Shown here piece after piece: positions 1-64,000 of a stretch of 64,000 nucleotides of DNA. Both the position numbers and the translations under genes were made by a program. The notes beneath the pieces are model-generated. The model did no database searches. It was not told the origin of the DNA and saw nothing but the letters and a program-made list of their open reading frames with translations. The DNA comes from an uncultured Halieaceae bacterium (lineage in GTDB: Bacteria; Pseudomonadota; Gammaproteobacteria; Pseudomonadales; Halieaceae): contig CAJXNM010000008.1 of NCBI GenBank assembly GCA_913057135.1, positions 1 to 64,000 on the forward strand. Reading direction: 5' to 3'. Each line of letters opens with the position of its first letter. Within the stretch, counting starts at the first letter, position 1.

Positions 1-1
1 C

Positions 2-367
2 AACCCACTCATTCCCGATGGCAGCAACTGGAAAGCCACACTGATGATTGAGTTTGGCGACCCTGCGGAGCGGGCCGTGCGTCTAGCAGAGATGATTGGT
101 TTAGAGCGCTCTATCTTTCTAGAAATTGAAGGGTTTGGCCGCGTCACCGTGATTGCCGATGAAGATCTAGAGCGTGAGACCGAGAACAAGACCTCAGCGG
201 TGCACTTCATGCGCTTTGAGTTAACGGCTCAGCAAATTGAAGCGCTGAAGCACGGGGCTACCCTACTTGCGGGTATCGAGCACCCCGCCTATAACATCGC
301 ACCCTTTGCGGTCGATGAGGCTATCCGTGCGTCATTGTGTAACGATTTGGAAGTGACGACTCACTGA
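2..367 (+). CDS. DUF3501 family protein, 5' end outside window
   Basis: The reading frame is open from base 2 and the residues before the first ATG (NPLIPDGSNWKAT) continue the family pattern, so the gene begins upstream of the window and the ATG at 44 is internal. The visible part has the pattern I recall for DUF3501: the NPLIPDGSNWKAT stretch, then 'ADEDLERE', 'KTSAVHFMRFEL' and 'GIEHPAY'. The function is unknown. In other genomes the family commonly sits beside rubrerythrin and an Fe-S/heterodisulfide reductase-like protein, but those neighbours would lie outside the window. It is followed by a bidirectional terminator. Confidence 0.8.
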   Translation, partial: NPLIPDGSNWKATLMIEFGDPAERAVRLAEMIGLERSIFLEIEGFGRVTVIADEDLERETENKTSAVHFMRFELTAQQIEALKHGATLLAGIEHPAYNIAPFAVDEAIRASLCNDLEVTTH

Positions 368-521
368 TACGGCGGGTCCACTGGCATAGCAGGCCCAAAG
401 TGGCCTGCCCTCCCTACTCTCGCTCGTTCGCTCGATGACGCCACAATCGAGACAGTCATCCAAGAGCGCGCTGTACTAGACCAACGGCAGCTAACTTTAG
501 CCACAAATTAGCATTACACGT

Positions 522-560
522 AAAAAAAGCCGCACTGCAAAAGTCAATGCGGCTTTTTTG
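522..560. terminator. Bidirectional rho-independent terminator
   Basis: A-tract plus GCCGCA (about 522-534) pairs with TGCGGC plus T-tract (548-559), so there is a T-run on both strands. It sits between two convergent genes, the DUF3501 gene and the haloperoxidase-like gene, and can serve both. Confidence 0.9.
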
Positions 561-636
561 TTTAGGGTCTCGGTGCGCGTTCGTTTAGCGTCCATGCGCG
601 AATTACCCAAATAGGCGCGGCCGAAACTGGGCACGC

Positions 637-2373
637 TCACAACAGGGTCAATTCACCATTCACAATGCGTACCTGCTGACCATTAAAGCGCCGGAATACA
701 AAGCCATCGAAGGACTCGTTGTAGGTCAGCGAGTAGTCTCGCAGTAGGGTTTCCGCTTGCTGCTCACCTACCTGAAGGCCATCGACCCCATCAGAGCGGT
801 AGTGGACACCGGCCCAATCACGCCCCAATGCCACGTTGTTAGCCAGCTTATTAAGCTCACCCTCTACCGTGAGCGTGCCGGCGTATGACACTAGGTCACC
901 TACGCTGTTGGTGGTCACCGGGTTACTCAGTTCTTTGTCACCCTGGAAGAAGGCTTTCAGCACCGTCACGCAGGCACCGGCAATGGTTGCGTGGCCTGCA
1001 GGGTACGACGGATGGGTGGGAGAGCCCTCGGCGAAGGCCAGCGGCAACAGATAGGTACCGTACTGACTAAAGACGCGGTCAACCGCTTCACTGTCGGCTA
1101 TATCGGCAGGTAAGTCGTACTGCCGCTGACCCAACTTCTGGAAGTGCAGACGCCCTGCATAGACTTCCGGTCGAGCGCGGCGATGTACCAACCACTTCTG
1201 GTACCAGGCACCTGTAAGCGCCAAATTACCCGCCTTAGACACTAAGTCGAGCACGTCGGGGGCGCCCAGTGACACAAAGCCGCCTTGGGTTGAACCGGTC
1301 ATGTACACACCGCCGGTATCTAAAGCGCCTTCGCCCAACAAAACAAGGGCGGCGTTCAAATAGGCCTGGAACGAGAAGTCGGCGTGAACGTATTCACCCA
1401 AGCAGCGCGGATCGTACAAATAGGTGGCGTTACTGACCCGCGCTAGCCGACCGGGCACTCTGCCCTCTTGAATGGCTAGCCACTCGGACTCGTTGGTACC
1501 GAAATTCTCACCGGCCACAGGAGCCTGATAGCGCTGATCGATAATACTAGGCCCCCAGGGGATGGGCTTGAGCAACAACTGTGATAAATAGGGCCCTACG
1601 AGATCGCCGGGGGTCTCACCACGGAAAATGGTTTGAGGCGTAACCTTGCCACCCACTTTGGGGCCCACGGGGGCACGTAGCCGGTTTAAGTCAGCAACGG
1701 CGGCGGCAATGAGCGGGTGGTTATCGAACTCACAAAAGGGTACGTCGCGGCACAGGGCTTTCCAGTACAGCTCACCCATTTCACCGGCGGTTTCGGCCCC
1801 TAGAAACGGTGGCGCTGGCCGAATAAAAGTGTTGTGGGCATCGCGCCCCACCATCTCGAACTTGTAGGCCCCTTGGGGGTTAGCGAGACGGCGCGTGCAA
1901 TTAGGCGCTAACTGAATCTGCTCGAAATCGGCGTTGTCGCCGGAATCTAGGGCGCGCAATAAGGCCTGATACTGCTGGGTATCGACTTCCCCAAAGCGGT
2001 TGTGGGGCAATGTTTTCGAAAAACTACCACGCTTGTCCGCAAAGGCTTCGTCACCGTTGGTACGCTGCTCCTGTATGAACTCTTGCAGGTGAGTTTTTGC
2101 GGCCTGCTCACGCAATCGGGTGGCGTTTTGACTGCGTATACTACGCGAACCACCTAGCACCGGATGCTCGGAGCTGCCGCCATTGCCGTTGCCGCCTTTT
2201 TGGGCCAGCGCGGTGGCTGCAACAGTTGCACCGGCTACAGCGCCTGTGAGCAGTGTTCGACGACTTAAGGCGGGGGTACTGGCGTTAACTACCGTGATAT
2301 CGATAGCGTTACCTGCAGAGGTATCGCTAGGATGATTAGTTGCTACCGACGAGGAATTCTTGGTGATCGACAT
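637..2373 (-). CDS. Vanadium-dependent haloperoxidase-like protein, Tat-exported
   Basis: 578 aa. A twin-arginine signal (SRRTLLTGAVAGATVAATALA, around residues 37-57) predicts folded export to the periplasm or outside. The C-terminal half has the vanadate/PAP2 acid-phosphatase pocket in the order and spacing of algal bromoperoxidases: K393, R401 ('HRRARPE'), H454, G460, H461 ('THPSYPAGHA'), R518 and H524 ('GRDWAGVHYRSDG'). Family members use H2O2 to oxidise bromide or chloride to a hypohalous-acid-like species. The serine that precedes Gly-His in algal enzymes is Ala459 here, so vanadate binding or activity may differ. It is divergent from a PQQ dehydrogenase-like gene. The family call is strong; the reaction is inferred. 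Confidence 0.88.
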   Translation of the reverse strand: MSITKNSSSVATNHPSDTSAGNAIDITVVNASTPALSRRTLLTGAVAGATVAATALAQKGGNGNGGSSEHPVLGGSRSIRSQNATRLREQAAKTHLQEFIQEQRTNGDEAFADKRGSFSKTLPHNRFGEVDTQQYQALLRALDSGDNADFEQIQLAPNCTRRLANPQGAYKFEMVGRDAHNTFIRPAPPFLGAETAGEMGELYWKALCRDVPFCEFDNHPLIAAAVADLNRLRAPVGPKVGGKVTPQTIFRGETPGDLVGPYLSQLLLKPIPWGPSIIDQRYQAPVAGENFGTNESEWLAIQEGRVPGRLARVSNATYLYDPRCLGEYVHADFSFQAYLNAALVLLGEGALDTGGVYMTGSTQGGFVSLGAPDVLDLVSKAGNLALTGAWYQKWLVHRRARPEVYAGRLHFQKLGQRQYDLPADIADSEAVDRVFSQYGTYLLPLAFAEGSPTHPSYPAGHATIAGACVTVLKAFFQGDKELSNPVTTNSVGDLVSYAGTLTVEGELNKLANNVALGRDWAGVHYRSDGVDGLQVGEQQAETLLRDYSLTYNESFDGFVFRRFNGQQVRIVNGELTLL

Positions 2374-2442
2374 ATTGTGTGCTAATCCGCCGCCTAATTA
2401 CCGCCGCCGGCCTTGCCTATGGGTGAGAAAGCGTATCAAAAC

Positions 2443-2459
2443 GCTTGCGAATCGCAAGC
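2443..2459. promoter_or_regulatory. 17-bp palindrome between divergent genes
   Basis: GCTTGCGA-A-TCGCAAGC is a perfect odd palindrome followed by TCTTTT. It lies in the gap between the divergent haloperoxidase-like and PQQ dehydrogenase-like starts, so it may be an operator. A weak hairpin or terminator is the alternative. Confidence 0.4.
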
Positions 2460-2499
2460 TCTTTTAAGACTAGATCATCAAATTGCCAAGGAGCCTATT

Positions 2500-3672
2500 G
2501 TGTACCAATCACTTATCTCTGTGTTTGTCAGCTTTCTAATAGGTGCGGGTGGGTATACCAGCGTTGCCACAGTAGCCAATGCCGCCAGCTCAGATGATGG
2601 CACTAACCCGTTCTCGGTAGAGGTCATCGCCGACCTGCACGAACCTTGGGCAATGACCTTTTCGCCTGACGGGCAGCTACTCATCACCGAGAAGAAAGGC
2701 AGTCTCCAATTACTCAACCCTGACGATGGCAGCATGCGCTCGGTAGCAGGCATTCCCGATGTGGATTACGGCGGCCAAGGGGGCTTAGGCGATGTGGTAT
2801 TACACCCCCAATTTATCAACAACGGGCTGATCTATTTGAGCTACGCCGAGGCTGGAAGAGGCAATACACGCGGTGCAGCCATAGCACGAGGGCGATTGGA
2901 TAGCAGCGGTCGCCGTCCAGAGCTGATGGACGTAGAGGTCATTTGGCGACAATACCCAAAGGTTCTGGGGCGCGGTCACTACGGACACCGCATGGCCTTC
3001 GACAAGGACGGTTTTCTTTGGGTGACCTCTGGGGACCGGCAGAAATTCACACCTGCTCAAGACATGCAGAGCAACTTGGGTAAAGTACTCAAGCTAACCG
3101 ACAAGGGCAAACCAGCGCCCGGAAACCCTTTCATGAAGTGGTTACAACAGGAGCCCTTGGTCGATGACGAGGCGGTCTACGACCAAATTTGGTCTCTGGG
3201 ACATCGCAATCCACTGGGGTTTGCTTTTGATATAGAGGGCAAACCTTGGGTCATTGAAATGGGCCCAGACGGGGGCGATGAGTTGAACAAGGTGCGGCGG
3301 GGCGAAAACTACGGCTACCCCGTTGTGTCGGACGGCAATCACTACGACGGGCGCCCCATACCTGACCACAGCACGCGACCTGAATTTGAAGCACCCGCCA
3401 TCAGCTGGACACCGGTGATTTCTCCTGGGGATCTTGCCTTCATTGAAGGCACTGCTTTCCGTGATTGGCGTGGCCAGGGACTTATTGCGGGACTGTCATC
3501 CCAGGCGATCGTGCGCATTGCATTAGAGGGTAACGGTGCTCGTGAAGTGGCACGCTATCCGATGAACGCGCGTATCCGCGGCATTAAAGAGGGCGCTGAC
3601 GGTTCATTGTGGGTGCTTGAAGACGAGCGAGGGGGCAGCAAAGGGCGGTTACTCAAACTAAGACCAAAATAA
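2500..3672 (+). CDS. PQQ-dependent sugar dehydrogenase-like protein (glucose/sorbosone dehydrogenase family)
   Basis: 390 aa from GTG 2500. That start is chosen because AAGGAG lies 6 bases upstream and the protein then opens with a clean signal peptide (hydrophobic run ending VANA-A). The longer ORF from ATG 2413 would add 29 residues with no export signal and would cover a palindrome. Six-bladed propeller motifs of the Asd/GSDH family are visible: 'PDGQLLITEK', 'GGQGGLGDVVLHPQF', 'GHRMAFDKDGFLWVTSGDR', 'GHRNPLGFAFD' and 'GENYGYP'. It is a likely periplasmic PQQ-dependent aldose dehydrogenase; the substrate is unknown. Confidence 0.86.
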   Translation: MYQSLISVFVSFLIGAGGYTSVATVANAASSDDGTNPFSVEVIADLHEPWAMTFSPDGQLLITEKKGSLQLLNPDDGSMRSVAGIPDVDYGGQGGLGDVVLHPQFINNGLIYLSYAEAGRGNTRGAAIARGRLDSSGRRPELMDVEVIWRQYPKVLGRGHYGHRMAFDKDGFLWVTSGDRQKFTPAQDMQSNLGKVLKLTDKGKPAPGNPFMKWLQQEPLVDDEAVYDQIWSLGHRNPLGFAFDIEGKPWVIEMGPDGGDELNKVRRGENYGYPVVSDGNHYDGRPIPDHSTRPEFEAPAISWTPVISPGDLAFIEGTAFRDWRGQGLIAGLSSQAIVRIALEGNGAREVARYPMNARIRGIKEGADGSLWVLEDERGGSKGRLLKLRPK

Positions 3673-3689
3673 TGGAGTAGACCGCGGCC

Positions 3690-4607
3690 TTACTGGCTAG
3701 AAATTCGCTGTAGCGAAAACCATACCGCCGCATCAAAAGGACAGCTCATTTCCGTCGCTGCCATAGCAGCGCCGTCAGCTACTATTTCGCCGGGTGTCGG
3801 ACGGCTACACACCGGACTATGGGCCGTTGATGCCGCTAAATTATCCAAGCTGTTAAGGGGTTTAACTAGGACGGTTACGTCGCCGTTGGGGTTCTGTGTC
3901 ACTAATATGCGGTGGCAACAATTTAAGATTTGCAAATCACCCGTATCTGCGTGGGGCGTGCTGCCGGGTAATGCACCATCAAACATCACTAATAGCGTCG
4001 ACCTCGCTAGCCCATTTTCAGAGGTGGAAATACGACGCTCAATATTCATAGACCAGATACTTTCCTCACCCAATACCGATTTTGCGACCTCTTCGATTCG
4101 AGCTAAGGTCTGCGGGTAAGGCAATGTGCTTGTCACTCGTAAGGGTGTTGAGGGAACAACCTCTAGTGGTCGAGGACTCTCCAATTGTGATGGCGGAATC
4201 CGATCGCCCAGCAGAATTGGCTTAATATTAAGTGCCTGAGCGGCGTCATTCGCAGACCAAATATTTACCGGCAGAGCTGACGGGACGAGTTTGGCCTCCC
4301 CGTCGGCACTGGTAACGGCTAGTAAAGCAACGGGAACATGGAGGAGTTGCTCGTGATTTTGAGTTATTAGCGCCCGCTCCAGATCAACACTGGAAAACAG
4401 TATGAGTCCCTCGGCGTTTTGGTGATTCGTTAACTTGGGCTTTTCGATGCGAGCCAACACATCATAACCGCTTTGTTGGAGTGCATCTTCAGCTTCCGAT
4501 AGAAGCTCGCTGGCAGTCAGTGCTTTGGGCACTGGCAACCATAAAAAGCGGCCAACGACTATGAGTACGACCACCGCCATTACGACGGCAATCCAACGAG
4601 ATGTCAT
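3690..4607 (-). CDS. Membrane-anchored DUF302-like protein
   Basis: About 305 aa from ATG 4607, preferred because GAGAG lies about 5 bases upstream; an upstream TTG (4622) also fits. One N-terminal membrane segment (roughly 'WIAVVMAVVVLIVVGRFLWL') leaves the rest periplasmic. The region 'LSEAEDALQQSGYDVLARIE' through 'LHVPVALLAVTSADGEAKLV' has the layout of a DUF302 domain. The second half has two Cys pairs ('LNCCHRI' and single Cys near the end). The biochemical role is unknown. It is convergent with the PQQ dehydrogenase-like gene (17 bp apart). Confidence 0.55.
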   Translation of the reverse strand: MTSRWIAVVMAVVVLIVVGRFLWLPVPKALTASELLSEAEDALQQSGYDVLARIEKPKLTNHQNAEGLILFSSVDLERALITQNHEQLLHVPVALLAVTSADGEAKLVPSALPVNIWSANDAAQALNIKPILLGDRIPPSQLESPRPLEVVPSTPLRVTSTLPYPQTLARIEEVAKSVLGEESIWSMNIERRISTSENGLARSTLLVMFDGALPGSTPHADTGDLQILNCCHRILVTQNPNGDVTVLVKPLNSLDNLAASTAHSPVCSRPTPGEIVADGAAMAATEMSCPFDAAVWFSLQRISSQ

Positions 4608-4760
4608 AGCTACTCTCAGCAATTTTTTGCCCTAAGAGAAGTGCAGCGCACTCAACAACCGCGCAAGACCATTCCAGCCCAAGTGTGGGCAATGTGGGTT
4701 TAAAGTTGGTAACACAACTTACACAGCACAACAACGATCGTATATCAGGAAAGCTTCTTA

Positions 4761-4801
4761 GTAACAGTCACCTATCAAAGAGAAATCTTCGTGACAGTTA
4801 C
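4761..4801. repeat. Imperfect inverted repeat upstream of the DUF302-like gene
   Basis: GTAACAGTCAC (4761-4771) and GTGACAGTTAC (4791-4801) are inverted copies with one mismatch, separated by 19 bases. They lie in the 242-bp gap upstream of the minus-strand DUF302-like gene and after the carbonic anhydrase stop. No T-tract is seen, so an operator is more likely than a terminator, but support is weak. Confidence 0.25.
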
Positions 4802-4849
4802 AGTTAAATAAATGAAGCTAAGGGCTCTCGGTGTGATCCGACGCTCTGG

Positions 4850-5626
4850 CTAGTGGACAACCAAGGAGACGACACGATCAAACAAAGGCTGTACTCCTCG
4901 ATAATTATTTGTAGGCATATTCTGTTTAAGCAGATTTACCTGCCCTTCACTCAACATGAAGGGCTGTTCAAACACCACCCAATTCACGTTCTCGGAGCAA
5001 GGTGGCGTGGTTAAGGATCCCTCATAATGAAAGCGCGGTGTGAGGGTCGCGGGTAAAACACTCGCTAAATCGAATGGCTGCTCGATAGGTTTGGTCTGCC
5101 CTGGGGATAAGGGCAAATAAGCCTCTAACCAATCATAGCCCGGGCTTGGTTTACCCTCGTAGCCCAACACCGCCAACACAGTGTAGCGTGAAAGCTCCTC
5201 GCTAAAGTGCACCATATGCATCTCTATAGGATAGCGCACTCCATTTAATGTGTGCTCAGAAGGTTCATGAAAATGCAATTGAACCAAGCCGAACCGCACA
5301 CCCTTAAATGCAATCTCATCGCCCTGCTCAAAATCATACTTAATCGAGTGCCCGTCATTAGTGACGCTCCTCAGCAGAGTCGATTTAGGGTAATGCAACT
5401 CAAGAGGCCATGCGTCACTAACGGCAGGTACAGTCGTCGTCCGAATAATATTCACAGGCGATTGGGCCTTGCCCGTGCACTGTGATTTGGGCTCGAGTTC
5501 AGCCCAGTGATCTGGGCCAGTCTCACCTGCATAAGTCCAATGGACGTCAGCTTTAGCGGACGCCACAGCAATGATCCACGACGCTAGCAATACGCTTATC
5601 CGTGGGAGCGGTTCAGAGAAAGTCAT
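4850..5626 (-). CDS. Alpha-class carbonic anhydrase, periplasmic
   Basis: 258 aa, normal for bacterial alpha carbonic anhydrases. It catalyses reversible CO2 hydration. A signal peptide covers about residues 1-26 ('ISVLLASWIIAVASAKA'). Zinc ligands are H118 and H120 in 'LHFHEPSEH' and H137 in 'EMHMVH'. 'SPVNI' and 'SLTTPPCSENVNW' are family signatures, and C50 with the late Cys can form the usual disulfide. It sits just downstream of pnp and is probably transcribed separately. Confidence 0.95.
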   Translation of the reverse strand: MTFSEPLPRISVLLASWIIAVASAKADVHWTYAGETGPDHWAELEPKSQCTGKAQSPVNIIRTTTVPAVSDAWPLELHYPKSTLLRSVTNDGHSIKYDFEQGDEIAFKGVRFGLVQLHFHEPSEHTLNGVRYPIEMHMVHFSEELSRYTVLAVLGYEGKPSPGYDWLEAYLPLSPGQTKPIEQPFDLASVLPATLTPRFHYEGSLTTPPCSENVNWVVFEQPFMLSEGQVNLLKQNMPTNNYRGVQPLFDRVVSLVVH

Positions 5627-5648
5627 GCGGGCACCCCAGCGACAGTAT

Positions 5649-5667
5649 GCCGCCCTTTGCGGGCGGC
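5649..5667 (-). terminator. Stem-loop after pnp
   Basis: GCCGCCC (5649-5655) pairs with GGGCGGC (5661-5667) around a 5-nt loop, just beyond the pnp stop. No strong T-run follows on the minus strand, so it may protect or trim the 3' end rather than terminate. Confidence 0.45.
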
Positions 5668-5683
5668 AAGCGCAGTCATACGA

Positions 5684-7837
5684 TTATTCGTCAACCAGCG
5701 ACTCAGGCTCTGGGGTTACTGCGGCTTCATCGTCGCCCCCATCAGTAGCACCGTCGTCTACTTTCGCTTCTTTAATCGACAACTTGATGCGACCTCGCTG
5801 ATCCACGTCGAGTACCTTGACGCGAACGGTTTGGCCCTCACTCAGGTAATCGCTAACACTTTCTACGCGCTCGTCAGCAATTTGCGAAATGTGTACCAAA
5901 CCGTCTTTACCCGGCAAGATGGTCACGAATGCACCGAAATCCACAATACGGGCCACTGTGCCTTCGTAGATGGCGCCCACTTCCGCTTCGGCGGTAATCG
6001 ACATGATCATCTCTACCGCTTTGTCGCGAGCCGCTTGATTCTGACCGAATACTTTCACCGTACCGTCGTCGGCAATATCCACCGTGGCGCCCGAGTCTTC
6101 GGTAATCTGGCGAATGGTGGCACCACCCTTGCCAATAACATCCCGAATCTTGTCGCTATCGACCTTGAACTGCACCATGCTGGGTGCGTTCTCAGAGGTG
6201 ATCTGACGGGGTGCTTCAATGACCGTGTTCATCTGACCCAAGATATGCAAGCGCGCATGCAGTGCCTGTTCTAAGGCTATCTCCATGATTTGCTCGTTAA
6301 TACCTTCTATCTTAATGTCCATCTGCAGTGCGGTGACGCCATTGGCGGTACCGGCCACTTTGAAGTCCATATCACCCAGGTGGTCTTCATCGCCTAGAAT
6401 ATCGGTGAGTACCGCAAACTGGTTGCCTTCCTTCACCAAGCCCATGGCAATGCCCGCAACCGGTGCCTTGAGGGGCACACCTGCGGCCATAAGACCCAAG
6501 GAGCCCACACATACCGACGCCATAGAACTTGAGCCGTTCGATTCAGTAATTTCTGAAACGACGCGAATGGTATAGGGGAATTCCTCTTCGCTTGGCAATA
6601 CCGCCGCTAGACCGCGACGAGCGAGTCGGCCGTGGCCGATTTCACGACGGCCGGTAGCACCAATACGGCCCGCTTCACCCACCGAGTAAGGGGGGAAGTT
6701 GTAGTGCAGCATGAACGGGTCGCGACGCTCACCTTCCAAGGCATCAATAATTTGCGCATCGCGGCTTGAACCCAAGGTGACCGCACCGATAGCTTGGGTC
6801 TCGCCACGGGTAAACAGGGCTGAACCGTGGACTTTGGGCAGAATATCCACCTCGCATACAATCGGACGTACGGTGCGTGAGTCACGGCCATCAATACGGG
6901 GCTCACCGGCCAAAATGCGCTGACGTACCAGTGTTTTTTCCACAGACTTGAACACGTCTTTCACCGCGTCCGCGGATGGGCCGCCCTCTACCGCCAGCTT
7001 CTCGACAACCGCTGAACGGATTTCACCGACACGCTCATAGCGGGCGGCTTTCTCGGTAATACGGTAAGCCTCACCCAAGGGGCCCTTGGCTTCCGCTTCT
7101 ACTGCAGCAACCAGCGCTTCATCAGCGGCGGGCGCCTGCCAATCCCAACGGGGCTTGCCGGCTTCTTCAACCAACTCGTTTATGGCCTTAATGACCGTTT
7201 GCATTTCCTGGTGAGCAAACAACACCGCACCCAGCATTTGGTCTTCAGTCAGCTCTTTAGCTTCCGATTCGACCATGAGTACCGCGTCGGTAGTGCCTGC
7301 CACCACCATGTCTAGCTTGCTATTGGCCAGGGCACTGTACTTGGGATTTAACAAGTAGCCTTGAGCTTCAGTGAAACCTACCCGTGCACCACCAATGGGT
7401 CCGTTAAAGGGGCAGCCAGAAATAGCCAGCGCCGCCGAGGTACCAATCATGGCAACGATATCGGGGTCGGTCTCATTATCGGCGGCCATGACCGTACAGA
7501 CCACCTGCACCTCGTTCTGGAAGCCATCTGCAAACAATGGGCGAATAGGACGGTCGATCAATCGAGAGGTAAGGGTTTCTTTTTCGCTGGGGCGGCCTTC
7601 ACGCTTAAAGAAGCCACCGGGAATTTTACCTACCGAGTAGGTTTTTTCGATGTAATGCACCGACAAGGGAAAGAAATCCTGTCCTGGCTTGGCTTCACGT
7701 TGAGCCACAACGGTACACAACACACTGGTGCTACCCATGCTAGCGAGCACGGCGCCCGATGCCTGACGGGCAATCCGGCCGGTTTCCAGGGTGATTTCGT
7801 CATCACCGTACTGGAAGATTTTTTTAACTACATTCAC
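5684..7837 (-). CDS. pnp: Polyribonucleotide nucleotidyltransferase (PNPase)
   Basis: 717 aa from GTG 7837, which has GGAG 7 bases upstream; the longer TTG frame adds five residues unlike the family. It degrades RNA phosphorolytically 3' to 5' as part of the RNA degradosome. Two RNase PH domains are visible ('[18 protein letters not shown]', 'GRREIGHG', and '[16 protein letters not shown]' with the catalytic Asp residues). A KH domain ('[12 protein letters not shown]') and an S1 domain ('[14 protein letters not shown]') follow, with an acidic tail. It lies downstream of rpsO beyond a terminator, as in E. coli. Confidence 0.98.
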
Positions 7838-7850
7838 TGACGTTCTCCAC

Positions 7851-7878
7851 AAAATAAAAGGGCCGGCAAAAGCCGGCC
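7851..7878 (-). terminator. rpsO-pnp intercistronic terminator
   Basis: Read on the minus strand: GGCCGGC, TTTT loop, GCCGGCC, then CTTTTATTTT. It lies between rpsO and pnp, the position of the partial terminator known in E. coli, so pnp is probably reached by read-through. Confidence 0.85.
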
Positions 7879-7891
7879 TGTAAGCTGGTCT

Positions 7892-8161
7892 TTACCGTCG
7901 CAGACCCAAACGCTTAATCAAATCGGCGTAGCGTGCGGTATCTTTTTGCTTGAGGTAATCCAGCAGTTTTCGGCGCTGGTTGACCATGCGAATCAAACCA
8001 CGACGTGAGTGGTGATCCTGTGCGTGATCTTTAAAATGAAGCTGCAATTGCTCGATGTTGGCGGTCAGCAGGGCTACCTGCACTTCCGGTGAACCGGTGT
8101 CGCCTTCAGACTGTTGATAGTCTTTTACGATTTGAGCTTTGGTGGCTGCATTTAAGGCCAT
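7892..8161 (-). CDS. rpsO: 30S ribosomal protein S15
   Basis: 89 aa from ATG 8161 ('[12 protein letters not shown]'), with GGAG 8 bases upstream. A longer frame to 8176 adds five residues and is not favoured. Conserved S15 motifs are '[14 protein letters not shown]', '[15 protein letters not shown]' and 'RRKLLDYLK'. It binds 16S rRNA in the central domain. It stands between truB and pnp in the usual order. Confidence 0.98.
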
Positions 8162-8244
8162 GGTTACTTTCTCCAACCTGCTTAATGAAACGGGCCGGTC
8201 CGTGCAGGTTTACAGACAGGTCCGTGGTTTGATGTTGTAAGTCA

Positions 8245-9201
8245 CTACTGCGCGCGTTCGCGTGCCGATTTGGGCACAACCAAACGCCGGGGTGCTAGGC
8301 GACCATCATCGAGCATTTCAGCAATGCCCAAAAATTCCATCTCGCCGCCTTCATGCCCGCGGTAGGCGCGCACCATACCATTGTGCGGGCCATTTGGCAC
8401 TAGCACAGGCTGTCCCTGCTGCAGATAAAAGGCAGCAGCTTGGCCAAGGGTCACCGCAGGTAGGCCTTGCAATGGCCCGTCTGCCGGTAATAACAGTGCA
8501 TCGAGTTGTGCCAAGCCCTGCTGCGCCGCTGTTTCCAGTTGCTCTAATGACAGCGCCATGGCCAGGTCGTAAGGCCCCGCCTGGCTGCGCCGCAACACAC
8601 TCACGTGGGCCGGCAATCCCAGTGCAGCCCCTAAAGACTCCGCCAAGCTGCGCACATAGGTGCCTTTGGTACAGTGAATAGCCACGTCTATTTCTGCCCG
8701 AGCCCCGGGGCGAAAACCCTGCACATGAAAATCATGAATAACCACGCGGCGGGTTTTGCGCTCTACCTCCAGCCCTTGGCGCGCCAGTTTATAGAGGGGC
8801 TGGCCGTTACGCTTAATGGCCGAGTACATGGGAGGCGTTTGTTCAAGGGGGCCTGTGAGTGCGGCGACGGCCGTTTGCACTTGCTCTTGGGTAACCAAGC
8901 TGGCATCGGCAGTGGCGGTTACTTCCCCTTCTGCATCCAAGGTATCGGTAGACTCCCCCAGCACAAAGGTACTGAGATAAGCTTTATCGGCGTCTAACAC
9001 GTACTGGGAAAATTTGGTGGCCTCGCCCAAACACAAGGGCAGCACACCGGTGGCCAGGGGGTCGAGGCTACCCGTGTGTCCAGCCTTGGCGGCACTGAAT
9101 AAGCGCTTTACACGCTGCAGTGCTCCGTTAGAGGTCATGCCAGCGGGTTTATCAAGCACTAAGAGACCGTCGATAGGTCGACCGTGTCGCTTACGGGCCA
9201 T
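8245..9201 (-). CDS. truB: tRNA pseudouridine(55) synthase TruB
   Basis: 318 aa. It isomerises U55 in the T-loop of tRNAs. The catalytic Asp is D47 in 'GHTGSLDPLATGVLP', and 'KAYLSTFVLGESTDTLDAEG' and 'GTYVRSLAESLG' are family motifs. A C-terminal PUA-like part is present. It starts 2 bp after the rbfA stop, so the two are translationally linked in the nusA-infB operon. Confidence 0.97.
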   Translation of the reverse strand: MARKRHGRPIDGLLVLDKPAGMTSNGALQRVKRLFSAAKAGHTGSLDPLATGVLPLCLGEATKFSQYVLDADKAYLSTFVLGESTDTLDAEGEVTATADASLVTQEQVQTAVAALTGPLEQTPPMYSAIKRNGQPLYKLARQGLEVERKTRRVVIHDFHVQGFRPGARAEIDVAIHCTKGTYVRSLAESLGAALGLPAHVSVLRRSQAGPYDLAMALSLEQLETAAQQGLAQLDALLLPADGPLQGLPAVTLGQAAAFYLQQGQPVLVPNGPHNGMVRAYRGHEGGEMEFLGIAEMLDDGRLAPRRLVVPKSARERAQ

Positions 9202-9203
9202 AG

Positions 9204-9740
9204 TCAGTTGGCCGAGGAGCCTGGTTCAGTGTTTGGCTGGACGTCTGAAGGGGCGTTTGACTGGGCTTCTGACTGGCCGTCTAACGAGCTGCGTGGTTCG
9301 GCGCCTAATTGCTCGCCCTGCTGGGCTGTAGTGACGTCGGGGTCATCATCCGAGCCGGCTGCTTCATCCGCGACGCGCTGGGCGTCTATCTCGCGCACCT
9401 CCCGCAGCAGGCTTTCCATGTCCCGGCCGCGGCCCACGCTTTCATCGAACCGGAAATGCAGCCGAGGTACTGTGCGCATGGTGGCCCCATGAGCTAGCTG
9501 AGAGCGCATAAACCCTGCAGCTTTGTTCAGCACGTCGGTGGTGGCCTTGGCGCCCGCGCTGTCATCAACACCCAACTGGGTAAAGAACACCTTGGCGTGG
9601 GTTAAGTCGCGGCTTACATCTACGCCGGTAATGCTCACCATCTGCACCCTGGGGTCACGCAGCTCACGTTGAATAAGCTGCGCTAATTCCTGTTGCAGAA
9701 AGTCCCCCACCCGCTGGGTGCGGCTGTATTCCTTACCCAC
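9204..9740 (-). CDS. rbfA: 30S ribosome-binding factor RbfA
   Basis: 178 aa, longer than the usual 120-135. The first about 115 residues are the KH-like RbfA fold ('RTQRVGDFLQQELAQLIQRELRDPR', 'DVSRDLTHAKVFFT', 'LHFRFDESVGRGRDMESLL'), which helps mature the 16S 5' end and supports cold growth. The last about 50 residues are a low-complexity Asp/Gln/Ser tail, probably disordered. It lies between infB and truB. Confidence 0.96.
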   Translation of the reverse strand: MGKEYSRTQRVGDFLQQELAQLIQRELRDPRVQMVSITGVDVSRDLTHAKVFFTQLGVDDSAGAKATTDVLNKAAGFMRSQLAHGATMRTVPRLHFRFDESVGRGRDMESLLREVREIDAQRVADEAAGSDDDPDVTTAQQGEQLGAEPRSSLDGQSEAQSNAPSDVQPNTEPGSSAN

Positions 9741-9774
9741 TATTGCCTGCCCACTATTGCCGGCCCACTGTGCT

Positions 9775-12555
9775 TTACAGGGTCCGGGTGATTTCGTTCA
9801 CCTCGTACACCTCGATGAGGTCACCAGGCTTCACGTCGTTATAGTTCTTCACCCCAATACCGCACTCCATGCCATTACGCACTTCGTTGGCATCGTCTTT
9901 AAAGCGACGTAAGGATTCCAGCTCGCCCTGATAAATGACCACACTGTCGCGTAGTACCCGAATGGGTTTGGCACGGTACACAGTACCTTCAATGACCATA
10001 CAACCGGCAATCTGACCGAACTTGGGCGAGCGGAACACATCCCGCACTTCCGCAATGCCTACAATTTCCTCGCGTAGCTCAGGGGACAACATGCCGCTTA
10101 GGGCCGCCTTCACGTCATCGATGAGGTCATAGATGACGTTGTAATAACGCACCTCTACCCCTTCCTGCTCGGCCAGGCGTCTTGCGCCCGCATCGGCACG
10201 CACGTTGAAACCGAAAATAATAGCTTCCGAGGTCATGGCCAGGGTCACATCAGATTCGGTGAGGCCACCGACACCGCCAGAGACGATGTTCACCTTCACT
10301 TCGTCGTTACCCAAGTCCAGTAGCGCACCTTGCAGCGCTTCTAGTGAGCCGCGCACGTCGGCTTTTACCACCACATTCAAGACCTGGCGCTCGCCCGCGG
10401 TCATAGACTCGAACATATTGTCGAGCTTGGCCGCCTGCTGACGGGCAATACGGCCCGAGCGCATTTTCTCTTGCCGGAAGTCGGCAATTTCCCGGGCGCG
10501 TTTTTCGCTTTCCACCGCCACGAAGTTATCACCGGCATCGGGGGTGCCATCGAGACCCAGAATCTCCACGGGAATACTGGGGCCGGCCTCTTTAATGGGC
10601 TGACCGTTCTCGTCGAGCATGGCGCGCACGCGGCCGTACTGCAGACCCGCCAGCACAATATCGCCCTGGCGCAAGGTGCCCTCTTGAATGAGCAACGACG
10701 CCACGGGGCCGCGACCTTTATCAAGGCGCGATTCAATGACAATACCTTGAGCCGGTACATCCGCAGGCGCAGTTAACTCTAATAGCTCTGCCTGCAGCGA
10801 GATGGCATCGAGTAACGCATCTATACCTTCACCCGAGTGGGCCGAGACGTGCACAAACTGGGTATCGCCACCCCAGTCTTCCGGAATGACCTCTTTCGCG
10901 GCCAACTCGTTGCGTACTCGGTCTGGGTCTGCGGCTTCTTTATCAATTTTGTTCACCGCCACCACAATGGGTACCTCGGCAGCGCGGGCGTGTTGAATGG
11001 CCTCTTCGGTTTGGGGCATAACGCCGTCGTCGGCGGCTACCACCAAAATGACAATATCGGTCGACTTAGCACCGCGGGAACGCATTGCAGTAAAGGCCGC
11101 GTGGCCGGGGGTGTCGAGGAAGGTAATCATACCCATGTCGGTGGTGACGTGATACGCACCAATATGCTGGGTAATGCCACCCGCCTCACCGCTGGCCACC
11201 TTCGCCTTACGAATATAATCCAGCAGCGATGTCTTACCGTGGTCAACATGGCCCATCACCGTCACAACCGGTGCACGGGGCTCTGGCGTACCCTCTTGGC
11301 CCGCCAGCGTCTCTTCCAGCTGCTCTTCCAGCTCGTCGTCGCTGACGTATTTCACTTTGTGGCCTAACTCTTCCACTACCAATGCCGCCGTTTCCTGGTC
11401 GATCATTTGGTTGATGGTGGCCATAAGCCCGAGCTTCATTAGCTCTTTTATGACAACACCCGCTTTCACCGCCATCTGCTGGGCTAGATCGCCCACGGCA
11501 ATGTTTTCGGGGATGTTCACTTCGTAAACAATAGCCTCGGTGGGTTGCTCGAAACCGTGCTTACCGTGTTCCTCATGGGACGACTTACGGCGGCGTCCAC
11601 CTCGGCGACGGCCCACACCCGCTTCCGCTGCCTCAAGGTCACTAAGGGACAGGTTATGGCCGCGCTGCTTACCACGGGCACCCGGTAACGAGCCTTTGTC
11701 GAGACGGGCTCGGCCAGCCTTTTTACGGGCGGGCTCGTCCTTGGTGGGCGCTTCATGCAAACGCTTGGGACGTCGGTCGCTGTCGTTATCGTTGTTGGCC
11801 TTCGCAGCAGGGCGCGCATCGGCCGCTTTTGCCGCCGCTTTGGCTTTGGCGGCCTCTCGGGCTTTGCGCTCTTCTTCTGCTTTGCGAGCAGCAATGGCGG
11901 CGTCGAGATCTCGCTGGCGCTTCTCTTCTTCCGCCTTACGCCGGGCGGCCGCACGCTGACGCAGAACCTCAGGGTCTAAGTCGGCGGGATCTTCTTCCGG
12001 TTCGGGCTCGGGTTCTGGCTCGGGTTCCGGCTCGGGTTCCGGCTCGGGCTCGGGCGCAGGCTCTGGTTCAGGTTCTGGCTCGGGCTCAGGTTGTGGTTCC
12101 GGCTCTGGCTCAGGTACCACTTCCGGTTCAGGCGTGGGTTCGGGCTCTGGGGCCGCAGCTACAGTTTCTGTAACAGCAGGGACTTCAGCCTCAATGGCAG
12201 CGGCCACATCGACTTCTGGTAGCTCACTGTCCGCTTCCGGCTTCGGTGCGTCCTCAAGCTCTTCACGCTTCACGTAGGTGCGCTTCTTACGCACTTCCAC
12301 GTTAACGGTCTTCTTACCGGCACCACCTGCGCGCAAGGTGCTCACCTTCTTGCGCTTTAAGGTGATCTTTTTCGGGGCATCGGTGCTTTCGCCGTGGCTG
12401 CGCTTTAAAAAGGTCAGCAGGGTTTGCTTGTCCTCTTCAGACACCATCTGGTCCGATGAGTTATGCGGCAAGCCCGCGTCTTTCATTTGCGACAACAGCC
12501 GCTCAACGGAGGCTCCCACCGTTTTGGCTAACTGTTCTACTGTCACTTGCGCCAT
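9775..12555 (-). CDS. infB: Translation initiation factor IF-2
   Basis: 926 aa. A GTPase that places fMet-tRNA on the 30S subunit. An N-terminal IF2N domain is at about 1-55, followed by a Pro-Glu repeat tract (about 136-186) and a charged Ala/Lys/Glu helix. A second IF2N domain lies near 335-390. The G domain has G1 'GHVDHGKT' (433-440), 'DTPGH' (479-483) and 'NKID'; domains II-IV follow. The PE tract is unusually regular. It is cotranscribed with nusA upstream and rbfA downstream. Confidence 0.98.
11998..12150 (-). repeat. Pro-Glu hexanucleotide repeat inside infB
   Basis: About 50 residues of near-perfect alternating Pro-Glu, encoded by a degenerate 6-bp repeat (CC-N-GA-R type), form the IF-2 linker. 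The codons vary at wobble positions, so the tract is not a fresh microsatellite, but it could still change length by slippage in multiples of 6 without breaking the frame. Confidence 0.85.
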
Positions 12556-12608
12556 GTGTTACTCCCTGGTTCCGTTCTGGCTTGCGTAAAGGTTCGAGTG
12601 ACTAGCGC

Positions 12609-14105
12609 TTAGGCGCTCTCGTCTTCCGCAAACCATGGCGCGCGGGCAGTCATAATTAACGCCCCGGCACGCTCTTCGGTCATGTCTTCGATGTCCATCA
12701 GGTCATCGACGCCTTGCTCGGCCAAATCTTCCATGGTGACCACACCACGGCTAGCCAGCAAATACGCCAAATGACGCTCCATGCCATCCATCGTTAATAA
12801 GTCTTCAGCGGGCTCGTTAGCACCCAGCTGCTCTTCCGAGGCAATCGCCATAGTCAGCAGTGCGTCTTTAGCACGGGCGCGCAACTCCTCGGCAATATCT
12901 TCGTCAAATCCGTCAATGGCCATCATCTCTTCAAGGGGCACATAAGCCACCTCTTCGAGGGTAGTGAAGCCTTCGTCGACCAACACACCCGCCACGTCTT
13001 CATCGACGTCGAGGGCATTCATAAAGGTCTCCATGACCTGCACCGCTTCAGCTTCTTGTTTCTCTACCGCTTCATCGACGCTCATGACGTTAATGGTCCA
13101 GCCGGTAAGATCGGAGGCCAAGCGCACATTCTGACCGCCGCGGCCAATGGCCTGGGCCAAGTTATCTTCAGCAACCGCCACTTCCATGGTGTTACTGTCT
13201 TCGTCGACCACAATCGATTCCACTTCAGCGGGGGACATGGCGTTAATGACTAGCTGGGCTGGGTTGTCGTCCCACAGAATAATGTCGACCCGCTCGTTGT
13301 CGAGCTCGTTCGATACCGCCTGCACGCGAGAGCCGCGCATACCGACACAGGCGCCGACGGGGTCAATGCGCTGATCACCGGTTTTCACCGCAATTTTGGC
13401 CCGTGACCCGGGGTCGCGCGCGGCAGCCCGAATTTGAATGACACCCTCGGAAATCTCGGGTACTTCAATTTTGAAGAGCTCGATGAGCATCTCTTTACAG
13501 GCCCGTGACAGCATCAACTGCGGACCGCGGTTTTCGGTATTGATGTCTTTAAGAACAGCCCGCACGCGATCGTTCATGCGGAAGGTCTCACGACCAACCA
13601 GCTCACCCCGGGGCAGCAGACCTTCGGCGTTATTGCCAAGGTCAACAATAATGTTGTCGCGGGTGACTTTCTTCACCATGCCCGCCAGCAATTCACCGAC
13701 TCGATCACGGTACTGATCCACAATTTGCGCGCGCTCGGCATCACGCACCCGCTGCACAATCACCTGCTTGGCGGTTTGGGCGGCAATACGGCCGAAATCT
13801 ACGTTCTCGATGACTTCTTCGTAGACATCGCCGGGTTTCAGGTTGGGGTCTTTCTCAATGGCTTCTTCGGTGGTGAACTGGGTCCCCAGCAGCGCGAGCT
13901 CGGTATCAGGTACCACCAACCAACGACGGCGGGTCACGTAGTCGCCGGTCTTGCGGTCAATGTTGACCTCTATTTCTGAATCTTCGTCGTAACGCTTCTT
14001 GGCGGCCGTTGCTAAGGCCAGCTCTATGGCCTCGAAAATGATGTCTTCAGACACCCCTTTCTCATTCGAGACCGCTTCCGCCACCATCAGAATTTCTTTA
14101 TTCAT
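12609..14105 (-). CDS. nusA: Transcription termination/antitermination factor NusA
   Basis: 498 aa, close to the E. coli protein. It binds RNA polymerase and nascent RNA, affecting pausing, termination and antitermination. The order is N-terminal domain ('[25 protein letters not shown]'), S1, KH1 and KH2 ('[14 protein letters not shown]', '[12 protein letters not shown]'), then two acidic C-terminal repeats typical of gammaproteobacteria. It lies 48 bp after rimP and 53 bp before infB. Confidence 0.98.
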
Positions 14106-14153
14106 TCTCTGCCTCTCACCACCGCTGCTCTTCGCTGCCTACTGGCAGGAACC

Positions 14154-14651
14154 TCAGTTTTCGACTGTCGTCGCCGCGCCGCTTTTGCTGTCGGGGGTTA
14201 ATCGCGGTTGCACCCGCGCCCGATCAATTTGATTCAGCGGCAATAAATAATCGTGGTCGTCAACACGCACAACCACGTCGTCATTTTCTAATCCCATGAG
14301 CCAACCCCGAAATTTGCGGCGTCCCTCGTAGGGGAAACGCAAACGCACTTCAATGGGCTCACCCACGTACAACGCGTACTGCTGGGGTTTAAATACCAGC
14401 CGATCAATACCCGGTGATGACACCTCGAGGGTGTACTCACTTTGAATGGGGTCTTCCACATCGAGCACCGAGCTGACGTGCCGACTAACCAGGGCACAGT
14501 CGTCTACCGTGACGCCATTGTCGCGCTCGATATACAGGCGCAATGTTGGGCGGCGATTCGGAGATAGGAGTTCGAGCCCCCACAACTCGAAGCCCAATGA
14601 TTCCACCGTCGGCGTTAGCAGCTCCGACAAGCGCGATTCTTTACCTGCCAC
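14154..14651 (-). CDS. rimP: Ribosome maturation factor RimP
   Basis: About 165 aa from GTG 14651, giving 'VAGKESRLSELLTPTVESLGFELWGLEL', which matches family N-termini; GAGG lies about 8 bases upstream. ATG 14684 is an alternative. The longest frame (to 14744) reads through the tRNA terminator hairpin and is rejected. RimP assists 30S assembly; 'LRLYIERDNGVTVDDCALVSR' and 'EVSSPGIDRLVF' are signatures. First protein gene of the nusA-infB operon. Confidence 0.93.
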   Translation of the reverse strand: MAGKESRLSELLTPTVESLGFELWGLELLSPNRRPTLRLYIERDNGVTVDDCALVSRHVSSVLDVEDPIQSEYTLEVSSPGIDRLVFKPQQYALYVGEPIEVRLRFPYEGRRKFRGWLMGLENDDVVVRVDDHDYLLPLNQIDRARVQPRLTPDSKSGAATTVEN

Positions 14652-14696
14652 CGCTTTTCCCTCGTCTTGCTGTGTCAGCCGCATTTTCTGCGGATA

Positions 14697-14721
14697 CGAA
14701 AAAGCCCCACGCGGGGGCTTC
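14697..14721 (-). terminator. Terminator between tRNA-fMet and rimP
   Basis: On the minus strand AAGCCCC (14720-14714) and GGGGCTT (14708-14702) form a stem with a 5-nt loop followed by a short T-run. It follows the tRNA gene and precedes rimP, so rimP is reached by read-through or a separate start. Confidence 0.8.
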
Positions 14722-14760
14722 ACGAATGACGACGGACTGAGCAAAGGCCTGTCGTCGATT

Positions 14761-14837
<77 letters not shown>

Positions 14838-14991
14838 TCAAAATCGTAGTGACCTCCCCCTGGGCGCTATCGCATTCGCTGCAACACCGCTGGCGGCCAC
14901 CTAAGCTAGTGATTAACCAGCTCCATCAGAGGCGCCGAAGTATAGGGAGGTGAACCACAGACGTCAACGGGTTAGAGGAAACCTGAGCCAT

Positions 14992-15024
14992 AAAAAAACC
15001 CGCGCCCGTGACAGCGCGGGTTTT
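14992..15024 (-). terminator. Terminator of the anchor-I lipoprotein gene
   Basis: AACCCGCGC and GCGCGGGTT arms (15022-15014 and 15005-14997 on the minus strand) are followed by a seven-T run, 23 bp past the stop of the upstream lipoprotein gene. Confidence 0.92.
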
Positions 15025-15046
15025 CCGTTACCGATGAGGCACTGGC

Positions 15047-16954
15047 TTACAGGGCCGTTACCGAGTAAACCGCGAGTGTGCCCGACACTTCGTTACTGAC
15101 TAGCAACAGCGGCTCACCCGATGGGCTATCTTCTGCAGCAATAAATACAATGCTCTCGGGGCCCAAATCACCGACGTCTTCAACATCGGCTTTCGCATCG
15201 ACCGTGAAGTCGCGAGGATTGATGTACTGCACGAACTGTGCCGACTGGGGGTTAGTGATGTTGTAAACCATGACACCACCGACTCGCTCTAAACCGATGA
15301 AGGCGTAGGTATTACCGGCAATTTCAGCAATGGTGACGGCTTCAGGCTCGGGACCTTTGTCATCCGATCGATCGTCTCCCTCGTTGTCGTCGTTGCTAGC
15401 GTTGAAGCTCAGACCCAATTGCTGTGCGGTGATCACCTCAAAATCGCTACCGCTGTCGAAGACGGGACGTGCCGTTTCGGTATTCCAGATGGTGAACGAA
15501 TCGGTATTCCAGATGGTGAACGAACGGGCACCGAAGGAGTACAGGTTTTCGTAAACACACTCGGCAACTGGAATAGTATCTCCATCAGCATCGAATGTGA
15601 CGGGCTGACCGGTGCTCGTCACGGTGGCACAGGCAGCGGAGTCCTCGAGCCCTAGGTTGGTGATGACTTTCAAGCGGCCCAAGTTGGGCTTGTCTTGGAA
15701 GTCGGCACCCAGCTTGTCTTTAAGGTCATTGGTGAACTGGGCATCACCAAGATCCTTAATACGGATTTCATCAAGGTAATGGAAGCACTTGTCGTTGTCT
15801 TCATCTTCAGCGAATAGGTAGCCACCCTGTTCGTCACAATCGGCCCCATCGACTGCTTCGGTGCGGTACTCACGGCCATCACCTTCGTTAGCGGTCACCA
15901 AGTAGGTAGTACCATTCACCTCGTAGGTGGCGATAGTGTCGGGCATGTAAGTGCCAAACACACTCCAATTTCGGATGTTGATGGCCGCCCCATCATCAGG
16001 ACCGTCTTCGTTACTGGCATCAAGCTCATTGCCGGGCAGTCCGTAGTCTTTAAAGCCCATACCGATGACGTCATCAATCACACCAGCAGCAATATCGACC
16101 ACAGCAATGGCGTTATTTTCCTGCAGCGCTACGTAGGCTTTAGTGCTGTCGGCAGAGAACGCGATGTATTCGGGTTCCATGTCTTTCGCGACCGACTCCG
16201 CCTTTGCGGAGACACGCACAGGCCCGGTGAGGCCACCAGCGTTAAAGGGTGCGAAAGACGCCGTGACGGCAGTGAGCTCAGTGAACCCGCCAGAGACGTC
16301 AATAATGCTGACACTACCCTCGGGGTCATTGCTGTAATCACCGTTGGGCTCACCCTCGTTGGCGCTGAGTACGTAGTTACCATCGGGAGTAAAGCCCACC
16401 ATGTCGGGCAGGGCGCCCACTTCAACGGCACTTAGGAACGTGCCATCGGTGCCATAAAAGGCAATGTAGCCATTGTCTTGCTTGACATCCGCTTCAACCG
16501 CTACCGCTACCGTATCGCCATAAACAGCAACACTGTTCACGCCACCCATTGCAGGGTTACCTGCGACGTTAGCCGTGACATCCGCTGAAGCATCGAGCTG
16601 ATCAACGATGGTTGGCATCGTGGGCGCGGCCAGATCGACAATATCAATTAAACCCGCGTTAGCATTCACCAAGTAGGCCTGCTGTGTCGTCGCGTCATAG
16701 GCCACGATTTCAGCTGCCGACTTGTCGAAGTTGGCGGCAATGGCCGGTGTACGGCCCAAAAACTTAAGGGAAATGGCAGCGTTGGCATTGGTGCCATCGG
16801 CTCCGGGGGCACCGTCAGTGCCGTTGGCGCCATCGGCACCAGGCGCGCCTGCAGGGCCAACCGCGCCATCGCGGCCGTCATCACCTTCACAGGCACCAAG
16901 GGCAAACGTCAGTGCAACAGCACTGAAGGCGGTGAATAAAGCGTTGCGTTTCAT
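15047..16954 (-). CDS. Choice-of-anchor I family lipoprotein, probably PhoB-regulated
   Basis: 635 aa. The signal peptide ends in lipobox 'FALGAC', so it is probably lipid-anchored. A short collagen-like Gly-X-Y stretch (about residues 28-55) leads to a beta-propeller-type body with 'NSVAVYGDTVAVAVE', 'PDGNYVLSANEGEPN', 'YVALQENNAIAVVD', 'TANEGDGREY' and 'GPEPEAVTIAEI', the pattern of choice-of-anchor I proteins. These are often annotated as alkaline phosphatase-like, but the activity is unproven. An 8-codon tandem duplication is present. AGGAGAG precedes the ATG, a PhoB box lies about 100 bp upstream, and it has its own terminator. It splits the tRNA-Leu / tRNA-fMet pair. Confidence 0.85.
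   Translation of the reverse strand: MKRNALFTAFSAVALTFALGACEGDDGRDGAVGPAGAPGADGANGTDGAPGADGTNANAAISLKFLGRTPAIAANFDKSAAEIVAYDATTQQAYLVNANAGLIDIVDLAAPTMPTIVDQLDASADVTANVAGNPAMGGVNSVAVYGDTVAVAVEADVKQDNGYIAFYGTDGTFLSAVEVGALPDMVGFTPDGNYVLSANEGEPNGDYSNDPEGSVSIIDVSGGFTELTAVTASFAPFNAGGLTGPVRVSAKAESVAKDMEPEYIAFSADSTKAYVALQENNAIAVVDIAAGVIDDVIGMGFKDYGLPGNELDASNEDGPDDGAAINIRNWSVFGTYMPDTIATYEVNGTTYLVTANEGDGREYRTEAVDGADCDEQGGYLFAEDEDNDKCFHYLDEIRIKDLGDAQFTNDLKDKLGADFQDKPNLGRLKVITNLGLEDSAACATVTSTGQPVTFDADGDTIPVAECVYENLYSFGARSFTIWNTDSFTIWNTETARPVFDSGSDFEVITAQQLGLSFNASNDDNEGDDRSDDKGPEPEAVTIAEIAGNTYAFIGLERVGGVMVYNITNPQSAQFVQYINPRDFTVDAKADVEDVGDLGPESIVFIAAEDSPSGEPLLLVSNEVSGTLAVYSVTAL
15477..15524 (-). repeat. 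Perfect 24-bp tandem duplication
   Basis: Two identical 24-bp units (15477-15500 and 15501-15524) inside the anchor-I gene give the duplicated peptide SFTIWNT[D/E] in series. The length keeps the frame. The two units are identical, which suggests a recent event or an assembly artefact. Confidence 0.95.
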
Positions 16955-17053
16955 TGAACTCTCCTAATATGAGGGGTTTGCGAACCACGTCACAGAATGG
17001 AGAGTAACTATGAAGGTTTGATGGCGTTTATTTTGCGAGTTCGTTGCAGATTA

Positions 17054-17071
17054 ACGACAGTTTTGTGACGG
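17054..17071 (-). promoter_or_regulatory. Predicted PhoB box
   Basis: Minus strand CCGTCAC-AAAA-CTGTCGT matches the Pho box CTGTCAT-A-W-A-W-CTGTCAT at 15 of 18 positions, and a third weaker half-site (CTGCAAC) follows at the same 11-bp period. It lies about 100 bp upstream of the anchor-I lipoprotein start, a usual promoter distance. Confidence 0.65.
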
Positions 17072-17160
17072 CCGAGCCCTTGCGGTCTCTGCGCCGCAAG
17101 GATTAAGCGAGGCTTGGACTGGGCCTGTAAATCGTCCCGCATGCCGTTCGGTGGCTACCT

Positions 17161-17191
17161 AAAGAAAGGGGCTTCGCACTGGAAGCCCCTT
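17161..17191 (-). terminator. Terminator after tRNA-Leu
   Basis: AAGGGGCTTC and GAAGCCCCTT arms (17182-17191 with 17166-17175) around a 6-nt loop, with a short T-rich end on the minus strand. It closes the secG-tRNA-Leu transcript. Confidence 0.8.
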
Positions 17192-17198
17192 CTGTGAT

Positions 17199-17284
17199 TG
17201 GTGCGGAAGGCGGGACTTGAACCCGCACAGCCATAGGCCACTACCCCCTCAAGATAGCGTGTCTACCAATTCCACCACTTCCGC
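17199..17284 (-). tRNA. tRNA-Leu (GAG)
   Basis: 86 nt with encoded CCA. The anticodon loop TTGAGGG gives GAG (17248-17250), there is a long variable arm typical of class II tRNAs, and the acceptor is GCGGAAG/CTTCCGC. It sits 7 bp after the secG stop, the standard gammaproteobacterial position, so it is probably processed from the secG transcript. Confidence 0.96.
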
Positions 17285-17291
17285 GTATTCG

Positions 17292-17777
17292 TTACTCCAG
17301 CGGCAAATCGCCGCTTGGGGCGTCTGCATCGGTTGCGTCACCGGGCACTGCAGGCATATCACCCTCGGGGACAGTTGCAGGCTCGTCGATTGTCACCTCG
17401 GGCATATCCCCTTCGGCCATCACCGACTCAGTGACGTCGTCTACCACAGGCAAGTCGCCAACTGGAGCTGCATCTTCCGCTGTCTGCGCAGGCATTACAA
17501 GCTGCTCTTCCGGCAACTCAAAGCCTAGCTCTTCTGTGCCAGCGGTCTTGCTATCGGCAATCATGGCCAGACCAAAGCTGGTAGCAAAAAACAGCACAGC
17601 CAACCATGCGGTCATCTTGGTCAAGATGTTCGCGTTACCGGCACTGCCAAACAAGGTCTGCGACGCACCACCACCAAAGGATGCACCAATATCCGAGCCT
17701 TTGCCCTGCTGCATCATGATCAGGCCGATGATGGCCAGCGCCACCAGCAAATGCACGACCAGAATAATCTGTTCCAC
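17292..17777 (-). CDS. secG: Preprotein translocase subunit SecG
   Basis: 161 aa, longer than the about 110 of E. coli. Two membrane helices ('IILVVHLLVALAIIGLIMM' and 'MTAWLAVLFFATSFGLAMI') flank 'QQGKGSDIGASFGGGASQTLFGSAG', the family signature. The extra length is an acidic Pro/Asp/Glu tail of about 75 residues. It is part of SecYEG. The start overlaps the tpiA stop by one base, so the pair is coupled. Confidence 0.96.
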   Translation of the reverse strand: MEQIILVVHLLVALAIIGLIMMQQGKGSDIGASFGGGASQTLFGSAGNANILTKMTAWLAVLFFATSFGLAMIADSKTAGTEELGFELPEEQLVMPAQTAEDAAPVGDLPVVDDVTESVMAEGDMPEVTIDEPATVPEGDMPAVPGDATDADAPSGDLPLE

Positions 17778-18529
17778 TAGGTCCTCCCGGACTCACTCGC
17801 CGCTTTGGCAATGGCATAAAAACTGTCTGCCATGAGTGATGCACCACCCACCAAAGCGCCATCGATATTTGGGCAGGCAAACAACTCGCCTGCATTGTCG
17901 GGCTTGACACTTCCACCGTACAACAGCGCAATGTCACTACCCCGACTCCCCAGCAGCTGCACAAGCGTCTGCCGGATGTGTTCATGCATACTGTTGGCCT
18001 GTTCTGGCGTGGCCGTATGCCCTGTGCCAATGGCCCAGATAGGCTCATAAGCAACCACAAATTCCCCTGCAGCAAGCCCCTGTAGCGACCCTTGTAATTG
18101 GGCGCTAACCACCTGTTCTTGCGAGCCCCCTTGGCGCTGCTCGAGGGACTCCCCTACACACACCACCGCGGTTAAGCCGGCATTAGCCGCTGCCCTTGCC
18201 TTTTGGGCAACCAAGGCATCGGTCTCACCGTGCCCCTGGCGACGCTCCGAGTGGCCAACAATGACCCAAGAGCAACCCAGATCGGCCAGCATCGGTGCAC
18301 TGATATCACCGGTGTAAGCACCTTCTGCCTCAGGGGCGCAGTCCTGCGCACCCAGCGCCAACTGGGGCAACAGTTGTTGCGCACGCTGGGCGTAAACCCC
18401 GGGTGGACACAACACCACATCCACATTGGGAAGGGGCTGGTCGCTCAATGCTTGCCACTGGTTAGCGAAAGCCGACAGTGCGCTGCCTGACCCGTGCATC
18501 TTCCAATTAGCGATGACCACCGCTGACAT
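17777..18529 (-). CDS. tpiA: Triosephosphate isomerase
   Basis: 250 aa from ATG 18529 ('MSAVVIANWKMHG'); a GTG four codons upstream is possible, but GTGAG lies at a better distance from the ATG. It interconverts DHAP and glyceraldehyde 3-phosphate. Catalytic Lys is in 'NWKMHG', His in 'VIVGHSERR' and Glu in 'VVAYEPIWAIGTG'. It lies between glmM and secG. Confidence 0.97.
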   Translation of the reverse strand: MSAVVIANWKMHGSGSALSAFANQWQALSDQPLPNVDVVLCPPGVYAQRAQQLLPQLALGAQDCAPEAEGAYTGDISAPMLADLGCSWVIVGHSERRQGHGETDALVAQKARAAANAGLTAVVCVGESLEQRQGGSQEQVVSAQLQGSLQGLAAGEFVVAYEPIWAIGTGHTATPEQANSMHEHIRQTLVQLLGSRGSDIALLYGGSVKPDNAGELFACPNIDGALVGGASLMADSFYAIAKAASESGRT

Positions 18530-18602
18530 AGCTTTGCTCACCGGCTAAAACAGGCGCGCGATGGTAACGAAAGCGCCCCGTTCGCGCAACCGTCGAGGCG
18601 AC

Positions 18603-19937
18603 TCAAGCCACAATAGCATCGGCCACCTGCTGCGCCAGTGTCGATAGCTCGCTGGGATCTTCCCCTTCCACCATCACGCGCACGACCGGTTCGGTACCCG
18701 ACGGCCTGAGCAGTAGCCTGCCACGGCCCGCAAGGGCCTGCTCTACCGCGGCTTTGGCAGCTTTAACACCGGGCTTCGCTTCAAAGCCTGACTTGTCATC
18801 AACCCTAACGTTCAGTAGCACCTGGGGTAGTTTTGTCATACCCGCCCGCAAAGTTGATAAAGGCTTATTTACATCCACCACCGCCGCCAACACTTGCAGC
18901 GCCGATACAATGCCGTCACCTGTGGTGGTGACATCGCTGCAGATAAGGTGACCAGAACTTTCACCACCTAAGGACCAACCCTCGGCGGCCATAATCTCTT
19001 TCACATAGCGATCGCCCACTTTAGCCCGAGCCAGTTTCACGCCCTGTTCTTGCAGCGCTAGTTCCAAACCCATGTTCGACATCAGCGTACCCACCACGCC
19101 GGCATCCGAGCGGCCTTTGGCAATACGATGCATGGCCAACACGTATAACAATTCGTCGCCATCGACTACGCTGCCATCTGCGTCGACAAACAAAACCCGG
19201 TCCCCGTCGCCATCGAAGGCAATACCCATGTCTGCACCGGTACTGGTAACCGACGCCTGCAGGGCTGACAAGTCGGTTGAGCCCACACCCTCGTTAATGT
19301 TGAAACCATTGGGATTCGCGCCAATGACCTCAACCGAGGCACCCAGCTCGGCAAATACCGAGGGGGCGATGTGATAGGTGGCACCATGGGCACAGTCGAT
19401 AACCAACTTTAAACCACGCAAACTCAAGCGCTCGGGGAACGTGGCTTTGCAAAATTCAATGTAGCGGCCAGCCGCATCAACAACACGCACGGCCTTACCG
19501 ATATCTCGACTACCTACCGTTTCCAGTGCCGCATCGAGCATGTTTTCAATGGCTAGCTCGGTGGCATCGGGTAATTTAGCGCCTTTCTCGTCGAAAAACT
19601 TAATACCATTGTCATCGAAAGGATTGTGGGAAGCACTAATGACAATACCAGCAATGGCATTTTGGGTGCGCGTCATTAAGGCCACCGCAGGGGTGGGCAT
19701 GGGCCCCAATAACTTTACATTGACGCCCGCAGCGACAAGACCCGCCTCAAGGGCAGACTCGAACATATAGCCCGATACCCTAGTGTCTTTACCAATGACG
19801 ACAGTAGGCACGCTGGTGCAGCCCTGAGCAAATACCCGACCGCAAGCCCACCCCAGTTTGAGAATGAAGTCGGGGGTTATAGGTGCCTTGCCAACATGGC
19901 CTCGAATACCGTCGGTACCGAAATAACGCTTTTTCAC
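18603..19937 (-). CDS. glmM: Phosphoglucosamine mutase
   Basis: 444 aa. It converts glucosamine 6-phosphate to the 1-phosphate for peptidoglycan and LPS precursors. The phosphoserine is S103 in '[17 protein letters not shown]', the metal loop is 'DGDGDR', and 'GGESSGH' and '[15 protein letters not shown]' complete the site. It overlaps the folP stop by 4 bp. Confidence 0.97.
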
Positions 19938-20806
19938 TGAACTACTTCCTCTAAAGCTCGCACCATGGCCAGTGCATCGGCGGTTTCCGCCACGTCGTGC
20001 ACGCGTAACAACCGCGCACCACGCTCCGCTGCCATGACCGCAAGACTAACACTGCCGGTCAAGCGATTATCGGTCGGTCGGCCCGTAATGGCACCAATCA
20101 TCGATTTTCGAGACAAACCCGCCAGAATCGGTAAGTCAAAGGATTGAAATTCCCCCAAGCGACGCAGCAACAACAGATTGTGTTCCAGGGTTTTGCCAAA
20201 ACCGAAACCTGGATCCAACAATAATCGCTGACGGGGGATACCGACAGCTTCGCAAGCAGCTATGCGCCCCTCGAAAAACGCTTTGATGTTGGCTACCACA
20301 TCGGTGTAGGTGGGTGACTGCTGCATGTTTTGGGGGCTGCCCTGCATGTGCATAAGACAGACGGGTAAACCGCTGTCGGCGGCGGCCGCTAATGCACCTG
20401 GGCGCGACAACGCCCGCACGTCGTTAATCAAGCCGGCACCTAGACGGGCACCCTCGGTCATGACCAAGGGCGTACTAGTGTCTAATGACAGCACGACATC
20501 GAACCGCTGGCGCAGTTGCTCTAAAGCCGGCAACACCCGATCGGCCTCTTCAGCTTCCGACACGGGCGCCGCACCTGGACGGGTCGATTCACCGCCAATA
20601 TCGAGCACCGCCGCACCCGTGTTCACCATCTCCTCGGCCCGTTGGCAAAGGGCACTGAGCTGAACACGGCTACCGTCGAAAAGTTGGCCGCCATCGGAGA
20701 ATGAGTCTGGGGTAACGTTCAGTACGCCCATGACCCGAGGATAACGTAGGTCTAAAAGCAAACCGGCGCAGTCCAAGACCGCGCCGGTGGAAGATGTTAT
20801 TGCCAT
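19934..20806 (-). CDS. folP: Dihydropteroate synthase
   Basis: 290 aa. It joins p-aminobenzoate to the pterin diphosphate in folate synthesis and is the sulfonamide target. Motifs are '[16 protein letters not shown]', '[11 protein letters not shown]', 'INDVRAL', '[14 protein letters not shown]' and a late 'LRVHDV'. It starts 5 bp after ftsH and overlaps glmM. Confidence 0.97.
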
Positions 20807-20811
20807 GGAAC

Positions 20812-22731
20812 TCAGTGTTGGCCGGCCGGGTCACCGATAGGGCCCGAGGCCGCATGATCCTCGGCCGCTTTGCCGCCGCTACCCGGGCGATCGTTATCAC
20901 TCCAGCCAGAGGGTGGCCGAGGGGTTTTACCTGCCATGATGTCATCGATTTGCTCGGCGTCGATGGTCTCGTAATGCATGAGCGCATCGGCCATGATGTC
21001 GAGCTTTTCACGATGCTCTTCAAGCAACTGATGGGCCTTGTCGTAGCACTCATCGATAATGCGGCGCACTTCCTTATCGATGGCCCGGGCGGTTTCATCC
21101 GACATAGCCTTCGAAGGCTGACCCGCCGAGCGCCCGAGGAACACTTCCTCGCCCCCTTCATCGTACATGAGCGGTCCAAGGGTGGGCGATAAGCCCCACT
21201 TGGTCACCATATTGCGTGCGATTTCCGTGGCACGCTGAATATCGTTCGAAGCCCCGGTGGTAATACCCTCTGGACCAAGGGTCATCTCTTCGGCGACACG
21301 ACCACCGAACAAGCTAGTGATTTGACTCACGATATGCCGGCGGCTGTGGCTGTAGCGATCTTCCTCGGGCAGGAACATGGTGACACCCAAAGCGCGACCC
21401 CGAGGAATAATGGACACCTTATACACCGGGTCGTGCTCGGGCATGAGCCGCCCGACAATGGCGTGACCCGCTTCGTGATAAGCGGTATTGCGCTTCTCAG
21501 CTTCCGACATAACCATAGAGCGGCGCTCGGCGCCCATCATGATTTTGTCTTTTGCACGCTCGAACTGATCCATGCCCACCATACGCACCCCTGCCCTAGC
21601 GGCAAATAACGCGGCTTCGTTGACCAGGTTGGCTAAATCAGCACCCGAGAAACCAGGGGTACCACGGGCAATTTTGCTGGGCTCTACGTCTTCCGACAGT
21701 GGCACCTTGCGCATGTGAACTTTCAAGATTTGCTCGCGACCGCGAATATCGGGCAAGCCCACCACCACCTGACGATCGAAACGACCCGGACGCAACAGGG
21801 CTGGGTCGAGTACGTCTGGGCGGTTGGTGGCGGCGATGACAATAACGCCGTCGTTGCCTTCGAAGCCATCCATCTCTACCAGCAGTTGGTTGAGGGTTTG
21901 CTCGCGCTCATCGTGCCCGCCGCCAAGGCCGGCGCCACGGTGGCGGCCCACCGCGTCGATTTCATCGATGAAAATAATACAGGGTGACTGTTTTTTGGCC
22001 TGATCGAACATATCGCGAACCCGCGATGCACCCACGCCCACAAACATTTCCACAAAGTCGGAGCCGGAGATTGAGAAGAACGGCACCTTGGCTTCACCGG
22101 CGATGGCTTTGGCAAGCAGTGTCTTACCCGTGCCCGGCTGGCCTACCATAAGAACGCCGCGGGGAATCTTGCCACCCAGCTTTTGGAATCGACTGGGATC
22201 GCGCAAGAACTCGACGAGCTCTTGCACGTCTTCCTTGGCTTCCTCTACACCCGCCACATCGGCAAAGGTAGTGGTGATTTGATCTTCACCCAATAGTTTG
22301 GCCTTGCTCTTGCCAAAGCTCATTGGACCACCGCGACCACCGGCACCGCCCTGCATTTGGCGCATGAAGAACATGAACACAGCAATAATGATGAGGATGG
22401 GGAAGCTGGCCACCAGCAGCTGCATCCACACGCTCTGCTGCTCGGGTTTACGGCCTTCAACCACCACGTCGTGGCTGAGCAGGTCATCCATGAGCTTCGG
22501 ATCTTCGACCATGGGGCGGACCGTTTCGAAGGAGCTGCCATCGAAGCGCGTGGCCGTAATGGTTAAACCATCGACCACTACTTTACGCAGTCTGTCGTTT
22601 TCGATTTCCTGAATAAATTCTGAATAGCCTACCTGCTCGGTAGTGCCGCGCATGCTGAAGTTGTTGAAGACCGACAGCAAAACCGCTGCAATCACCAACC
22701 ATAGCAGTAAATTCTTTGCCATGTTGTTCAA
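20812..22731 (-). CDS. ftsH: ATP-dependent zinc metalloprotease FtsH
   Basis: 639 aa from TTG 22731, or 636 from ATG 22722 ('[17 protein letters not shown]'), the homologue-supported start. It is an inner-membrane AAA+ protease that degrades misassembled membrane proteins and regulators such as LpxC and sigma32 in relatives. Two membrane helices flank a periplasmic segment. Walker A is 'GQPGTGKT' (197-204), Walker B 'IIFIDEID', and the zinc site is 'HEAGH'. The C-terminus is Gly/Asp rich. Confidence 0.98.
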
Positions 22732-22856
22732 AATAATGCCCTCATTGGCGCAGGTATGTCATGACGGTCGATCAGTATAGCGCGAGTGCCGTCTGTGCGC
22801 AGGTGTAATTTCTAGCCGCCGCTTAAGGTTGTACATGGCATCGACCAAGCTGGTTT

Positions 22857-23486
22857 TCAATGGTTCCCTCGAAATCCCGTGGCCACGAGGTAAACTTCCC
22901 GCGATCGGGGTCGGGAAGCATCCGGTTTACGGGTGAGCACTTTATCAAACACTGCTCGGGTGTCAGCCATGAGTGCCTCGAAACCTTCACCGTGGAAAAC
23001 CTTGGCCACGAACGCGCCCTTGGGCGGAAGTACTTTAATGGCCAAATCGAGGGCCAACTCCACCAGATACATGGCCCGGGGCTGATCCACCGCGGTGACA
23101 CCACTCATGTTGGGCGCCATGTCGGATAGGACCAAATCGACCGGATCGTCACCCAATGCCGCTAAAATCTGGTCAAATACCGGCTCTTCGGTAAAGTCGC
23201 CCTCAATAAAGTCGACTCCAGCAATACTATCCATGGGTAAAATGTCGCTGGCCACTACCCGGCCCCGATGTCCGACGCGCTCGGCCGCTACCTGAGACCA
23301 ACCCCCAGGGGCCGAGCCCAGGTCTAATACCGTCATGCCCGGCTTTATGAGTCGATCTTTATCGTCCAGCTCCATGAGCTTGTAACAAGCCCGAGAGCGA
23401 TAGCCCTCTTTTTGAGCCCGCTGCACGAACAGATCTTCCCGATGTTCCTTGAGCCAGGCACGGCTAGACGATCGTTTTTTCGGCAT
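22857..23486 (-). CDS. rlmE: 23S rRNA 2'-O-methyltransferase RlmE (FtsJ/RrmJ)
   Basis: 209 aa. It methylates the ribose of U2552 in 23S rRNA. The SAM site is '[13 protein letters not shown]', and the catalytic tetrad K36, D122, K162, E197 matches E. coli spacing. It lies upstream of ftsH and divergent from yhbY across an 81-bp promoter gap. Confidence 0.97.
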
Positions 23487-23567
23487 GATTCAGCATCTCT
23501 CCTGCAACATCGGGACGCCACGTAGGTGAACACAGTACACTGTCGCGCGAATTAAGGAACGCTTACC

Positions 23568-23936
23568 ATGACCCAAGCAACAAACCCAGACGCCGGCGCG
23601 ACATCTTCTTCTGGAAAAAAAGACAACAGAGCATTGAGCAACAGCGAGCTCAAACAGTACCGTGCCATCGCCCACAAATTACACCCCATTGTCACGGTAG
23701 CCGGCGCCGGCTTAAGCGACGGTGTCATGGGGGAAATGGAACGGGCATTATCCGACCATGAACTCATCAAAATTAAAGTGACTGTTGGCGACCGCGATCT
23801 GCGCGATGGCGTCATTGATCAGTTGTTGCAACAACTAAGCGCCACACTAGTGCAACGTATTGGCAATACCGCCACCCTACTGCGACGCAATCTGGAAGCC
23901 GACCCGCGCAAGTCAAACTTGCAGCGCATGCTCTGA
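23568..23936 (+). CDS. yhbY: YhbY/CRS1-family ribosome assembly RNA-binding protein
   Basis: 122 aa with an extra about 25-residue Ser/Asn-rich start. The CRM fold is clear: 'KQYRAIAHKLHPIVTVAGAGLSDGV', 'DHELIKIKV' and 'GNTATLLRRN'. In E. coli it associates with the pre-50S subunit. AAGG lies upstream of the ATG. It is divergent from rlmE, the conserved arrangement. Confidence 0.93.
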   Translation: MTQATNPDAGATSSSGKKDNRALSNSELKQYRAIAHKLHPIVTVAGAGLSDGVMGEMERALSDHELIKIKVTVGDRDLRDGVIDQLLQQLSATLVQRIGNTATLLRRNLEADPRKSNLQRML

Positions 23937-23963
23937 GCCCTTCTGGCCCTCTATCCAGCACGT

Positions 23964-23998
23964 GCCACTATCCAGCAAAAGCCACTATCCAATAAAAA
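23964..23998. repeat. Short 17-bp imperfect tandem repeat
   Basis: Two copies of the unit GCCACTATCCA + 6 bases (starting 23964 and 23981), then a partial third, lie between the convergent yhbY and feoB genes and overlap the feoB stop codon region. Confidence 0.6.
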
Positions 23999-25829
23999 CC
24001 ACTAGGCCCTGAGTAACATTGAAGGTCAGCAAGGCCGCTAAATAGGCGGCCACCAAATAGCTGACCAGCATAGTTAAGGCCACCCGCCAAGAGTTCGACT
24101 CTCGGGCCAAAATAGCCACGGTGCTGACGCACTGCAAGGCGATGGCAAAGAACACCAGCAGGGCCAAGCCAGAGCCCAGGGGCAATGCGCTGGCCTGAAT
24201 CTGATCGACCAAGGGCAGCATGTTGTCTTCCGCCCCCTCAATACCAAAGATGGTGCCCAAGGTGCCCACAAAGACTTCCCGGGCTAAGAACGAACTTAAG
24301 ATAGCCACCCCGTAACGCCAGTCGAGACCAATGGGCGCGAACACCGGCTCAATAAATCGACCCAGAGTACCCAGCCAAGAACCCGCCAAGTCGGTACCGT
24401 AGTTGGGGAAATAGCCCAAGACCCACACCGCCACAGTGACCCCTAGAATGACCTTGCCCGCTTTGGTGACAAAGTGCCGACATCGATTTACCGCGGCACG
24501 AGCAATAGGTCGGAAGCTGGGTAAGCGGTAGGGGGGCAGCTCTAGCACAAAAGGCAACTCGGTTTTTGCCAAGGTCGACATCCGGCTCACTAAACCGGTG
24601 ACCAGCAGCGCACAAAACATACCGAAGAAATAAATACTGAACATGGCCACACCCTGCCAGCCAATAAGTCCAAACAACACGGTGTCATTGGGGATGAACG
24701 TGGCAATCAGCAGCGCGTACACGGGCAGGCGCGCCGAGCAGGGCATAAGCGGAATGGCCAGGTACGTCATGAGACGCTGGCGCGGTGAATCAACGGCTCT
24801 GGCCGCATAGACCGCGGGAATAGCACAAGCTACTCCCGACAGCATGGGCACGAAACTCTTGCCGGTGAGGCCAAAGATTTTCAAGGGCCGGTGGCAGATA
24901 AGCGCCGCCCGGGCCAAGTAGCCCGAGTCCTCTAGCAATCCAATAATGAACGTGAGCACGAAGATTTGCGGCACGAATACCAAAAAGGCCCCAATCCCGC
25001 CAAACAGCGCGTCGGAGGTAAAGTCCGCAAGCACCGTGTTGCTTATCAGCGGCACCAGCGCCTCGCCAAGGCCCACTACACCCGCCTCTACCGCATCCAT
25101 TACCGGTGCCGACCAGGTAAAAATAGACTGGAATAACAGTAACATAATGGCAAAAAACGCCACTCCGCCGGTGGCGGTACCCAAGAAGAAGCGATCGAGT
25201 CGGGTTTGCTGGCGCACTAAAATATCGCCGCTGGGACCGTACTTGTGGGCTAACTGGTGAGCCGTGCCACGCAGCAGTGCATCGGGGGTATCGGCCCACA
25301 AGCCGCCAGCGCGATCATCGCTAATCAGCGCCGAGCGCAAACGCTCAATGACCTGATCAAGACCACTGCCCTCTCGGGCCGATACCAAAATAACTGGCGC
25401 ACCCACTTCCCGGGCCAAACCCTCGGGATCAAAACTAAGGCCATTAGCACTGAGCACGTCGTGCATATTGGCCAAGATGGTAATGGGCTTGCCGTGGCGC
25501 TGGCTCTCACGGGTCACCTGCAAGGTGAAGTACAGGCTTTTTTCGAGGCGGGTGGCATCGACCACACACAACACGTGGCGCACTTCCGGGTCGGCCAGTG
25601 CACGCTGGAAATACTCAACCGCCACCTCTTCTTCGGCAGAAATGGGCTGTAATGAGTAAGTGCCGGGAAAATCCAACAGCTCGACATCGGGCATCTTGGC
25701 CAGCGCCCCCGATGATACATCGACGGTAATACCCGGAAAATTAGCCACCTTCTGATGAAGACCGGTCAGTCGGTTGAATAAGGAACTCTTACCCGAGTTG
25801 GGGCTGCCAATGAGTAACACACGATTCAT
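23985..25829 (-). CDS. feoB: Ferrous iron transporter FeoB
   Basis: 614 aa, short compared with the about 770 aa E. coli protein but with the expected parts. The cytosolic G domain has G1 'GSPNSGKS' (8-15), 'DFPG' (53-56) and 'NMHD' (121-124). The membrane domain has 'GFLVFVPQ'-type and 'SGVACAIPAVYAAR' Gate motifs. It imports Fe2+ under low-oxygen or reducing conditions. The 3' end overlaps a tandem repeat. It overlaps feoA by 4 bp. Confidence 0.95.
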   Translation of the reverse strand: MNRVLLIGSPNSGKSSLFNRLTGLHQKVANFPGITVDVSSGALAKMPDVELLDFPGTYSLQPISAEEEVAVEYFQRALADPEVRHVLCVVDATRLEKSLYFTLQVTRESQRHGKPITILANMHDVLSANGLSFDPEGLAREVGAPVILVSAREGSGLDQVIERLRSALISDDRAGGLWADTPDALLRGTAHQLAHKYGPSGDILVRQQTRLDRFFLGTATGGVAFFAIMLLLFQSIFTWSAPVMDAVEAGVVGLGEALVPLISNTVLADFTSDALFGGIGAFLVFVPQIFVLTFIIGLLEDSGYLARAALICHRPLKIFGLTGKSFVPMLSGVACAIPAVYAARAVDSPRQRLMTYLAIPLMPCSARLPVYALLIATFIPNDTVLFGLIGWQGVAMFSIYFFGMFCALLVTGLVSRMSTLAKTELPFVLELPPYRLPSFRPIARAAVNRCRHFVTKAGKVILGVTVAVWVLGYFPNYGTDLAGSWLGTLGRFIEPVFAPIGLDWRYGVAILSSFLAREVFVGTLGTIFGIEGAEDNMLPLVDQIQASALPLGSGLALLVFFAIALQCVSTVAILARESNSWRVALTMLVSYLVAAYLAALLTFNVTQGLVVFIG

Positions 25830-26101
25830 AGAGCCACACTCTTCATCATAGACTGGGTGTCCATGAGTACCTTCTCGGCAATTTCGCTATCGAGGGAAAA
25901 CACCGTGTTGCTGACACGGTAGACCTTGGGCGCGCCGAAACCAGGGGACAGCAAGCAGGTCACCACCTCGCCCGGATGAAAGCCGAACTCCATCAGGCGT
26001 ATTCGGTAGTTCTCCGAGAGATCATCCTCGAAGCCCACGACGGTGGCTTGAAGACCTGGTGCCAAATGCCAAAGGGCGGTAGCGTCAGCGCTAGTTGTCA
26101 T
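25826..26101 (-). CDS. feoA: Ferrous iron transport protein FeoA
   Basis: 91 aa. An SH3-like cytosolic partner of FeoB ('VVGFEDDLSENYRIRLMEFGFHPGEVVTCL', 'YRVSNTVFSLDSEIAEKVLM'). It is the first gene of a two-gene feoAB unit inserted between greA and yhbY. No clear Fur box is seen in the short gap after greA. Confidence 0.9.
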   Translation of the reverse strand: MTTSADATALWHLAPGLQATVVGFEDDLSENYRIRLMEFGFHPGEVVTCLLSPGFGAPKVYRVSNTVFSLDSEIAEKVLMDTQSMMKSVAL

Positions 26102-26176
26102 CGCAGAATTCGATCCCCGTTGTTACACATTTTGGCACTTGTCGCTGCTGGTCTCGCAGAGTCGACATCACCTAAC

Positions 26177-26653
26177 TTAAATGTGCTGTACCTGCTCAAT
26201 TTCGTAGTAGATATCACCACCAGGGGCTTTCACGACCACTTCATCACCTTCGCTTTTACCCACTAAAGCGCGGGAAATAGGTGAGTTCACCGAGATCAGA
26301 TTATTCTTCACGTCTGCCTCGTCTTCACCCACGATGCGATAGGTCACTTTGGCATCGGTATCGAGATTAACTAACACCACCGTGGCACCGAAAATCACCC
26401 GCCCCGTGTGAGGCATTGCAGCGACATCAATCACCTGAGCATGAGAGAGCTTGTGCTCAATGTCTTTGATACGACCTTCCGCAAAGCTCTGCTGCTCGCG
26501 GGCGGCGTGGTACTCGGCGTTCTCTTTCAAGTCACCATGCTCGCGCGCTTCAGCAATAGCGGCACTGATACGCGGACGTTCAACCCGCTTCAGATGTTCG
26601 AGCTCTTGCCGCAGCGCTCGCTCGCCGGCAACGGTCATTGGCACTTTATTCAT
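26177..26653 (-). CDS. greA: Transcript cleavage factor GreA
   Basis: 158 aa, standard length. It rescues backtracked RNA polymerase by stimulating transcript cleavage. The N-terminal coiled coil carries the acidic tip and '[24 protein letters not shown]', and the globular domain has 'GEDEAD' and '[16 protein letters not shown]'. It overlaps the carB stop by 4 bp. Confidence 0.97.
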
Positions 26654-29600
26654 GGGGCAATACTCTCGTGTAAGTCCTGCAAACGCCGTACTTCCATGTC
26701 GGTTTCATGCTCCAGCGCCATGCAAACGGCTTCGGCGGCGGCCAGTGTGGTGGTGTAGTAAACCCGGTGTTGCTCGGCACTGGCACGGATGGGCGCTGAA
26801 TCTAAAATAGCGGTACGACCCTCGGTGGTGTTGACGATCATACTCGCTTCATCGTTTTTGATCAGGTCAACGATATGCGGTCGACCTTCACGCACCTTGT
26901 TCACCTTGCGCACCGTCAGCCCCGCCGCCTCAAATGCGGCTGCCGTGCCACCCGTGGCTGCAAGGGTAAAGCCTTTTTCGTGGAACCGACGTGCCACGTC
27001 AATGGCGCCGGGCTTGTCTGCATCGCGCACACTGAACAGGGCCATCCCCGACTGGGGTGGAATGTCCCCCGCGCCCAGCTGGGCCTTAGCAAAGGCGCCG
27101 GCAAAGGACTCACTAGTCCCCATGACCTCACCGGTCGACTTCATTTCGGGGCCCAAAATAGGATCGATGCCCGGGAATTTATTGAACGGCAGCACCGCCT
27201 CCTTCACCGAGTAATAGGGGGGCACCACTTCCCGTGTAATGCCTTGGCTGGCCAAGGACTGCCCAGCCATACAGCGGGCCGCCACCTTCGCCAGTGAGAC
27301 ACCCACCGCTTTTGACACAAAGGGCACGGTACGTGACGCACGGGGGTTTACCTCGATCACGTAAATCTCGCCGTCTTGATAAGCCAGCTGCACGTTCATA
27401 AGCCCGCACACACCCAATTCAAGGGCCATGGCCTTCACCACATCGCGCATTTGATCTTGCACGTCGGCGGTCAGGTTGTAAGGGGGAAGTGAACAGGCCG
27501 AGTCACCCGAGTGAATACCCGCCTGTTCAATGTGCTGCATGATGGCGCCTATGACCACCTGCTCACCATCGCTGACCGCATCGATGTCTACCTCAATGGC
27601 GGCACTTAGGAAGTGATCGAGCAGCACTGGCGAGTCGTCGGATACCCGCACCGCTTCACTCATGTAGCGCAGCAAATCTTCCTCGCGATACACAATCTCC
27701 ATAGCGCGCCCGCCCAATACATAGGACGGTCGTACCACCAGAGGGTAGCCAATGCGCGAGGCAGCGGCGACCGCTTCATCGACGCTACGCACGGTAGTGT
27801 TATCGGGCTGTTTTAGACCCAACTTGCTAATCATGTGCTGGAAGCGTTCACGGTCTTCGGCGCGATCAATTTGATCGGGGGTCGTACCGATAATGGGCAC
27901 ACCGGCAAGTTCCAATGCTCGCGCTAACTTAAGGGGCGTCTGACCACCGAACTGCACAATCACCCCTTCGGGCTTCTCTAAATCGATAATTTCGAGCACG
28001 TCTTCTAGGGTGACCGGCTCGAAATACAACCTGTCCGAGGTGTCGTAATCGGTCGATACCGTTTCGGGGTTGCAGTTGACCATGATCGTTTCATAGCCGT
28101 CTTCACGCATGGCGAGCGCGGCGTGCACACAGCAGTAATCGAACTCAATACCCTGCCCAATACGGTTGGGACCGCCACCTAGCACCACAATTTTCTTGCG
28201 ATCGGAAGGGGCCGCTTCACACTCGTCTTCGTAGGTGGAATACATATAGGCGGTGGCGGTAGAGAACTCGGCGGCACAGGTATCGACCCGCTTGTACACC
28301 GGACGCAGGTTTAAGCCCTGCCGATGTTCGCGCACCGCTGTCTCAGAGGTTTGCAACAGTGCCGCCAAGCGCGCATCGGAAAACCCTTTGCGCTTCAAGC
28401 GGCGCAAGGTGGGCCTATCGAGCTGGGCAAGATCGCTACCCTGAAGCGACTGTTCGGCCTGCATCAAGTCTTCAATCTGCACCAGGAACCAGGGGTCCAC
28501 CCCCGAGTAACCCGCCACTTCTTCTAAGCTAAAGCCCGCACGGAAGGCATCGGCAATAAACCACAGGCGGTCGGCACCAGGGTTAGTGAGTTTGTCGACC
28601 AGTTCGGCACGGGTGTCGGCGTCGCGCACCACCAGCTTCGGCTCAAAGCCCGCCGAGCCCACTTCCAGACCACGCAGTGCCTTCTGCAGTGATTCCTGGA
28701 AGGTCCGGCCAATGGCCATGACCTCGCCCACGGATTTCATCTGGGTGGTTAAACGGGCATCGGCCGTGGCAAATTTTTCGAAGGCGAAGCGCGGAATTTT
28801 CGTGACCACGTAATCGATAGAGGGCTCGAACGAAGCCGGGGTCTTACCACCGGTAATATCGTTGGCCAATTCATCGAGGGTAAAGCCCACCGCTAACTTG
28901 GCGGCCACCTTAGCAATAGGGAAGCCGGTGGCTTTTGAAGCCAGTGCCGATGAGCGGGAGACCCGCGGGTTCATTTCAATGACCACCATGCGACCGGTAT
29001 CGGGGCACTGCCCAAACTGCACGTTAGAGCCACCCGTTTCCACACCAATCTCACGCAGCACCGCCAGCGATGCGTCGCGCATGATTTGGTATTCCTTATC
29101 GGTAAGGGTTTGGGCGGGCGCCACCGTAATAGAGTCACCGGTGTGCACACCCATGGCGTCAAAGTTCTCGATGGCGCAGACAATAATGCAATTGTCGTTT
29201 TTGTCGCGCACCACCTCCATTTCGTACTCTTTCCAGCCAATTAGCGACTCATCGATGAGCAGCTCGTTGGTGGGCGACAGCTCTAGGCCTCGGGTGCAAA
29301 TGGCCTCGAATTCATCGCGGTTGTAGGCAATACCACCGCCGGAGCCACCCATGGTGAATGAGGGGCGAATAATGCAGGGAAAGCCAATGTCATCGAGGAC
29401 GCTAAAGGCCTCTTCTAAAGAATGCGCTAGCGATGCTCTGGGGGTCTCTAGGCCAATACGCTTCATGGCCTGATCGAACAGCTCGCGGTCCTCGGCTTTA
29501 TCGATGGCCTCTTTAGTGGCGCCAATCATCTCGACACCAAACTTGGCGAGCACACCCTCGGCATCGAGCTTCAGGGCACAGTTAAGGGCCGTCTGGCCAC

Positions 29601-29871
29601 CCATGGTGGGCAAAATAGCATCGGGGCGCTCGCGCTCAATAATGCGCGCCACTGTTTGCCATTCCACCGGCTCAATATAGGTGGCATCGGCCATGGCCGG
29701 GTCGGTCATTATGGTGGCGGGGTTCGAGTTCACAAGAATGACCCGATAGCCCTCTTCCCGAAGCGCTTTGCAGGCCTGGGCACCCGAGTAGTCAAACTCA
29801 CAGGCTTGACCGATGACTATGGGGCCTGCACCGAGGATCAGGATACTCTCGATATCGGTCCGTTTCGGCAT
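26650..29871 (-). CDS. carB: Carbamoyl phosphate synthase large subunit
   Basis: 1073 aa, full length. It makes carbamoyl phosphate from bicarbonate, ATP and ammonia supplied by CarA, feeding pyrimidines and arginine. There are two ATP-grasp halves ('[14 protein letters not shown]' in the first, '[16 protein letters not shown]' in the second) and a C-terminal allosteric domain ending near '[17 protein letters not shown]'. carA-carB-greA is an operon. Confidence 0.98.
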
Positions 29872-29886
29872 GGGTGATCTCCGGTG

Positions 29887-31020
29887 TCAGTTGGCGCGGG
29901 CAGCGCGCATGGCATCAATAAAGGGGTCAAACAGGGGCGCGGCATCGTGGGGTCCGGGGCTAGCCTCTGGGTGCCCTTGGAAGCTGTAAGCGGGCACGTC
30001 GGTGCGGGCAATGCCCTGAATGGTCTTATCGAACAGCGAGCGATGGGTTACGTTCAAGTGCGCCGGCAACTCGGTCTCGGCCACCGTGAAACCGTGGTTC
30101 TGACTGGTCACCATGACAGTGCCATCGGCCAAACACTGCACAGGGTGATTGGCACCGTGATGGCCAAATTTCATTTTTTCTGTTTGGGCGCCGCTGGCGA
30201 GGGCCATAATTTGGTGGCCCAAACAAATACCAAACAGGGGCAGACCTCGGGCCATCACACCCTGCGCCAAGGCGATGGCGTAATCACAGGGCTCTGGGTC
30301 GCCTGGGCCGTTAGATAAAAACACCCCATCGGGCTCAAGGGCCAGCACCTCGTCAAAGGTGCTCTGGGCGGGCAGCACGGTAAGACGGCACCCCCGGTCA
30401 ACCAGCATGCGCAAAATATTGCGCTTCACCCCAAAGTCGAGGGCCACCACGTGAAACTCGGGATTCTCGAGGGCGGTGTAGCCCACATCCCATTGCCAGC
30501 TACCTTCGGCCCAGGTATAGGCTTCACGGGTCGTCACTTCCTTTGCTAAATCGAGACCCTTCAAACCGCCAAAGGCCCGCGCCTTGGCAATGGCGGCGTC
30601 GGCGTTAATGCCATCACCTGCCACGATGCACCCAGCTTGGGCGCCCTTGTCACGCAAAACACGTGTCAGTTGCCGGGTGTCGATATCGGCAATGGCCACG
30701 GTGCCCTGCTGACTTAAATAGTCGCCCAGAGACTGCTCACTGCGGTAATTGCTGGCCATAAGGGGCAAGTCGCGAATAACCAAACCGGCGGCCATAACCC
30801 CTGCGGATTCTTCGTCTTCGGCGTTAGTGCCGGTGTTACCAATGTGGGGATAGGTCAGGGTCACAATTTGACGAGCGTATGAAGGGTCGGTGAGTATCTC
30901 CTGGTACCCGGTCATAGCCGTGTTGAACACCACCTCTCCAACGGTTTCACCCTCGGCGCCCACAGACAGGCCGTGAAAAAGGGTGCCATCTTCAAGCGCG
31001 AGGATAGCAGGCGTAGACAC
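29887..31020 (-). CDS. carA: Carbamoyl phosphate synthase small subunit
   Basis: 377 aa. The class I glutamine amidotransferase half of CarAB. The start is GTG 31020 with GGAGG 5 bases upstream. The catalytic Cys is in '[10 protein letters not shown]', and the His and Glu in '[12 protein letters not shown]'. It is 15 bp from carB. Confidence 0.97.
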
Positions 31021-31450
31021 ATTGACCTCCCAGTCTGTTGAGCCATCGTAGTTGCGGGCGCATCAAAACACCGGCTGCCCCGTAGAAGCAGCCATCCGCA
31101 CGGGCTGGATATTAGATAATTGTTGGGCATGGACCGTTGCAGCTTGAACCGAGTCGGCAGCGTTAAGCGCTAAAACCGAGGCCGAAAACTGCCATTTGCC
31201 GCAGGCCTTGCCCATTACAGGCTGGGTGCGCAGTCTACGATAAGCGCCTGTCAGTGTCCATCGGCCGGGCCGCCGATTATGTTCGTTGCGTTGTACGCTA
31301 CACTAACAAGGAGAACAGGTCCTAGACGCTGTAATACGCTGCAGTAACAACCATGTAAACTTGGCCAAGGCCCTAAAATCGGCCATCTGAATAGGCCCGC
31401 CTTGGGTTCTGCAAGCACCCCTATCTGCCCACTATATAGGCCAAACTATT
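31021..31450. other. 430-bp intergenic region between divergent carA and an MFS gene
   Basis: Holds the divergent promoters. A hairpin (GGCTGC/GCAGCC, 31073-31093) lies in the carA leader, and TATCTAAT on the minus strand (31111-31118) is a possible -10. The 72-aa minus ORF here overlaps carA and shows no family pattern. No RNA gene is recognised. Confidence 0.5.
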
Positions 31451-32677
31451 GTGCAAAATGCCGCCAACGCTCAGGAAGTAGGGCTAACCAAAGGGCCTTT
31501 TGCACTGCTCATGGCGGGGCTACTGACCACCGCAGTGGGTCAGTCGTTCATTTTTGCCATCTTGCCGCCCCTGGGCCGGGAAGTGCAGTTTAGTGAACTG
31601 CAAATTAACAGCATCATTGCTTTTTCAGCACTGATCTTCAGCGTGGGATCGGCCTGGTGGGGGCGCCTGTCGGATCAACTGGGACGCAAACCGGTGATGT
31701 TAATCGGCTTATTTGGCTACGCTGGTGGTACCGTGCTGTTTGCTCTGAGTTTTCAGGTGGGCCTAAACGGCTGGATGTCTGGGGGCTCCCTGTTCGCACT
31801 GGTTATGTTGGTGCGCTGTACCCAATCGGTCATTATGTCGGCCACCAACCCGGGTACTGCCGCCTATGCCGCCGATCGAACCGATCGACTTCAGCGCACG
31901 CGGGCCCTAGCGCGGCTCAGTTCAGCCAGTAGCCTTGGGTTAATTGCCGGCCCCGCCATTGCGGGTGCACTAGCAGGCTTTGGTCTTTTGTTCCCTCTGT
32001 TCTTTGCCGCTGCCCTGGCGCTACTTGCGGCGCTGGCCATTGCGGTGGCCTTACCCCCCGATGAGCGCATCGTCAGGGGCAGCCGTGATCACAAGAAACT
32101 GTCGCCCCTTGACCCGCGTCTGCGCGCCTATTTGCTGTGCTCCTTTATGGTGTTCACTGGGTTCGCCGGCATTCAGCAAACCCTGGGCTTTCGACTACAA
32201 GACATGTTGGCGCTATCGGGTACCGCCACCGTACAAAAGACTGGCCTGTGCTTAATGATCAGCGCCCTGTGCACCTTCGGCATGCAAATGACGGTGGCAC
32301 AACGCTTTCAAGGCTCACCCATGATCTTGGTCCGAGTTGGTGCTGGGTTCATGTTAGCGGGGGCTATTGCCGTGGCGCTGTCCAGTAATTTGGCGACCAC
32401 CATGGTTGGCATGGCCAGTATGGGCGCAGGCTTGGGCTTAGTGGTGCCCGCCATTGCCGCAGCTGCGTCGCTGGCGGTCACCAATACCGAGCAAGGGGCA
32501 GCGGCAGGGCTGGTTACCGCGGTGCCCGCCGCTGGTTTTGTCTTGGGGCCGCTTTTGTGCGGCAGCCTTTACAGCCTGAGCGCTGTCATCTCGGGGTTAG
32601 CGGCCGCCGCTATTTTGGTACTAGCGGTGGTTCTTGCGCTGGTCAGTACTGGTAGCCCGGCATCCACTGAGCCGTGA
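31451..32677 (+). CDS. MFS transporter
   Basis: 408 aa, GTG start after a weak Shine-Dalgarno. About 12 hydrophobic helices are visible, and the MFS loop 'GRLSDQLGRKPVML' lies between helices 2 and 3, with 'TNPGTAAYAADRTDRLQRTRALARLSSASSLG' after helix 4. A drug:H+ antiporter-like exporter is most likely; the substrate is unknown. Convergent with the TonB receptor gene. Confidence 0.85.
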   Translation: MQNAANAQEVGLTKGPFALLMAGLLTTAVGQSFIFAILPPLGREVQFSELQINSIIAFSALIFSVGSAWWGRLSDQLGRKPVMLIGLFGYAGGTVLFALSFQVGLNGWMSGGSLFALVMLVRCTQSVIMSATNPGTAAYAADRTDRLQRTRALARLSSASSLGLIAGPAIAGALAGFGLLFPLFFAAALALLAALAIAVALPPDERIVRGSRDHKKLSPLDPRLRAYLLCSFMVFTGFAGIQQTLGFRLQDMLALSGTATVQKTGLCLMISALCTFGMQMTVAQRFQGSPMILVRVGAGFMLAGAIAVALSSNLATTMVGMASMGAGLGLVVPAIAAAASLAVTNTEQGAAAGLVTAVPAAGFVLGPLLCGSLYSLSAVISGLAAAAILVLAVVLALVSTGSPASTEP

Positions 32678-32791
32678 AACCCTGAGGGCACACTGCCAGC
32701 CCATGGTGTTTCAGCCGATGTGCGAGCAGCCGCGTGCTAGCCGCCGAACCCATTAGCCAGAGGCATCATTAGACGACATCAACCAGCATGA

Positions 32792-32862
32792 GGCTCCCGA
32801 GATTGGGAGCCATCACTAAGTTCACCACCTGCCCACCAATGACAAGCCGCAAGCAGGTGGTG
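32792..32862. terminator. Two stem-loops between convergent genes
   Basis: GGCTCCC/GGGAGCC (32792-32811) and CACCACCTGC/GCAGGTGGTG (32823-32862) are perfect hairpins between the MFS and TonB-receptor stops. Neither has a good T-run, so factor-independent termination is uncertain. Confidence 0.55.
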
Positions 32863-32873
32863 ATAGTTAGCCG

Positions 32874-35105
32874 TCAGAAGGTGTAGCTAACCTGCAGCCC
32901 GTAGCTGCGCCCTTCGGCCGGGTAGCCCAGTGCTGCGCCGATACGCAATGGATCGGTGGTGGTATCGGACAAGGAGGTAAAGCGTACCGAGTTTTGGAAA
33001 TACTGCTCGTTGGTGGCGTTACGAATCAACGCCGCTACCTCCCACGACTGACCGGCACCAAAACGATAACCCGCCCGTAAATCCACCAAATTGACATCAT
33101 CTTGGCCAACAGTGGGCTCATTGAACTGGGAGTGCCACAGCTCTGACACGTAGGTCCACTGACCCATGAGATAGGCTCCGTTATCACCCATGGGGATATC
33201 GTAGTTCACACTGGTTACCACCTTGGTGTTGGGCGCATTGATCAGCTCGTTACCCGACAAATCCACCACGTTAGGGCCGCCTTCAGGGGCGTTACCAAAG
33301 GTGGTAATGAAATCGTTGTACTCACTATCGAGGAACGTTCCCGCCACCTGCAGTGTTAGGTTATCGGATACCAACGCAGCCAAGGTCAGCTCTAAGCCCG
33401 TGAGCTTGGCCGATGCAGCATTCTCGATACGAGTCGTCCCTTCAGCAAAGGTCGAGACTTGCAGGTCGTCGTAATCGTAATGGAACAACGCCGCATTCAG
33501 AGTGACCCGCTGTTGGTTCCAGCTAGACTTAAGCCCCATCTCATAACTGATCAGCTGCTCCTGGTCGAACGGTGGCGAGGTATCCAACGAGTTGGTGCCC
33601 CCCGATTTAAAGCCTTTTGTCACCGAGGCATACACCAGCATATCGTCAGAGGGTCGATACTCTATGCCCAGCTTGGGAGTGACATCGTCCCAACTGTCGC
33701 TGGTGGTACGAGAACCAAAGGGAGAGTTGAAATCTGCGGGGTTGGGAATATTTAATCCCAAAGGAATTGTGTTGGGGTCATTGAGCAGCGGGTCTGTGCT
33801 GGGCGTGAAAAACACCAAGCCCCGGGTCGAAAAGTCATCCTTCTCTTCATCGTTGTAACGCAGACCCGCAATTAAGCGCAGCTGGTCACTGACGTCGAAG
33901 TAAAGCTCGCCAAACACCGCATAGGCGGTGGTCTCATTGGTGGCAAAAATATTGAAGTTACCCCCAAAGTTAATCGACGGTAAGCCCAGCGCCTCGTCTT
34001 TGTCTTCGGTCATGTAGAAACCACCCACCATCCAATTCAGGGGTCCGTCTGAATCGGTGGTTAAACGCAGCTCTTGGGTAATCTGATCAGACTCGCGGCG
34101 GTATTGGGTGTTGGTCACAAACAGTTCGACACCGTCAGTATTGAAGCTGAAATCATCTTCAAAGTCCCGGTAGCCGGTAATCGATACCAAAGATAAGTGA
34201 TCAGCCAACTGCCATTGCAGGGTTAAGGTAGCGCCAGTGTTTTCCCATTTCTGCAGGGTATCCAACTCGTTTCGGGTAGCCCCAAAATCAGCATTGGGCA
34301 GCGCACCCAAGCGCTGACTGGTGTGCAGATCGTCTCGACGCATCACGCTCATATTGCGACCGTCTGCCTGCCCGGACTCCAGAATCAATTCGGCGCTAAA
34401 GGTATCGGATGGGCGGAAATCAACAATCGCCCGCACACCGTGGTTGTTTCGGTCGTCGATAACACTGCCACCTGCGGGCTCTAAGTCGTCGGTAAAGCCG
34501 TTGTCTTGCACCCAACGGCCCGCCAGCCGATAACCCATGTTGGGGTTAATGGCACCACCCACGGCCGCCTCCAACTCCCTACGGTCAAAATTACCCATGT
34601 AACCGCGCACATAGCCTTCGGTCTCGGCAGTGGGTTTACGGGAGATGATATTCACCACACCGGCGGTGGCATTACGGCCATAGAGGGTACCTTGGGGCCC
34701 TCGCAGCACTTCCACTCGCTCGACATCAAGAAACTGTGACAGGGCCATTTGTGGACGGCCCAAATAAACCCCGTCTTGATGGATTGCGACACTTGAGTCT
34801 TGTCCGATACCCAAGAGGTTAGAGCCGACACCACGAATAAACACCTGCCCTTCGCCGCCTGCTCGACTGAATGACATGCTGGGGTCTGCCAGAACCAGAC
34901 TCTGCACATCATTAATGTCTAGCGCTTGTATACGATCCCCCGAGTACGCTGCAATGGCCATTGCCGTGTCTTGCAAGCTCGACTCGCGCTTCTCGGCGGT
35001 GACAATGATCTCTTCCAGTACCCTTGGAGCGCCGTTCTGTGCCAACGCTGGTAAGGCGGCCACCACAGCCAACATCACTGCGCTTTGCTTGTAATAGTGT
35101 TTCAT
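32874..35105 (-). CDS. TonB-dependent outer-membrane receptor
   Basis: 743 aa from ATG 35105 (GAGG 8 bases upstream, signal peptide 'SAVMLAVVAALPALAQ'). The longer ORF to 35219 has an untypical N-terminus and is not used. The plug domain is seen in 'EEIIVTAEKRESSLQDT' to 'RGPQGTLYGRNATAGVVNIISRKPT', and a 22-strand barrel ends in 'YGLQVSYTF'. It belongs to the CirA-like/steroid- and xenobiotic-associated group. It would import the substrate of the linked hydantoinase cluster. It lies 145 bp after the VOC gene, so it may be cotranscribed or have its own promoter. Confidence 0.93.
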   Translation of the reverse strand: MKHYYKQSAVMLAVVAALPALAQNGAPRVLEEIIVTAEKRESSLQDTAMAIAAYSGDRIQALDINDVQSLVLADPSMSFSRAGGEGQVFIRGVGSNLLGIGQDSSVAIHQDGVYLGRPQMALSQFLDVERVEVLRGPQGTLYGRNATAGVVNIISRKPTAETEGYVRGYMGNFDRRELEAAVGGAINPNMGYRLAGRWVQDNGFTDDLEPAGGSVIDDRNNHGVRAIVDFRPSDTFSAELILESGQADGRNMSVMRRDDLHTSQRLGALPNADFGATRNELDTLQKWENTGATLTLQWQLADHLSLVSITGYRDFEDDFSFNTDGVELFVTNTQYRRESDQITQELRLTTDSDGPLNWMVGGFYMTEDKDEALGLPSINFGGNFNIFATNETTAYAVFGELYFDVSDQLRLIAGLRYNDEEKDDFSTRGLVFFTPSTDPLLNDPNTIPLGLNIPNPADFNSPFGSRTTSDSWDDVTPKLGIEYRPSDDMLVYASVTKGFKSGGTNSLDTSPPFDQEQLISYEMGLKSSWNQQRVTLNAALFHYDYDDLQVSTFAEGTTRIENAASAKLTGLELTLAALVSDNLTLQVAGTFLDSEYNDFITTFGNAPEGGPNVVDLSGNELINAPNTKVVTSVNYDIPMGDNGAYLMGQWTYVSELWHSQFNEPTVGQDDVNLVDLRAGYRFGAGQSWEVAALIRNATNEQYFQNSVRFTSLSDTTTDPLRIGAALGYPAEGRSYGLQVSYTF

Positions 35106-35250
35106 TTGAGTGCCCTCTTTTAGTTTGATACCGCTACGCCCTGATTCCCATCGAATACAACACCATCGGATAAAACAGAGACGGTTTAGCCGTGCTTGCA
35201 AAAAGCCCTTGGCCAACAACCTCTGCGCAAACTTAATCGGTCATCGCCGA

Positions 35251-36084
35251 TCACCCCCCCAGTTCGCGAAAAATAAGCTCAACACCTAAGACCCTCGAGG
35301 CGGGTATGCGCGCCTCATCGTCGGCAATCACCGCGCTGTCTGGTAACGATGCAATGCAGCGGGCTAAATCCATAACACCCCACTCGATGGCGCTGATCGG
35401 CGAGGTCAATTCGGCGAGCGACCCAGCATCGGCAGACACCGGCGGCTCCGACTTTGCGGCGGGTTGAACAGGTCTGTGCGTAGAGCTGCTCGCGTACCAG
35501 GGCAGCCCATCACTCGTTTCGATGGTCGCGGGGAGCACCTTGGGATTGCCGTGTAATGCCAACAAACACGCCGCCGTATTGCGATGCTGGCAAACATCCG
35601 GGTGATACAGTTCGTCGGAGTTTTCATGCTGCACCCATCCCACAAGCAGGGTGTTAACGGGCTGCGGATCGGCGGCAAACCACCTAAAGCCCACCTCCTC
35701 ACCGCCACCGTAGTGCAGGCGGCGGCGGGCGGTTTGCACCGCCGTCACGCCTATTCCCTTGTCACTCAACTGCGTTTGCTCGGCTTGTGCATCGATACAC
35801 GACAAAATCACAATGCGAATCCCCGGGGGCATACCCAAGTACGGGGCAAGGTGATGCTCGGCGGTTGCCCCCGACACCGCTGTTAACTCCAAATAGCCAT
35901 TGCCCACCATAACGTGGGCACTGTGCTGAACACCGTGGCTATCACCGGCGCTGGTCATCAATTGGGCGGGTTCTGTTACCTGAAACCCAAGGCCACGAAA
36001 GGCCGCAACCAATGCCCCAATGTCCGAGCCCACCAGACCTAGATGATCGATCGGGAAACGGGACATCAAGGCCTGCGAATTCAC
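35251..36084 (-). CDS. VOC/glyoxalase-like domain protein
   Basis: 277 aa from GTG 36084, which overlaps the preceding MFS stop (GTGA) and has GAGG 7 bases upstream; ATG 36066 is an alternative. The 403-aa frame is rejected because its first 126 residues lie inside the MFS gene and look like random translation. 'IDHLGLVGSDIGALVAAFRGLGFQVTEP' and later 'RRLHYGGGEEVGFRWF' resemble the Glyoxalase_3/VOC fold. Members bind metals in ring-opening, isomerising or lyase reactions; the substrate is unknown. Confidence 0.72.
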   Translation of the reverse strand: MNSQALMSRFPIDHLGLVGSDIGALVAAFRGLGFQVTEPAQLMTSAGDSHGVQHSAHVMVGNGYLELTAVSGATAEHHLAPYLGMPPGIRIVILSCIDAQAEQTQLSDKGIGVTAVQTARRRLHYGGGEEVGFRWFAADPQPVNTLLVGWVQHENSDELYHPDVCQHRNTAACLLALHGNPKVLPATIETSDGLPWYASSSTHRPVQPAAKSEPPVSADAGSLAELTSPISAIEWGVMDLARCIASLPDSAVIADDEARIPASRVLGVELIFRELGG

Positions 36085-37412
36085 TGGGCCGCCTCGAGCA
36101 AGCCGGTTTGTAAGCGCCGGAACGGCTTCAAGACCGCGTACAGAAGCAGGCAGGAGGCCAGTCCAGCCAAGAGCGAGATAAGCCCCATGGCGTGGTGTAG
36201 TCGCTGCGGATCCGCAAACACATAATCGGTTACCAGCGCCGTGGCAGTACCGCCGAAACCAATACCCGTGAGATTCACCACGAACAAGTACACCGCCGAT
36301 ACTTGGGCGCGCATTCGTGGTGGCGTGATGACCTGTAACGATGAAGCGGCGGGGCCGAAAGGAAAACTGGCGAAGAATAACAGCGGTGCAAACAGCCACA
36401 GGGCAGCACTGGCCGTTGGCATGAGTGGCGCTGCAATGGCACAGGGAGTAAGGCACACACAACCCACCAGCGCCGAGGTAATGGGCGCGCTGCTATCCCC
36501 CCGCTTGGCCAAGAAATCGCTAAACCAACCGCCGGCAATGACGCCAGCGGCACCGACCGCAGCGGTCATGCCCCCCAACTTAATACCAATGTCAGCGCGC
36601 TCTAGGCCATGGATACGAATAAACAACTCGGGGGCCCATGCCAGCACGGCGTTAAACAGCAAAGTCACCATGGCAAAGCCGCTAAAGTGCAGTAGGTAGA
36701 CGCGGCGATTGGCGCCCAACCACCCCAAGATTTGTGAATTGCTAAGTGCAGCACCAGCGTCGGTGCCGGCCAAGCTGACACGCTTGGGTTCAGGCAGGGT
36801 CAGTACCCACAGTGCCACCAGTAACCCGGGTAACCCAATAATCACGAAGGTGGCCTGCCATGAACTGAGGTGACCCAAGATAGGCAGGGTCAGACCACCG
36901 GCGGCCTCGAGACCGCTCACCAACACACCGCCGATAATGAAAGAGGCGCCAATGCCCAGGAACACCGCGCTGGAATACACCCCGATGGCGCGCCCCATAC
37001 CGCTGACACCAAAACGGTCGGCGATGATGGAATAGGCGGCGGGTGATAACGACGCTTCACCGACACCCACCACAATGCGAGCCAAAAATAGTTGTCCAAA
37101 ACTGCGCGCCATACCGCTGACCACCGTGGCCAGTGACCACAGGGCAATGCCCGCGGCAATTAAGCGCGTGCGGTTACGGTTATCCGCAAGTTTGGCAATG
37201 GGTATACCCAGCAAGGTGTAGAACAGCGCAAAAGCCAAACCGTGTAGCAGGCTAAATGCCGTATCCGTGAGGCCCAAATCACGCTTTATGGGCCCCACCA
37301 TCAACGACAGAATTTGCCGATCGATGTAGGACAGAAAATACGCAACGGTCAGCACGAACAACGAGTAGCCCGCAAGACCCGTGATACCACCCCTGGGCTT
37401 AGTCGTTGCCAT
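36081..37412 (-). CDS. MFS transporter, spinster-like
   Basis: 443 aa from ATG 37412 (GGAG 6-7 bases upstream). An ATG four codons earlier overlaps the hyuB stop. About 12 helices, 'LSYIDRQILSLMVGPIKRDLGLTDTAFSLLHG' at helix 1-2 and 'ARIVVGVGEASLSPAAYSIIADRF' at helix 4-5, the usual spinster-type pattern. It is coupled by overlaps to the VOC and hyuB genes, so it probably carries the substrate of this pathway across the inner membrane. Confidence 0.88.
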   Translation of the reverse strand: MATTKPRGGITGLAGYSLFVLTVAYFLSYIDRQILSLMVGPIKRDLGLTDTAFSLLHGLAFALFYTLLGIPIAKLADNRNRTRLIAAGIALWSLATVVSGMARSFGQLFLARIVVGVGEASLSPAAYSIIADRFGVSGMGRAIGVYSSAVFLGIGASFIIGGVLVSGLEAAGGLTLPILGHLSSWQATFVIIGLPGLLVALWVLTLPEPKRVSLAGTDAGAALSNSQILGWLGANRRVYLLHFSGFAMVTLLFNAVLAWAPELFIRIHGLERADIGIKLGGMTAAVGAAGVIAGGWFSDFLAKRGDSSAPITSALVGCVCLTPCAIAAPLMPTASAALWLFAPLLFFASFPFGPAASSLQVITPPRMRAQVSAVYLFVVNLTGIGFGGTATALVTDYVFADPQRLHHAMGLISLLAGLASCLLLYAVLKPFRRLQTGLLEAAQ

Positions 37413-37423
37413 TGGGTTCTCCA

Positions 37424-39307
37424 TTAGGGCTTACTTCCCTGCTGCCGCCACTGGGTCGTGGCTTCCCAATCAACACCTTGTTGGTCGGCGGTAAACACCA
37501 CCCCATAGTCCCGTTGGGCATCCTGTGCCGAGATCAATCCATCGCAGTAATCGCGCCAGACCGCGGCGGGATCACGCTGTTTCGGGTCGCCGTAGCCAGC
37601 GCCAGAAACCAATTTGAGCTCTAGGCGGTCACCCGGGGCAAAACGGTGGTTGGAAATTTTCGCGGGCAGGGTCTCGGTCTCGCCATTAGCACGGTGATGC
37701 AAAATGGCTCCTGCCCGGCCATGACAGCCGCCGAATAACCCCCGGGGCGGATCGATCGATCGGTTGTCACCGGTTGAACTCGCCTGTAGCGGTGCATTGA
37801 ACAGCCACATCCGGGTGGCACCGAGACCCCCTCGCCAGCGACCCGGTGCCGGCGGATCCGCCAGCAACTCATAACACTCACAGCGCATAGGCGCTGTTAA
37901 TTCCACTTCTTCAATGGGTGTGTTGCGCGTGTTGGCCATCAGATTATCGATGGCGTCTAAACCATCGCTGCCATAGCTCGCGCCGTAGGCACCTTCATTG
38001 ACCTCTACCGATACCCAGTAGTCATCACCATCGGCCTCCGATGATTCCCCCGCATAGACAAAGCAGCACACATTCGCGGAATTACCCGCGGTGACTTGCT
38101 CGGGCATCACAGTGGCTAGGGCTTGCATGATCTGATCCGGGATACGGTTAATCTGGGTGAAGCGGGCCTCACACCCCCTAGGGGGTGTCGGATTAAACAG
38201 GCTGCCCAAGGGGGCAATGACGTGCACCGGCCGGAATACGCCGTCGTTTTGGGGAACCCCCCTGCCATCGCCGGTTTCCGACAACAGCAAACTACGAATG
38301 GCAAAATTAGCGGTAGGCAAGACACTGCCCTCGAAGGGACAGTTGAAACCGGTGCTGACCTGCTCATTCGAACCGGTAAGATCAATGTAAATGTCGCTAC
38401 CCGAAACCACGACACGGGTGGCAATGCGCAAAGGCTGGCCCCAGTGCTTACCGTCATCCTCGAGCCATGCCGTAGGTGCATCGTAGACACCATCAGGCAG
38501 AGCAGCGATGCGAGCACGCATTAAGCGCTCGCTATAGTCCATGGCCGCGTCAGCGGCACTCATCACCTGATCTAAGCCGTATTTTTGTGCCAAGGCCACA
38601 AAACGTTCGCGGCCCAATTCACAACAGGCAATCATAGCTTCCAGGTCACCGGTATTGGCCTCGGGGGTACGCACATTGCTCATGAGTAATGACCACACCC
38701 CGGCAATACGGCCATTGCGATCACAGATCTTGACCGCATCAATCACTTGGCCCTCGGCGAAGTAGTCGGGTACATCCACCGAAAAGCCGGGATTAGCGGC
38801 GCCAATATCCACCATGTGACCGGTACAACCCGCAAAGCCCACATGCATACCCGCCACAAAAATAGGGACCAAGACACCGTAATCGGGGCTGTGGGAGGCG
38901 CCGTGATAAGGGTGGTTGTGTAGGTACACGTCACCTTCTTGGTAGCGCCCATGATGGAGACGGTCGATACCCCGCACATAAGCAGGCAAGGAGCCACAGT
39001 GCATGGGGGTAGAATCACTCTCGCAAATTTGTCTGCCAAACCGATCGAGAAGACCGGCACCGATATCCCGCGACTCGCGCATAATGCTGGAGTAGGCCAT
39101 GCGAAACAGATGCTCTGCCATTTCGTGGGCAATGGCGGCAATTCCGCCGCCAATGACCTGTCGGCTCACCGGGTCGACATCGACGGTTTGCCAGTAGCGC
39201 TCAACGTCGGCACCAATGGCGGTAGAGGCCGACAAGGCATGCAGCGCTTCTGGATTGAGCGCTTGCGGGTTGAGCACTTCAGAGTTGAGGGTACCGTCAA
39301 GCAACAT
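37424..39307 (-). CDS. Hydantoinase B/oxoprolinase family protein
   Basis: 627 aa from ATG 39307 with GGAGAGG upstream, overlapping hyuA by 11 bp; the longer ORF to 39406 is disregarded. Family motifs are 'AHEMAEHLFRMAYSSIMRESRDIGAGLLDRFGRQI', 'HNHPYHGASHSPDYGVLVPIF', 'GFAGCTGHMVDIG' and 'GRWRGGLGATRMW'. With HyuA it forms an ATP-dependent enzyme class that opens lactam or imide rings (N-methylhydantoin, 5-oxoproline) or carboxylates ketones. The exact substrate cannot be read. Confidence 0.92.
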   Translation of the reverse strand: MLLDGTLNSEVLNPQALNPEALHALSASTAIGADVERYWQTVDVDPVSRQVIGGGIAAIAHEMAEHLFRMAYSSIMRESRDIGAGLLDRFGRQICESDSTPMHCGSLPAYVRGIDRLHHGRYQEGDVYLHNHPYHGASHSPDYGVLVPIFVAGMHVGFAGCTGHMVDIGAANPGFSVDVPDYFAEGQVIDAVKICDRNGRIAGVWSLLMSNVRTPEANTGDLEAMIACCELGRERFVALAQKYGLDQVMSAADAAMDYSERLMRARIAALPDGVYDAPTAWLEDDGKHWGQPLRIATRVVVSGSDIYIDLTGSNEQVSTGFNCPFEGSVLPTANFAIRSLLLSETGDGRGVPQNDGVFRPVHVIAPLGSLFNPTPPRGCEARFTQINRIPDQIMQALATVMPEQVTAGNSANVCCFVYAGESSEADGDDYWVSVEVNEGAYGASYGSDGLDAIDNLMANTRNTPIEEVELTAPMRCECYELLADPPAPGRWRGGLGATRMWLFNAPLQASSTGDNRSIDPPRGLFGGCHGRAGAILHHRANGETETLPAKISNHRFAPGDRLELKLVSGAGYGDPKQRDPAAVWRDYCDGLISAQDAQRDYGVVFTADQQGVDWEATTQWRQQGSKP

Positions 39308-41387
39308 GGGCAACCCTCTCCTGCAGTTCAATTTGCAAATGACCCAGGGGATGCACCACCACACTGTAGCCTGGGGGCACCACCGTCGTTGTGTCATCTT
39401 GCTCAATGACCACCGGTCCTGTCATGCGGGTGCCCGGGGCCAGCTGACCTCGCGCTACAAATTGAGTGGCAACACAGTCAAGCTGCCCTGCCACACGGAA
39501 TCGAGCGGGCTGCTGCTGACTGTCTGAACATCCTCCTGAAGCAGACAGCGGCGCCGAGGCAGGGGCTCGTATACGCCCGGTGGCGGTTACCCCAAGATTC
39601 ACGAGCATCACGGGGCTGTCGGGGAACGCCCGGTGGTGAGCCCGCTGGTGCGCCCCGTGAAAGGCGTCGGCAACACCCTGGCACCAGTCTGGGTCGCCAA
39701 AATTGGCCGATACCGGTACCTGCAGCTCATACCCTTGCCCCACATAACGGCAATCGGCGCTGTAACTGATCACGATGTCTTCGGACCCAAAGCCGTCCTT
39801 GTGAAGAGGAGCCACCGCCGTGGCGGCTAACTCGTCGGCCACTGCTTGAATTCGCGGTTGGTCGGCACTGGATAAGGGCTGCCACAGGGTGGCTTGGCGG
39901 GTGTACTTCATATCGGTAGCCAACAGCCCACCTGCAGCACCCACGCCCGCGGCAGGTGGCACAATCACCTTGGGCATCGATAACTCTTGTGCCACCGCCA
40001 CCGCGAAAGCGGCACCGGCACCACCGTAGGCCACCAGTGCAAACTCCCTTGGATCTAAACCCCGGGCAACACTGTTCACCCGCACCGACTCGACCATGCT
40101 GTGAACCGCCAGCTGGTAGATACCCGCCGCCGCTTGATACACCGTTAACCCAAGGGGCGTGGCAATGTGCTGCTCAATGGCAGCAACCGCTAACTCCGGG
40201 TCAATATCTAAACCAGAATTACGCAGGGCGTCGGCCCGGTACCACCCTAGTACCACCAACGCATCGGTTACGGTGGGTTGGCTGCCACCGCGGTTGTAGC
40301 AGGCAGGACCCGGGTCGGCGCCGGCGCTCTGAGGGCCGACACGGAAAGCACCGCCCTCGTCGATCCAGGCAATAGAGCCACCGCCCGCACCAATGGTGTC
40401 AATGTCACACATGGGAACCATGGCGTCGTAGCCACCAATTTGGGTATCGAGCAGCGCGCGCATACGCACCTGCCCTGCGGGCGCCACACCGATATCCGCA
40501 GAGGTACCACCCACATCTAACGTAATGACATGGTCCGTCTTGGTCTCGATACCCGCCTGCACGCCGGCAATCAATGCACCTACAGGCCCCGACAACAGCA
40601 AACTCACCGGACGCCGACTGGCTTCATCGACCCCAACCACACCACCTGCGGAGGTCATCAGACAGAGCTCGGCGGCATAACCCTCGGTGCTCAGTGCCTT
40701 GCTAAAACGCTGTAAATAACGACTAGTGCCAGGGCCCACATAGGCGTTCAGCGCCGTGGTCGACATGCGCTCGTACTCCCGATACAGGGGTACGATGTCG
40801 TGACTCGCCGACACGAACACCTCGGGCCATAGACGGTTGATCTCCGCCACAATGTGTTGCTCATGCACTGGATTGAGATAGGCGTGCAGACAACACACCG
40901 CGATAGCCGTGATCTCACCCCTGTCACGCCACGCTTGCACCGTCTGCTCGACCGCTGCCACATCGAGGGCTTCAATTTCTTTACCCGAAGGCGCTTCAAT
41001 GCGACCGGCAACCCCCACCCGATACTGCCGCGCCACCAGTGGATAGTGTTGACGCGTAACCACCTGATTGTGGGCAAAGTTACAGGGCCGGTTTTTACGG
41101 CCGATGTGCAGAATGTCCCGGAAGCCTGCATTGGTAATGAGGCCTACCTTGGCGCCATTACGCTCTAAAAGAATATTGGTTGCGACCGTGGTGCCATGAA
41201 GAATGAGGTCGATCTCGGCCAGTGATGCACCTGCTTTGGCGCACAGCTCGAGCACCCCTTCTATGCCAGCCCGAGCCGGATCATCGGGGGTGGATGCGCG
41301 CTTGTGAATCACGCGGCGCTGGGACGCGTCATCCCAGAACACCAGATCAGTGAACGTGCCACCAATATCGATGCCAATGCGCTTCAA
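39297..41387 (-). CDS. Hydantoinase A/oxoprolinase family protein
   Basis: About 697 aa from TTG 41387, where GGGGG lies 7 bases upstream and the protein opens 'LKRIGIDIGGTFTDLVFWD', the family start. The ATG at 41414 lies inside a palindromic operator and is less likely. The ASKHA nucleotide fold is shown by 'IDIGGTFTD', 'HGTTVATNILLERNGAK' and 'TLDVGGTSADIG'. It uses ATP together with HyuB. First gene of the hyuAB-MFS-VOC operon, under a 20-bp operator. Confidence 0.9.
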   Translation of the reverse strand: MKRIGIDIGGTFTDLVFWDDASQRRVIHKRASTPDDPARAGIEGVLELCAKAGASLAEIDLILHGTTVATNILLERNGAKVGLITNAGFRDILHIGRKNRPCNFAHNQVVTRQHYPLVARQYRVGVAGRIEAPSGKEIEALDVAAVEQTVQAWRDRGEITAIAVCCLHAYLNPVHEQHIVAEINRLWPEVFVSASHDIVPLYREYERMSTTALNAYVGPGTSRYLQRFSKALSTEGYAAELCLMTSAGGVVGVDEASRRPVSLLLSGPVGALIAGVQAGIETKTDHVITLDVGGTSADIGVAPAGQVRMRALLDTQIGGYDAMVPMCDIDTIGAGGGSIAWIDEGGAFRVGPQSAGADPGPACYNRGGSQPTVTDALVVLGWYRADALRNSGLDIDPELAVAAIEQHIATPLGLTVYQAAAGIYQLAVHSMVESVRVNSVARGLDPREFALVAYGGAGAAFAVAVAQELSMPKVIVPPAAGVGAAGGLLATDMKYTRQATLWQPLSSADQPRIQAVADELAATAVAPLHKDGFGSEDIVISYSADCRYVGQGYELQVPVSANFGDPDWCQGVADAFHGAHQRAHHRAFPDSPVMLVNLGVTATGRIRAPASAPLSASGGCSDSQQQPARFRVAGQLDCVATQFVARGQLAPGTRMTGPVVIEQDDTTTVVPPGYSVVVHPLGHLQIELQERVAHVA

Positions 41388-41410
41388 GCAATACCCCCGA
41401 CGTTGCAAAC

Positions 41411-41430
41411 ACATTTGGTATACCAAATGT
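41411..41430. promoter_or_regulatory. Perfect 20-bp operator upstream of hyuA
   Basis: ACATTTGGTATACCAAATGT is self-complementary over all 20 bases. Its core TGGTATACCA recurs at 42342-42351. It lies 24 bp upstream of the hyuA TTG start and between that gene and the GntR regulator gene, which fits a FadR-type GntR binding site. Confidence 0.82.
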
Positions 41431-41589
41431 TGTTGGGCAGCACAAGCTCAAAGGTATAAGAGAACATGCCAAGAGCAAGGACTTATGGGTTTAAATGGGA
41501 GATTCTGGGGGTTCTGGAAAGCCCAGTGCAAGACTGTAGTAACCGGCAGTAACCGCGACCACAACAGCTATACTCAACCGGGCTGGCGC

Positions 41590-42234
41590 TTATTTTGACG
41601 GCGCAGTACTGGCACTGATGGCGCGCCCCGAAAGAATATGTGCCCGCATCGCCGAAGCGGCCCAGTCTTCGTCACCGGCCTCTATGGCCTCCAATAGGGT
41701 CACATGCTGACGCAGTGAGCGCTGTAACTGCGCGACGTCGTAATGACTGAAGGCCTGGCTTAGCACCCTAAGATCGGTGGTGGACTTCAACAGCCCCAAC
41801 ACCCGCTGATTACCGGTCAGCTGGGCCACCGTCAGGTGAAATCGATGGTCCAACTCAATGTAAGCGGGCACATCAGGAGACTCTGAAGCCAGCGCTAGCG
41901 CCATTTCGTCGACCAACGTACGCAGGGCGGGGATAGCTTGCCCGCCCGCGTTGCGTGCAGCCAGGGAAGCACAGAATGACTCGAGTACTACCCCGACCTC
42001 GAACACCTCGCGCAGCTCTTGCGATGACAACTGCGCCACGACAACACCCCGCCGCGGCCGACTTTCCACCAAGCCCTCGGCGGTGAGCCGGCGCAATGCT
42101 TCGCGCACCGGGGTTCGACTTACCGCCAATTCGGCACAAAGATGGCGCTCCACCAACCGGGCGCCGGGGGCTAACTGGCCGGTACAAATGCGCCGGTAAA
42201 TTTCGGTATACGCTTTTTCTGCCGAGTCACTCAC
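41590..42234 (-). CDS. GntR-family regulator, FCD domain
   Basis: 214 aa, GTG start after GAGAT. Winged helix at about residues 8-75 ('LVERHLCAELAVSRTPVREALRRLTAEGLVESRPRRGVVVA'), then an all-helical FCD domain with probable metal ligands in 'ELDHRFHL', 'RQHVTLLEAIE' and 'AMRAHILSG'. FCD proteins usually sense an organic acid and derepress. It lies between two palindromes sharing one core and is very likely the regulator of the hyu operon, the PrpD gene and itself. Confidence 0.93.
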   Translation of the reverse strand: MSDSAEKAYTEIYRRICTGQLAPGARLVERHLCAELAVSRTPVREALRRLTAEGLVESRPRRGVVVAQLSSQELREVFEVGVVLESFCASLAARNAGGQAIPALRTLVDEMALALASESPDVPAYIELDHRFHLTVAQLTGNQRVLGLLKSTTDLRVLSQAFSHYDVAQLQRSLRQHVTLLEAIEAGDEDWAASAMRAHILSGRAISASTAPSK

Positions 42235-42340
42235 GTATTTATCTCATTGATAGCGCCCCTGTACAGCGCCTTGCTAAGTGGGTCTCTGTACATTGAAGCA
42301 CGACCAAGCCCTGAAGCAACATTTATGGCGTCTTGATCTT

Positions 42341-42352
42341 ATGGTATACCAT
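42341..42352. promoter_or_regulatory. Operator between GntR gene and PrpD gene
   Basis: ATGGTATACCAT is a 12-bp perfect palindrome with the same TGGTATACCA core as the hyuA operator. It lies 38 bp before the PrpD start and 107 bp before the regulator start, so it can control both divergent genes. Confidence 0.8.
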
Positions 42353-42389
42353 TTGACCTTAACGACATGCAGCTGGAGGCACCACAACC

Positions 42390-43757
42390 ATGGGTCAGCT
42401 CACTGAATCGATCATCGACTTTATCACCGGCACAGGGCTGGACAGCCCCCCGGCCGAGGCAATCACCCTCGCCCAGCGAGGATTCATCGATACCCTCGGG
42501 GTGATGATTGCAGGGCGCAATAGCGAGGTCACTCGGGCCATTCAAACCTACGCCAATCGTGTGGGTCATAGCGCAGGGGCGGCCCGTGTGCTGCTCGCCA
42601 ACGATACCAGCTCGGTACAAAACGCAGCTCTGGTGGGCACCACCGCGGCACACGCCCTCGACTACGACGACTACGCTTACAGCAACCATGTATCAGCACT
42701 GATGGTCCCGGCCATCATTGCGGACGGGGAGCGCTTGAATGCCAGCGGCTATGACATGTTGGCGGCCTATATTGCAGGTTTCGAGGTGTGGGGAACCGTA
42801 TTCAAACGGGAGCCACAGCATTTGCACAGCAAGGGTTGGCACCCCACAGGGGTGTTCGGGCCGATAGGGGTCGCAGCTGCCTTGTGCCGACTGCGGCGAC
42901 TGAGTAACGATGAGGCACGCAACGCCCTGGGTCTTGCCTGCGCCAGCGGCGGTGGCGTTATGGACAATTTCGGCAGTCATGCAAAACCCTGGCAAGGGGG
43001 TCGAGCTGCCGAGGCGGGGGTGGTTGCTACAACACTGGCAAGCTGCGGCATGACCGCTGGAGAACATGCCCTCGATGGTGACGGCGGTCTAATGGCGGCA
43101 CTATCGCCACTGGGTAACGTTGATCGCACGACGCCCGCCGCCATGCAGGGTGGCTACTGGCTCAGTGCGGGTCCTGCCCTTAACTTGAAAATGCACCCCA
43201 CCGTCGGCGCGTCACAACGCAGCATCGATGCAGCCCTGCAGCTGTATCAGGATCACAGACCCAGCCCCGCGCTCATTGCACGTATTGTTATTCGGGTCAG
43301 CGAAAAACATGCCGCCGTTATGCGCTTGCATCGACCCACTTCCGCGTCAGAGGCCCGGTTCAGTGCCGAGTTCGGGGTGGCCGCGGCGCTAGTTGCCGGA
43401 CGGGTAGGCCTAACCGAACTTGACGATGCCTTCGTGCAACGGCCCGATGTACAGGCGCTAATTGGGCGCTGTGTGATTGAAACGGGCCCCGACGATGACC
43501 CTAGCTATCCGGTGGGCGCCAAGTTCGACACGGTAACACTCGAGCTAACAGACGGCACCGTTGTCACCAGCGACCCTGTGTACCGGTTCCGCGGCCACGG
43601 CGATAACCCCATGTCTGAAGCAGAGCTAAAAGAGAAATTTACTACCTGCGCGGGCACTGCCATTGCCAAAGAGCAGACCCTTGAACTGTGGGACTGTTTA
43701 CAAACTCTCCCGGCTTTGTCATCGGCACGGGACTTGCCGACTTTACGTTACCTGTAA
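42390..43757 (+). CDS. MmgE/PrpD family protein
   Basis: 455 aa, normal for 2-methylcitrate dehydratase-like and cis-aconitate decarboxylase-like enzymes. GGAGG lies about 10 bases upstream of the ATG. Family traits: 'RGFIDTLGVMIAG', 'AAHALDYDDYAYSNHVSA', 'AYIAGFEVWGTVFK', 'KGWHPTGVFGPIGVAAALCRL' and 'GWH..G' type motifs. Substrates are hydroxy-tricarboxylates or related acids; here it is divergent from the GntR gene and shares its operator, so it probably acts on a product of the hyu pathway. It converges with the amidase gene (6 bp gap). Confidence 0.9.
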   Translation: MGQLTESIIDFITGTGLDSPPAEAITLAQRGFIDTLGVMIAGRNSEVTRAIQTYANRVGHSAGAARVLLANDTSSVQNAALVGTTAAHALDYDDYAYSNHVSALMVPAIIADGERLNASGYDMLAAYIAGFEVWGTVFKREPQHLHSKGWHPTGVFGPIGVAAALCRLRRLSNDEARNALGLACASGGGVMDNFGSHAKPWQGGRAAEAGVVATTLASCGMTAGEHALDGDGGLMAALSPLGNVDRTTPAAMQGGYWLSAGPALNLKMHPTVGASQRSIDAALQLYQDHRPSPALIARIVIRVSEKHAAVMRLHRPTSASEARFSAEFGVAAALVAGRVGLTELDDAFVQRPDVQALIGRCVIETGPDDDPSYPVGAKFDTVTLELTDGTVVTSDPVYRFRGHGDNPMSEAELKEKFTTCAGTAIAKEQTLELWDCLQTLPALSSARDLPTLRYL

Positions 43758-43763
43758 GCGAGG

Positions 43764-45071
43764 TTAGCTAGGGCTCTCACTGGCGCTATTGAGGGTGGGC
43801 ATAACAGCGCAAGCCCTTAAGACCGCATCGTCCTCGCCCCGTGCCGCGACTAACTGCAGGCCCACCGGCATGCCCGAGGTCTTGTCAACGGCGGCAGGCC
43901 ACGTCGCGCAGGGCACATGGAGCGCCGTGAACAGACGATTGAATACCGCAAGACCATTACCCTCACCCCGAATGGGCGCCACGTCAGGTACCGCTGGGCA
44001 CAGGAGCACGTCGTAGTCAGCAGCAGTGGTATCGAAAACCACGCGGGCAGCGGCAAGACGGTCTCGGGCGCGGCAAATCTCACGCACGCTCAGATGAGCG
44101 GAGCGGGCTAAACCTGTGGCCACCCCTTCATCGGGGGTGCCATCAGCACTGACAGAGTCGGGGTAGACCGAAACACCGCCCTCACCCCACATGACCACGT
44201 CTTGCAAGGCGTTAAGGTCAAGGTCAGTGAAAGGGTCCTGTACCTCGCTAATTTGATGTCCGGCTTTTTGCAGTAACGCTGCGGTATCGTTAAACACCCG
44301 ATGTATGAGCGGCGCGGCATCGGACCAATATCGGGTCGGGTAAATACCCATACGCAGGGGTTGCCCGGTAGAGATGGGGTTCGTCGTTGCCGCACCGCAG
44401 GCCACCGCCGCTTGCCGCAGCAGCGCGGCGCTATCGGCCATCAAACCCACGGTATCTAAAGAGGGGGCAAACGGCTTCATACCTTCGGTGGAAATAACAC
44501 CCCAAGTGGGTTTGTAGCCGTAAATGCCACAGTAGGCTGCGGGCCGCAGTGTGGAGCCTCCGGTTTGAGAGCCTACGGTTAGGGGCACTAAACCCGCTGC
44601 TACCGCGGCGGCGGATCCCGTCGATGAACCCCCGGGGGAACGGGCTGGATTCTTGGGGTGCACGGTGGTGGGTTCACGACCCATTCCCGCGAACTCCACC
44701 GTGGTTACCTTGCCCAGCAGCACAGCACCCGCAGCACGCAATGCACGCACAACCGCCGCATCGACCTTCGGGTGATGACCCGCGTAAGCGAGTGCGTTGT
44801 ATTGGGTGGGTAGCGCCTCGGTAAGGAAAATATCTTTTACTGCAAACGGTACTCCGTGCAAGGGACCCACAGGGCGCCCATGCTGCGAGAAATATCGATC
44901 GAGGGCGCGAGCCTCAGCCAGTGCATGCTCATGATTCACGGAAACAAAGCTAGCAATGCCCCCATCGAGGCGATCAATACGCTCGAGAAAGAGCTTAGCG
45001 GCCTGCTCGGCCGATACGGCGCCGCTGGCAAGCTGTTCGATCATGGCGCTATGAGTGGAACCGTCACGCAT
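43764..45071 (-). CDS. Amidase signature family hydrolase
   Basis: 435 aa. Ser-cisSer-Lys triad is visible: K79 ('FAVKD'), S150 ('GGSSTGS') and nucleophile S173 ('SQTGGSTLRPA'). The family hydrolyses carboxamides, including aryl and acyl amides, and in GatA releases ammonia; there is no GatB or GatC nearby, so it is not the tRNA amidotransferase. It starts 22 bp after the thioesterase stop and is probably the last gene of the acyl-CoA operon. It might instead act on an amide made in the hydantoinase cluster nearby. Confidence 0.9.
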   Translation of the reverse strand: MRDGSTHSAMIEQLASGAVSAEQAAKLFLERIDRLDGGIASFVSVNHEHALAEARALDRYFSQHGRPVGPLHGVPFAVKDIFLTEALPTQYNALAYAGHHPKVDAAVVRALRAAGAVLLGKVTTVEFAGMGREPTTVHPKNPARSPGGSSTGSAAAVAAGLVPLTVGSQTGGSTLRPAAYCGIYGYKPTWGVISTEGMKPFAPSLDTVGLMADSAALLRQAAVACGAATTNPISTGQPLRMGIYPTRYWSDAAPLIHRVFNDTAALLQKAGHQISEVQDPFTDLDLNALQDVVMWGEGGVSVYPDSVSADGTPDEGVATGLARSAHLSVREICRARDRLAAARVVFDTTAADYDVLLCPAVPDVAPIRGEGNGLAVFNRLFTALHVPCATWPAAVDKTSGMPVGLQLVAARGEDDAVLRACAVMPTLNSASESPS

Positions 45072-45093
45072 CCATGGAACTCTGCAGGTCTCA

Positions 45094-45531
45094 TCACTCG
45101 ACCAGCAACCGACTCACAGCCTCACGAATAGGCGCTGGAATATCCGCCGACTGGTCAACACGCCTATCAACAAAGGCATGTACAAACCGACCGGTGGCCC
45201 GGCTGCTGTCATCCCCAGATAAGTACACCGCCACTTCCCATGCAATAGAGCGAGCCCCCATGCGGGTGACCCGAAGCCCCAAGTCAAGCTCTGCGGGGTG
45301 ACTGACTGGCGCAAAATAATCGCAGCCCGATGACACCACATAGCCCACGATGGTGGCCGATGCGGGGTCAAAGCCACCGTGTTCAATGTAATAGCGGTTC
45401 ACCGCTGTATCGAACCAGCTGTAGTACACCACGTTATTACAGTGACCAAAAATATCGTTATCGGCCCAACGGGTGGCTAGGGAATAAAAAAATGGACAGG
45501 CACTTCGGGGCAGTGGCTGCGGGCGACTCAT
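45094..45531 (-). CDS. Hotdog-fold acyl-CoA thioesterase (4HBT/YbgC-like)
   Basis: 145 aa. 'TRWADNDIFGHCNNVVYYSWFDTA' with Asp in D24/D26 is the 4HBT active-site pattern. It hydrolyses acyl- or aryl-CoA. It overlaps the iron alcohol dehydrogenase gene by 4 bp (ATGA) and has GGGAG upstream, so it is cotranslated. Confidence 0.87.
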   Translation of the reverse strand: MSRPQPLPRSACPFFYSLATRWADNDIFGHCNNVVYYSWFDTAVNRYYIEHGGFDPASATIVGYVVSSGCDYFAPVSHPAELDLGLRVTRMGARSIAWEVAVYLSGDDSSRATGRFVHAFVDRRVDQSADIPAPIREAVSRLLVE

Positions 45532-46676
45532 GCGGGTTTCTCCCAGGCTTGTTGATACAGGGCTAACGCGGTGGGCTCATCAATAGCCACGGGATTGTTC
45601 ACCAAAAGACGCTGCTGCGCCATGGCATCGGCGGCTAGTGTGGGTAGTGCGCTTTCGGGTACACCCGTATCGGCTAAGTTGTTGGGCAGCCCCGAGTCGG
45701 CAATGAGCTGCTCACACCAATCAATAAGGCCTTGAGCACTTGGGGTAGCGCCAGGAAGTACACTCGCCAATTGGGCGTAATCGTCGGCGACCGCAACGGC
45801 GTTATATGCCAGCACACTGGGCAACATCAGTGAGTTGCTGAGTCCGTGGGGAATATGAAAGTGGCCGCCCAAGGGATAGGCCAAGGCATGCACGGCGGCA
45901 ACCGGTGCATTGGCGAAGGCTTGCCCCGCAAAAAAAGCACCCAGCAACATGGACTCCCGCGCTGCCACGTCTTGGCCATCGTTTAGCACACGGCGGCAGT
46001 TACCACCGAGTAATTCAAGGGCGCGCAGTGCCAATGCGTTGGAAATGGGGTTTTTGCGCAACCGCGAGGTGAACGCCTCAATGGCGTGCACCATGGCATC
46101 GATACCGGTCATAGCGGTGATCGCAGGGGGTAGCCTCAGGGTGAGCGCCGCATCGAGCACCGCCACATCGGGCAGTAAGGTGGCCGAGCTCACACCGGCT
46201 TTTGTGGTAGCGCCGGTGGTAATGACCGCCACCGGGGTGGCCTCGGAACCGGTACCAGCGGTGGTGGGCACCAGTGCTAAGGGCAGCCGACCACCCTGCA
46301 CCTGATCGACCCCATAAATGGCCGATAGGGGTTGCTGGTTTTTCGCCAGTACCGCGACCACTTTGGCGACGTCCATGGAGCTACCCCCACCGACCGCAAT
46401 GACACCATCACAGCCGTGAACTCGCAGGGTATTGAGGGCCGATTCAACCACCGCCTCCGAGGGATCAGCCTCGATACCATCGAAAAGATGGCAGGCGTCG
46501 CAATGGCTTGCTAAGGCATCGACCACCGGCTGAATGAGCCCCAGCGCCACCAGCCCGGCATCGCTTACCAGTAGCGGCTTATGCATACCCAAGCGTTGGC
46601 AAACCGGGCCAAGATCGTGTGCGGCACCTGCCCCAACGATGACCTGGGGTACGGTGTTAAAACTGAATCCGGTCAT
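45528..46676 (-). CDS. Iron-containing alcohol dehydrogenase
   Basis: 382 aa, group III alcohol dehydrogenase. NAD(P) site 'GGGSSMDVAKVV' and 'TTAGTGSEATPVAV'; iron ligands in 'GIDAMVHAIEAFTS' and 'AVHALAYPLGGHFHIPHGLSN'. Oxidises or reduces alcohol/aldehyde; substrate unknown. GAGG lies upstream of the ATG. Confidence 0.93.
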   Translation of the reverse strand: MTGFSFNTVPQVIVGAGAAHDLGPVCQRLGMHKPLLVSDAGLVALGLIQPVVDALASHCDACHLFDGIEADPSEAVVESALNTLRVHGCDGVIAVGGGSSMDVAKVVAVLAKNQQPLSAIYGVDQVQGGRLPLALVPTTAGTGSEATPVAVITTGATTKAGVSSATLLPDVAVLDAALTLRLPPAITAMTGIDAMVHAIEAFTSRLRKNPISNALALRALELLGGNCRRVLNDGQDVAARESMLLGAFFAGQAFANAPVAAVHALAYPLGGHFHIPHGLSNSLMLPSVLAYNAVAVADDYAQLASVLPGATPSAQGLIDWCEQLIADSGLPNNLADTGVPESALPTLAADAMAQQRLLVNNPVAIDEPTALALYQQAWEKPA

Positions 46677-46711
46677 GGCAAACCTCGCATCGTGTGCTGT
46701 CGTTACAGCCC

Positions 46712-47692
46712 TTAAAAGGTAAAGATAACTTTACCGCGAGCGCGGCGCTCCATCATGGCGGCGTAGCCTTCCTCGTACTGCTCGATGGGGAACACATCGG
46801 TCACAACTGGCTTGATTTTACCCTCCTCAAACCACTGCCACAGGGTCTGGGTGTTCTGCTTGTGGGCCTCGGGCTCTTCGGTCATGAACCGACCCCAGAA
46901 CACGCCGACAATGCTGCAACCCTTGAGCAGGGTTAAGTTCAGTGGAATTTTCGGGATGGGGCCGTTGGCAAAACCCACCACCAAAAACCGGCCATTCCAG
47001 GCCATGCCGCGCAGGGCCTGCTCGGAGAAATCCCCCCCAACCGGGTCGTACACGACATCGACGCCCCGGCCATCGGTAATGGCTTTAATGCGATCTTTCA
47101 AGGACTCGGTGTTGTAGTTGATGACCTCGTCGGCTCCCAATTGCTTGCACAATTCCAGCTTTTCATCGCTGCTGGCAGCGGCAATCACCCGCGCCCCTAG
47201 GGCCTTGCCCAATTCCACCGCGGTGCTACCCACACCACCGGCGGCACCGAGCACTAGCAGGGTCTCGCCGGGTTGGATGTTCGCACGCTGTACCAGTGCA
47301 TGGTACGAGGTGAAATAGGTCACCCCGATGCCCGCCGCTTCAACCATGGAGAGGGCCTTAGGTTTGGGCAACAGCGCCTGCTCGTTCACGACAGAGCTTT
47401 CACAAAAGCCACTGGCAATGCCCATTTGAATCACTTCATCACCCACCGACCATCGAGTAACAGCGCTGCCCACTGCCTCGACCACACCGGCGCACTCGCC
47501 GCCGGGCACAAAGGGTAAGTCGGGTTGGAATTGATACTTGCCCTGAATAATCAATACATCGGGGAAGTTAAGACCCGCCGCCGCCACTTTAATACGCACA
47601 TCATTGGGCCCTAACTCGGGCAGCTGCCAATCGTTGGTTAGCTCAAGTTTGTCGGGCAAGCCCAACTCTTTACACACTAAGGCGCGGGTCAT
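46712..47692 (-). CDS. NADPH:quinone oxidoreductase family, zinc-free MDR
   Basis: 326 aa from ATG 47692, which overlaps the thiolase stop by 4 bp with GAGG upstream; the ORF to 47740 is rejected. '[29 protein letters not shown]' and the Rossmann '[30 protein letters not shown]' mark quinone-oxidoreductase-like MDR enzymes; zinc ligands of alcohol dehydrogenases are absent. Likely an enoyl or quinone reductase. Confidence 0.93.
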
Positions 47693-48876
47693 GAGAACAC
47701 CTCGAACAGGCCCGCGGCGCCCATACCACCACCAACGCACATGGTGATGACCACGTATTTTACACCCCGGCGTCGGCCCTCGAGCAGAGCGTGACCGATC
47801 ATGCGCGAACCGCTCATACCGTAGGGATGGCCCACGGCAATGGCACCGCCATTCACATTCAATTTATCGTTATCGATGCCTAATTGATCGCGGCAGTACA
47901 GCACTTGTACGGCAAAGGCCTCGTTGAGTTCCCACAGGCCAATGTCATCGACACTCAGGCCGTGCTGCTTTAATAGCTTAGGGACTGCAAAAACAGGACC
48001 GATACCCATTTCATCGGGTTCACAACCCGCCACCGCCATGCCGCGGTATGCGCCTAAAGGCTCAAGCCCCAGCTGACTGGCCAGTGAGGCCTCCATGACC
48101 ACCTGAGCCGAGGCACCATCGGATAGCTGCGACGCGTTACCCGCGGTGATGGTACCCCCATCGACCACGGTCTTAAGGCTTTGTACGCCCTCTAAAGTTG
48201 AGGCCCGCACACCTTCATCTTGGCTAATGGTAGCTTCGACCGTGGACTGCTCACCGGTTTCTTTGTCCCAAACAATGCGCTGTGCGGTAACGGGCACCAG
48301 CTCATCCGCAAAGCGGCCCGCCGCGTAGGCGGCAGCGGTGCGCTCTTGAGACTGCAAGCCGTACTCGTCCATAACATCGCGGCTCATGCCATAACGCTGC
48401 GCAACCACTTCAGCGGTCTGCAGCATGGGCATGTAAATATCCTTATGCATGGCAACAAGTTGCTCATCCACAAGATGGTGCATGTTCATGTGCTGGTTCT
48501 GCACCAGCGAAATAGACTCAACACCACCGCCGACAACTACCGACATACCGTCGTACATGATTTGCTTTGCGGCTGTGGCCACCGCCATCAGACCCGACGA
48601 GCACTGCCGATCGATGGTCATACCCGCCACGGTCACGGGCAAGCCGCCTCGTAACGCAATGTTGCGGGCCACGTTAAGTGACTGGGTACCCTGGGGCATG
48701 GCACAGCCTATGATGCAGTCGTCGACTCGCTCGGGTTCGATACCAGCGCGCTCAACCGCAGCGCGTACCGCGTGGCCACCTAGGGTGGGTGCGGGTGTGT
48801 TGTTAAAGGTGCCTTTATAGGCTTTACCGATAGGGGTTCTTGCAGTGGAAACAATGACCGCTTCACGTTGTGACAT
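47689..48876 (-). CDS. Acetyl-CoA acyltransferase (thiolase)
   Basis: 395 aa. Nucleophile C92 in 'DRQCSSGLM', His in '[10 protein letters not shown]' and second Cys in '[14 protein letters not shown]'. It cleaves 3-oxoacyl-CoA in beta-oxidation, or condenses acetyl-CoA. AAGGAG precedes the ATG. It lies 18 bp after the SDR gene. Confidence 0.95.
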
Positions 48877-48894
48877 AACAGCTCCTTGTGGGCC

Positions 48895-49815
48895 TTAGCC
48901 CTGAAGATCGATACCCAAGGCGGCCGAAGCCTGCCCCAGCATTTTGAATGTTTGCTCAAATCCCGCCTGCAACTGACGCTCACCGCCGTTGGCGATTTGC
49001 TCCCAGTGCGCCGCCAAACCTTCAGGGGTTTGCTGGTCTTCTGGAAGGTACATGCCCTCGGTCTCAACAATCTTAGCGACCGCGTAGGCGCCCGCGCCCG
49101 CCGCCAAGACAGTGCGATTGGGGGCGTTTTCAGACACTAGAAACAACACCGCAGGGGTGACCGTAGCGGGGGTTAGTAGCTCGAAGGCCTGCTCGGGTAT
49201 GAGCCCTTCGGTCATACGCGTCCCCGCGGTGGGAGCTAGGGCATTGGTGTGAATATTGTTTTTGGCACCCTCAATGGCCAAGGTATTCATAAAGCCCACC
49301 AAACCCAGCTTGGCTGCGCCGTAGTTGGTTTGACCAAAGTTGCCGTATAACCCCGACGACGACGAGGTCATCACAATACGCCCATACTCTTGGTTACGCA
49401 TGATGTCCCACACTGCCTTGGTACAGTAAACGCTGCCCATCAAGTGAACATCCACCACCGTTTGGAAATCCGAGAGGGCCATTTTGCTGAAGCTTTTATC
49501 CCGCAAAATGCCTGCGTTATTCACCAGAATATCTACTCGCCCCCAACGGGCCATGGTCTGCTCGACCATATCGGCCACCTGATCCGGGTCGGCTACATTG
49601 GCAGGATGGGCCATAGCTTCGCCACCGGCGGCCTCAATCTCTGCCACTACCGCAAGGGCTGCTTCCGTGTTGGCGCCCTCGCCCGCCACTGAGCCGCCCA
49701 AATCATTCACCACCACCTTGGCACCCCGTTGGGCTAATGCCAGAGCGTGACTTTTACCTAATCCACCCCCTGCACCAGTGACAATGGCCACTCTTCCGTC
49801 GTAACGAATATCCAT
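48895..49815 (-). CDS. SDR (R)-3-hydroxyacyl-CoA dehydrogenase-like, MFE-2 type
   Basis: 306 aa from ATG 49815 with strong AGGAGG; the longer ORF to 49881 is not used. NAD site 'VAIVTGAGGGLGKSHALALA', 'NNAGILRDKSFSKM' and catalytic Ser-Tyr-Lys ('SSSSGLYGNFGQTNYGAAK'). The C-terminal extension and the 'RDKSF' motif match the dehydrogenase part of peroxisomal MFE-2 (17-beta-HSD4-like). It follows the MaoC gene. Confidence 0.9.
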   Translation of the reverse strand: MDIRYDGRVAIVTGAGGGLGKSHALALAQRGAKVVVNDLGGSVAGEGANTEAALAVVAEIEAAGGEAMAHPANVADPDQVADMVEQTMARWGRVDILVNNAGILRDKSFSKMALSDFQTVVDVHLMGSVYCTKAVWDIMRNQEYGRIVMTSSSSGLYGNFGQTNYGAAKLGLVGFMNTLAIEGAKNNIHTNALAPTAGTRMTEGLIPEQAFELLTPATVTPAVLFLVSENAPNRTVLAAGAGAYAVAKIVETEGMYLPEDQQTPEGLAAHWEQIANGGERQLQAGFEQTFKMLGQASAALGIDLQG

Positions 49816-49873
49816 GTTGCTACCTCCTGTTAAATGCCGCCCTGTGTGACTACCTGTATGACTGTCCTTGTAA

Positions 49874-50341
49874 TCAGCCACCGGTAATGCTCATACCCAA
49901 CCACTCGGCGACCAGTGCCGGTGTTTCCTCACCTTCAATTTCAACGGTGATGGTCTGGGTCATCAGAAAGCGGTTTGCATCTTTTTGCTCAACAGCGGTC
50001 AGTTGAACATGGGCGCGCACACGCTTGCCGGCGCGTACGGGGTTTAAAAATCGGACTTTGTTCAGACCGTAGTTCACGCCCATCACCAAACCCTTGGGAT
50101 GAACACCGATGCCCTCGGTGAGCTTCACCAGCATCGATAAGGTCAAGAAACCGTGGGCAATGGTGCCCCCAAAGGGGGTTTTCGCCGCCGCCTCTTCATT
50201 AATGTGGATGAACTGGTGATCTTCCGTGCAATCGGCAAACTGGTTAATACGCTCTTGATCGAGGGTGACCCAATCGGACACACCTAAATCAGTGCCTGCC
50301 ATGGCCAGAAGTTCTTCTGGCGGTACCGTTTTAATAGCCAT
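49874..50341 (-). CDS. MaoC-family (R)-specific enoyl-CoA hydratase
   Basis: 155 aa. 'INQFADCTEDHQFIHINEEAAAKTPFGGTIAHGFLTLSML' carries the Asp-His hydratase motif. It hydrates enoyl-CoA to (R)-3-hydroxyacyl-CoA. AAGGAG lies upstream. It is 24 bp after the acyl-CoA dehydrogenase gene. Confidence 0.95.
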   Translation of the reverse strand: MAIKTVPPEELLAMAGTDLGVSDWVTLDQERINQFADCTEDHQFIHINEEAAAKTPFGGTIAHGFLTLSMLVKLTEGIGVHPKGLVMGVNYGLNKVRFLNPVRAGKRVRAHVQLTAVEQKDANRFLMTQTITVEIEGEETPALVAEWLGMSITGG

Positions 50342-50365
50342 AAGGGCTCCTTGTTATGGGATTGA

Positions 50366-51616
50366 TCAACCGTCTCGGAATGTGGCGCTGGGACCCTGGG
50401 AATCGGCGGTGTAGCGCTTAAGCTCATGTCGCCCTACCACCATGCGATGTACCGCATCGGGGCCATCCGCCAGGCGTAAGGTGCGCTGACCCGACCACAT
50501 GGCAGCCAATGGTGTGTCTTGGGAGACACCAATGCCACCGTGCATTTGGATGGCCTCATCGACGACCTTCAGTGTCATATTGGGCACCACGGTCTTGATC
50601 ATGGAAATCCAGACTCGCGCCTCTTTGCGATCGACGTTGTCCATCATCCAAGCGGTCTTTAGGGTCAACAACCGAGCCTGCTCAATATTCATCCGCGCAT
50701 CGGCAATGATGTCGATATTGCCCCCCAAACGCGCCAGGTGCTTGCCAAATGCCTCGCGTGTTAGTGAGCGCTCACACAGCAATTGTAGGGCACGCTCGGC
50801 CGCGCCAATGGAACGCATACAGTGGTGAATCCTGCCGGGGCCCAGGCGCCCCTGGGAGATTTCAAAACCGCGGCCCTCACCCAGAATCATGTTGTCCTTG
50901 GGCACTCGCACGTTGTTCAAGCGAATATGCATGTGTCCATGGGGCGCATCATCCATGTTAAACACGGTCAGGTGGCGCAAAATCTCTACCCCGGGGGTAT
51001 CCATGGGTACCAGAATTTGCGACTGCTGCTGATGCTTGGGGGCATCGGGGTTCGTTTTCACCATGCAGATCATGATCTTGCAGCGCGGATCCCCAGCGCC
51101 TGAAATCCAGTGCTTCTCGCCGTTGATAACCCATTCATCGCCCTCGAGGACCGCTCGGGTCGAGATATTAGTGGCATCCGATGACGCCACCGGCGGCTCG
51201 GTCATACCGAAACAAGAGCGAATGTCGCCATTAAGCAGCGGCTCCAGCCACTGCTGTTTCTGCGCTTCACTGCCAAAGCGGTGTAGCACTTCCATGTTGC
51301 CGGTATCGGGAGCCGAGCAATTGAACACCTCAGCACCCAGGTGGCACTTACCCATCTCTTCAGCCAAATAGGCGTAATCGACCGTCGTTAAACCGGAACC
51401 CTCGGGGCCGGTTAAGAAGAAGTTCCAAAGACCACGCTCGCGGGCACCACGCTTTAAATCTTCCAGTATTTCGGTTTGACGATCGGTGTACTCCCAAGGG
51501 CTCCCTTTGCGCACCTCGTCAAAGAAGGCAGGCTCAATAGGCATGACCTGCTCGGTAATGTAACTGCGCACCTCTTCAAGCAGAGGGGCAACGCGGGTTG
51601 ATATGCCAAGATCCAT
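50366..51616 (-). CDS. Acyl-CoA dehydrogenase, ACAD10/11-like
   Basis: 416 aa. FAD and substrate motifs 'CFGMTEPPVASSDATNI', 'INGEKHWISGAGDPRCKI', 'QMHGGIGVSQDTPL' and 'RLADGPDAVH' match the ACAD10/11-like family. It oxidises acyl-CoA to trans-2-enoyl-CoA. GGAG lies 8 bases upstream. It is the first gene of the minus-strand operon and lies about 106 bp from a perfect palindrome. Confidence 0.93.
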   Translation of the reverse strand: MDLGISTRVAPLLEEVRSYITEQVMPIEPAFFDEVRKGSPWEYTDRQTEILEDLKRGARERGLWNFFLTGPEGSGLTTVDYAYLAEEMGKCHLGAEVFNCSAPDTGNMEVLHRFGSEAQKQQWLEPLLNGDIRSCFGMTEPPVASSDATNISTRAVLEGDEWVINGEKHWISGAGDPRCKIMICMVKTNPDAPKHQQQSQILVPMDTPGVEILRHLTVFNMDDAPHGHMHIRLNNVRVPKDNMILGEGRGFEISQGRLGPGRIHHCMRSIGAAERALQLLCERSLTREAFGKHLARLGGNIDIIADARMNIEQARLLTLKTAWMMDNVDRKEARVWISMIKTVVPNMTLKVVDEAIQMHGGIGVSQDTPLAAMWSGQRTLRLADGPDAVHRMVVGRHELKRYTADSQGPSATFRDG

Positions 51617-51946
51617 GGGGACACTCCCTTTTGAGTTATTTCACGTCGATGGGCTGAAACGCGTAAGGCGACCCAAAACTAGCCGCGTTTTATGACCGTT
51701 TTTACACGCTTTTGAACATACCGTATGTTCACATGACGCTCAAGTATGCAGCCTTGGGGACTCATCAAACGCGACTTTTAAGCCAACTTTTACAAGCAGG
51801 CCCCTGATAAGCCAACCCCCGAAAAACACGCGTCTTAGGCAGACTCAAGACGGCATCCGTTACCCACCCACTACCAATGGCGAATTGCACCCAAGCCTAA
51901 AAACCGGCAGCGTAGCCATATAGGCCTTGGGCCAGAGGAATTTCTT
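51617..51946. other. 330-bp divergent promoter region
   Basis: Separates the acyl-CoA dehydrogenase operon from the SoxYZ-like gene. It contains the 17-bp palindrome at 51714-51730. No other gene, RNA or repeat was recognised. Confidence 0.5.
51714..51730. promoter_or_regulatory. Perfect 17-bp operator-like palindrome
   Basis: GAACATAC-C-GTATGTTC is perfectly self-complementary around one central base. It is the style of site bound by TetR-family acyl-CoA-responsive repressors. No TetR gene lies in the window. Confidence 0.75.
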
Positions 51947-52735
51947 ATGACACGGCATGTTGCGACGGCGCTTATTCGGCTATTGGGCTTGGTAGTACTA
52001 CTGGGCGGTTCAGCGCTTGCCCGCTCAGGGCTTGAGCGCAATGGTGCCGACCCCCTCGATTCACCCATGTGGGAAAACATGCACGAGCGTTTCCTGGCGG
52101 GGGAAGACTACGTCTTTGACGCAGCCATTGAAGTGATTGCACCCAGCTATGCGGAAGACTCACTGAACGTACCGGTCGCTTTTTCCGTTTCCGGCATTGA
52201 AAACATTCAACAAATCGCCGTATTCGCCGATTTGAACCCGCTACCCATGGTGCTCAGGCTGCGTCCCGTCACGGTGGCGCCGGCCATGGCGTTCCGATTC
52301 AAGTTACAGCAAAGCTCCCCAGTGCGAGTGGCCGCCTTAACCGACGATGGCCTATGGCATGTGGGCTCCGCATGGATCGATGCCGCGGGTGGGGGCTGCA
52401 CCGCACCCAGCGTCGGTATGGCATCGGGTAACTGGACCGAAACTTTTGGCACTGTAAATGCGGGCTTTTTTCCTCGGGAATCCGGTAACCGCCTTAAGCT
52501 ACAAATCATGCACCCTATGGATACCGGACTCGCCGAAGGAATCCCCCGCTTTCACATTGAACAGTTGCAGCTTCGCAACCTCGACGACGACAGTCTCATG
52601 GCCGAGCTTGAGCTGTACGAGCCTATTAGCGAGAACCCGCTTCTAAGTTTCGATATCGGCGCCGTAAGCGGTGTGGCCCTAGAGGGCTACGACAATAATG
52701 CCAACACCTTCACCGCCGACTTGGTTAACCCTTAA
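51947..52735 (+). CDS. Quinoprotein dehydrogenase-associated SoxYZ-like carrier
   Basis: 262 aa. Signal peptide at about 1-26. A SoxY-like fold is followed by a SoxZ-like Ig fold, fused. The carrier Cys is C151 in 'AAGGGCTAPS', like the SoxY swinging arm but inside the chain. The family is found beside PQQ alcohol dehydrogenases; function unproven. The stop TAA runs directly into the next ATG. Confidence 0.87.
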   Translation: MTRHVATALIRLLGLVVLLGGSALARSGLERNGADPLDSPMWENMHERFLAGEDYVFDAAIEVIAPSYAEDSLNVPVAFSVSGIENIQQIAVFADLNPLPMVLRLRPVTVAPAMAFRFKLQQSSPVRVAALTDDGLWHVGSAWIDAAGGGCTAPSVGMASGNWTETFGTVNAGFFPRESGNRLKLQIMHPMDTGLAEGIPRFHIEQLQLRNLDDDSLMAELELYEPISENPLLSFDIGAVSGVALEGYDNNANTFTADLVNP

Positions 52736-53710
52736 ATGGCTGGAAATATGCGAATACGCCTATGGGTGGCGCTAATGGCGAGTTTTGCAAGTTTGTTATG
52801 TGCCGCACTCACTCAAGCAGAGACCCTATTCGATTACCAACTACAGCCTGTTCAAGTTGCCGAGGGCACCTGGGTGGTACCCGGCGTACCCGAGGATTTC
52901 TCGCGCAGTAACGGCGGCAATATCGTCAATATTGGCTTTATCGAAACCAGTGCTGGGGTGGTGCTCATCGACACTGGCCCTAGCCTGCGCTACGCCCAGC
53001 AGTTGGAGGCAGCGGTTGCTCGGGTGACGTCACAACCCATTGTGGCGGCCATCATTACCCATCACCACCCAGACCATTGGTTTGGCAATCAGCACTTTAA
53101 AACGTTACCTATTTACGCCTTGCCCGAAACCTTGGGTGCCATGGTCAACGAAGGGGATAACTTCGCCGATAATTTGTACCGAATGAGCGGCGATTGGATG
53201 CGCTCAACCGAACCAACACCGGCGAATACCGCGCTCGCCGACAATACCCTGAGTATTGGGGATCACACATTTCAGCTAATTAAGCTCAAAGGCCATACGG
53301 TGGCTGACCTTGCTGTGCTCGATACCAACACCGGGGTTTTATTTGCCGGCGACTTAGCCTTTGATCAGCGGGCGCCCACGACGCCCCACGCCGACATTGA
53401 TACATGGCTTGCATCTCTCGATAGCCTGGGCGACATCGACTATCGCTTGTTGGTTCCGGGTCACGGCCAACCAGCCCCCGACGATCGCGCGATTCAATTC
53501 ACCCGCCACTACTTGCTATGGCTGCAGAATCTGTTGCGACAGAGCGCTCAGGTGGGTGATGTTCCCACTGATGTGATCAACAAACCCATTCCCGCCGCCT
53601 TCCAAGAGGCAAGCCTAGTACGAGAGGAACTGAGTCGGTCGGTGATTCATTTGTATCCGGGGCTCGAGGCCAACACACTGTCTACCCACAAACAGGGCGG
53701 CTACAACTGA
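52736..53710 (+). CDS. Quinoprotein relay system zinc metallohydrolase
   Basis: 324 aa with a signal peptide. A metallo-beta-lactamase fold: 'ITHHHPDHWFGN' (HxHxDH-type), 'GHTVADLAV', 'LFAGDLAFDQ' and 'LLVPGHGQP'. It belongs to the exported MBL group associated with PQQ dehydrogenase loci; the substrate is unknown. It begins immediately after the SoxYZ-like stop. Confidence 0.87.
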   Translation: MAGNMRIRLWVALMASFASLLCAALTQAETLFDYQLQPVQVAEGTWVVPGVPEDFSRSNGGNIVNIGFIETSAGVVLIDTGPSLRYAQQLEAAVARVTSQPIVAAIITHHHPDHWFGNQHFKTLPIYALPETLGAMVNEGDNFADNLYRMSGDWMRSTEPTPANTALADNTLSIGDHTFQLIKLKGHTVADLAVLDTNTGVLFAGDLAFDQRAPTTPHADIDTWLASLDSLGDIDYRLLVPGHGQPAPDDRAIQFTRHYLLWLQNLLRQSAQVGDVPTDVINKPIPAAFQEASLVREELSRSVIHLYPGLEANTLSTHKQGGYN

Positions 53711-53712
53711 AC

Positions 53713-54300
53713 GTGACGCCGGTGATTTCCCCGTGGAAGGCGCTTGTGCCGACGGCGGTGTTCGCGGTGGTAACGGCACTGAATGGGTTGGCGGCTATCG
53801 AGCACTGCCCGCGCGATAGCGCCATGCCCGAGGGCTATCGCCTAGAGAATTACCGGCGCCCTACCCCTCGCTGCGTGCCCGGTGCAATCACCGTCGATAC
53901 CGACGAGGTGGTAACGATGTTAGCGTCTGACTCGCCTCCACTATTGATCGATGTTTGGGCGCTACTACTGCGCAGTGAACCCGGCTTTGGCCACGAGTGG
54001 TTACCCACCGAAGTCCACATGAGTTTACCCGGCGCCATTTGGCTGCCGAACGTGGGCTACGGTGTTTTGAAAAAACCCATCGATCACTGGTTTCCCCAGC
54101 AGCTTGATGAACTTACCGAGGGTGACAAAGCGCGCGCCATGGTGCTGTTCTGTGTGGCCGACTGTTGGATGTCCTGGAACGCCGCCATTCGTGCCCGGGA
54201 ATTAGGATACACGCACGTGTATTGGTATAAAGATGGCACCTCGGGTTGGCATGAATCAGGGAGGTCTTTGGTACCCACGACGCCGGTGCCTATAGAGTAG
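53713..54300 (+). CDS. PQQ-associated CXXXCW-motif rhodanese-like protein
   Basis: 195 aa, probable signal peptide. 'LFCVADCWMSWNAAIRARELGY' shows C147 and C151 (CXXXCW), the mark of the PQQ-dependent catabolism-associated rhodanese-like family. Suggested to bind a redox cofactor or transfer sulfur. It follows the metallohydrolase by 2 bp. Confidence 0.9.
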   Translation: MTPVISPWKALVPTAVFAVVTALNGLAAIEHCPRDSAMPEGYRLENYRRPTPRCVPGAITVDTDEVVTMLASDSPPLLIDVWALLLRSEPGFGHEWLPTEVHMSLPGAIWLPNVGYGVLKKPIDHWFPQQLDELTEGDKARAMVLFCVADCWMSWNAAIRARELGYTHVYWYKDGTSGWHESGRSLVPTTPVPIE

Positions 54301-54724
54301 GCACACTCTCCCTGTGATCTTTGCGATATGCACTTTGCCGTGCACTCTTGGCGTTTTTCGTGGTTTTTAACCATGGCGGCGTATCGTCTTGGGTGATCCA
54401 CAACCATCGGCGAATACTCCGAATGCCGTGGAACTCCAAACAGCCATTATAAAAGTATTTAGCTGGCATGCGATATCCCGCTGGCGGCCCCAGTCTGTCT
54501 ACAACCGCATTCGCCAGTAGCAGGCTGGACAAATCCTCTGAGGCTGCATTTGGATCGGTGGAATCCATCACACCTTCGGAGCTTGGTTCATGGGAACGAA
54601 AATATTGGTTCCATGCCTTCCGGCAAACATCGAGCTGCAAGTCTACAGCCTTGTCACGATCAACCGGCTCACCGGAGTCAACATCCACATACGTGTAGGT
54701 CTCGCGGTTGGTGAGCATTATCAC
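54290..54724 (-). CDS. Uncharacterised small membrane protein, start uncertain
   Basis: 144 aa from GTG 54724; I do not recognise the family. Soluble part has 'RETYTYVDVDSGEPVDRDKAVDLQLDVCRKAWN'. The frame stays open upstream to about 54889 and there encodes a plausible membrane helix (residues LTFAFSCVVLVIML) with an amphipathic segment before it, but no ATG, GTG or TTG. CTG 54805 is a candidate start. It may have a non-standard start or an N-terminal mutation. It converges with the CXXXCW gene by an 11-bp overlap. Base composition is more AT-rich than neighbours. Confidence 0.5.
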   Translation of the reverse strand: MIMLTNRETYTYVDVDSGEPVDRDKAVDLQLDVCRKAWNQYFRSHEPSSEGVMDSTDPNAASEDLSSLLLANAVVDRLGPPAGYRMPAKYFYNGCLEFHGIRSIRRWLWITQDDTPPWLKTTKNAKSARQSAYRKDHRESVPTL

Positions 54725-54908
54725 CAGGACAACACAAGAGAATGCAAACGTTAGTCGCCTGATACCTGAGTCTATTCGGCTCAGACGCTCCGCAATCTGG
54801 TTCAGTTTTGATGATGTGATGACGGCGCCCTCATTTAGCCAGTGTGACGATACACTTATGTTAAGGTAATCGTCCGACGCAGTGGCTTACTAGCGAAAAG
54901 GAAGAAAT

Positions 54909-56375
54909 ATGTTGAAAACCTTGGGTCGTCAACGTTCGTTGTTGCTTTGCTCACTCGTCATATTGGGATCCGCAGCTGCCGCGCAAAATCTCATCACATT
55001 TTCCGATGGTCAAGTTGCTCAGGCGGACCAAATTAACAATAACTTCCAACTGTTAGAAGGGAAAATCGAAGCACTCAATGCCAGCATTTTTTTTGACCCA
55101 AACACTGAGGCCAGCATAGCAGTTGATTGCACTCAAAACCCGAATGCGCTGCAACAAACTATTAATCGCTATGCTACCTTGAATGCCTTGCCTGGAATCG
55201 TTGCATCGGGTTCGTGCGGCCCGCTAGAGATAATCAATCAAAACATTAGAATTGGACCGACCCCTAACGCGCCGCCACTCACCATCACCAACGCTGGCAC
55301 CAATAACCGCGCAGCGATTACCGTTAGCAACGGTGGCTCGCTAACGTTGATTGGTGTGCCCATAGAAGCGCCTAGTAGCGTAGGAATCAGTCTAACCGCC
55401 GGTTCAACACTGATAGGTGGATATGTCAACATCGGGGTAAATAGCTCGACGGGTATTGGCATAGAAGCATCTGCTGGAAGCCATCTATTTATCCTTGGAC
55501 AGATGACTATTGCGTCAACCATTACCGCCATTGACCTCAAATCAAGCACGGGCACGTTGTTCTCACCGAATCAACTTGTAGAGAATACTGGTGTTAATTT
55601 TTATTGTGACGGGCCTAAACCTGCTCTGACTCCCGGAGAACCCGCTTGCTTGAACCTTAATCCGGCGGCTCAGTCGACAAGCGTAAGTCTGGTTGACTCA
55701 GCGTTTTACTTAAACGAACAGGAGACTGCTATAAATGTGGCAGGTGGCGAAGCCGAGCTAACCGCAGGATCGACCCTTGCGTTACGAGCTGGACATTTCA
55801 ATTTCCCATTTAACTTTGTTGCGAATAACAACAGCAACCTTCTTGTGGCTAATACTGGTGAGGAAATACTGACACTTACTGGAAATCTAGAATTCAACAG
55901 TGGAAGCCATGGAGACTTCGATTTTGACGAGCCTCAAAGTGGCTCGTTGATACTGAATGGAGACATGGCAGCAAATCTAGGCGCATCCGCACAACTACAA
56001 GGAGACGCCTCTCGGAGAAGCACTGGTGCACCCAACATTATCGTGGATGGCAGTGTGACTTCACTGGGCGGTTCACTGACCGCTTATGGTGCATCAATAT
56101 CACGAGCAAGCTCGGTGATAGGGGGAAAGCTTATTCTTGGGTATGATACGTTCAACGAATTTGCCAATGCGGGTGACGACAATAAATACGTGTCTGCAGC
56201 TCTAAACGGGAGTGTCTACGTCATAGATCGAGAGGGCGAAGCAGCTGATCTGCCCAGCGCTAGCGCCATAAGTAATGCTGTCTCCTGCGACAATACCTCC
56301 GGCGTTTATTGGCTTCCCTTGACGGTGGGTTCGTCTACAAGCATGACAGACCTAAACTGTGTGAGTGTGCCATGA
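54909..56375 (+). CDS. Secreted beta-helix-like protein of unknown function
   Basis: 488 aa with a signal peptide (cleaved about 'AAAA-Q'). After it comes 'ITFSDGQVAQADQINNNFQLLEGKIEAL', a DG-V-A-INxNF stalk plus short coiled coil seen at the start of many bacterial surface proteins. The body is Gly/Ser/Thr/Asn rich with recurrent 'GGSLTL', 'AGSTLIGG', 'SNLLV' and 'GGSLTAYG' turns, which suggests a right-handed beta-helix. Four or more Cys occur, two near the end. AGGA lies upstream. No enzymatic residues are recognised. AT-richer than neighbours. Confidence 0.7.
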   Translation: MLKTLGRQRSLLLCSLVILGSAAAAQNLITFSDGQVAQADQINNNFQLLEGKIEALNASIFFDPNTEASIAVDCTQNPNALQQTINRYATLNALPGIVASGSCGPLEIINQNIRIGPTPNAPPLTITNAGTNNRAAITVSNGGSLTLIGVPIEAPSSVGISLTAGSTLIGGYVNIGVNSSTGIGIEASAGSHLFILGQMTIASTITAIDLKSSTGTLFSPNQLVENTGVNFYCDGPKPALTPGEPACLNLNPAAQSTSVSLVDSAFYLNEQETAINVAGGEAELTAGSTLALRAGHFNFPFNFVANNNSNLLVANTGEEILTLTGNLEFNSGSHGDFDFDEPQSGSLILNGDMAANLGASAQLQGDASRRSTGAPNIIVDGSVTSLGGSLTAYGASISRASSVIGGKLILGYDTFNEFANAGDDNKYVSAALNGSVYVIDREGEAADLPSASAISNAVSCDNTSGVYWLPLTVGSSTSMTDLNCVSVP

Positions 56376-56450
56376 GCGGCGTTTCCTGTTTGTGCGTGAG
56401 GCCCCAGTCCGAGCGTTTGCTCGCAGACAGTCGGCTGGTTATCCTACATT

Positions 56451-56675
56451 ATGTTCTCTAGCCCTTTCATTATTCCTGTTGTTGCCATCGTCGGCGGCAT
56501 ATCACTGTCCGCTTTTATGGCTTGGATAAAGCATCGGGAGAAGATGGCTAGCCACGTCGGCACCGACGGAAACTGGCGAGACGAAGTCAATGCTCTCAAA
56601 GCGCGCATCTAAGTGCTTGAGCGACTGGTCACCGATCACAAAGAGCAGTTAAAACGAGACATCGACGGTCTCTGA
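56451..56675 (+). pseudogene. PspB-like small membrane protein interrupted by one in-frame TAA
   Basis: ATG 56451 opens a frame 'MFSSPFIIPVVAIVGGISL' (one membrane helix) with 'WIKHREKMAS' and 'EVNALKARI', then TAA at 56610-56612, then without frame change 'VLERLVTDHKEQLKRDIDGL' and TGA at 56673. The two parts together are a single membrane helix plus a C-terminal coiled coil, the topology of PspB and similar small proteins. CAA or GAA to TAA is a one-base change. Whether it is dead, truncated or a sequencing error cannot be told here. Confidence 0.65.
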
Positions 56676-56759
56676 CCATTAGAAAATGGGGTTCGCCAAC
56701 TAAGTTCTCCCTTGAGGTTTCGCCGATCGCTCAATGCTTAATGCACTTTTGTCCTACAT

Positions 56760-56790
56760 AAAAAAAGGGAGCCCGAAGGCTCCCTTTTTT
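56760..56790. terminator. Bidirectional terminator
   Basis: A-tract, GGGAGCC (56767-56773), CGAA tetraloop, GGCTCCC (56778-56784), T-tract. It serves the PQQ alcohol dehydrogenase gene and the plus-strand islet genes. Confidence 0.95.
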
Positions 56791-56811
56791 GTTACCGCGT
56801 AGCTACTGCGA

Positions 56812-58584
56812 TTAACGAGTAGCGACGTTACGTGCGGGCAGTTTGAATGTCCAAACCATACCGCCTTGGTTGAAGTTCTTGACTGTTTTGGCCACTTCGC
56901 CGCCCCACAGAGGTACAGCACCGCCCCAGCCAGACACAACCGATACGAACTGCTCGCCGTTCTGCTCCCAAGTAATGGGTGAACCAACGATGCCTGAACC
57001 GGTGTTGAACTTGTAAACCACTTCACCTGTGCGAGCATCGAAGCCCATCAGGTAGCCTTCAGGAGTGCCGGTGAATACCAGGTTACCCGCGGTGGTCAGT
57101 ACACCGCCCCACAGTGGCGCAGGGTTCTTGTACTCCCAAACGATCTTGCCCGACTTGGGGTCAACCGCTTTCAATGAACCAATGTGGTCATCGAAGATAG
57201 GCTTAATGGTGAAGCCAGCACCCAAGTAGGCTGCGCCTGACTTGTAAGATACGGGCTCGTTCCAGATGTCCATACCCCACTCGTTAGAGGGCACGTAGAA
57301 CAGACCGGTGTCTTGGCTATAGGCCATAGGCATCCAGTTCTTACCACCGAGGAATGAAGGAATAGCGAAAACTTGCGCGCCTTTCTTCTCACCTGCGGGG
57401 TTGCCAGGACGGTTGTCGTCAACGTACAGCGGACGACCTTCGTCATCGAGACCTTTCGCCCACGTGATGTTGTTCACGAAGGGGAAGCCACGAATGAAAT
57501 CGCCATTTTCGCGGTTAAGGACGTAGAAGAAACCGTTACGGTCGGCAGTAGCACCGGCCTTAACCGTTTTGCCGTTTTCCTGGTAGTCGAATGAGATGAA
57601 CTCGTTCACACCATCAAAATCCCAGCCATCGTGTGGCGTGGTCTGGAAGTGCCATGCAATCTTGCCGGTGTCGGGGTCGATCGCGACACGTGACGCCGAG
57701 TACAGGTTGTCACCAGGACGCAGCCATGAGTTCCAGGGTGCAGGGTTGCCGGTACCGAAGAACAGCAGGTCAACATCAGGGTCATAGGTGCCACCCAGCC
57801 ATGTTGCCGCACCGCCGTGCTTCCACATATCCCCGGGCCACGTCACATTGGCCTTACCACCGGTAATGCCATTTTCTTTACCGTTCAGGTAGCCCATGTG
57901 ACCTTCAACGGTAGGACGGCTCCATACCAACTCGCCGGTCTTAGCATCGCGCGCTTCAACTTTGCCCACAATACCGAACTCACCACCGGAAACGCCGGTA
58001 ATAACCATGCCCTTGGCGATCAATGGTGCCGCGGTGTACGAGTAACCCGCTTTGTAATCACCCAGTGTCTTCTTCCAGACGGGCTTACCGGTAGCGGCGT
58101 CGAGCGCAACGAGCTTGGCATCGAGGGTGCCGAAGATGACTAGGTCGTCGTAAAGAGCAGCGCCGCGGTTTACCACGTCACAGCAAGGCATAATGCCGTC
58201 GGGCAGTCGCGCTTCGTATTCCCAGATTTCTTCGCCAGTGTTGACGTCGATGGCCCAAATACGTGAGTACGAACCGGTAACGTACATAACGCCATCACGT
58301 ACAAGCGGCTGGCTTTCTTGACCGCGCTGCTTCTCACCACCCAGTGAGAATGCCCAGACGGGCTGCAGGTTCTGGACGTTGTCCGTATTCAGTTTATTCA
58401 GGGGGCTAAAACGCTGACCCTGGGGACCAATACCGTAGTGAACGATGTCACTGGTATTTGCTTGATCGTTGACGATGTCGGCGTCTGTGACACCGGCGCT
58501 TGCATTGCCTGAAGTCAGGCTAACGGCCATGGATAGGGCAGCTACGCCCAGACCGTTTTTAAGGTTGCTCTGGCTTATACGCAT
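56812..58584 (-). CDS. PQQ-dependent alcohol dehydrogenase, lanthanide type
   Basis: 590 aa from ATG 58584, which has GAGG upstream and begins the signal peptide; the ORF to 58632 is disregarded. It is an eight-bladed propeller periplasmic quinoprotein. Adjacent cysteines C134-C135 ('[10 protein letters not shown]') form the disulfide ring. Metal ligands: E202 ('GGEFG'), N280 ('GTGNPAPWN'), catalytic D322 and D324 in '[11 protein letters not shown]'. The second Asp is the mark of lanthanide-using XoxF/PedH/ExaF enzymes, while calcium MxaF types have Ala there. Substrate could be methanol, ethanol or another alcohol. It lies downstream of a PedF-like cytochrome and a binding-protein-like partner. 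Confidence 0.93.
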
Positions 58585-58691
58585 CGGAGATTTCCCTCGT
58601 TGCTTATGGCGAATGGACTTAGCGTCCTTCATTTGTGGTTATGCATTTGTGTTTATGGGTACTGCTTTTTGTCGGTACTGCATGGATCAGT

Positions 58692-58714
58692 ATCATGAGA
58701 AAAATTCTCATGAT
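58692..58714. promoter_or_regulatory. 23-bp inverted repeat upstream of the PQQ dehydrogenase
   Basis: ATCATGAGAA (58692-58701), AAA, TTCTCATGAT (58705-58714) is a perfect inverted repeat with a 3-base centre, about 108 bp before the PQQ dehydrogenase start. The centre resembles a Fur-like 7-1-7 site, with about 11 of 14 matches by eye. An operator is likely; the regulator is unknown. Confidence 0.55.
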
Positions 58715-58784
58715 CTGCCCCCCGAATCCACTACACGTGCGTCCAAGAATGACAGTACCAAAGTAGTAAGCCTGCTCGGGGTTA

Positions 58785-59693
58785 CTACTCGGGTACGTCG
58801 TACGTAGACGGTACGGTAAACGTGGTTTGGTACTTGCTGAAAATGGCTGCCATACGGCCGTCCATCACAGCCGCACTCAACAGGTCACCGATGGCGTAAG
58901 ACAGTTCCCGGTGATTTTGTTTCACCGCAGCACCAATGTCCCACTCCAGTACGGCTAATTGCTCGAGTCCGTCGGTATCAATATCGAAGGCATTCGGTAC
59001 ATCGCGCAAACCCCATTCGATTTGCGAGCGCATACCTACGACCGCAGCCGTTTCTCCGGCACGCAGACCCGTTAGTGCCTCTTCGATTTTCAAATAGTGG
59101 GTCACGTTGTCGCGCAGGCGACCCCCGTAGGCACCGCTCAGAATCATATCGGGCAGACTGGCCACTTCCACACCCACTTTCTCATAGGCGAAAATAGCCA
59201 AATTGCGGACCTCACCGGTTTTCTCTAAATCGCGAGCAATCGACCAGCTTTCCCGGTGGTAAGGGCCAAACATGACCACGTGCTCGTGCTTTGGCAGCCC
59301 GTAGCCGTCGATGGCGTAGGCGTACTCTCGATCGTAGGGTACTCGCAGCATAACGTCGGCAACGGTGCGATCGAAGACCGATCCACGCCAGATGGCATTG
59401 CGCAAATCGCTTTCTAGATCTTCATCCGCGGTCAGCCAAAACCATACGGGCTTAACCCCCAAGCCTTCGGCGATGAGGGTTCCCACTTCAATATCGATGC
59501 CCTGAGCTTCACCCGCATCATTGGTAAAGCTGTAAGGTGGAAAATCGCGATAGACCGCGATTTCAATAAATCCGCTGGCAACGATGTCATCGAGGTTACG
59601 ATCCTCGATGCCACCTGTTTCAGGTTGACCCAAGGCCAGTGACGCGCTCAGCCAACCCAGCAATACGACAACAACGATACTACCAAGCCGCAT
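58785..59693 (-). CDS. Quinoprotein dehydrogenase-associated periplasmic binding-like protein (XoxJ/MxaJ-like)
   Basis: 302 aa. Signal peptide about 1-22. 'EIAVYRDFPPYSFTNDAGEAQGIDIEVGTLIAEGLGV' and 'VADVMLRVPYDREYAYAIDGY' are solute-binding-family motifs of the quinoprotein-associated group. In methylotrophs XoxJ/MxaJ is required for dehydrogenase function. It is 18 bp after the cytochrome gene. Confidence 0.9.
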   Translation of the reverse strand: MRLGSIVVVVLLGWLSASLALGQPETGGIEDRNLDDIVASGFIEIAVYRDFPPYSFTNDAGEAQGIDIEVGTLIAEGLGVKPVWFWLTADEDLESDLRNAIWRGSVFDRTVADVMLRVPYDREYAYAIDGYGLPKHEHVVMFGPYHRESWSIARDLEKTGEVRNLAIFAYEKVGVEVASLPDMILSGAYGGRLRDNVTHYLKIEEALTGLRAGETAAVVGMRSQIEWGLRDVPNAFDIDTDGLEQLAVLEWDIGAAVKQNHRELSYAIGDLLSAAVMDGRMAAIFSKYQTTFTVPSTYDVPE

Positions 59694-59711
59694 TGTTTTG
59701 CCTCCGGGCGT

Positions 59712-60158
59712 TTACGACTCGGGAACACCGCGAGTATCGATGAAGGCACGGATGGCCCACATGGCTTCCTGAGACAGGGTCTCTTCGAAGGGAGGCATGT
59801 AAACACGACCCTGGATCACCGCACCGTGGCGTACACGCTGAATAAACCAGGCATCAGATTCAGCCACATCGGCCCACTCAAACTCATCGTTCAGGCCACG
59901 CAGATCGGGAGTCATACCACCAGAAATGACATCAAGGCCGTGGCAGCGTGCACAGTTTTGGTTGTAGGCAGACGAGCCGATTTCGATCGCGCGCTCGTTG
60001 CCGCGATAGGGATTCTCCTCTACCCAGCCATCGATGGGTTCAAGACCGTCGGTGTTCACTGGCTGTGGGGTTACGTCACCGTGGGCAAACACCTGTGCTG
60101 CGAATGCGGCAGTGGCAGCGATTGCAGCGGTTGCAGCGAATTGGCGTAATTTCATCAT
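59712..60158 (-). CDS. pedF: Cytochrome c-550, PedF-like
   Basis: 148 aa. Signal peptide about 1-25. One haem site, C69-A-R-C72-H73, and a likely distal Met in 'VYMPPFEE'. 'AHGDVTPQPVNTDGLEPIDGWVEENPYRG' is close to PedF, the cytochrome that receives electrons from PQQ alcohol dehydrogenases in Pseudomonas. It leads the pedF-xoxJ-PQQ dehydrogenase transcript. Confidence 0.88.
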   Translation of the reverse strand: MMKLRQFAATAAIAATAAFAAQVFAHGDVTPQPVNTDGLEPIDGWVEENPYRGNERAIEIGSSAYNQNCARCHGLDVISGGMTPDLRGLNDEFEWADVAESDAWFIQRVRHGAVIQGRVYMPPFEETLSQEAMWAIRAFIDTRGVPES

Positions 60159-60480
60159 ACTGATTCTGTCTCCCGGCTCTCACCTTGTTACAGGGTGCGC
60201 CTATTCATTGATCTTGGTGATAGATCGTTCATATTGAGTAGCCACGTTTACGACGCGGTTATTCATGTCGCGAATGGTAACCGTCGATAAACACCTGACA
60301 ATGCTCCTTTGGTATGACTTTGACCGGTCCTTCGCTTAGCACACTGGGAATGATTGGAGGATCCCGCTGCGCCCTATAGAATCAGTCAAAAATGCAGAAC
60401 TCTCGTTAAACCCTGCTGACGCGAGCGTTTATATATTTTAGCGAAATGATCACGGCCAATAACCTATAACGGAGCATCCC
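60159..60480. other. 322-bp divergent promoter region
   Basis: Separates pedF from the PQQ-associated ABC operon. TTAAAC (60406-60411), 18 bp, TATATA (60430-60435) is a possible promoter for the ABC operon. An imperfect inverted repeat occupies 60246-60292. No gene or RNA is recognised. Confidence 0.4.
60246..60292. repeat. Imperfect inverted repeat, about 19-nt arms
   Basis: GTTTACGACGCGGTTATTC pairs imperfectly with GAATGGTAACCGTCGATAAAC around ATGTCGC. It could be an operator array or a stem-loop in the pedF upstream region. Confidence 0.4.
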
Positions 60481-61728
60481 TTGATCCAGCGCTTTATTCG
60501 TTACACGAATGTTAGCGATCGCGGCAGCCTAGAGTCATCACGGCAGCGGCATCGCGTCTTAAGCCTCTGTGCTGCACTGATGTGCTTCTTCTTGACCCCT
60601 GCCTGGGGAGCCGAGCCGATGGCCATCGACATTCTGTACCTATGGCAGGCAAAGGACCGTCCGCCCACACTCGCCAACCGCGAGCCTCCGCCCGAGGATG
60701 CCGGTCGTGCAGGGGCAGAGCTGGGTGTTGCCGATAGCAACACCACGGGGCGCTTCACCGGGCAGACCTACCGGCTGATAACGCAGCAGGTGTCATCCCC
60801 CGAACAAGCCGCCGAGACAGTGGCTAAATGGTTCGCCGAAGGCTCCGGTTTGGTGGTGGCTGACCTGCCCGATGACAGCCTGCTGGCCGCCAGCCAACAA
60901 CTACCCACCGATCAGTCAGGGGTCATCCTCAACGCCACCAACCGCAATGACCATTGGCGCCATCGGTCCTGCCGAGGGGGCTTACTGCATACCGCCGCCA
61001 GTCACGCCATGCTCGCCGATGGTCTGGGCCAGTTTTTTATTGCCCGACGATGGCGCGACTGGTTCATAGTGCAAGGACCGCGACCCGCAGACACCGCTTG
61101 GAGCCAAGCGTTCAAACGCACCGCAAAACGCTATGGCGCCAAAATTCGCGATGAGAAAACTTGGTCTTTCGAGACCGATTTACGCCGTACCGCACAGGCC
61201 GAGTTGCCTCTGTTCACCCAGGGCAATGACTACGATGTGGTGCTAGTGGCCGACGACTTAGGGGATGTCGGAGACTTTATTTCCTACAATACCTGGCTGC
61301 CACGACCCGTCGCCGGCACCCAAGGGCTTGTACCTACCGAGTGGTCGCCGGTTATCGAACAGTGGGGCGCGCTGCAATTGCAAAACCGGTTTAAAGCCCT
61401 CGCTGGGCGGGGGATGACCGCCGATGACTACGGCGCCTGGGCAGGTGTTCGCAGTATTGCCGAGGCGGTGACCCGGACCGGTGACGCCGACCCCGCTGCT
61501 TTATACGCCTACATGCTCTCCGATAACTTTGAGCTGGCGGGGTTCAAAGGCCGCGGCCTTACTTTCCGCCCCTGGAACGGTCAGATGCGACAACCTATTA
61601 CCCTAGTACAACCCCGCGCTGTGGTGAGCCAAAGTCCACAAGAGGGCTTTTTGCACCCCAGCACCGATATGGACACCCTCGGGTACGATGCAGCCGAGGC
61701 CGAATGTTCCTTTAAGGAGACCCGCTAA
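60481..61728 (+). CDS. ABC substrate-binding-like protein, PQQ-dependent alcohol dehydrogenase system
   Basis: 415 aa, TTG start with GGAG 7 bases upstream. A signal segment ('LSLCAALMCFFLTPAWGA') precedes 'MAIDILYLWQAKDRPPTLANREPPPEDAGRAGAELGVADSNTTGRFTG', which is the family pattern of PQQ-associated leucine/branched-chain-binding-like proteins. It shares a one-base overlap with the propeller gene. Confidence 0.85.
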   Translation: MIQRFIRYTNVSDRGSLESSRQRHRVLSLCAALMCFFLTPAWGAEPMAIDILYLWQAKDRPPTLANREPPPEDAGRAGAELGVADSNTTGRFTGQTYRLITQQVSSPEQAAETVAKWFAEGSGLVVADLPDDSLLAASQQLPTDQSGVILNATNRNDHWRHRSCRGGLLHTAASHAMLADGLGQFFIARRWRDWFIVQGPRPADTAWSQAFKRTAKRYGAKIRDEKTWSFETDLRRTAQAELPLFTQGNDYDVVLVADDLGDVGDFISYNTWLPRPVAGTQGLVPTEWSPVIEQWGALQLQNRFKALAGRGMTADDYGAWAGVRSIAEAVTRTGDADPAALYAYMLSDNFELAGFKGRGLTFRPWNGQMRQPITLVQPRAVVSQSPQEGFLHPSTDMDTLGYDAAEAECSFKETR

Positions 61729-62705
61729 TGCAGCCACGTCAGACCGCCCGGAATGCTTTGCTGGCCCTAGTGGGCTGCTGCTTTGCCCACAGCGCCAGCG
61801 CTGACCTGGCATGGGTGTCGAATGAAAAAGACAACACCCTGTCGGTGATCGATACCGACAGCCTGACGGTGGTAAAAACCGTCGAGGTTGGGATGCGTCC
61901 CCGAGGTATCACCTTTAGCGGCGACTATCGTTACTTATACATCTGTGCCAGCGATTCCGACGCCGTTCAGGTTTACGACACAGAGACAGGAACCCTATTG
62001 CATAACCTCCCTTCCGGCGAGGACCCGGAACAGTTCGCCCTGCATCCCAATGACCGCACCCTGTACATTGCCAATGAAGACTCTGCAGTGGTTACCGTTG
62101 TCGATACCCAAGAACGCAGCGTTGTCGGACAAGTCGATGTGGGCGTTGAACCCGAGGGCATGGCGGTGAGCCCCGACGGTAAATGGGCGGTGAATACCTC
62201 TGAAACTACCAACATGGTGCACTGGATTGACACCAGCACGAATGAACTGGTGGACAACACCTTGATTGGCCAGCGACCCCGTCACGTGGAGTTCAGTCGC
62301 GATGGCAGCACCCTATGGGCATCCGCTGAAATCGGGGGAACGGTGCATGTGATCGATGTCGACAGCCGTAAAGAGCATAAACAGCTGTCCTTCAAGATTC
62401 CTGGCATTCACAGGGACCGGTTGCAACCTGTGGGTGTGAAACTCACAGGGGATGGTAAATATGCCTTCGTCGCCTTGGGCCCCGCGAATCATGTGGCTGT
62501 CATCGATGCCAATAGCTACGAGATTTTGGACTACCTGCTGGTAGGACGACGGGTGTGGCACTTGGCGTTTGCCAACGACGAGCAACTGCTTCTGACCTCA
62601 AACGGTGTCAGTGGCGATGTGTCGGTCATTGATGTGGACGAGCTTGAGGTCATAAAAACACTACGCGTAGGGCGTTACCCCTGGGGCATAGCAGTACAAC
62701 CATGA
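61728..62705 (+). CDS. PQQ-associated beta-propeller protein (YVTN family)
   Basis: 325 aa, signal peptide about 1-25. Repeats of the form 'VIDTDSLTVVKTVEVGMRPRGITFSGDYRYLYICASDSD' form a seven-bladed YVTN propeller. It is a common partner of the ABC genes in PQQ alcohol loci; function unknown. It overlaps the ATPase gene by 4 bp. Confidence 0.9.
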   Translation: MQPRQTARNALLALVGCCFAHSASADLAWVSNEKDNTLSVIDTDSLTVVKTVEVGMRPRGITFSGDYRYLYICASDSDAVQVYDTETGTLLHNLPSGEDPEQFALHPNDRTLYIANEDSAVVTVVDTQERSVVGQVDVGVEPEGMAVSPDGKWAVNTSETTNMVHWIDTSTNELVDNTLIGQRPRHVEFSRDGSTLWASAEIGGTVHVIDVDSRKEHKQLSFKIPGIHRDRLQPVGVKLTGDGKYAFVALGPANHVAVIDANSYEILDYLLVGRRVWHLAFANDEQLLLTSNGVSGDVSVIDVDELEVIKTLRVGRYPWGIAVQP

Positions 62706-63448
62706 GCCAGTCAAATACATCACCGGCGGTCAGTATTGAGCAACTGTGTCATCACTATGGCCAGCGTAAAGCACTTATTGATGTCAGTTTCGATATACCC
62801 ACTGGCACGTTTCTAGCGCTTTTAGGCCCCAACGGCGCCGGCAAAACCACTCTCTTTTCGTTGCTGACTCGGCTGCTACGCCCCAGCAGCGGCAGCATTC
62901 GGGTATTCGGTGCCGATTTGGCGCGCTCACCGGGTGCAGCACTGGCCAGGATGGGTGTGGTTTTTCAGCAACCAACCCTCGATTTAGATTTAACCCTGCG
63001 CCAGAACCTGGCCTACCACGGCGCCATTCAGGGTTTGTCCCCGAAACAGGTCAAACGACGGAGTCAAGCTGAACTAGAGCGCTTTGGACTCTGGGCTCGC
63101 TGCGATGAGCGGGTGCGAGATTTAAATGGTGGTCATCGGCGCCGGGTAGAAATTGCTCGGGCGCTGCTGCACGAACCGGATTTACTGCTGCTCGACGAGG
63201 CTAGCGCCGGGCTCGATCTTGAGAGCCGCACCCATCTGTACCAACACGTGCGCAATTTATGCCGGGACGAAGGTAAAACCGTGCTCTGGACCACTCATTT
63301 GGTGGAAGAATTGGATGCCAACGAGTTGGCTGTACTGCTGCGACGGGGTCGGGTTAAAGGTCAAGGGGAGCTCTCTGCCCTGGCCGCTGCCCAAGGCCAC
63401 GGGGATGCCAATGCCCTCGTCCTGAGCTTATCGGAGCCCGCCCCATGA
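62702..63448 (+). CDS. ABC transporter ATP-binding protein, PQQ-associated
   Basis: 248 aa. Walker A 'GPNGAGKT' (42-49), Q-loop 'VVFQQPTLDLDLTLRQNLAYHG', signature 'LNGGHRRRVEIARAL' replacing LSGGQ, Walker B 'LLLLDEAS' and H-loop 'TTHLVEEL'. The LNGGH signature is typical of this subfamily. It overlaps the permease ATG by 4 bp. Confidence 0.93.
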   Translation: MSQSNTSPAVSIEQLCHHYGQRKALIDVSFDIPTGTFLALLGPNGAGKTTLFSLLTRLLRPSSGSIRVFGADLARSPGAALARMGVVFQQPTLDLDLTLRQNLAYHGAIQGLSPKQVKRRSQAELERFGLWARCDERVRDLNGGHRRRVEIARALLHEPDLLLLDEASAGLDLESRTHLYQHVRNLCRDEGKTVLWTTHLVEELDANELAVLLRRGRVKGQGELSALAAAQGHGDANALVLSLSEPAP

Positions 63449-64000
63449 GCCATGCCAAACTTGGATTAGCCAGCTACTGGTACTGTTTTCGCGGAGTGTT
63501 ATTACGGGAGTTACAGCGATTTTTGCAGCAGCGTACGCGCTTCTTATCATCGCTGGTACGCCCACTGTTGTGGCTCGTGGTTTTCGCAGCGGGTTTTCGG
63601 GCGGCTCTTGGCATCGCCATTATTCCGCCCTATGAAACCTATATTACCTACGAGGTCTACATCGTCCCGGGGCTCATCGGCATCATCATTTTATTTAATG
63701 GTATGCAGAGCTCCCTTTCCATGGTGTACGACCGGGAAATGGGCAGTATGCGCGTGTTACTCACCAGCCCCTTACCCCGAGGCTGGCTGCTGTTGTGCAA
63801 ATTACTGGCCGGTGCCATCGTGTCGCTGTTTCAGGTGTACGCCTTTTTATTGGTGGCGCGTCTACTCGATGTCACTCCGCCCGCTATCGGTTATTTAGCG
63901 GTCCTGCCCGCCACGGTGCTTGGGGCGTTAATGCTGGGGGCTCTTGGCCTGCTGTTATCGTCATTGATTAAACAGCTAGAAAATTTTGCTGGCGTCATGA
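63445..64000 (+). CDS. ABC-2 type permease, PQQ-associated, cut at window end
   Basis: 185 residues visible. 'FLQQRTRFLSSLVRPLLWLVVFAAGFRAAL', 'YIVPGLIGIIILFNGMQSSLSMVYDREMGSMRVLLTSPLPRGWLLLCKLLAGAIVSL' is an ABC-2 permease with membrane helices; the rest is beyond the edge. It completes the exporter-like ABC pair with the ATPase. Confidence 0.9.
   Translation, partial: MSHAKLGLASYWYCFRGVLLRELQRFLQQRTRFLSSLVRPLLWLVVFAAGFRAALGIAIIPPYETYITYEVYIVPGLIGIIILFNGMQSSLSMVYDREMGSMRVLLTSPLPRGWLLLCKLLAGAIVSLFQVYAFLLVARLLDVTPPAIGYLAVLPATVLGALMLGALGLLLSSLIKQLENFAGVM

Follow-up and report, generated by a model that had tools for sequence, protein, structure and literature searches.

Two matching palindromes around a GntR/FCD regulator gene and the probable local regulon they define in a Halieaceae bacterium

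The 64,000-nucleotide stretch of DNA analysed here (the window) comes from an uncultured Halieaceae bacterium and carries gntR, a gene for a GntR/FCD regulator, with a perfect palindrome on either side of it. We propose, at a probability of about 0.82, that the regulator is a local, self-controlled transcriptional repressor of the adjoining hyu operon, of a divergent MmgE/PrpD-superfamily gene and of itself. That it controls the nearby gene set for uptake and breakdown is very probable, because a related species keeps the same arrangement. The locus is well supported as a local regulon of an ordinary kind, under a regulator whose class is known, and leaves the understanding of the FadR/FCD class unchanged. 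It is a rare accessory catabolic locus whose operator and gene set are now testable; its substrate is possibly of interest, and the regulator-operator pair offers a reporter for substrate screening.

Two palindromes on either side of gntR

Both palindromes described in the earlier note are present where it had placed them (Table 1). They share the exact core TGGTATACCA (41416-41425 and 42342-42351), the two copies starting 926 bp apart with one on each side of gntR. The core reads TGGT-AT-ACCA, and its GT-to-AC distance of 2 nt lies within the 2-3 nt that define the TKGT/ACMA box of the FadR subfamily. Operator 1 is within the 202-bp gap that runs from the gntR stop to hyuA, and 28 bp separate the end of its core from the TTG start of hyuA. 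This start is common to the window and the homologous locus L020; the longest hyuA reading frame, which begins at 41426 and would swallow operator 1, was rejected because the resemblance to the L020 protein starts with the TTG at 41387. Operator 2 is within the 155-bp gap between the divergent gntR and MmgE/PrpD genes, its centre lying about 43 bp away from where the MmgE/PrpD gene starts, as against about 112 bp for gntR. As it is nearer to the MmgE/PrpD gene, self-control is the weakest link of the proposed model.

Table 1. Features of the gntR locus, in coordinates of the window.
Feature	Coordinates	Strand	Basis or remark
TonB-dependent receptor, start inferred	32874..35105	-	PF00593, PF07715
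Glyoxalase-like protein, start inferred	35251..36066	-	PF13468; same position in L117, relative in L118
MFS transporter	36081..37424	-	PF07690
hyuB-like, hydantoinase B/oxoprolinase family, start inferred	37424..39307	-	PF02538, 456 bits
hyuA-like, hydantoinase/oxoprolinase A family, TTG start 41387	39297..41387	-	PF01968, PF05378, PF19278
Operator 1, perfect 20-bp palindrome ACATTTGGTATACCAAATGT	41411..41430	.	TTTGGTATACCAAATGT kept ahead of hyuA in L020
gntR, GntR winged-helix + FCD, 214 aa, GTG start	41590..42234	-	PF00392, PF07729
Operator 2, perfect 12-bp palindrome ATGGTATACCAT	42341..42352	.	L020 carries TTGTATACCAT at the matching place
MmgE/PrpD-superfamily protein, divergent from gntR	42390..43757	+	PF03972, PF19305
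Amidase-family protein, convergent to MmgE/PrpD gene	43764..45071	-	PF01425

A homologue scan of 84,980 species genomes gave 79 loci. The best of these was L020, from an uncultured Luminiphilus MAG and the same locus as that of genome G010; L117 continues its cluster. The gene order in L020 is that of the window, with amidase, MmgE/PrpD, gntR, hyuA, hyuB and MFS transporter genes, followed in L117 by the glyoxalase and TonB receptor genes. Identities between the window and L020 are 50% for the amidase, 64% for the MmgE/PrpD protein, 63% for gntR, 60.8% for hyuA, 72% for hyuB and 67.5% for the MFS transporter, and the TonB receptor, at the same place in L117, is 73-75.5% identical. L020 carries TTTTTGGTATACCAAATGT ahead of hyuA and GATTGTATACCATTTGA in the divergent gap, the intergenic DNA being otherwise diverged. 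The first core is unchanged and the second has one mismatch (TTGTATACCA), while the conserved symmetric stretch at hyuA reaches 17 bp. Although gntR and hyuA are separated by 202 bp in the window and by about 57 bp in L020, the site stands ahead of hyuA in both, 17 bp from the start codon in L020. In G010 the sole copy of the core in the genome is the one at the regulator locus, ahead of hyuA.

Distances as short as these, to hyuA in both genomes and to the MmgE/PrpD gene in the window, suit blocking. A scan for sigma-70 promoters from 41350 to 42450 found none; one terminator-like match came up, at the level of shuffled sequence. With no such promoter found around either site, overlap of the operators with RNA polymerase is something we infer. 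FCD regulators acting as activators exist, and the regulator could activate, or both activate and repress, through the same sites; given how near the operators lie to the start codons, we consider this unlikely. Two sites around one gene might also be joined by the regulator in a DNA loop. At 10.5 bp per turn, the core spacing amounts to about 88.2 turns in the window (926 bp) and about 69.7 in L020 (732 bp). The two thus share no helical phase, and looping seems to us a rather poor prospect. The palindromes could instead be a shared promoter element, since TG-N-TATA is found inside the core and TGGTATACC resembles an extended -10. Such an element would recur at other genes, whereas the genome has the core nowhere but here; what is conserved is symmetric, over as much as 17 bp at hyuA in L020, and in other families, too, homologous regulators are preceded by the core. 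A promoter element is on these grounds very improbable, and we read the palindromes as operators of a repressor.

The regulator and the genes it may control

The regulator has the two domains of the FadR/FCD class, an N-terminal winged helix-turn-helix (PF00392, 75.7 bits with a cut-off of 27) and a C-terminal FCD domain (PF07729, 94.5 bits with a cut-off of 24.3). A profile search of the assembly with PF07729 detected a single FCD protein, which is this regulator, and a search with PF00392 detected three GntR-type HTH proteins in all, the regulator included. As the sole FCD protein detected, and with sites that fit the consensus of its class, the regulator is the natural owner of both palindromes, in agreement with the earlier note. 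The sites could belong to one of the two further GntR-type HTH proteins, or to a protein of another family, since other families can bind TATA-centred palindromes; but only one FCD protein was found and the sites travel with the regulator across genomes, which leaves another owner little chance.

FCD domains hold a metal through an Asp or Asn and three His residues. The candidate residues D129, H133, H177 and H199 of the regulator align with the D, H, H and H of PDB 3fms, from which we infer a metal site. H133 and H177 do not vary among the eight aligned relatives, and position 129 is occupied by Asp in both Luminiphilus proteins but by Asn in the six that are more distant. The helix residues S39, R40 and R44 are likewise invariant in 8/8. 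R30, which we take to be HTH position 28 of the FadR-subfamily survey, mapped through Arg35 of E. coli FadR, is Arg in seven of the eight; the remaining one, G146, has Gly and lacks a core at its regulator. This correspondence is suggestive (n = 8). In the survey, Arg at HTH position 28 is tied to G at the K position of the consensus (PMC4494728).

By position and conserved order, the controlled set probably comprises gntR, the MmgE/PrpD gene and the hyuA-hyuB-MFS-glyoxalase genes. From hyuB onwards, the order MFS transporter, glyoxalase-like protein, TonB receptor is identical in both Luminiphilus genomes. The operon probably extends to the TonB receptor gene (to 32874), because the place of this gene is kept in G010 and the cluster is shared in a further genome, G173; the gap of about 145 bp upstream of the receptor gene is without an operator. 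The placement of the sites for control of the hyu operon, the PrpD gene and the regulator, as first described, is borne out and is conserved in L020, but the extent then given to the regulon was too narrow, the MFS transporter, glyoxalase and TonB receptor genes probably being included. The amidase gene is a conserved neighbour with no operator of its own in the window or L020. Upstream of the amidase gene, the minus strand of the window at 45094-51616 carries a run of thioesterase, iron-type alcohol dehydrogenase, zinc-type dehydrogenase, thiolase, short-chain dehydrogenase, MaoC and acyl-CoA dehydrogenase genes. At 31451-32677 on the plus strand is a gene for another MFS transporter, weakly Tet-efflux-like and far under the cut-offs of those models.

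The name PrpD, used earlier for the divergent gene, finds no support as a function. The equivalog models for 2-methylcitrate dehydratase PrpD score far under their cut-offs (NF042438, 28.9 of 950 bits; NF006943, 22.7 of 575; TIGR02330, 20.5 of 458), and the nearest solved relatives are other enzymes, iminodisuccinate epimerase and cis-aconitate decarboxylase (PDB 2hp3, 7bra and others; E 3.4e-42 and 3e-37). The predicted protein resembles these more than it does 2-methylcitrate dehydratase, but it is distant from them, so that their reaction is not transferable. For both HyuA and HyuB the best NCBIfam match is caprolactamase CapAB, which has the same ATP-dependent hydantoinase/oxoprolinase A and B families. 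Assignment as CapAB was rejected, and its substrate is not transferable, because the scores of 511.9 and 235 bits (NF050156/NF050157) are far under the cut-offs of 1000 each. Read at the family level, HyuAB would open the ring of a compound resembling a lactam or hydantoin.

In the repressor model, a dimer of the regulator would bind TGGTATACCA through its two winged helices, occupying operator 1 ahead of hyuA and operator 2 between gntR and the MmgE/PrpD gene. When substrate is lacking, the hyuA-hyuB-MFS-glyoxalase operon (with the TonB receptor gene, if it belongs), the MmgE/PrpD gene and gntR would be blocked. A small carboxylate made from the substrate and held at the putative FCD metal site (D129, H133, H177, H199) may then loosen the repressor, and its release would allow a lactam- or hydantoin-like nitrogen compound to be taken up and ring-opened.

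Core frequency and occurrence in other genomes

The earlier note had held that a core occurring at random frequency would speak against its reading, and genome-wide this is the frequency that we find. The assembly searched (2,857,914 bases, or 2.86 Mb; 97.7% complete) has exactly two copies of TGGTATACCA, both at the gntR locus, versus about two expected by an estimate from base composition, and the core read backward, as a control pattern, has three. In a comparison set of 55 other genomes of the same genus without a regulator match at E<=1e-28, 29 copies are spread over 22 genomes; seven of the 55 have two copies each, on separate contigs or, in G030, 517 kb apart, and none has them adjacent. 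When both intergenic stretches (202 and 155 bp) were dinucleotide-shuffled in 20,000 trials, the shuffled gaps shared a perfect 10-bp palindrome in two trials and an 8-bp palindrome in 60, and shuffling of the first gap produced a perfect 20-bp palindrome in two trials. Since rarity is absent genome-wide, the evidence is the placement and the conservation of the core, and these, with the shuffle controls, make palindromes arisen by chance scarcely credible in spite of the random frequency across the genome.

The description of the regulon as self-contained stands for the exact core, of which there is no third copy in the genome, and not for the one-mismatch scan, which gave 17 places for WTGGTATACCAW, 16 of them inside an open reading frame when frames of >=80 aa are called mechanically and the other intergenic, and left two weak candidates for extra regulon sites. 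The first (G000:C2:9081-9092, L106; TTTGTATACCAA) is inside the longest reading frame, but about 80 bp short of where an acyl-CoA dehydrogenase probably starts. Of 12 chosen genomes, 11 gave an ortholog of this enzyme, G010 and G173 among them, and conservation of the site was rejected, T.GT..AC.A or GTATAC being present in the 200 bp upstream of 0/11. The second (G000:C6:56621-56632, L111, site 1501-1512; TAGGTATACCAT) is intergenic, ahead of a TonB receptor gene and with a gene of opposite direction on its other side, this receptor being unrelated to that of the window (25% identical over 470 aa).

The regulator has an ortholog at E<=1e-28 in four of 140 Halieaceae-level genomes, the window genome included, and among the same 140 hyuA at >=61% identity is confined to the window genome and G010. 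The MmgE/PrpD protein was found at E<=1e-80 only in the window genome among 390 order-level genomes, an evenly drawn sample in which the MmgE/PrpD protein of G010 did not appear. In a set of 96 homologue loci, the 31,680 bases around and upstream of the regulator start contain TKGTATACMA 10 times and the 846,566 others four times, an enrichment of about 67-fold; the ten sites fall in seven loci, the other 89 having none near the regulator start. In three loci that are beta-proteobacterial or unassigned (L027, L032 and L033), pairs of TKGTATACMA stand 75-76 bp apart upstream of FCD regulators that are 35-37% identical, and in L033 the regulator is followed by a FAD-linked oxidase.

G173 belongs to another Halieaceae genus, and its regulator is 39% identical. 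The sole copy of the core in this genome lies 52 bp ahead of the TonB receptor gene, which is followed on one strand by genes for an MFS transporter, a glyoxalase, gntR and a class-III aminotransferase. A gap of about 0.5 kb between the MFS and glyoxalase genes makes a single transcript uncertain. The MFS transporter and TonB receptor of this locus (L118, G173:C5:33000-48000) are 58% and 45% identical to those of the window. Besides the core at 13181-13202, L118 has a second GTATAC palindrome at about 13246, some 63 bp away and further upstream. In G074 the sole core of the genome is 128 bp ahead of the regulator gene; this genome was chosen for the core already seen at its locus and is not an unbiased case. 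The arrangement does not fit in G146 (regulator 38% identical), where two copies of the core are both far from the regulator and a different palindrome, TTGTACACAA, lies upstream of it, inside a mechanically called reading frame without a Pfam match. Tentatively, one might see in the TonB receptor, MFS transporter, glyoxalase-like protein, FCD regulator and TGGTATACCA a portable module for uptake and control that is shared by Halieaceae genera and coupled to different enzymes, HyuAB and the MmgE/PrpD protein in the two Luminiphilus genomes and the class-III aminotransferase in G173, and that might handle, by way of a dedicated outer-membrane receptor, a marine nitrogen compound that is lactam- or hydantoin-like and undescribed.

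Comparison with known regulator systems

In the literature the TGGTATACCA string turns up, but by titles nowhere in work on bacterial regulators, and searches joining GntR/FCD, hydantoinase and operator, or GntR with GGTATACC, found nothing; one that joined GntR and hydantoinase with TonB-dependent genes in an operon led to a Yersinia genome paper. The best NCBIfam match of the regulator is PhnR_burk (TIGR03338), an assignment that was rejected at 124.9 bits with a cut-off of 271.5; no phosphonate genes are found among the annotated neighbours of gntR. NanR is an FCD regulator that acts on direct repeats of TGGTATAW, as quoted in the FadR-subfamily survey (PMC4494728). The half-site TGGTATA is the same here and the NCBIfam NanR model matches the regulator, but the sites are palindromes, not direct repeats, and the match of 68.1 bits is well below the cut-off of 260, so the regulator was not taken for NanR. 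There are no sialate genes among the annotated neighbours of gntR. A loose parallel for the enzymes is the opine region of a Ti plasmid, where hydantoinase/oxoprolinase A/B genes are linked with an mmgE gene and the regulators described are LysR, not GntR (PMC6733357).

The closest likeness is to the FadR subfamily as a whole. The word hydantoin is absent from the main text of the survey, and none of its ortholog groups examined shows the present gene set (PMC4494728). The consensus given there is TKGT/ACMA with a GT-to-AC distance that is usually 3 and sometimes 2 nt, the 2-nt centre being listed for GntR, HpxS, HypR, MdcY, PrpR and UxuR. The window has the same pair of domains and the same palindromic operator, placed, as there, in a divergent gap with the regulator gene and slightly nearer to the structural gene. 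It differs from the survey's arrangement in having, behind the regulator gene, another operator as partner to the one in the gap (PMC4494728).
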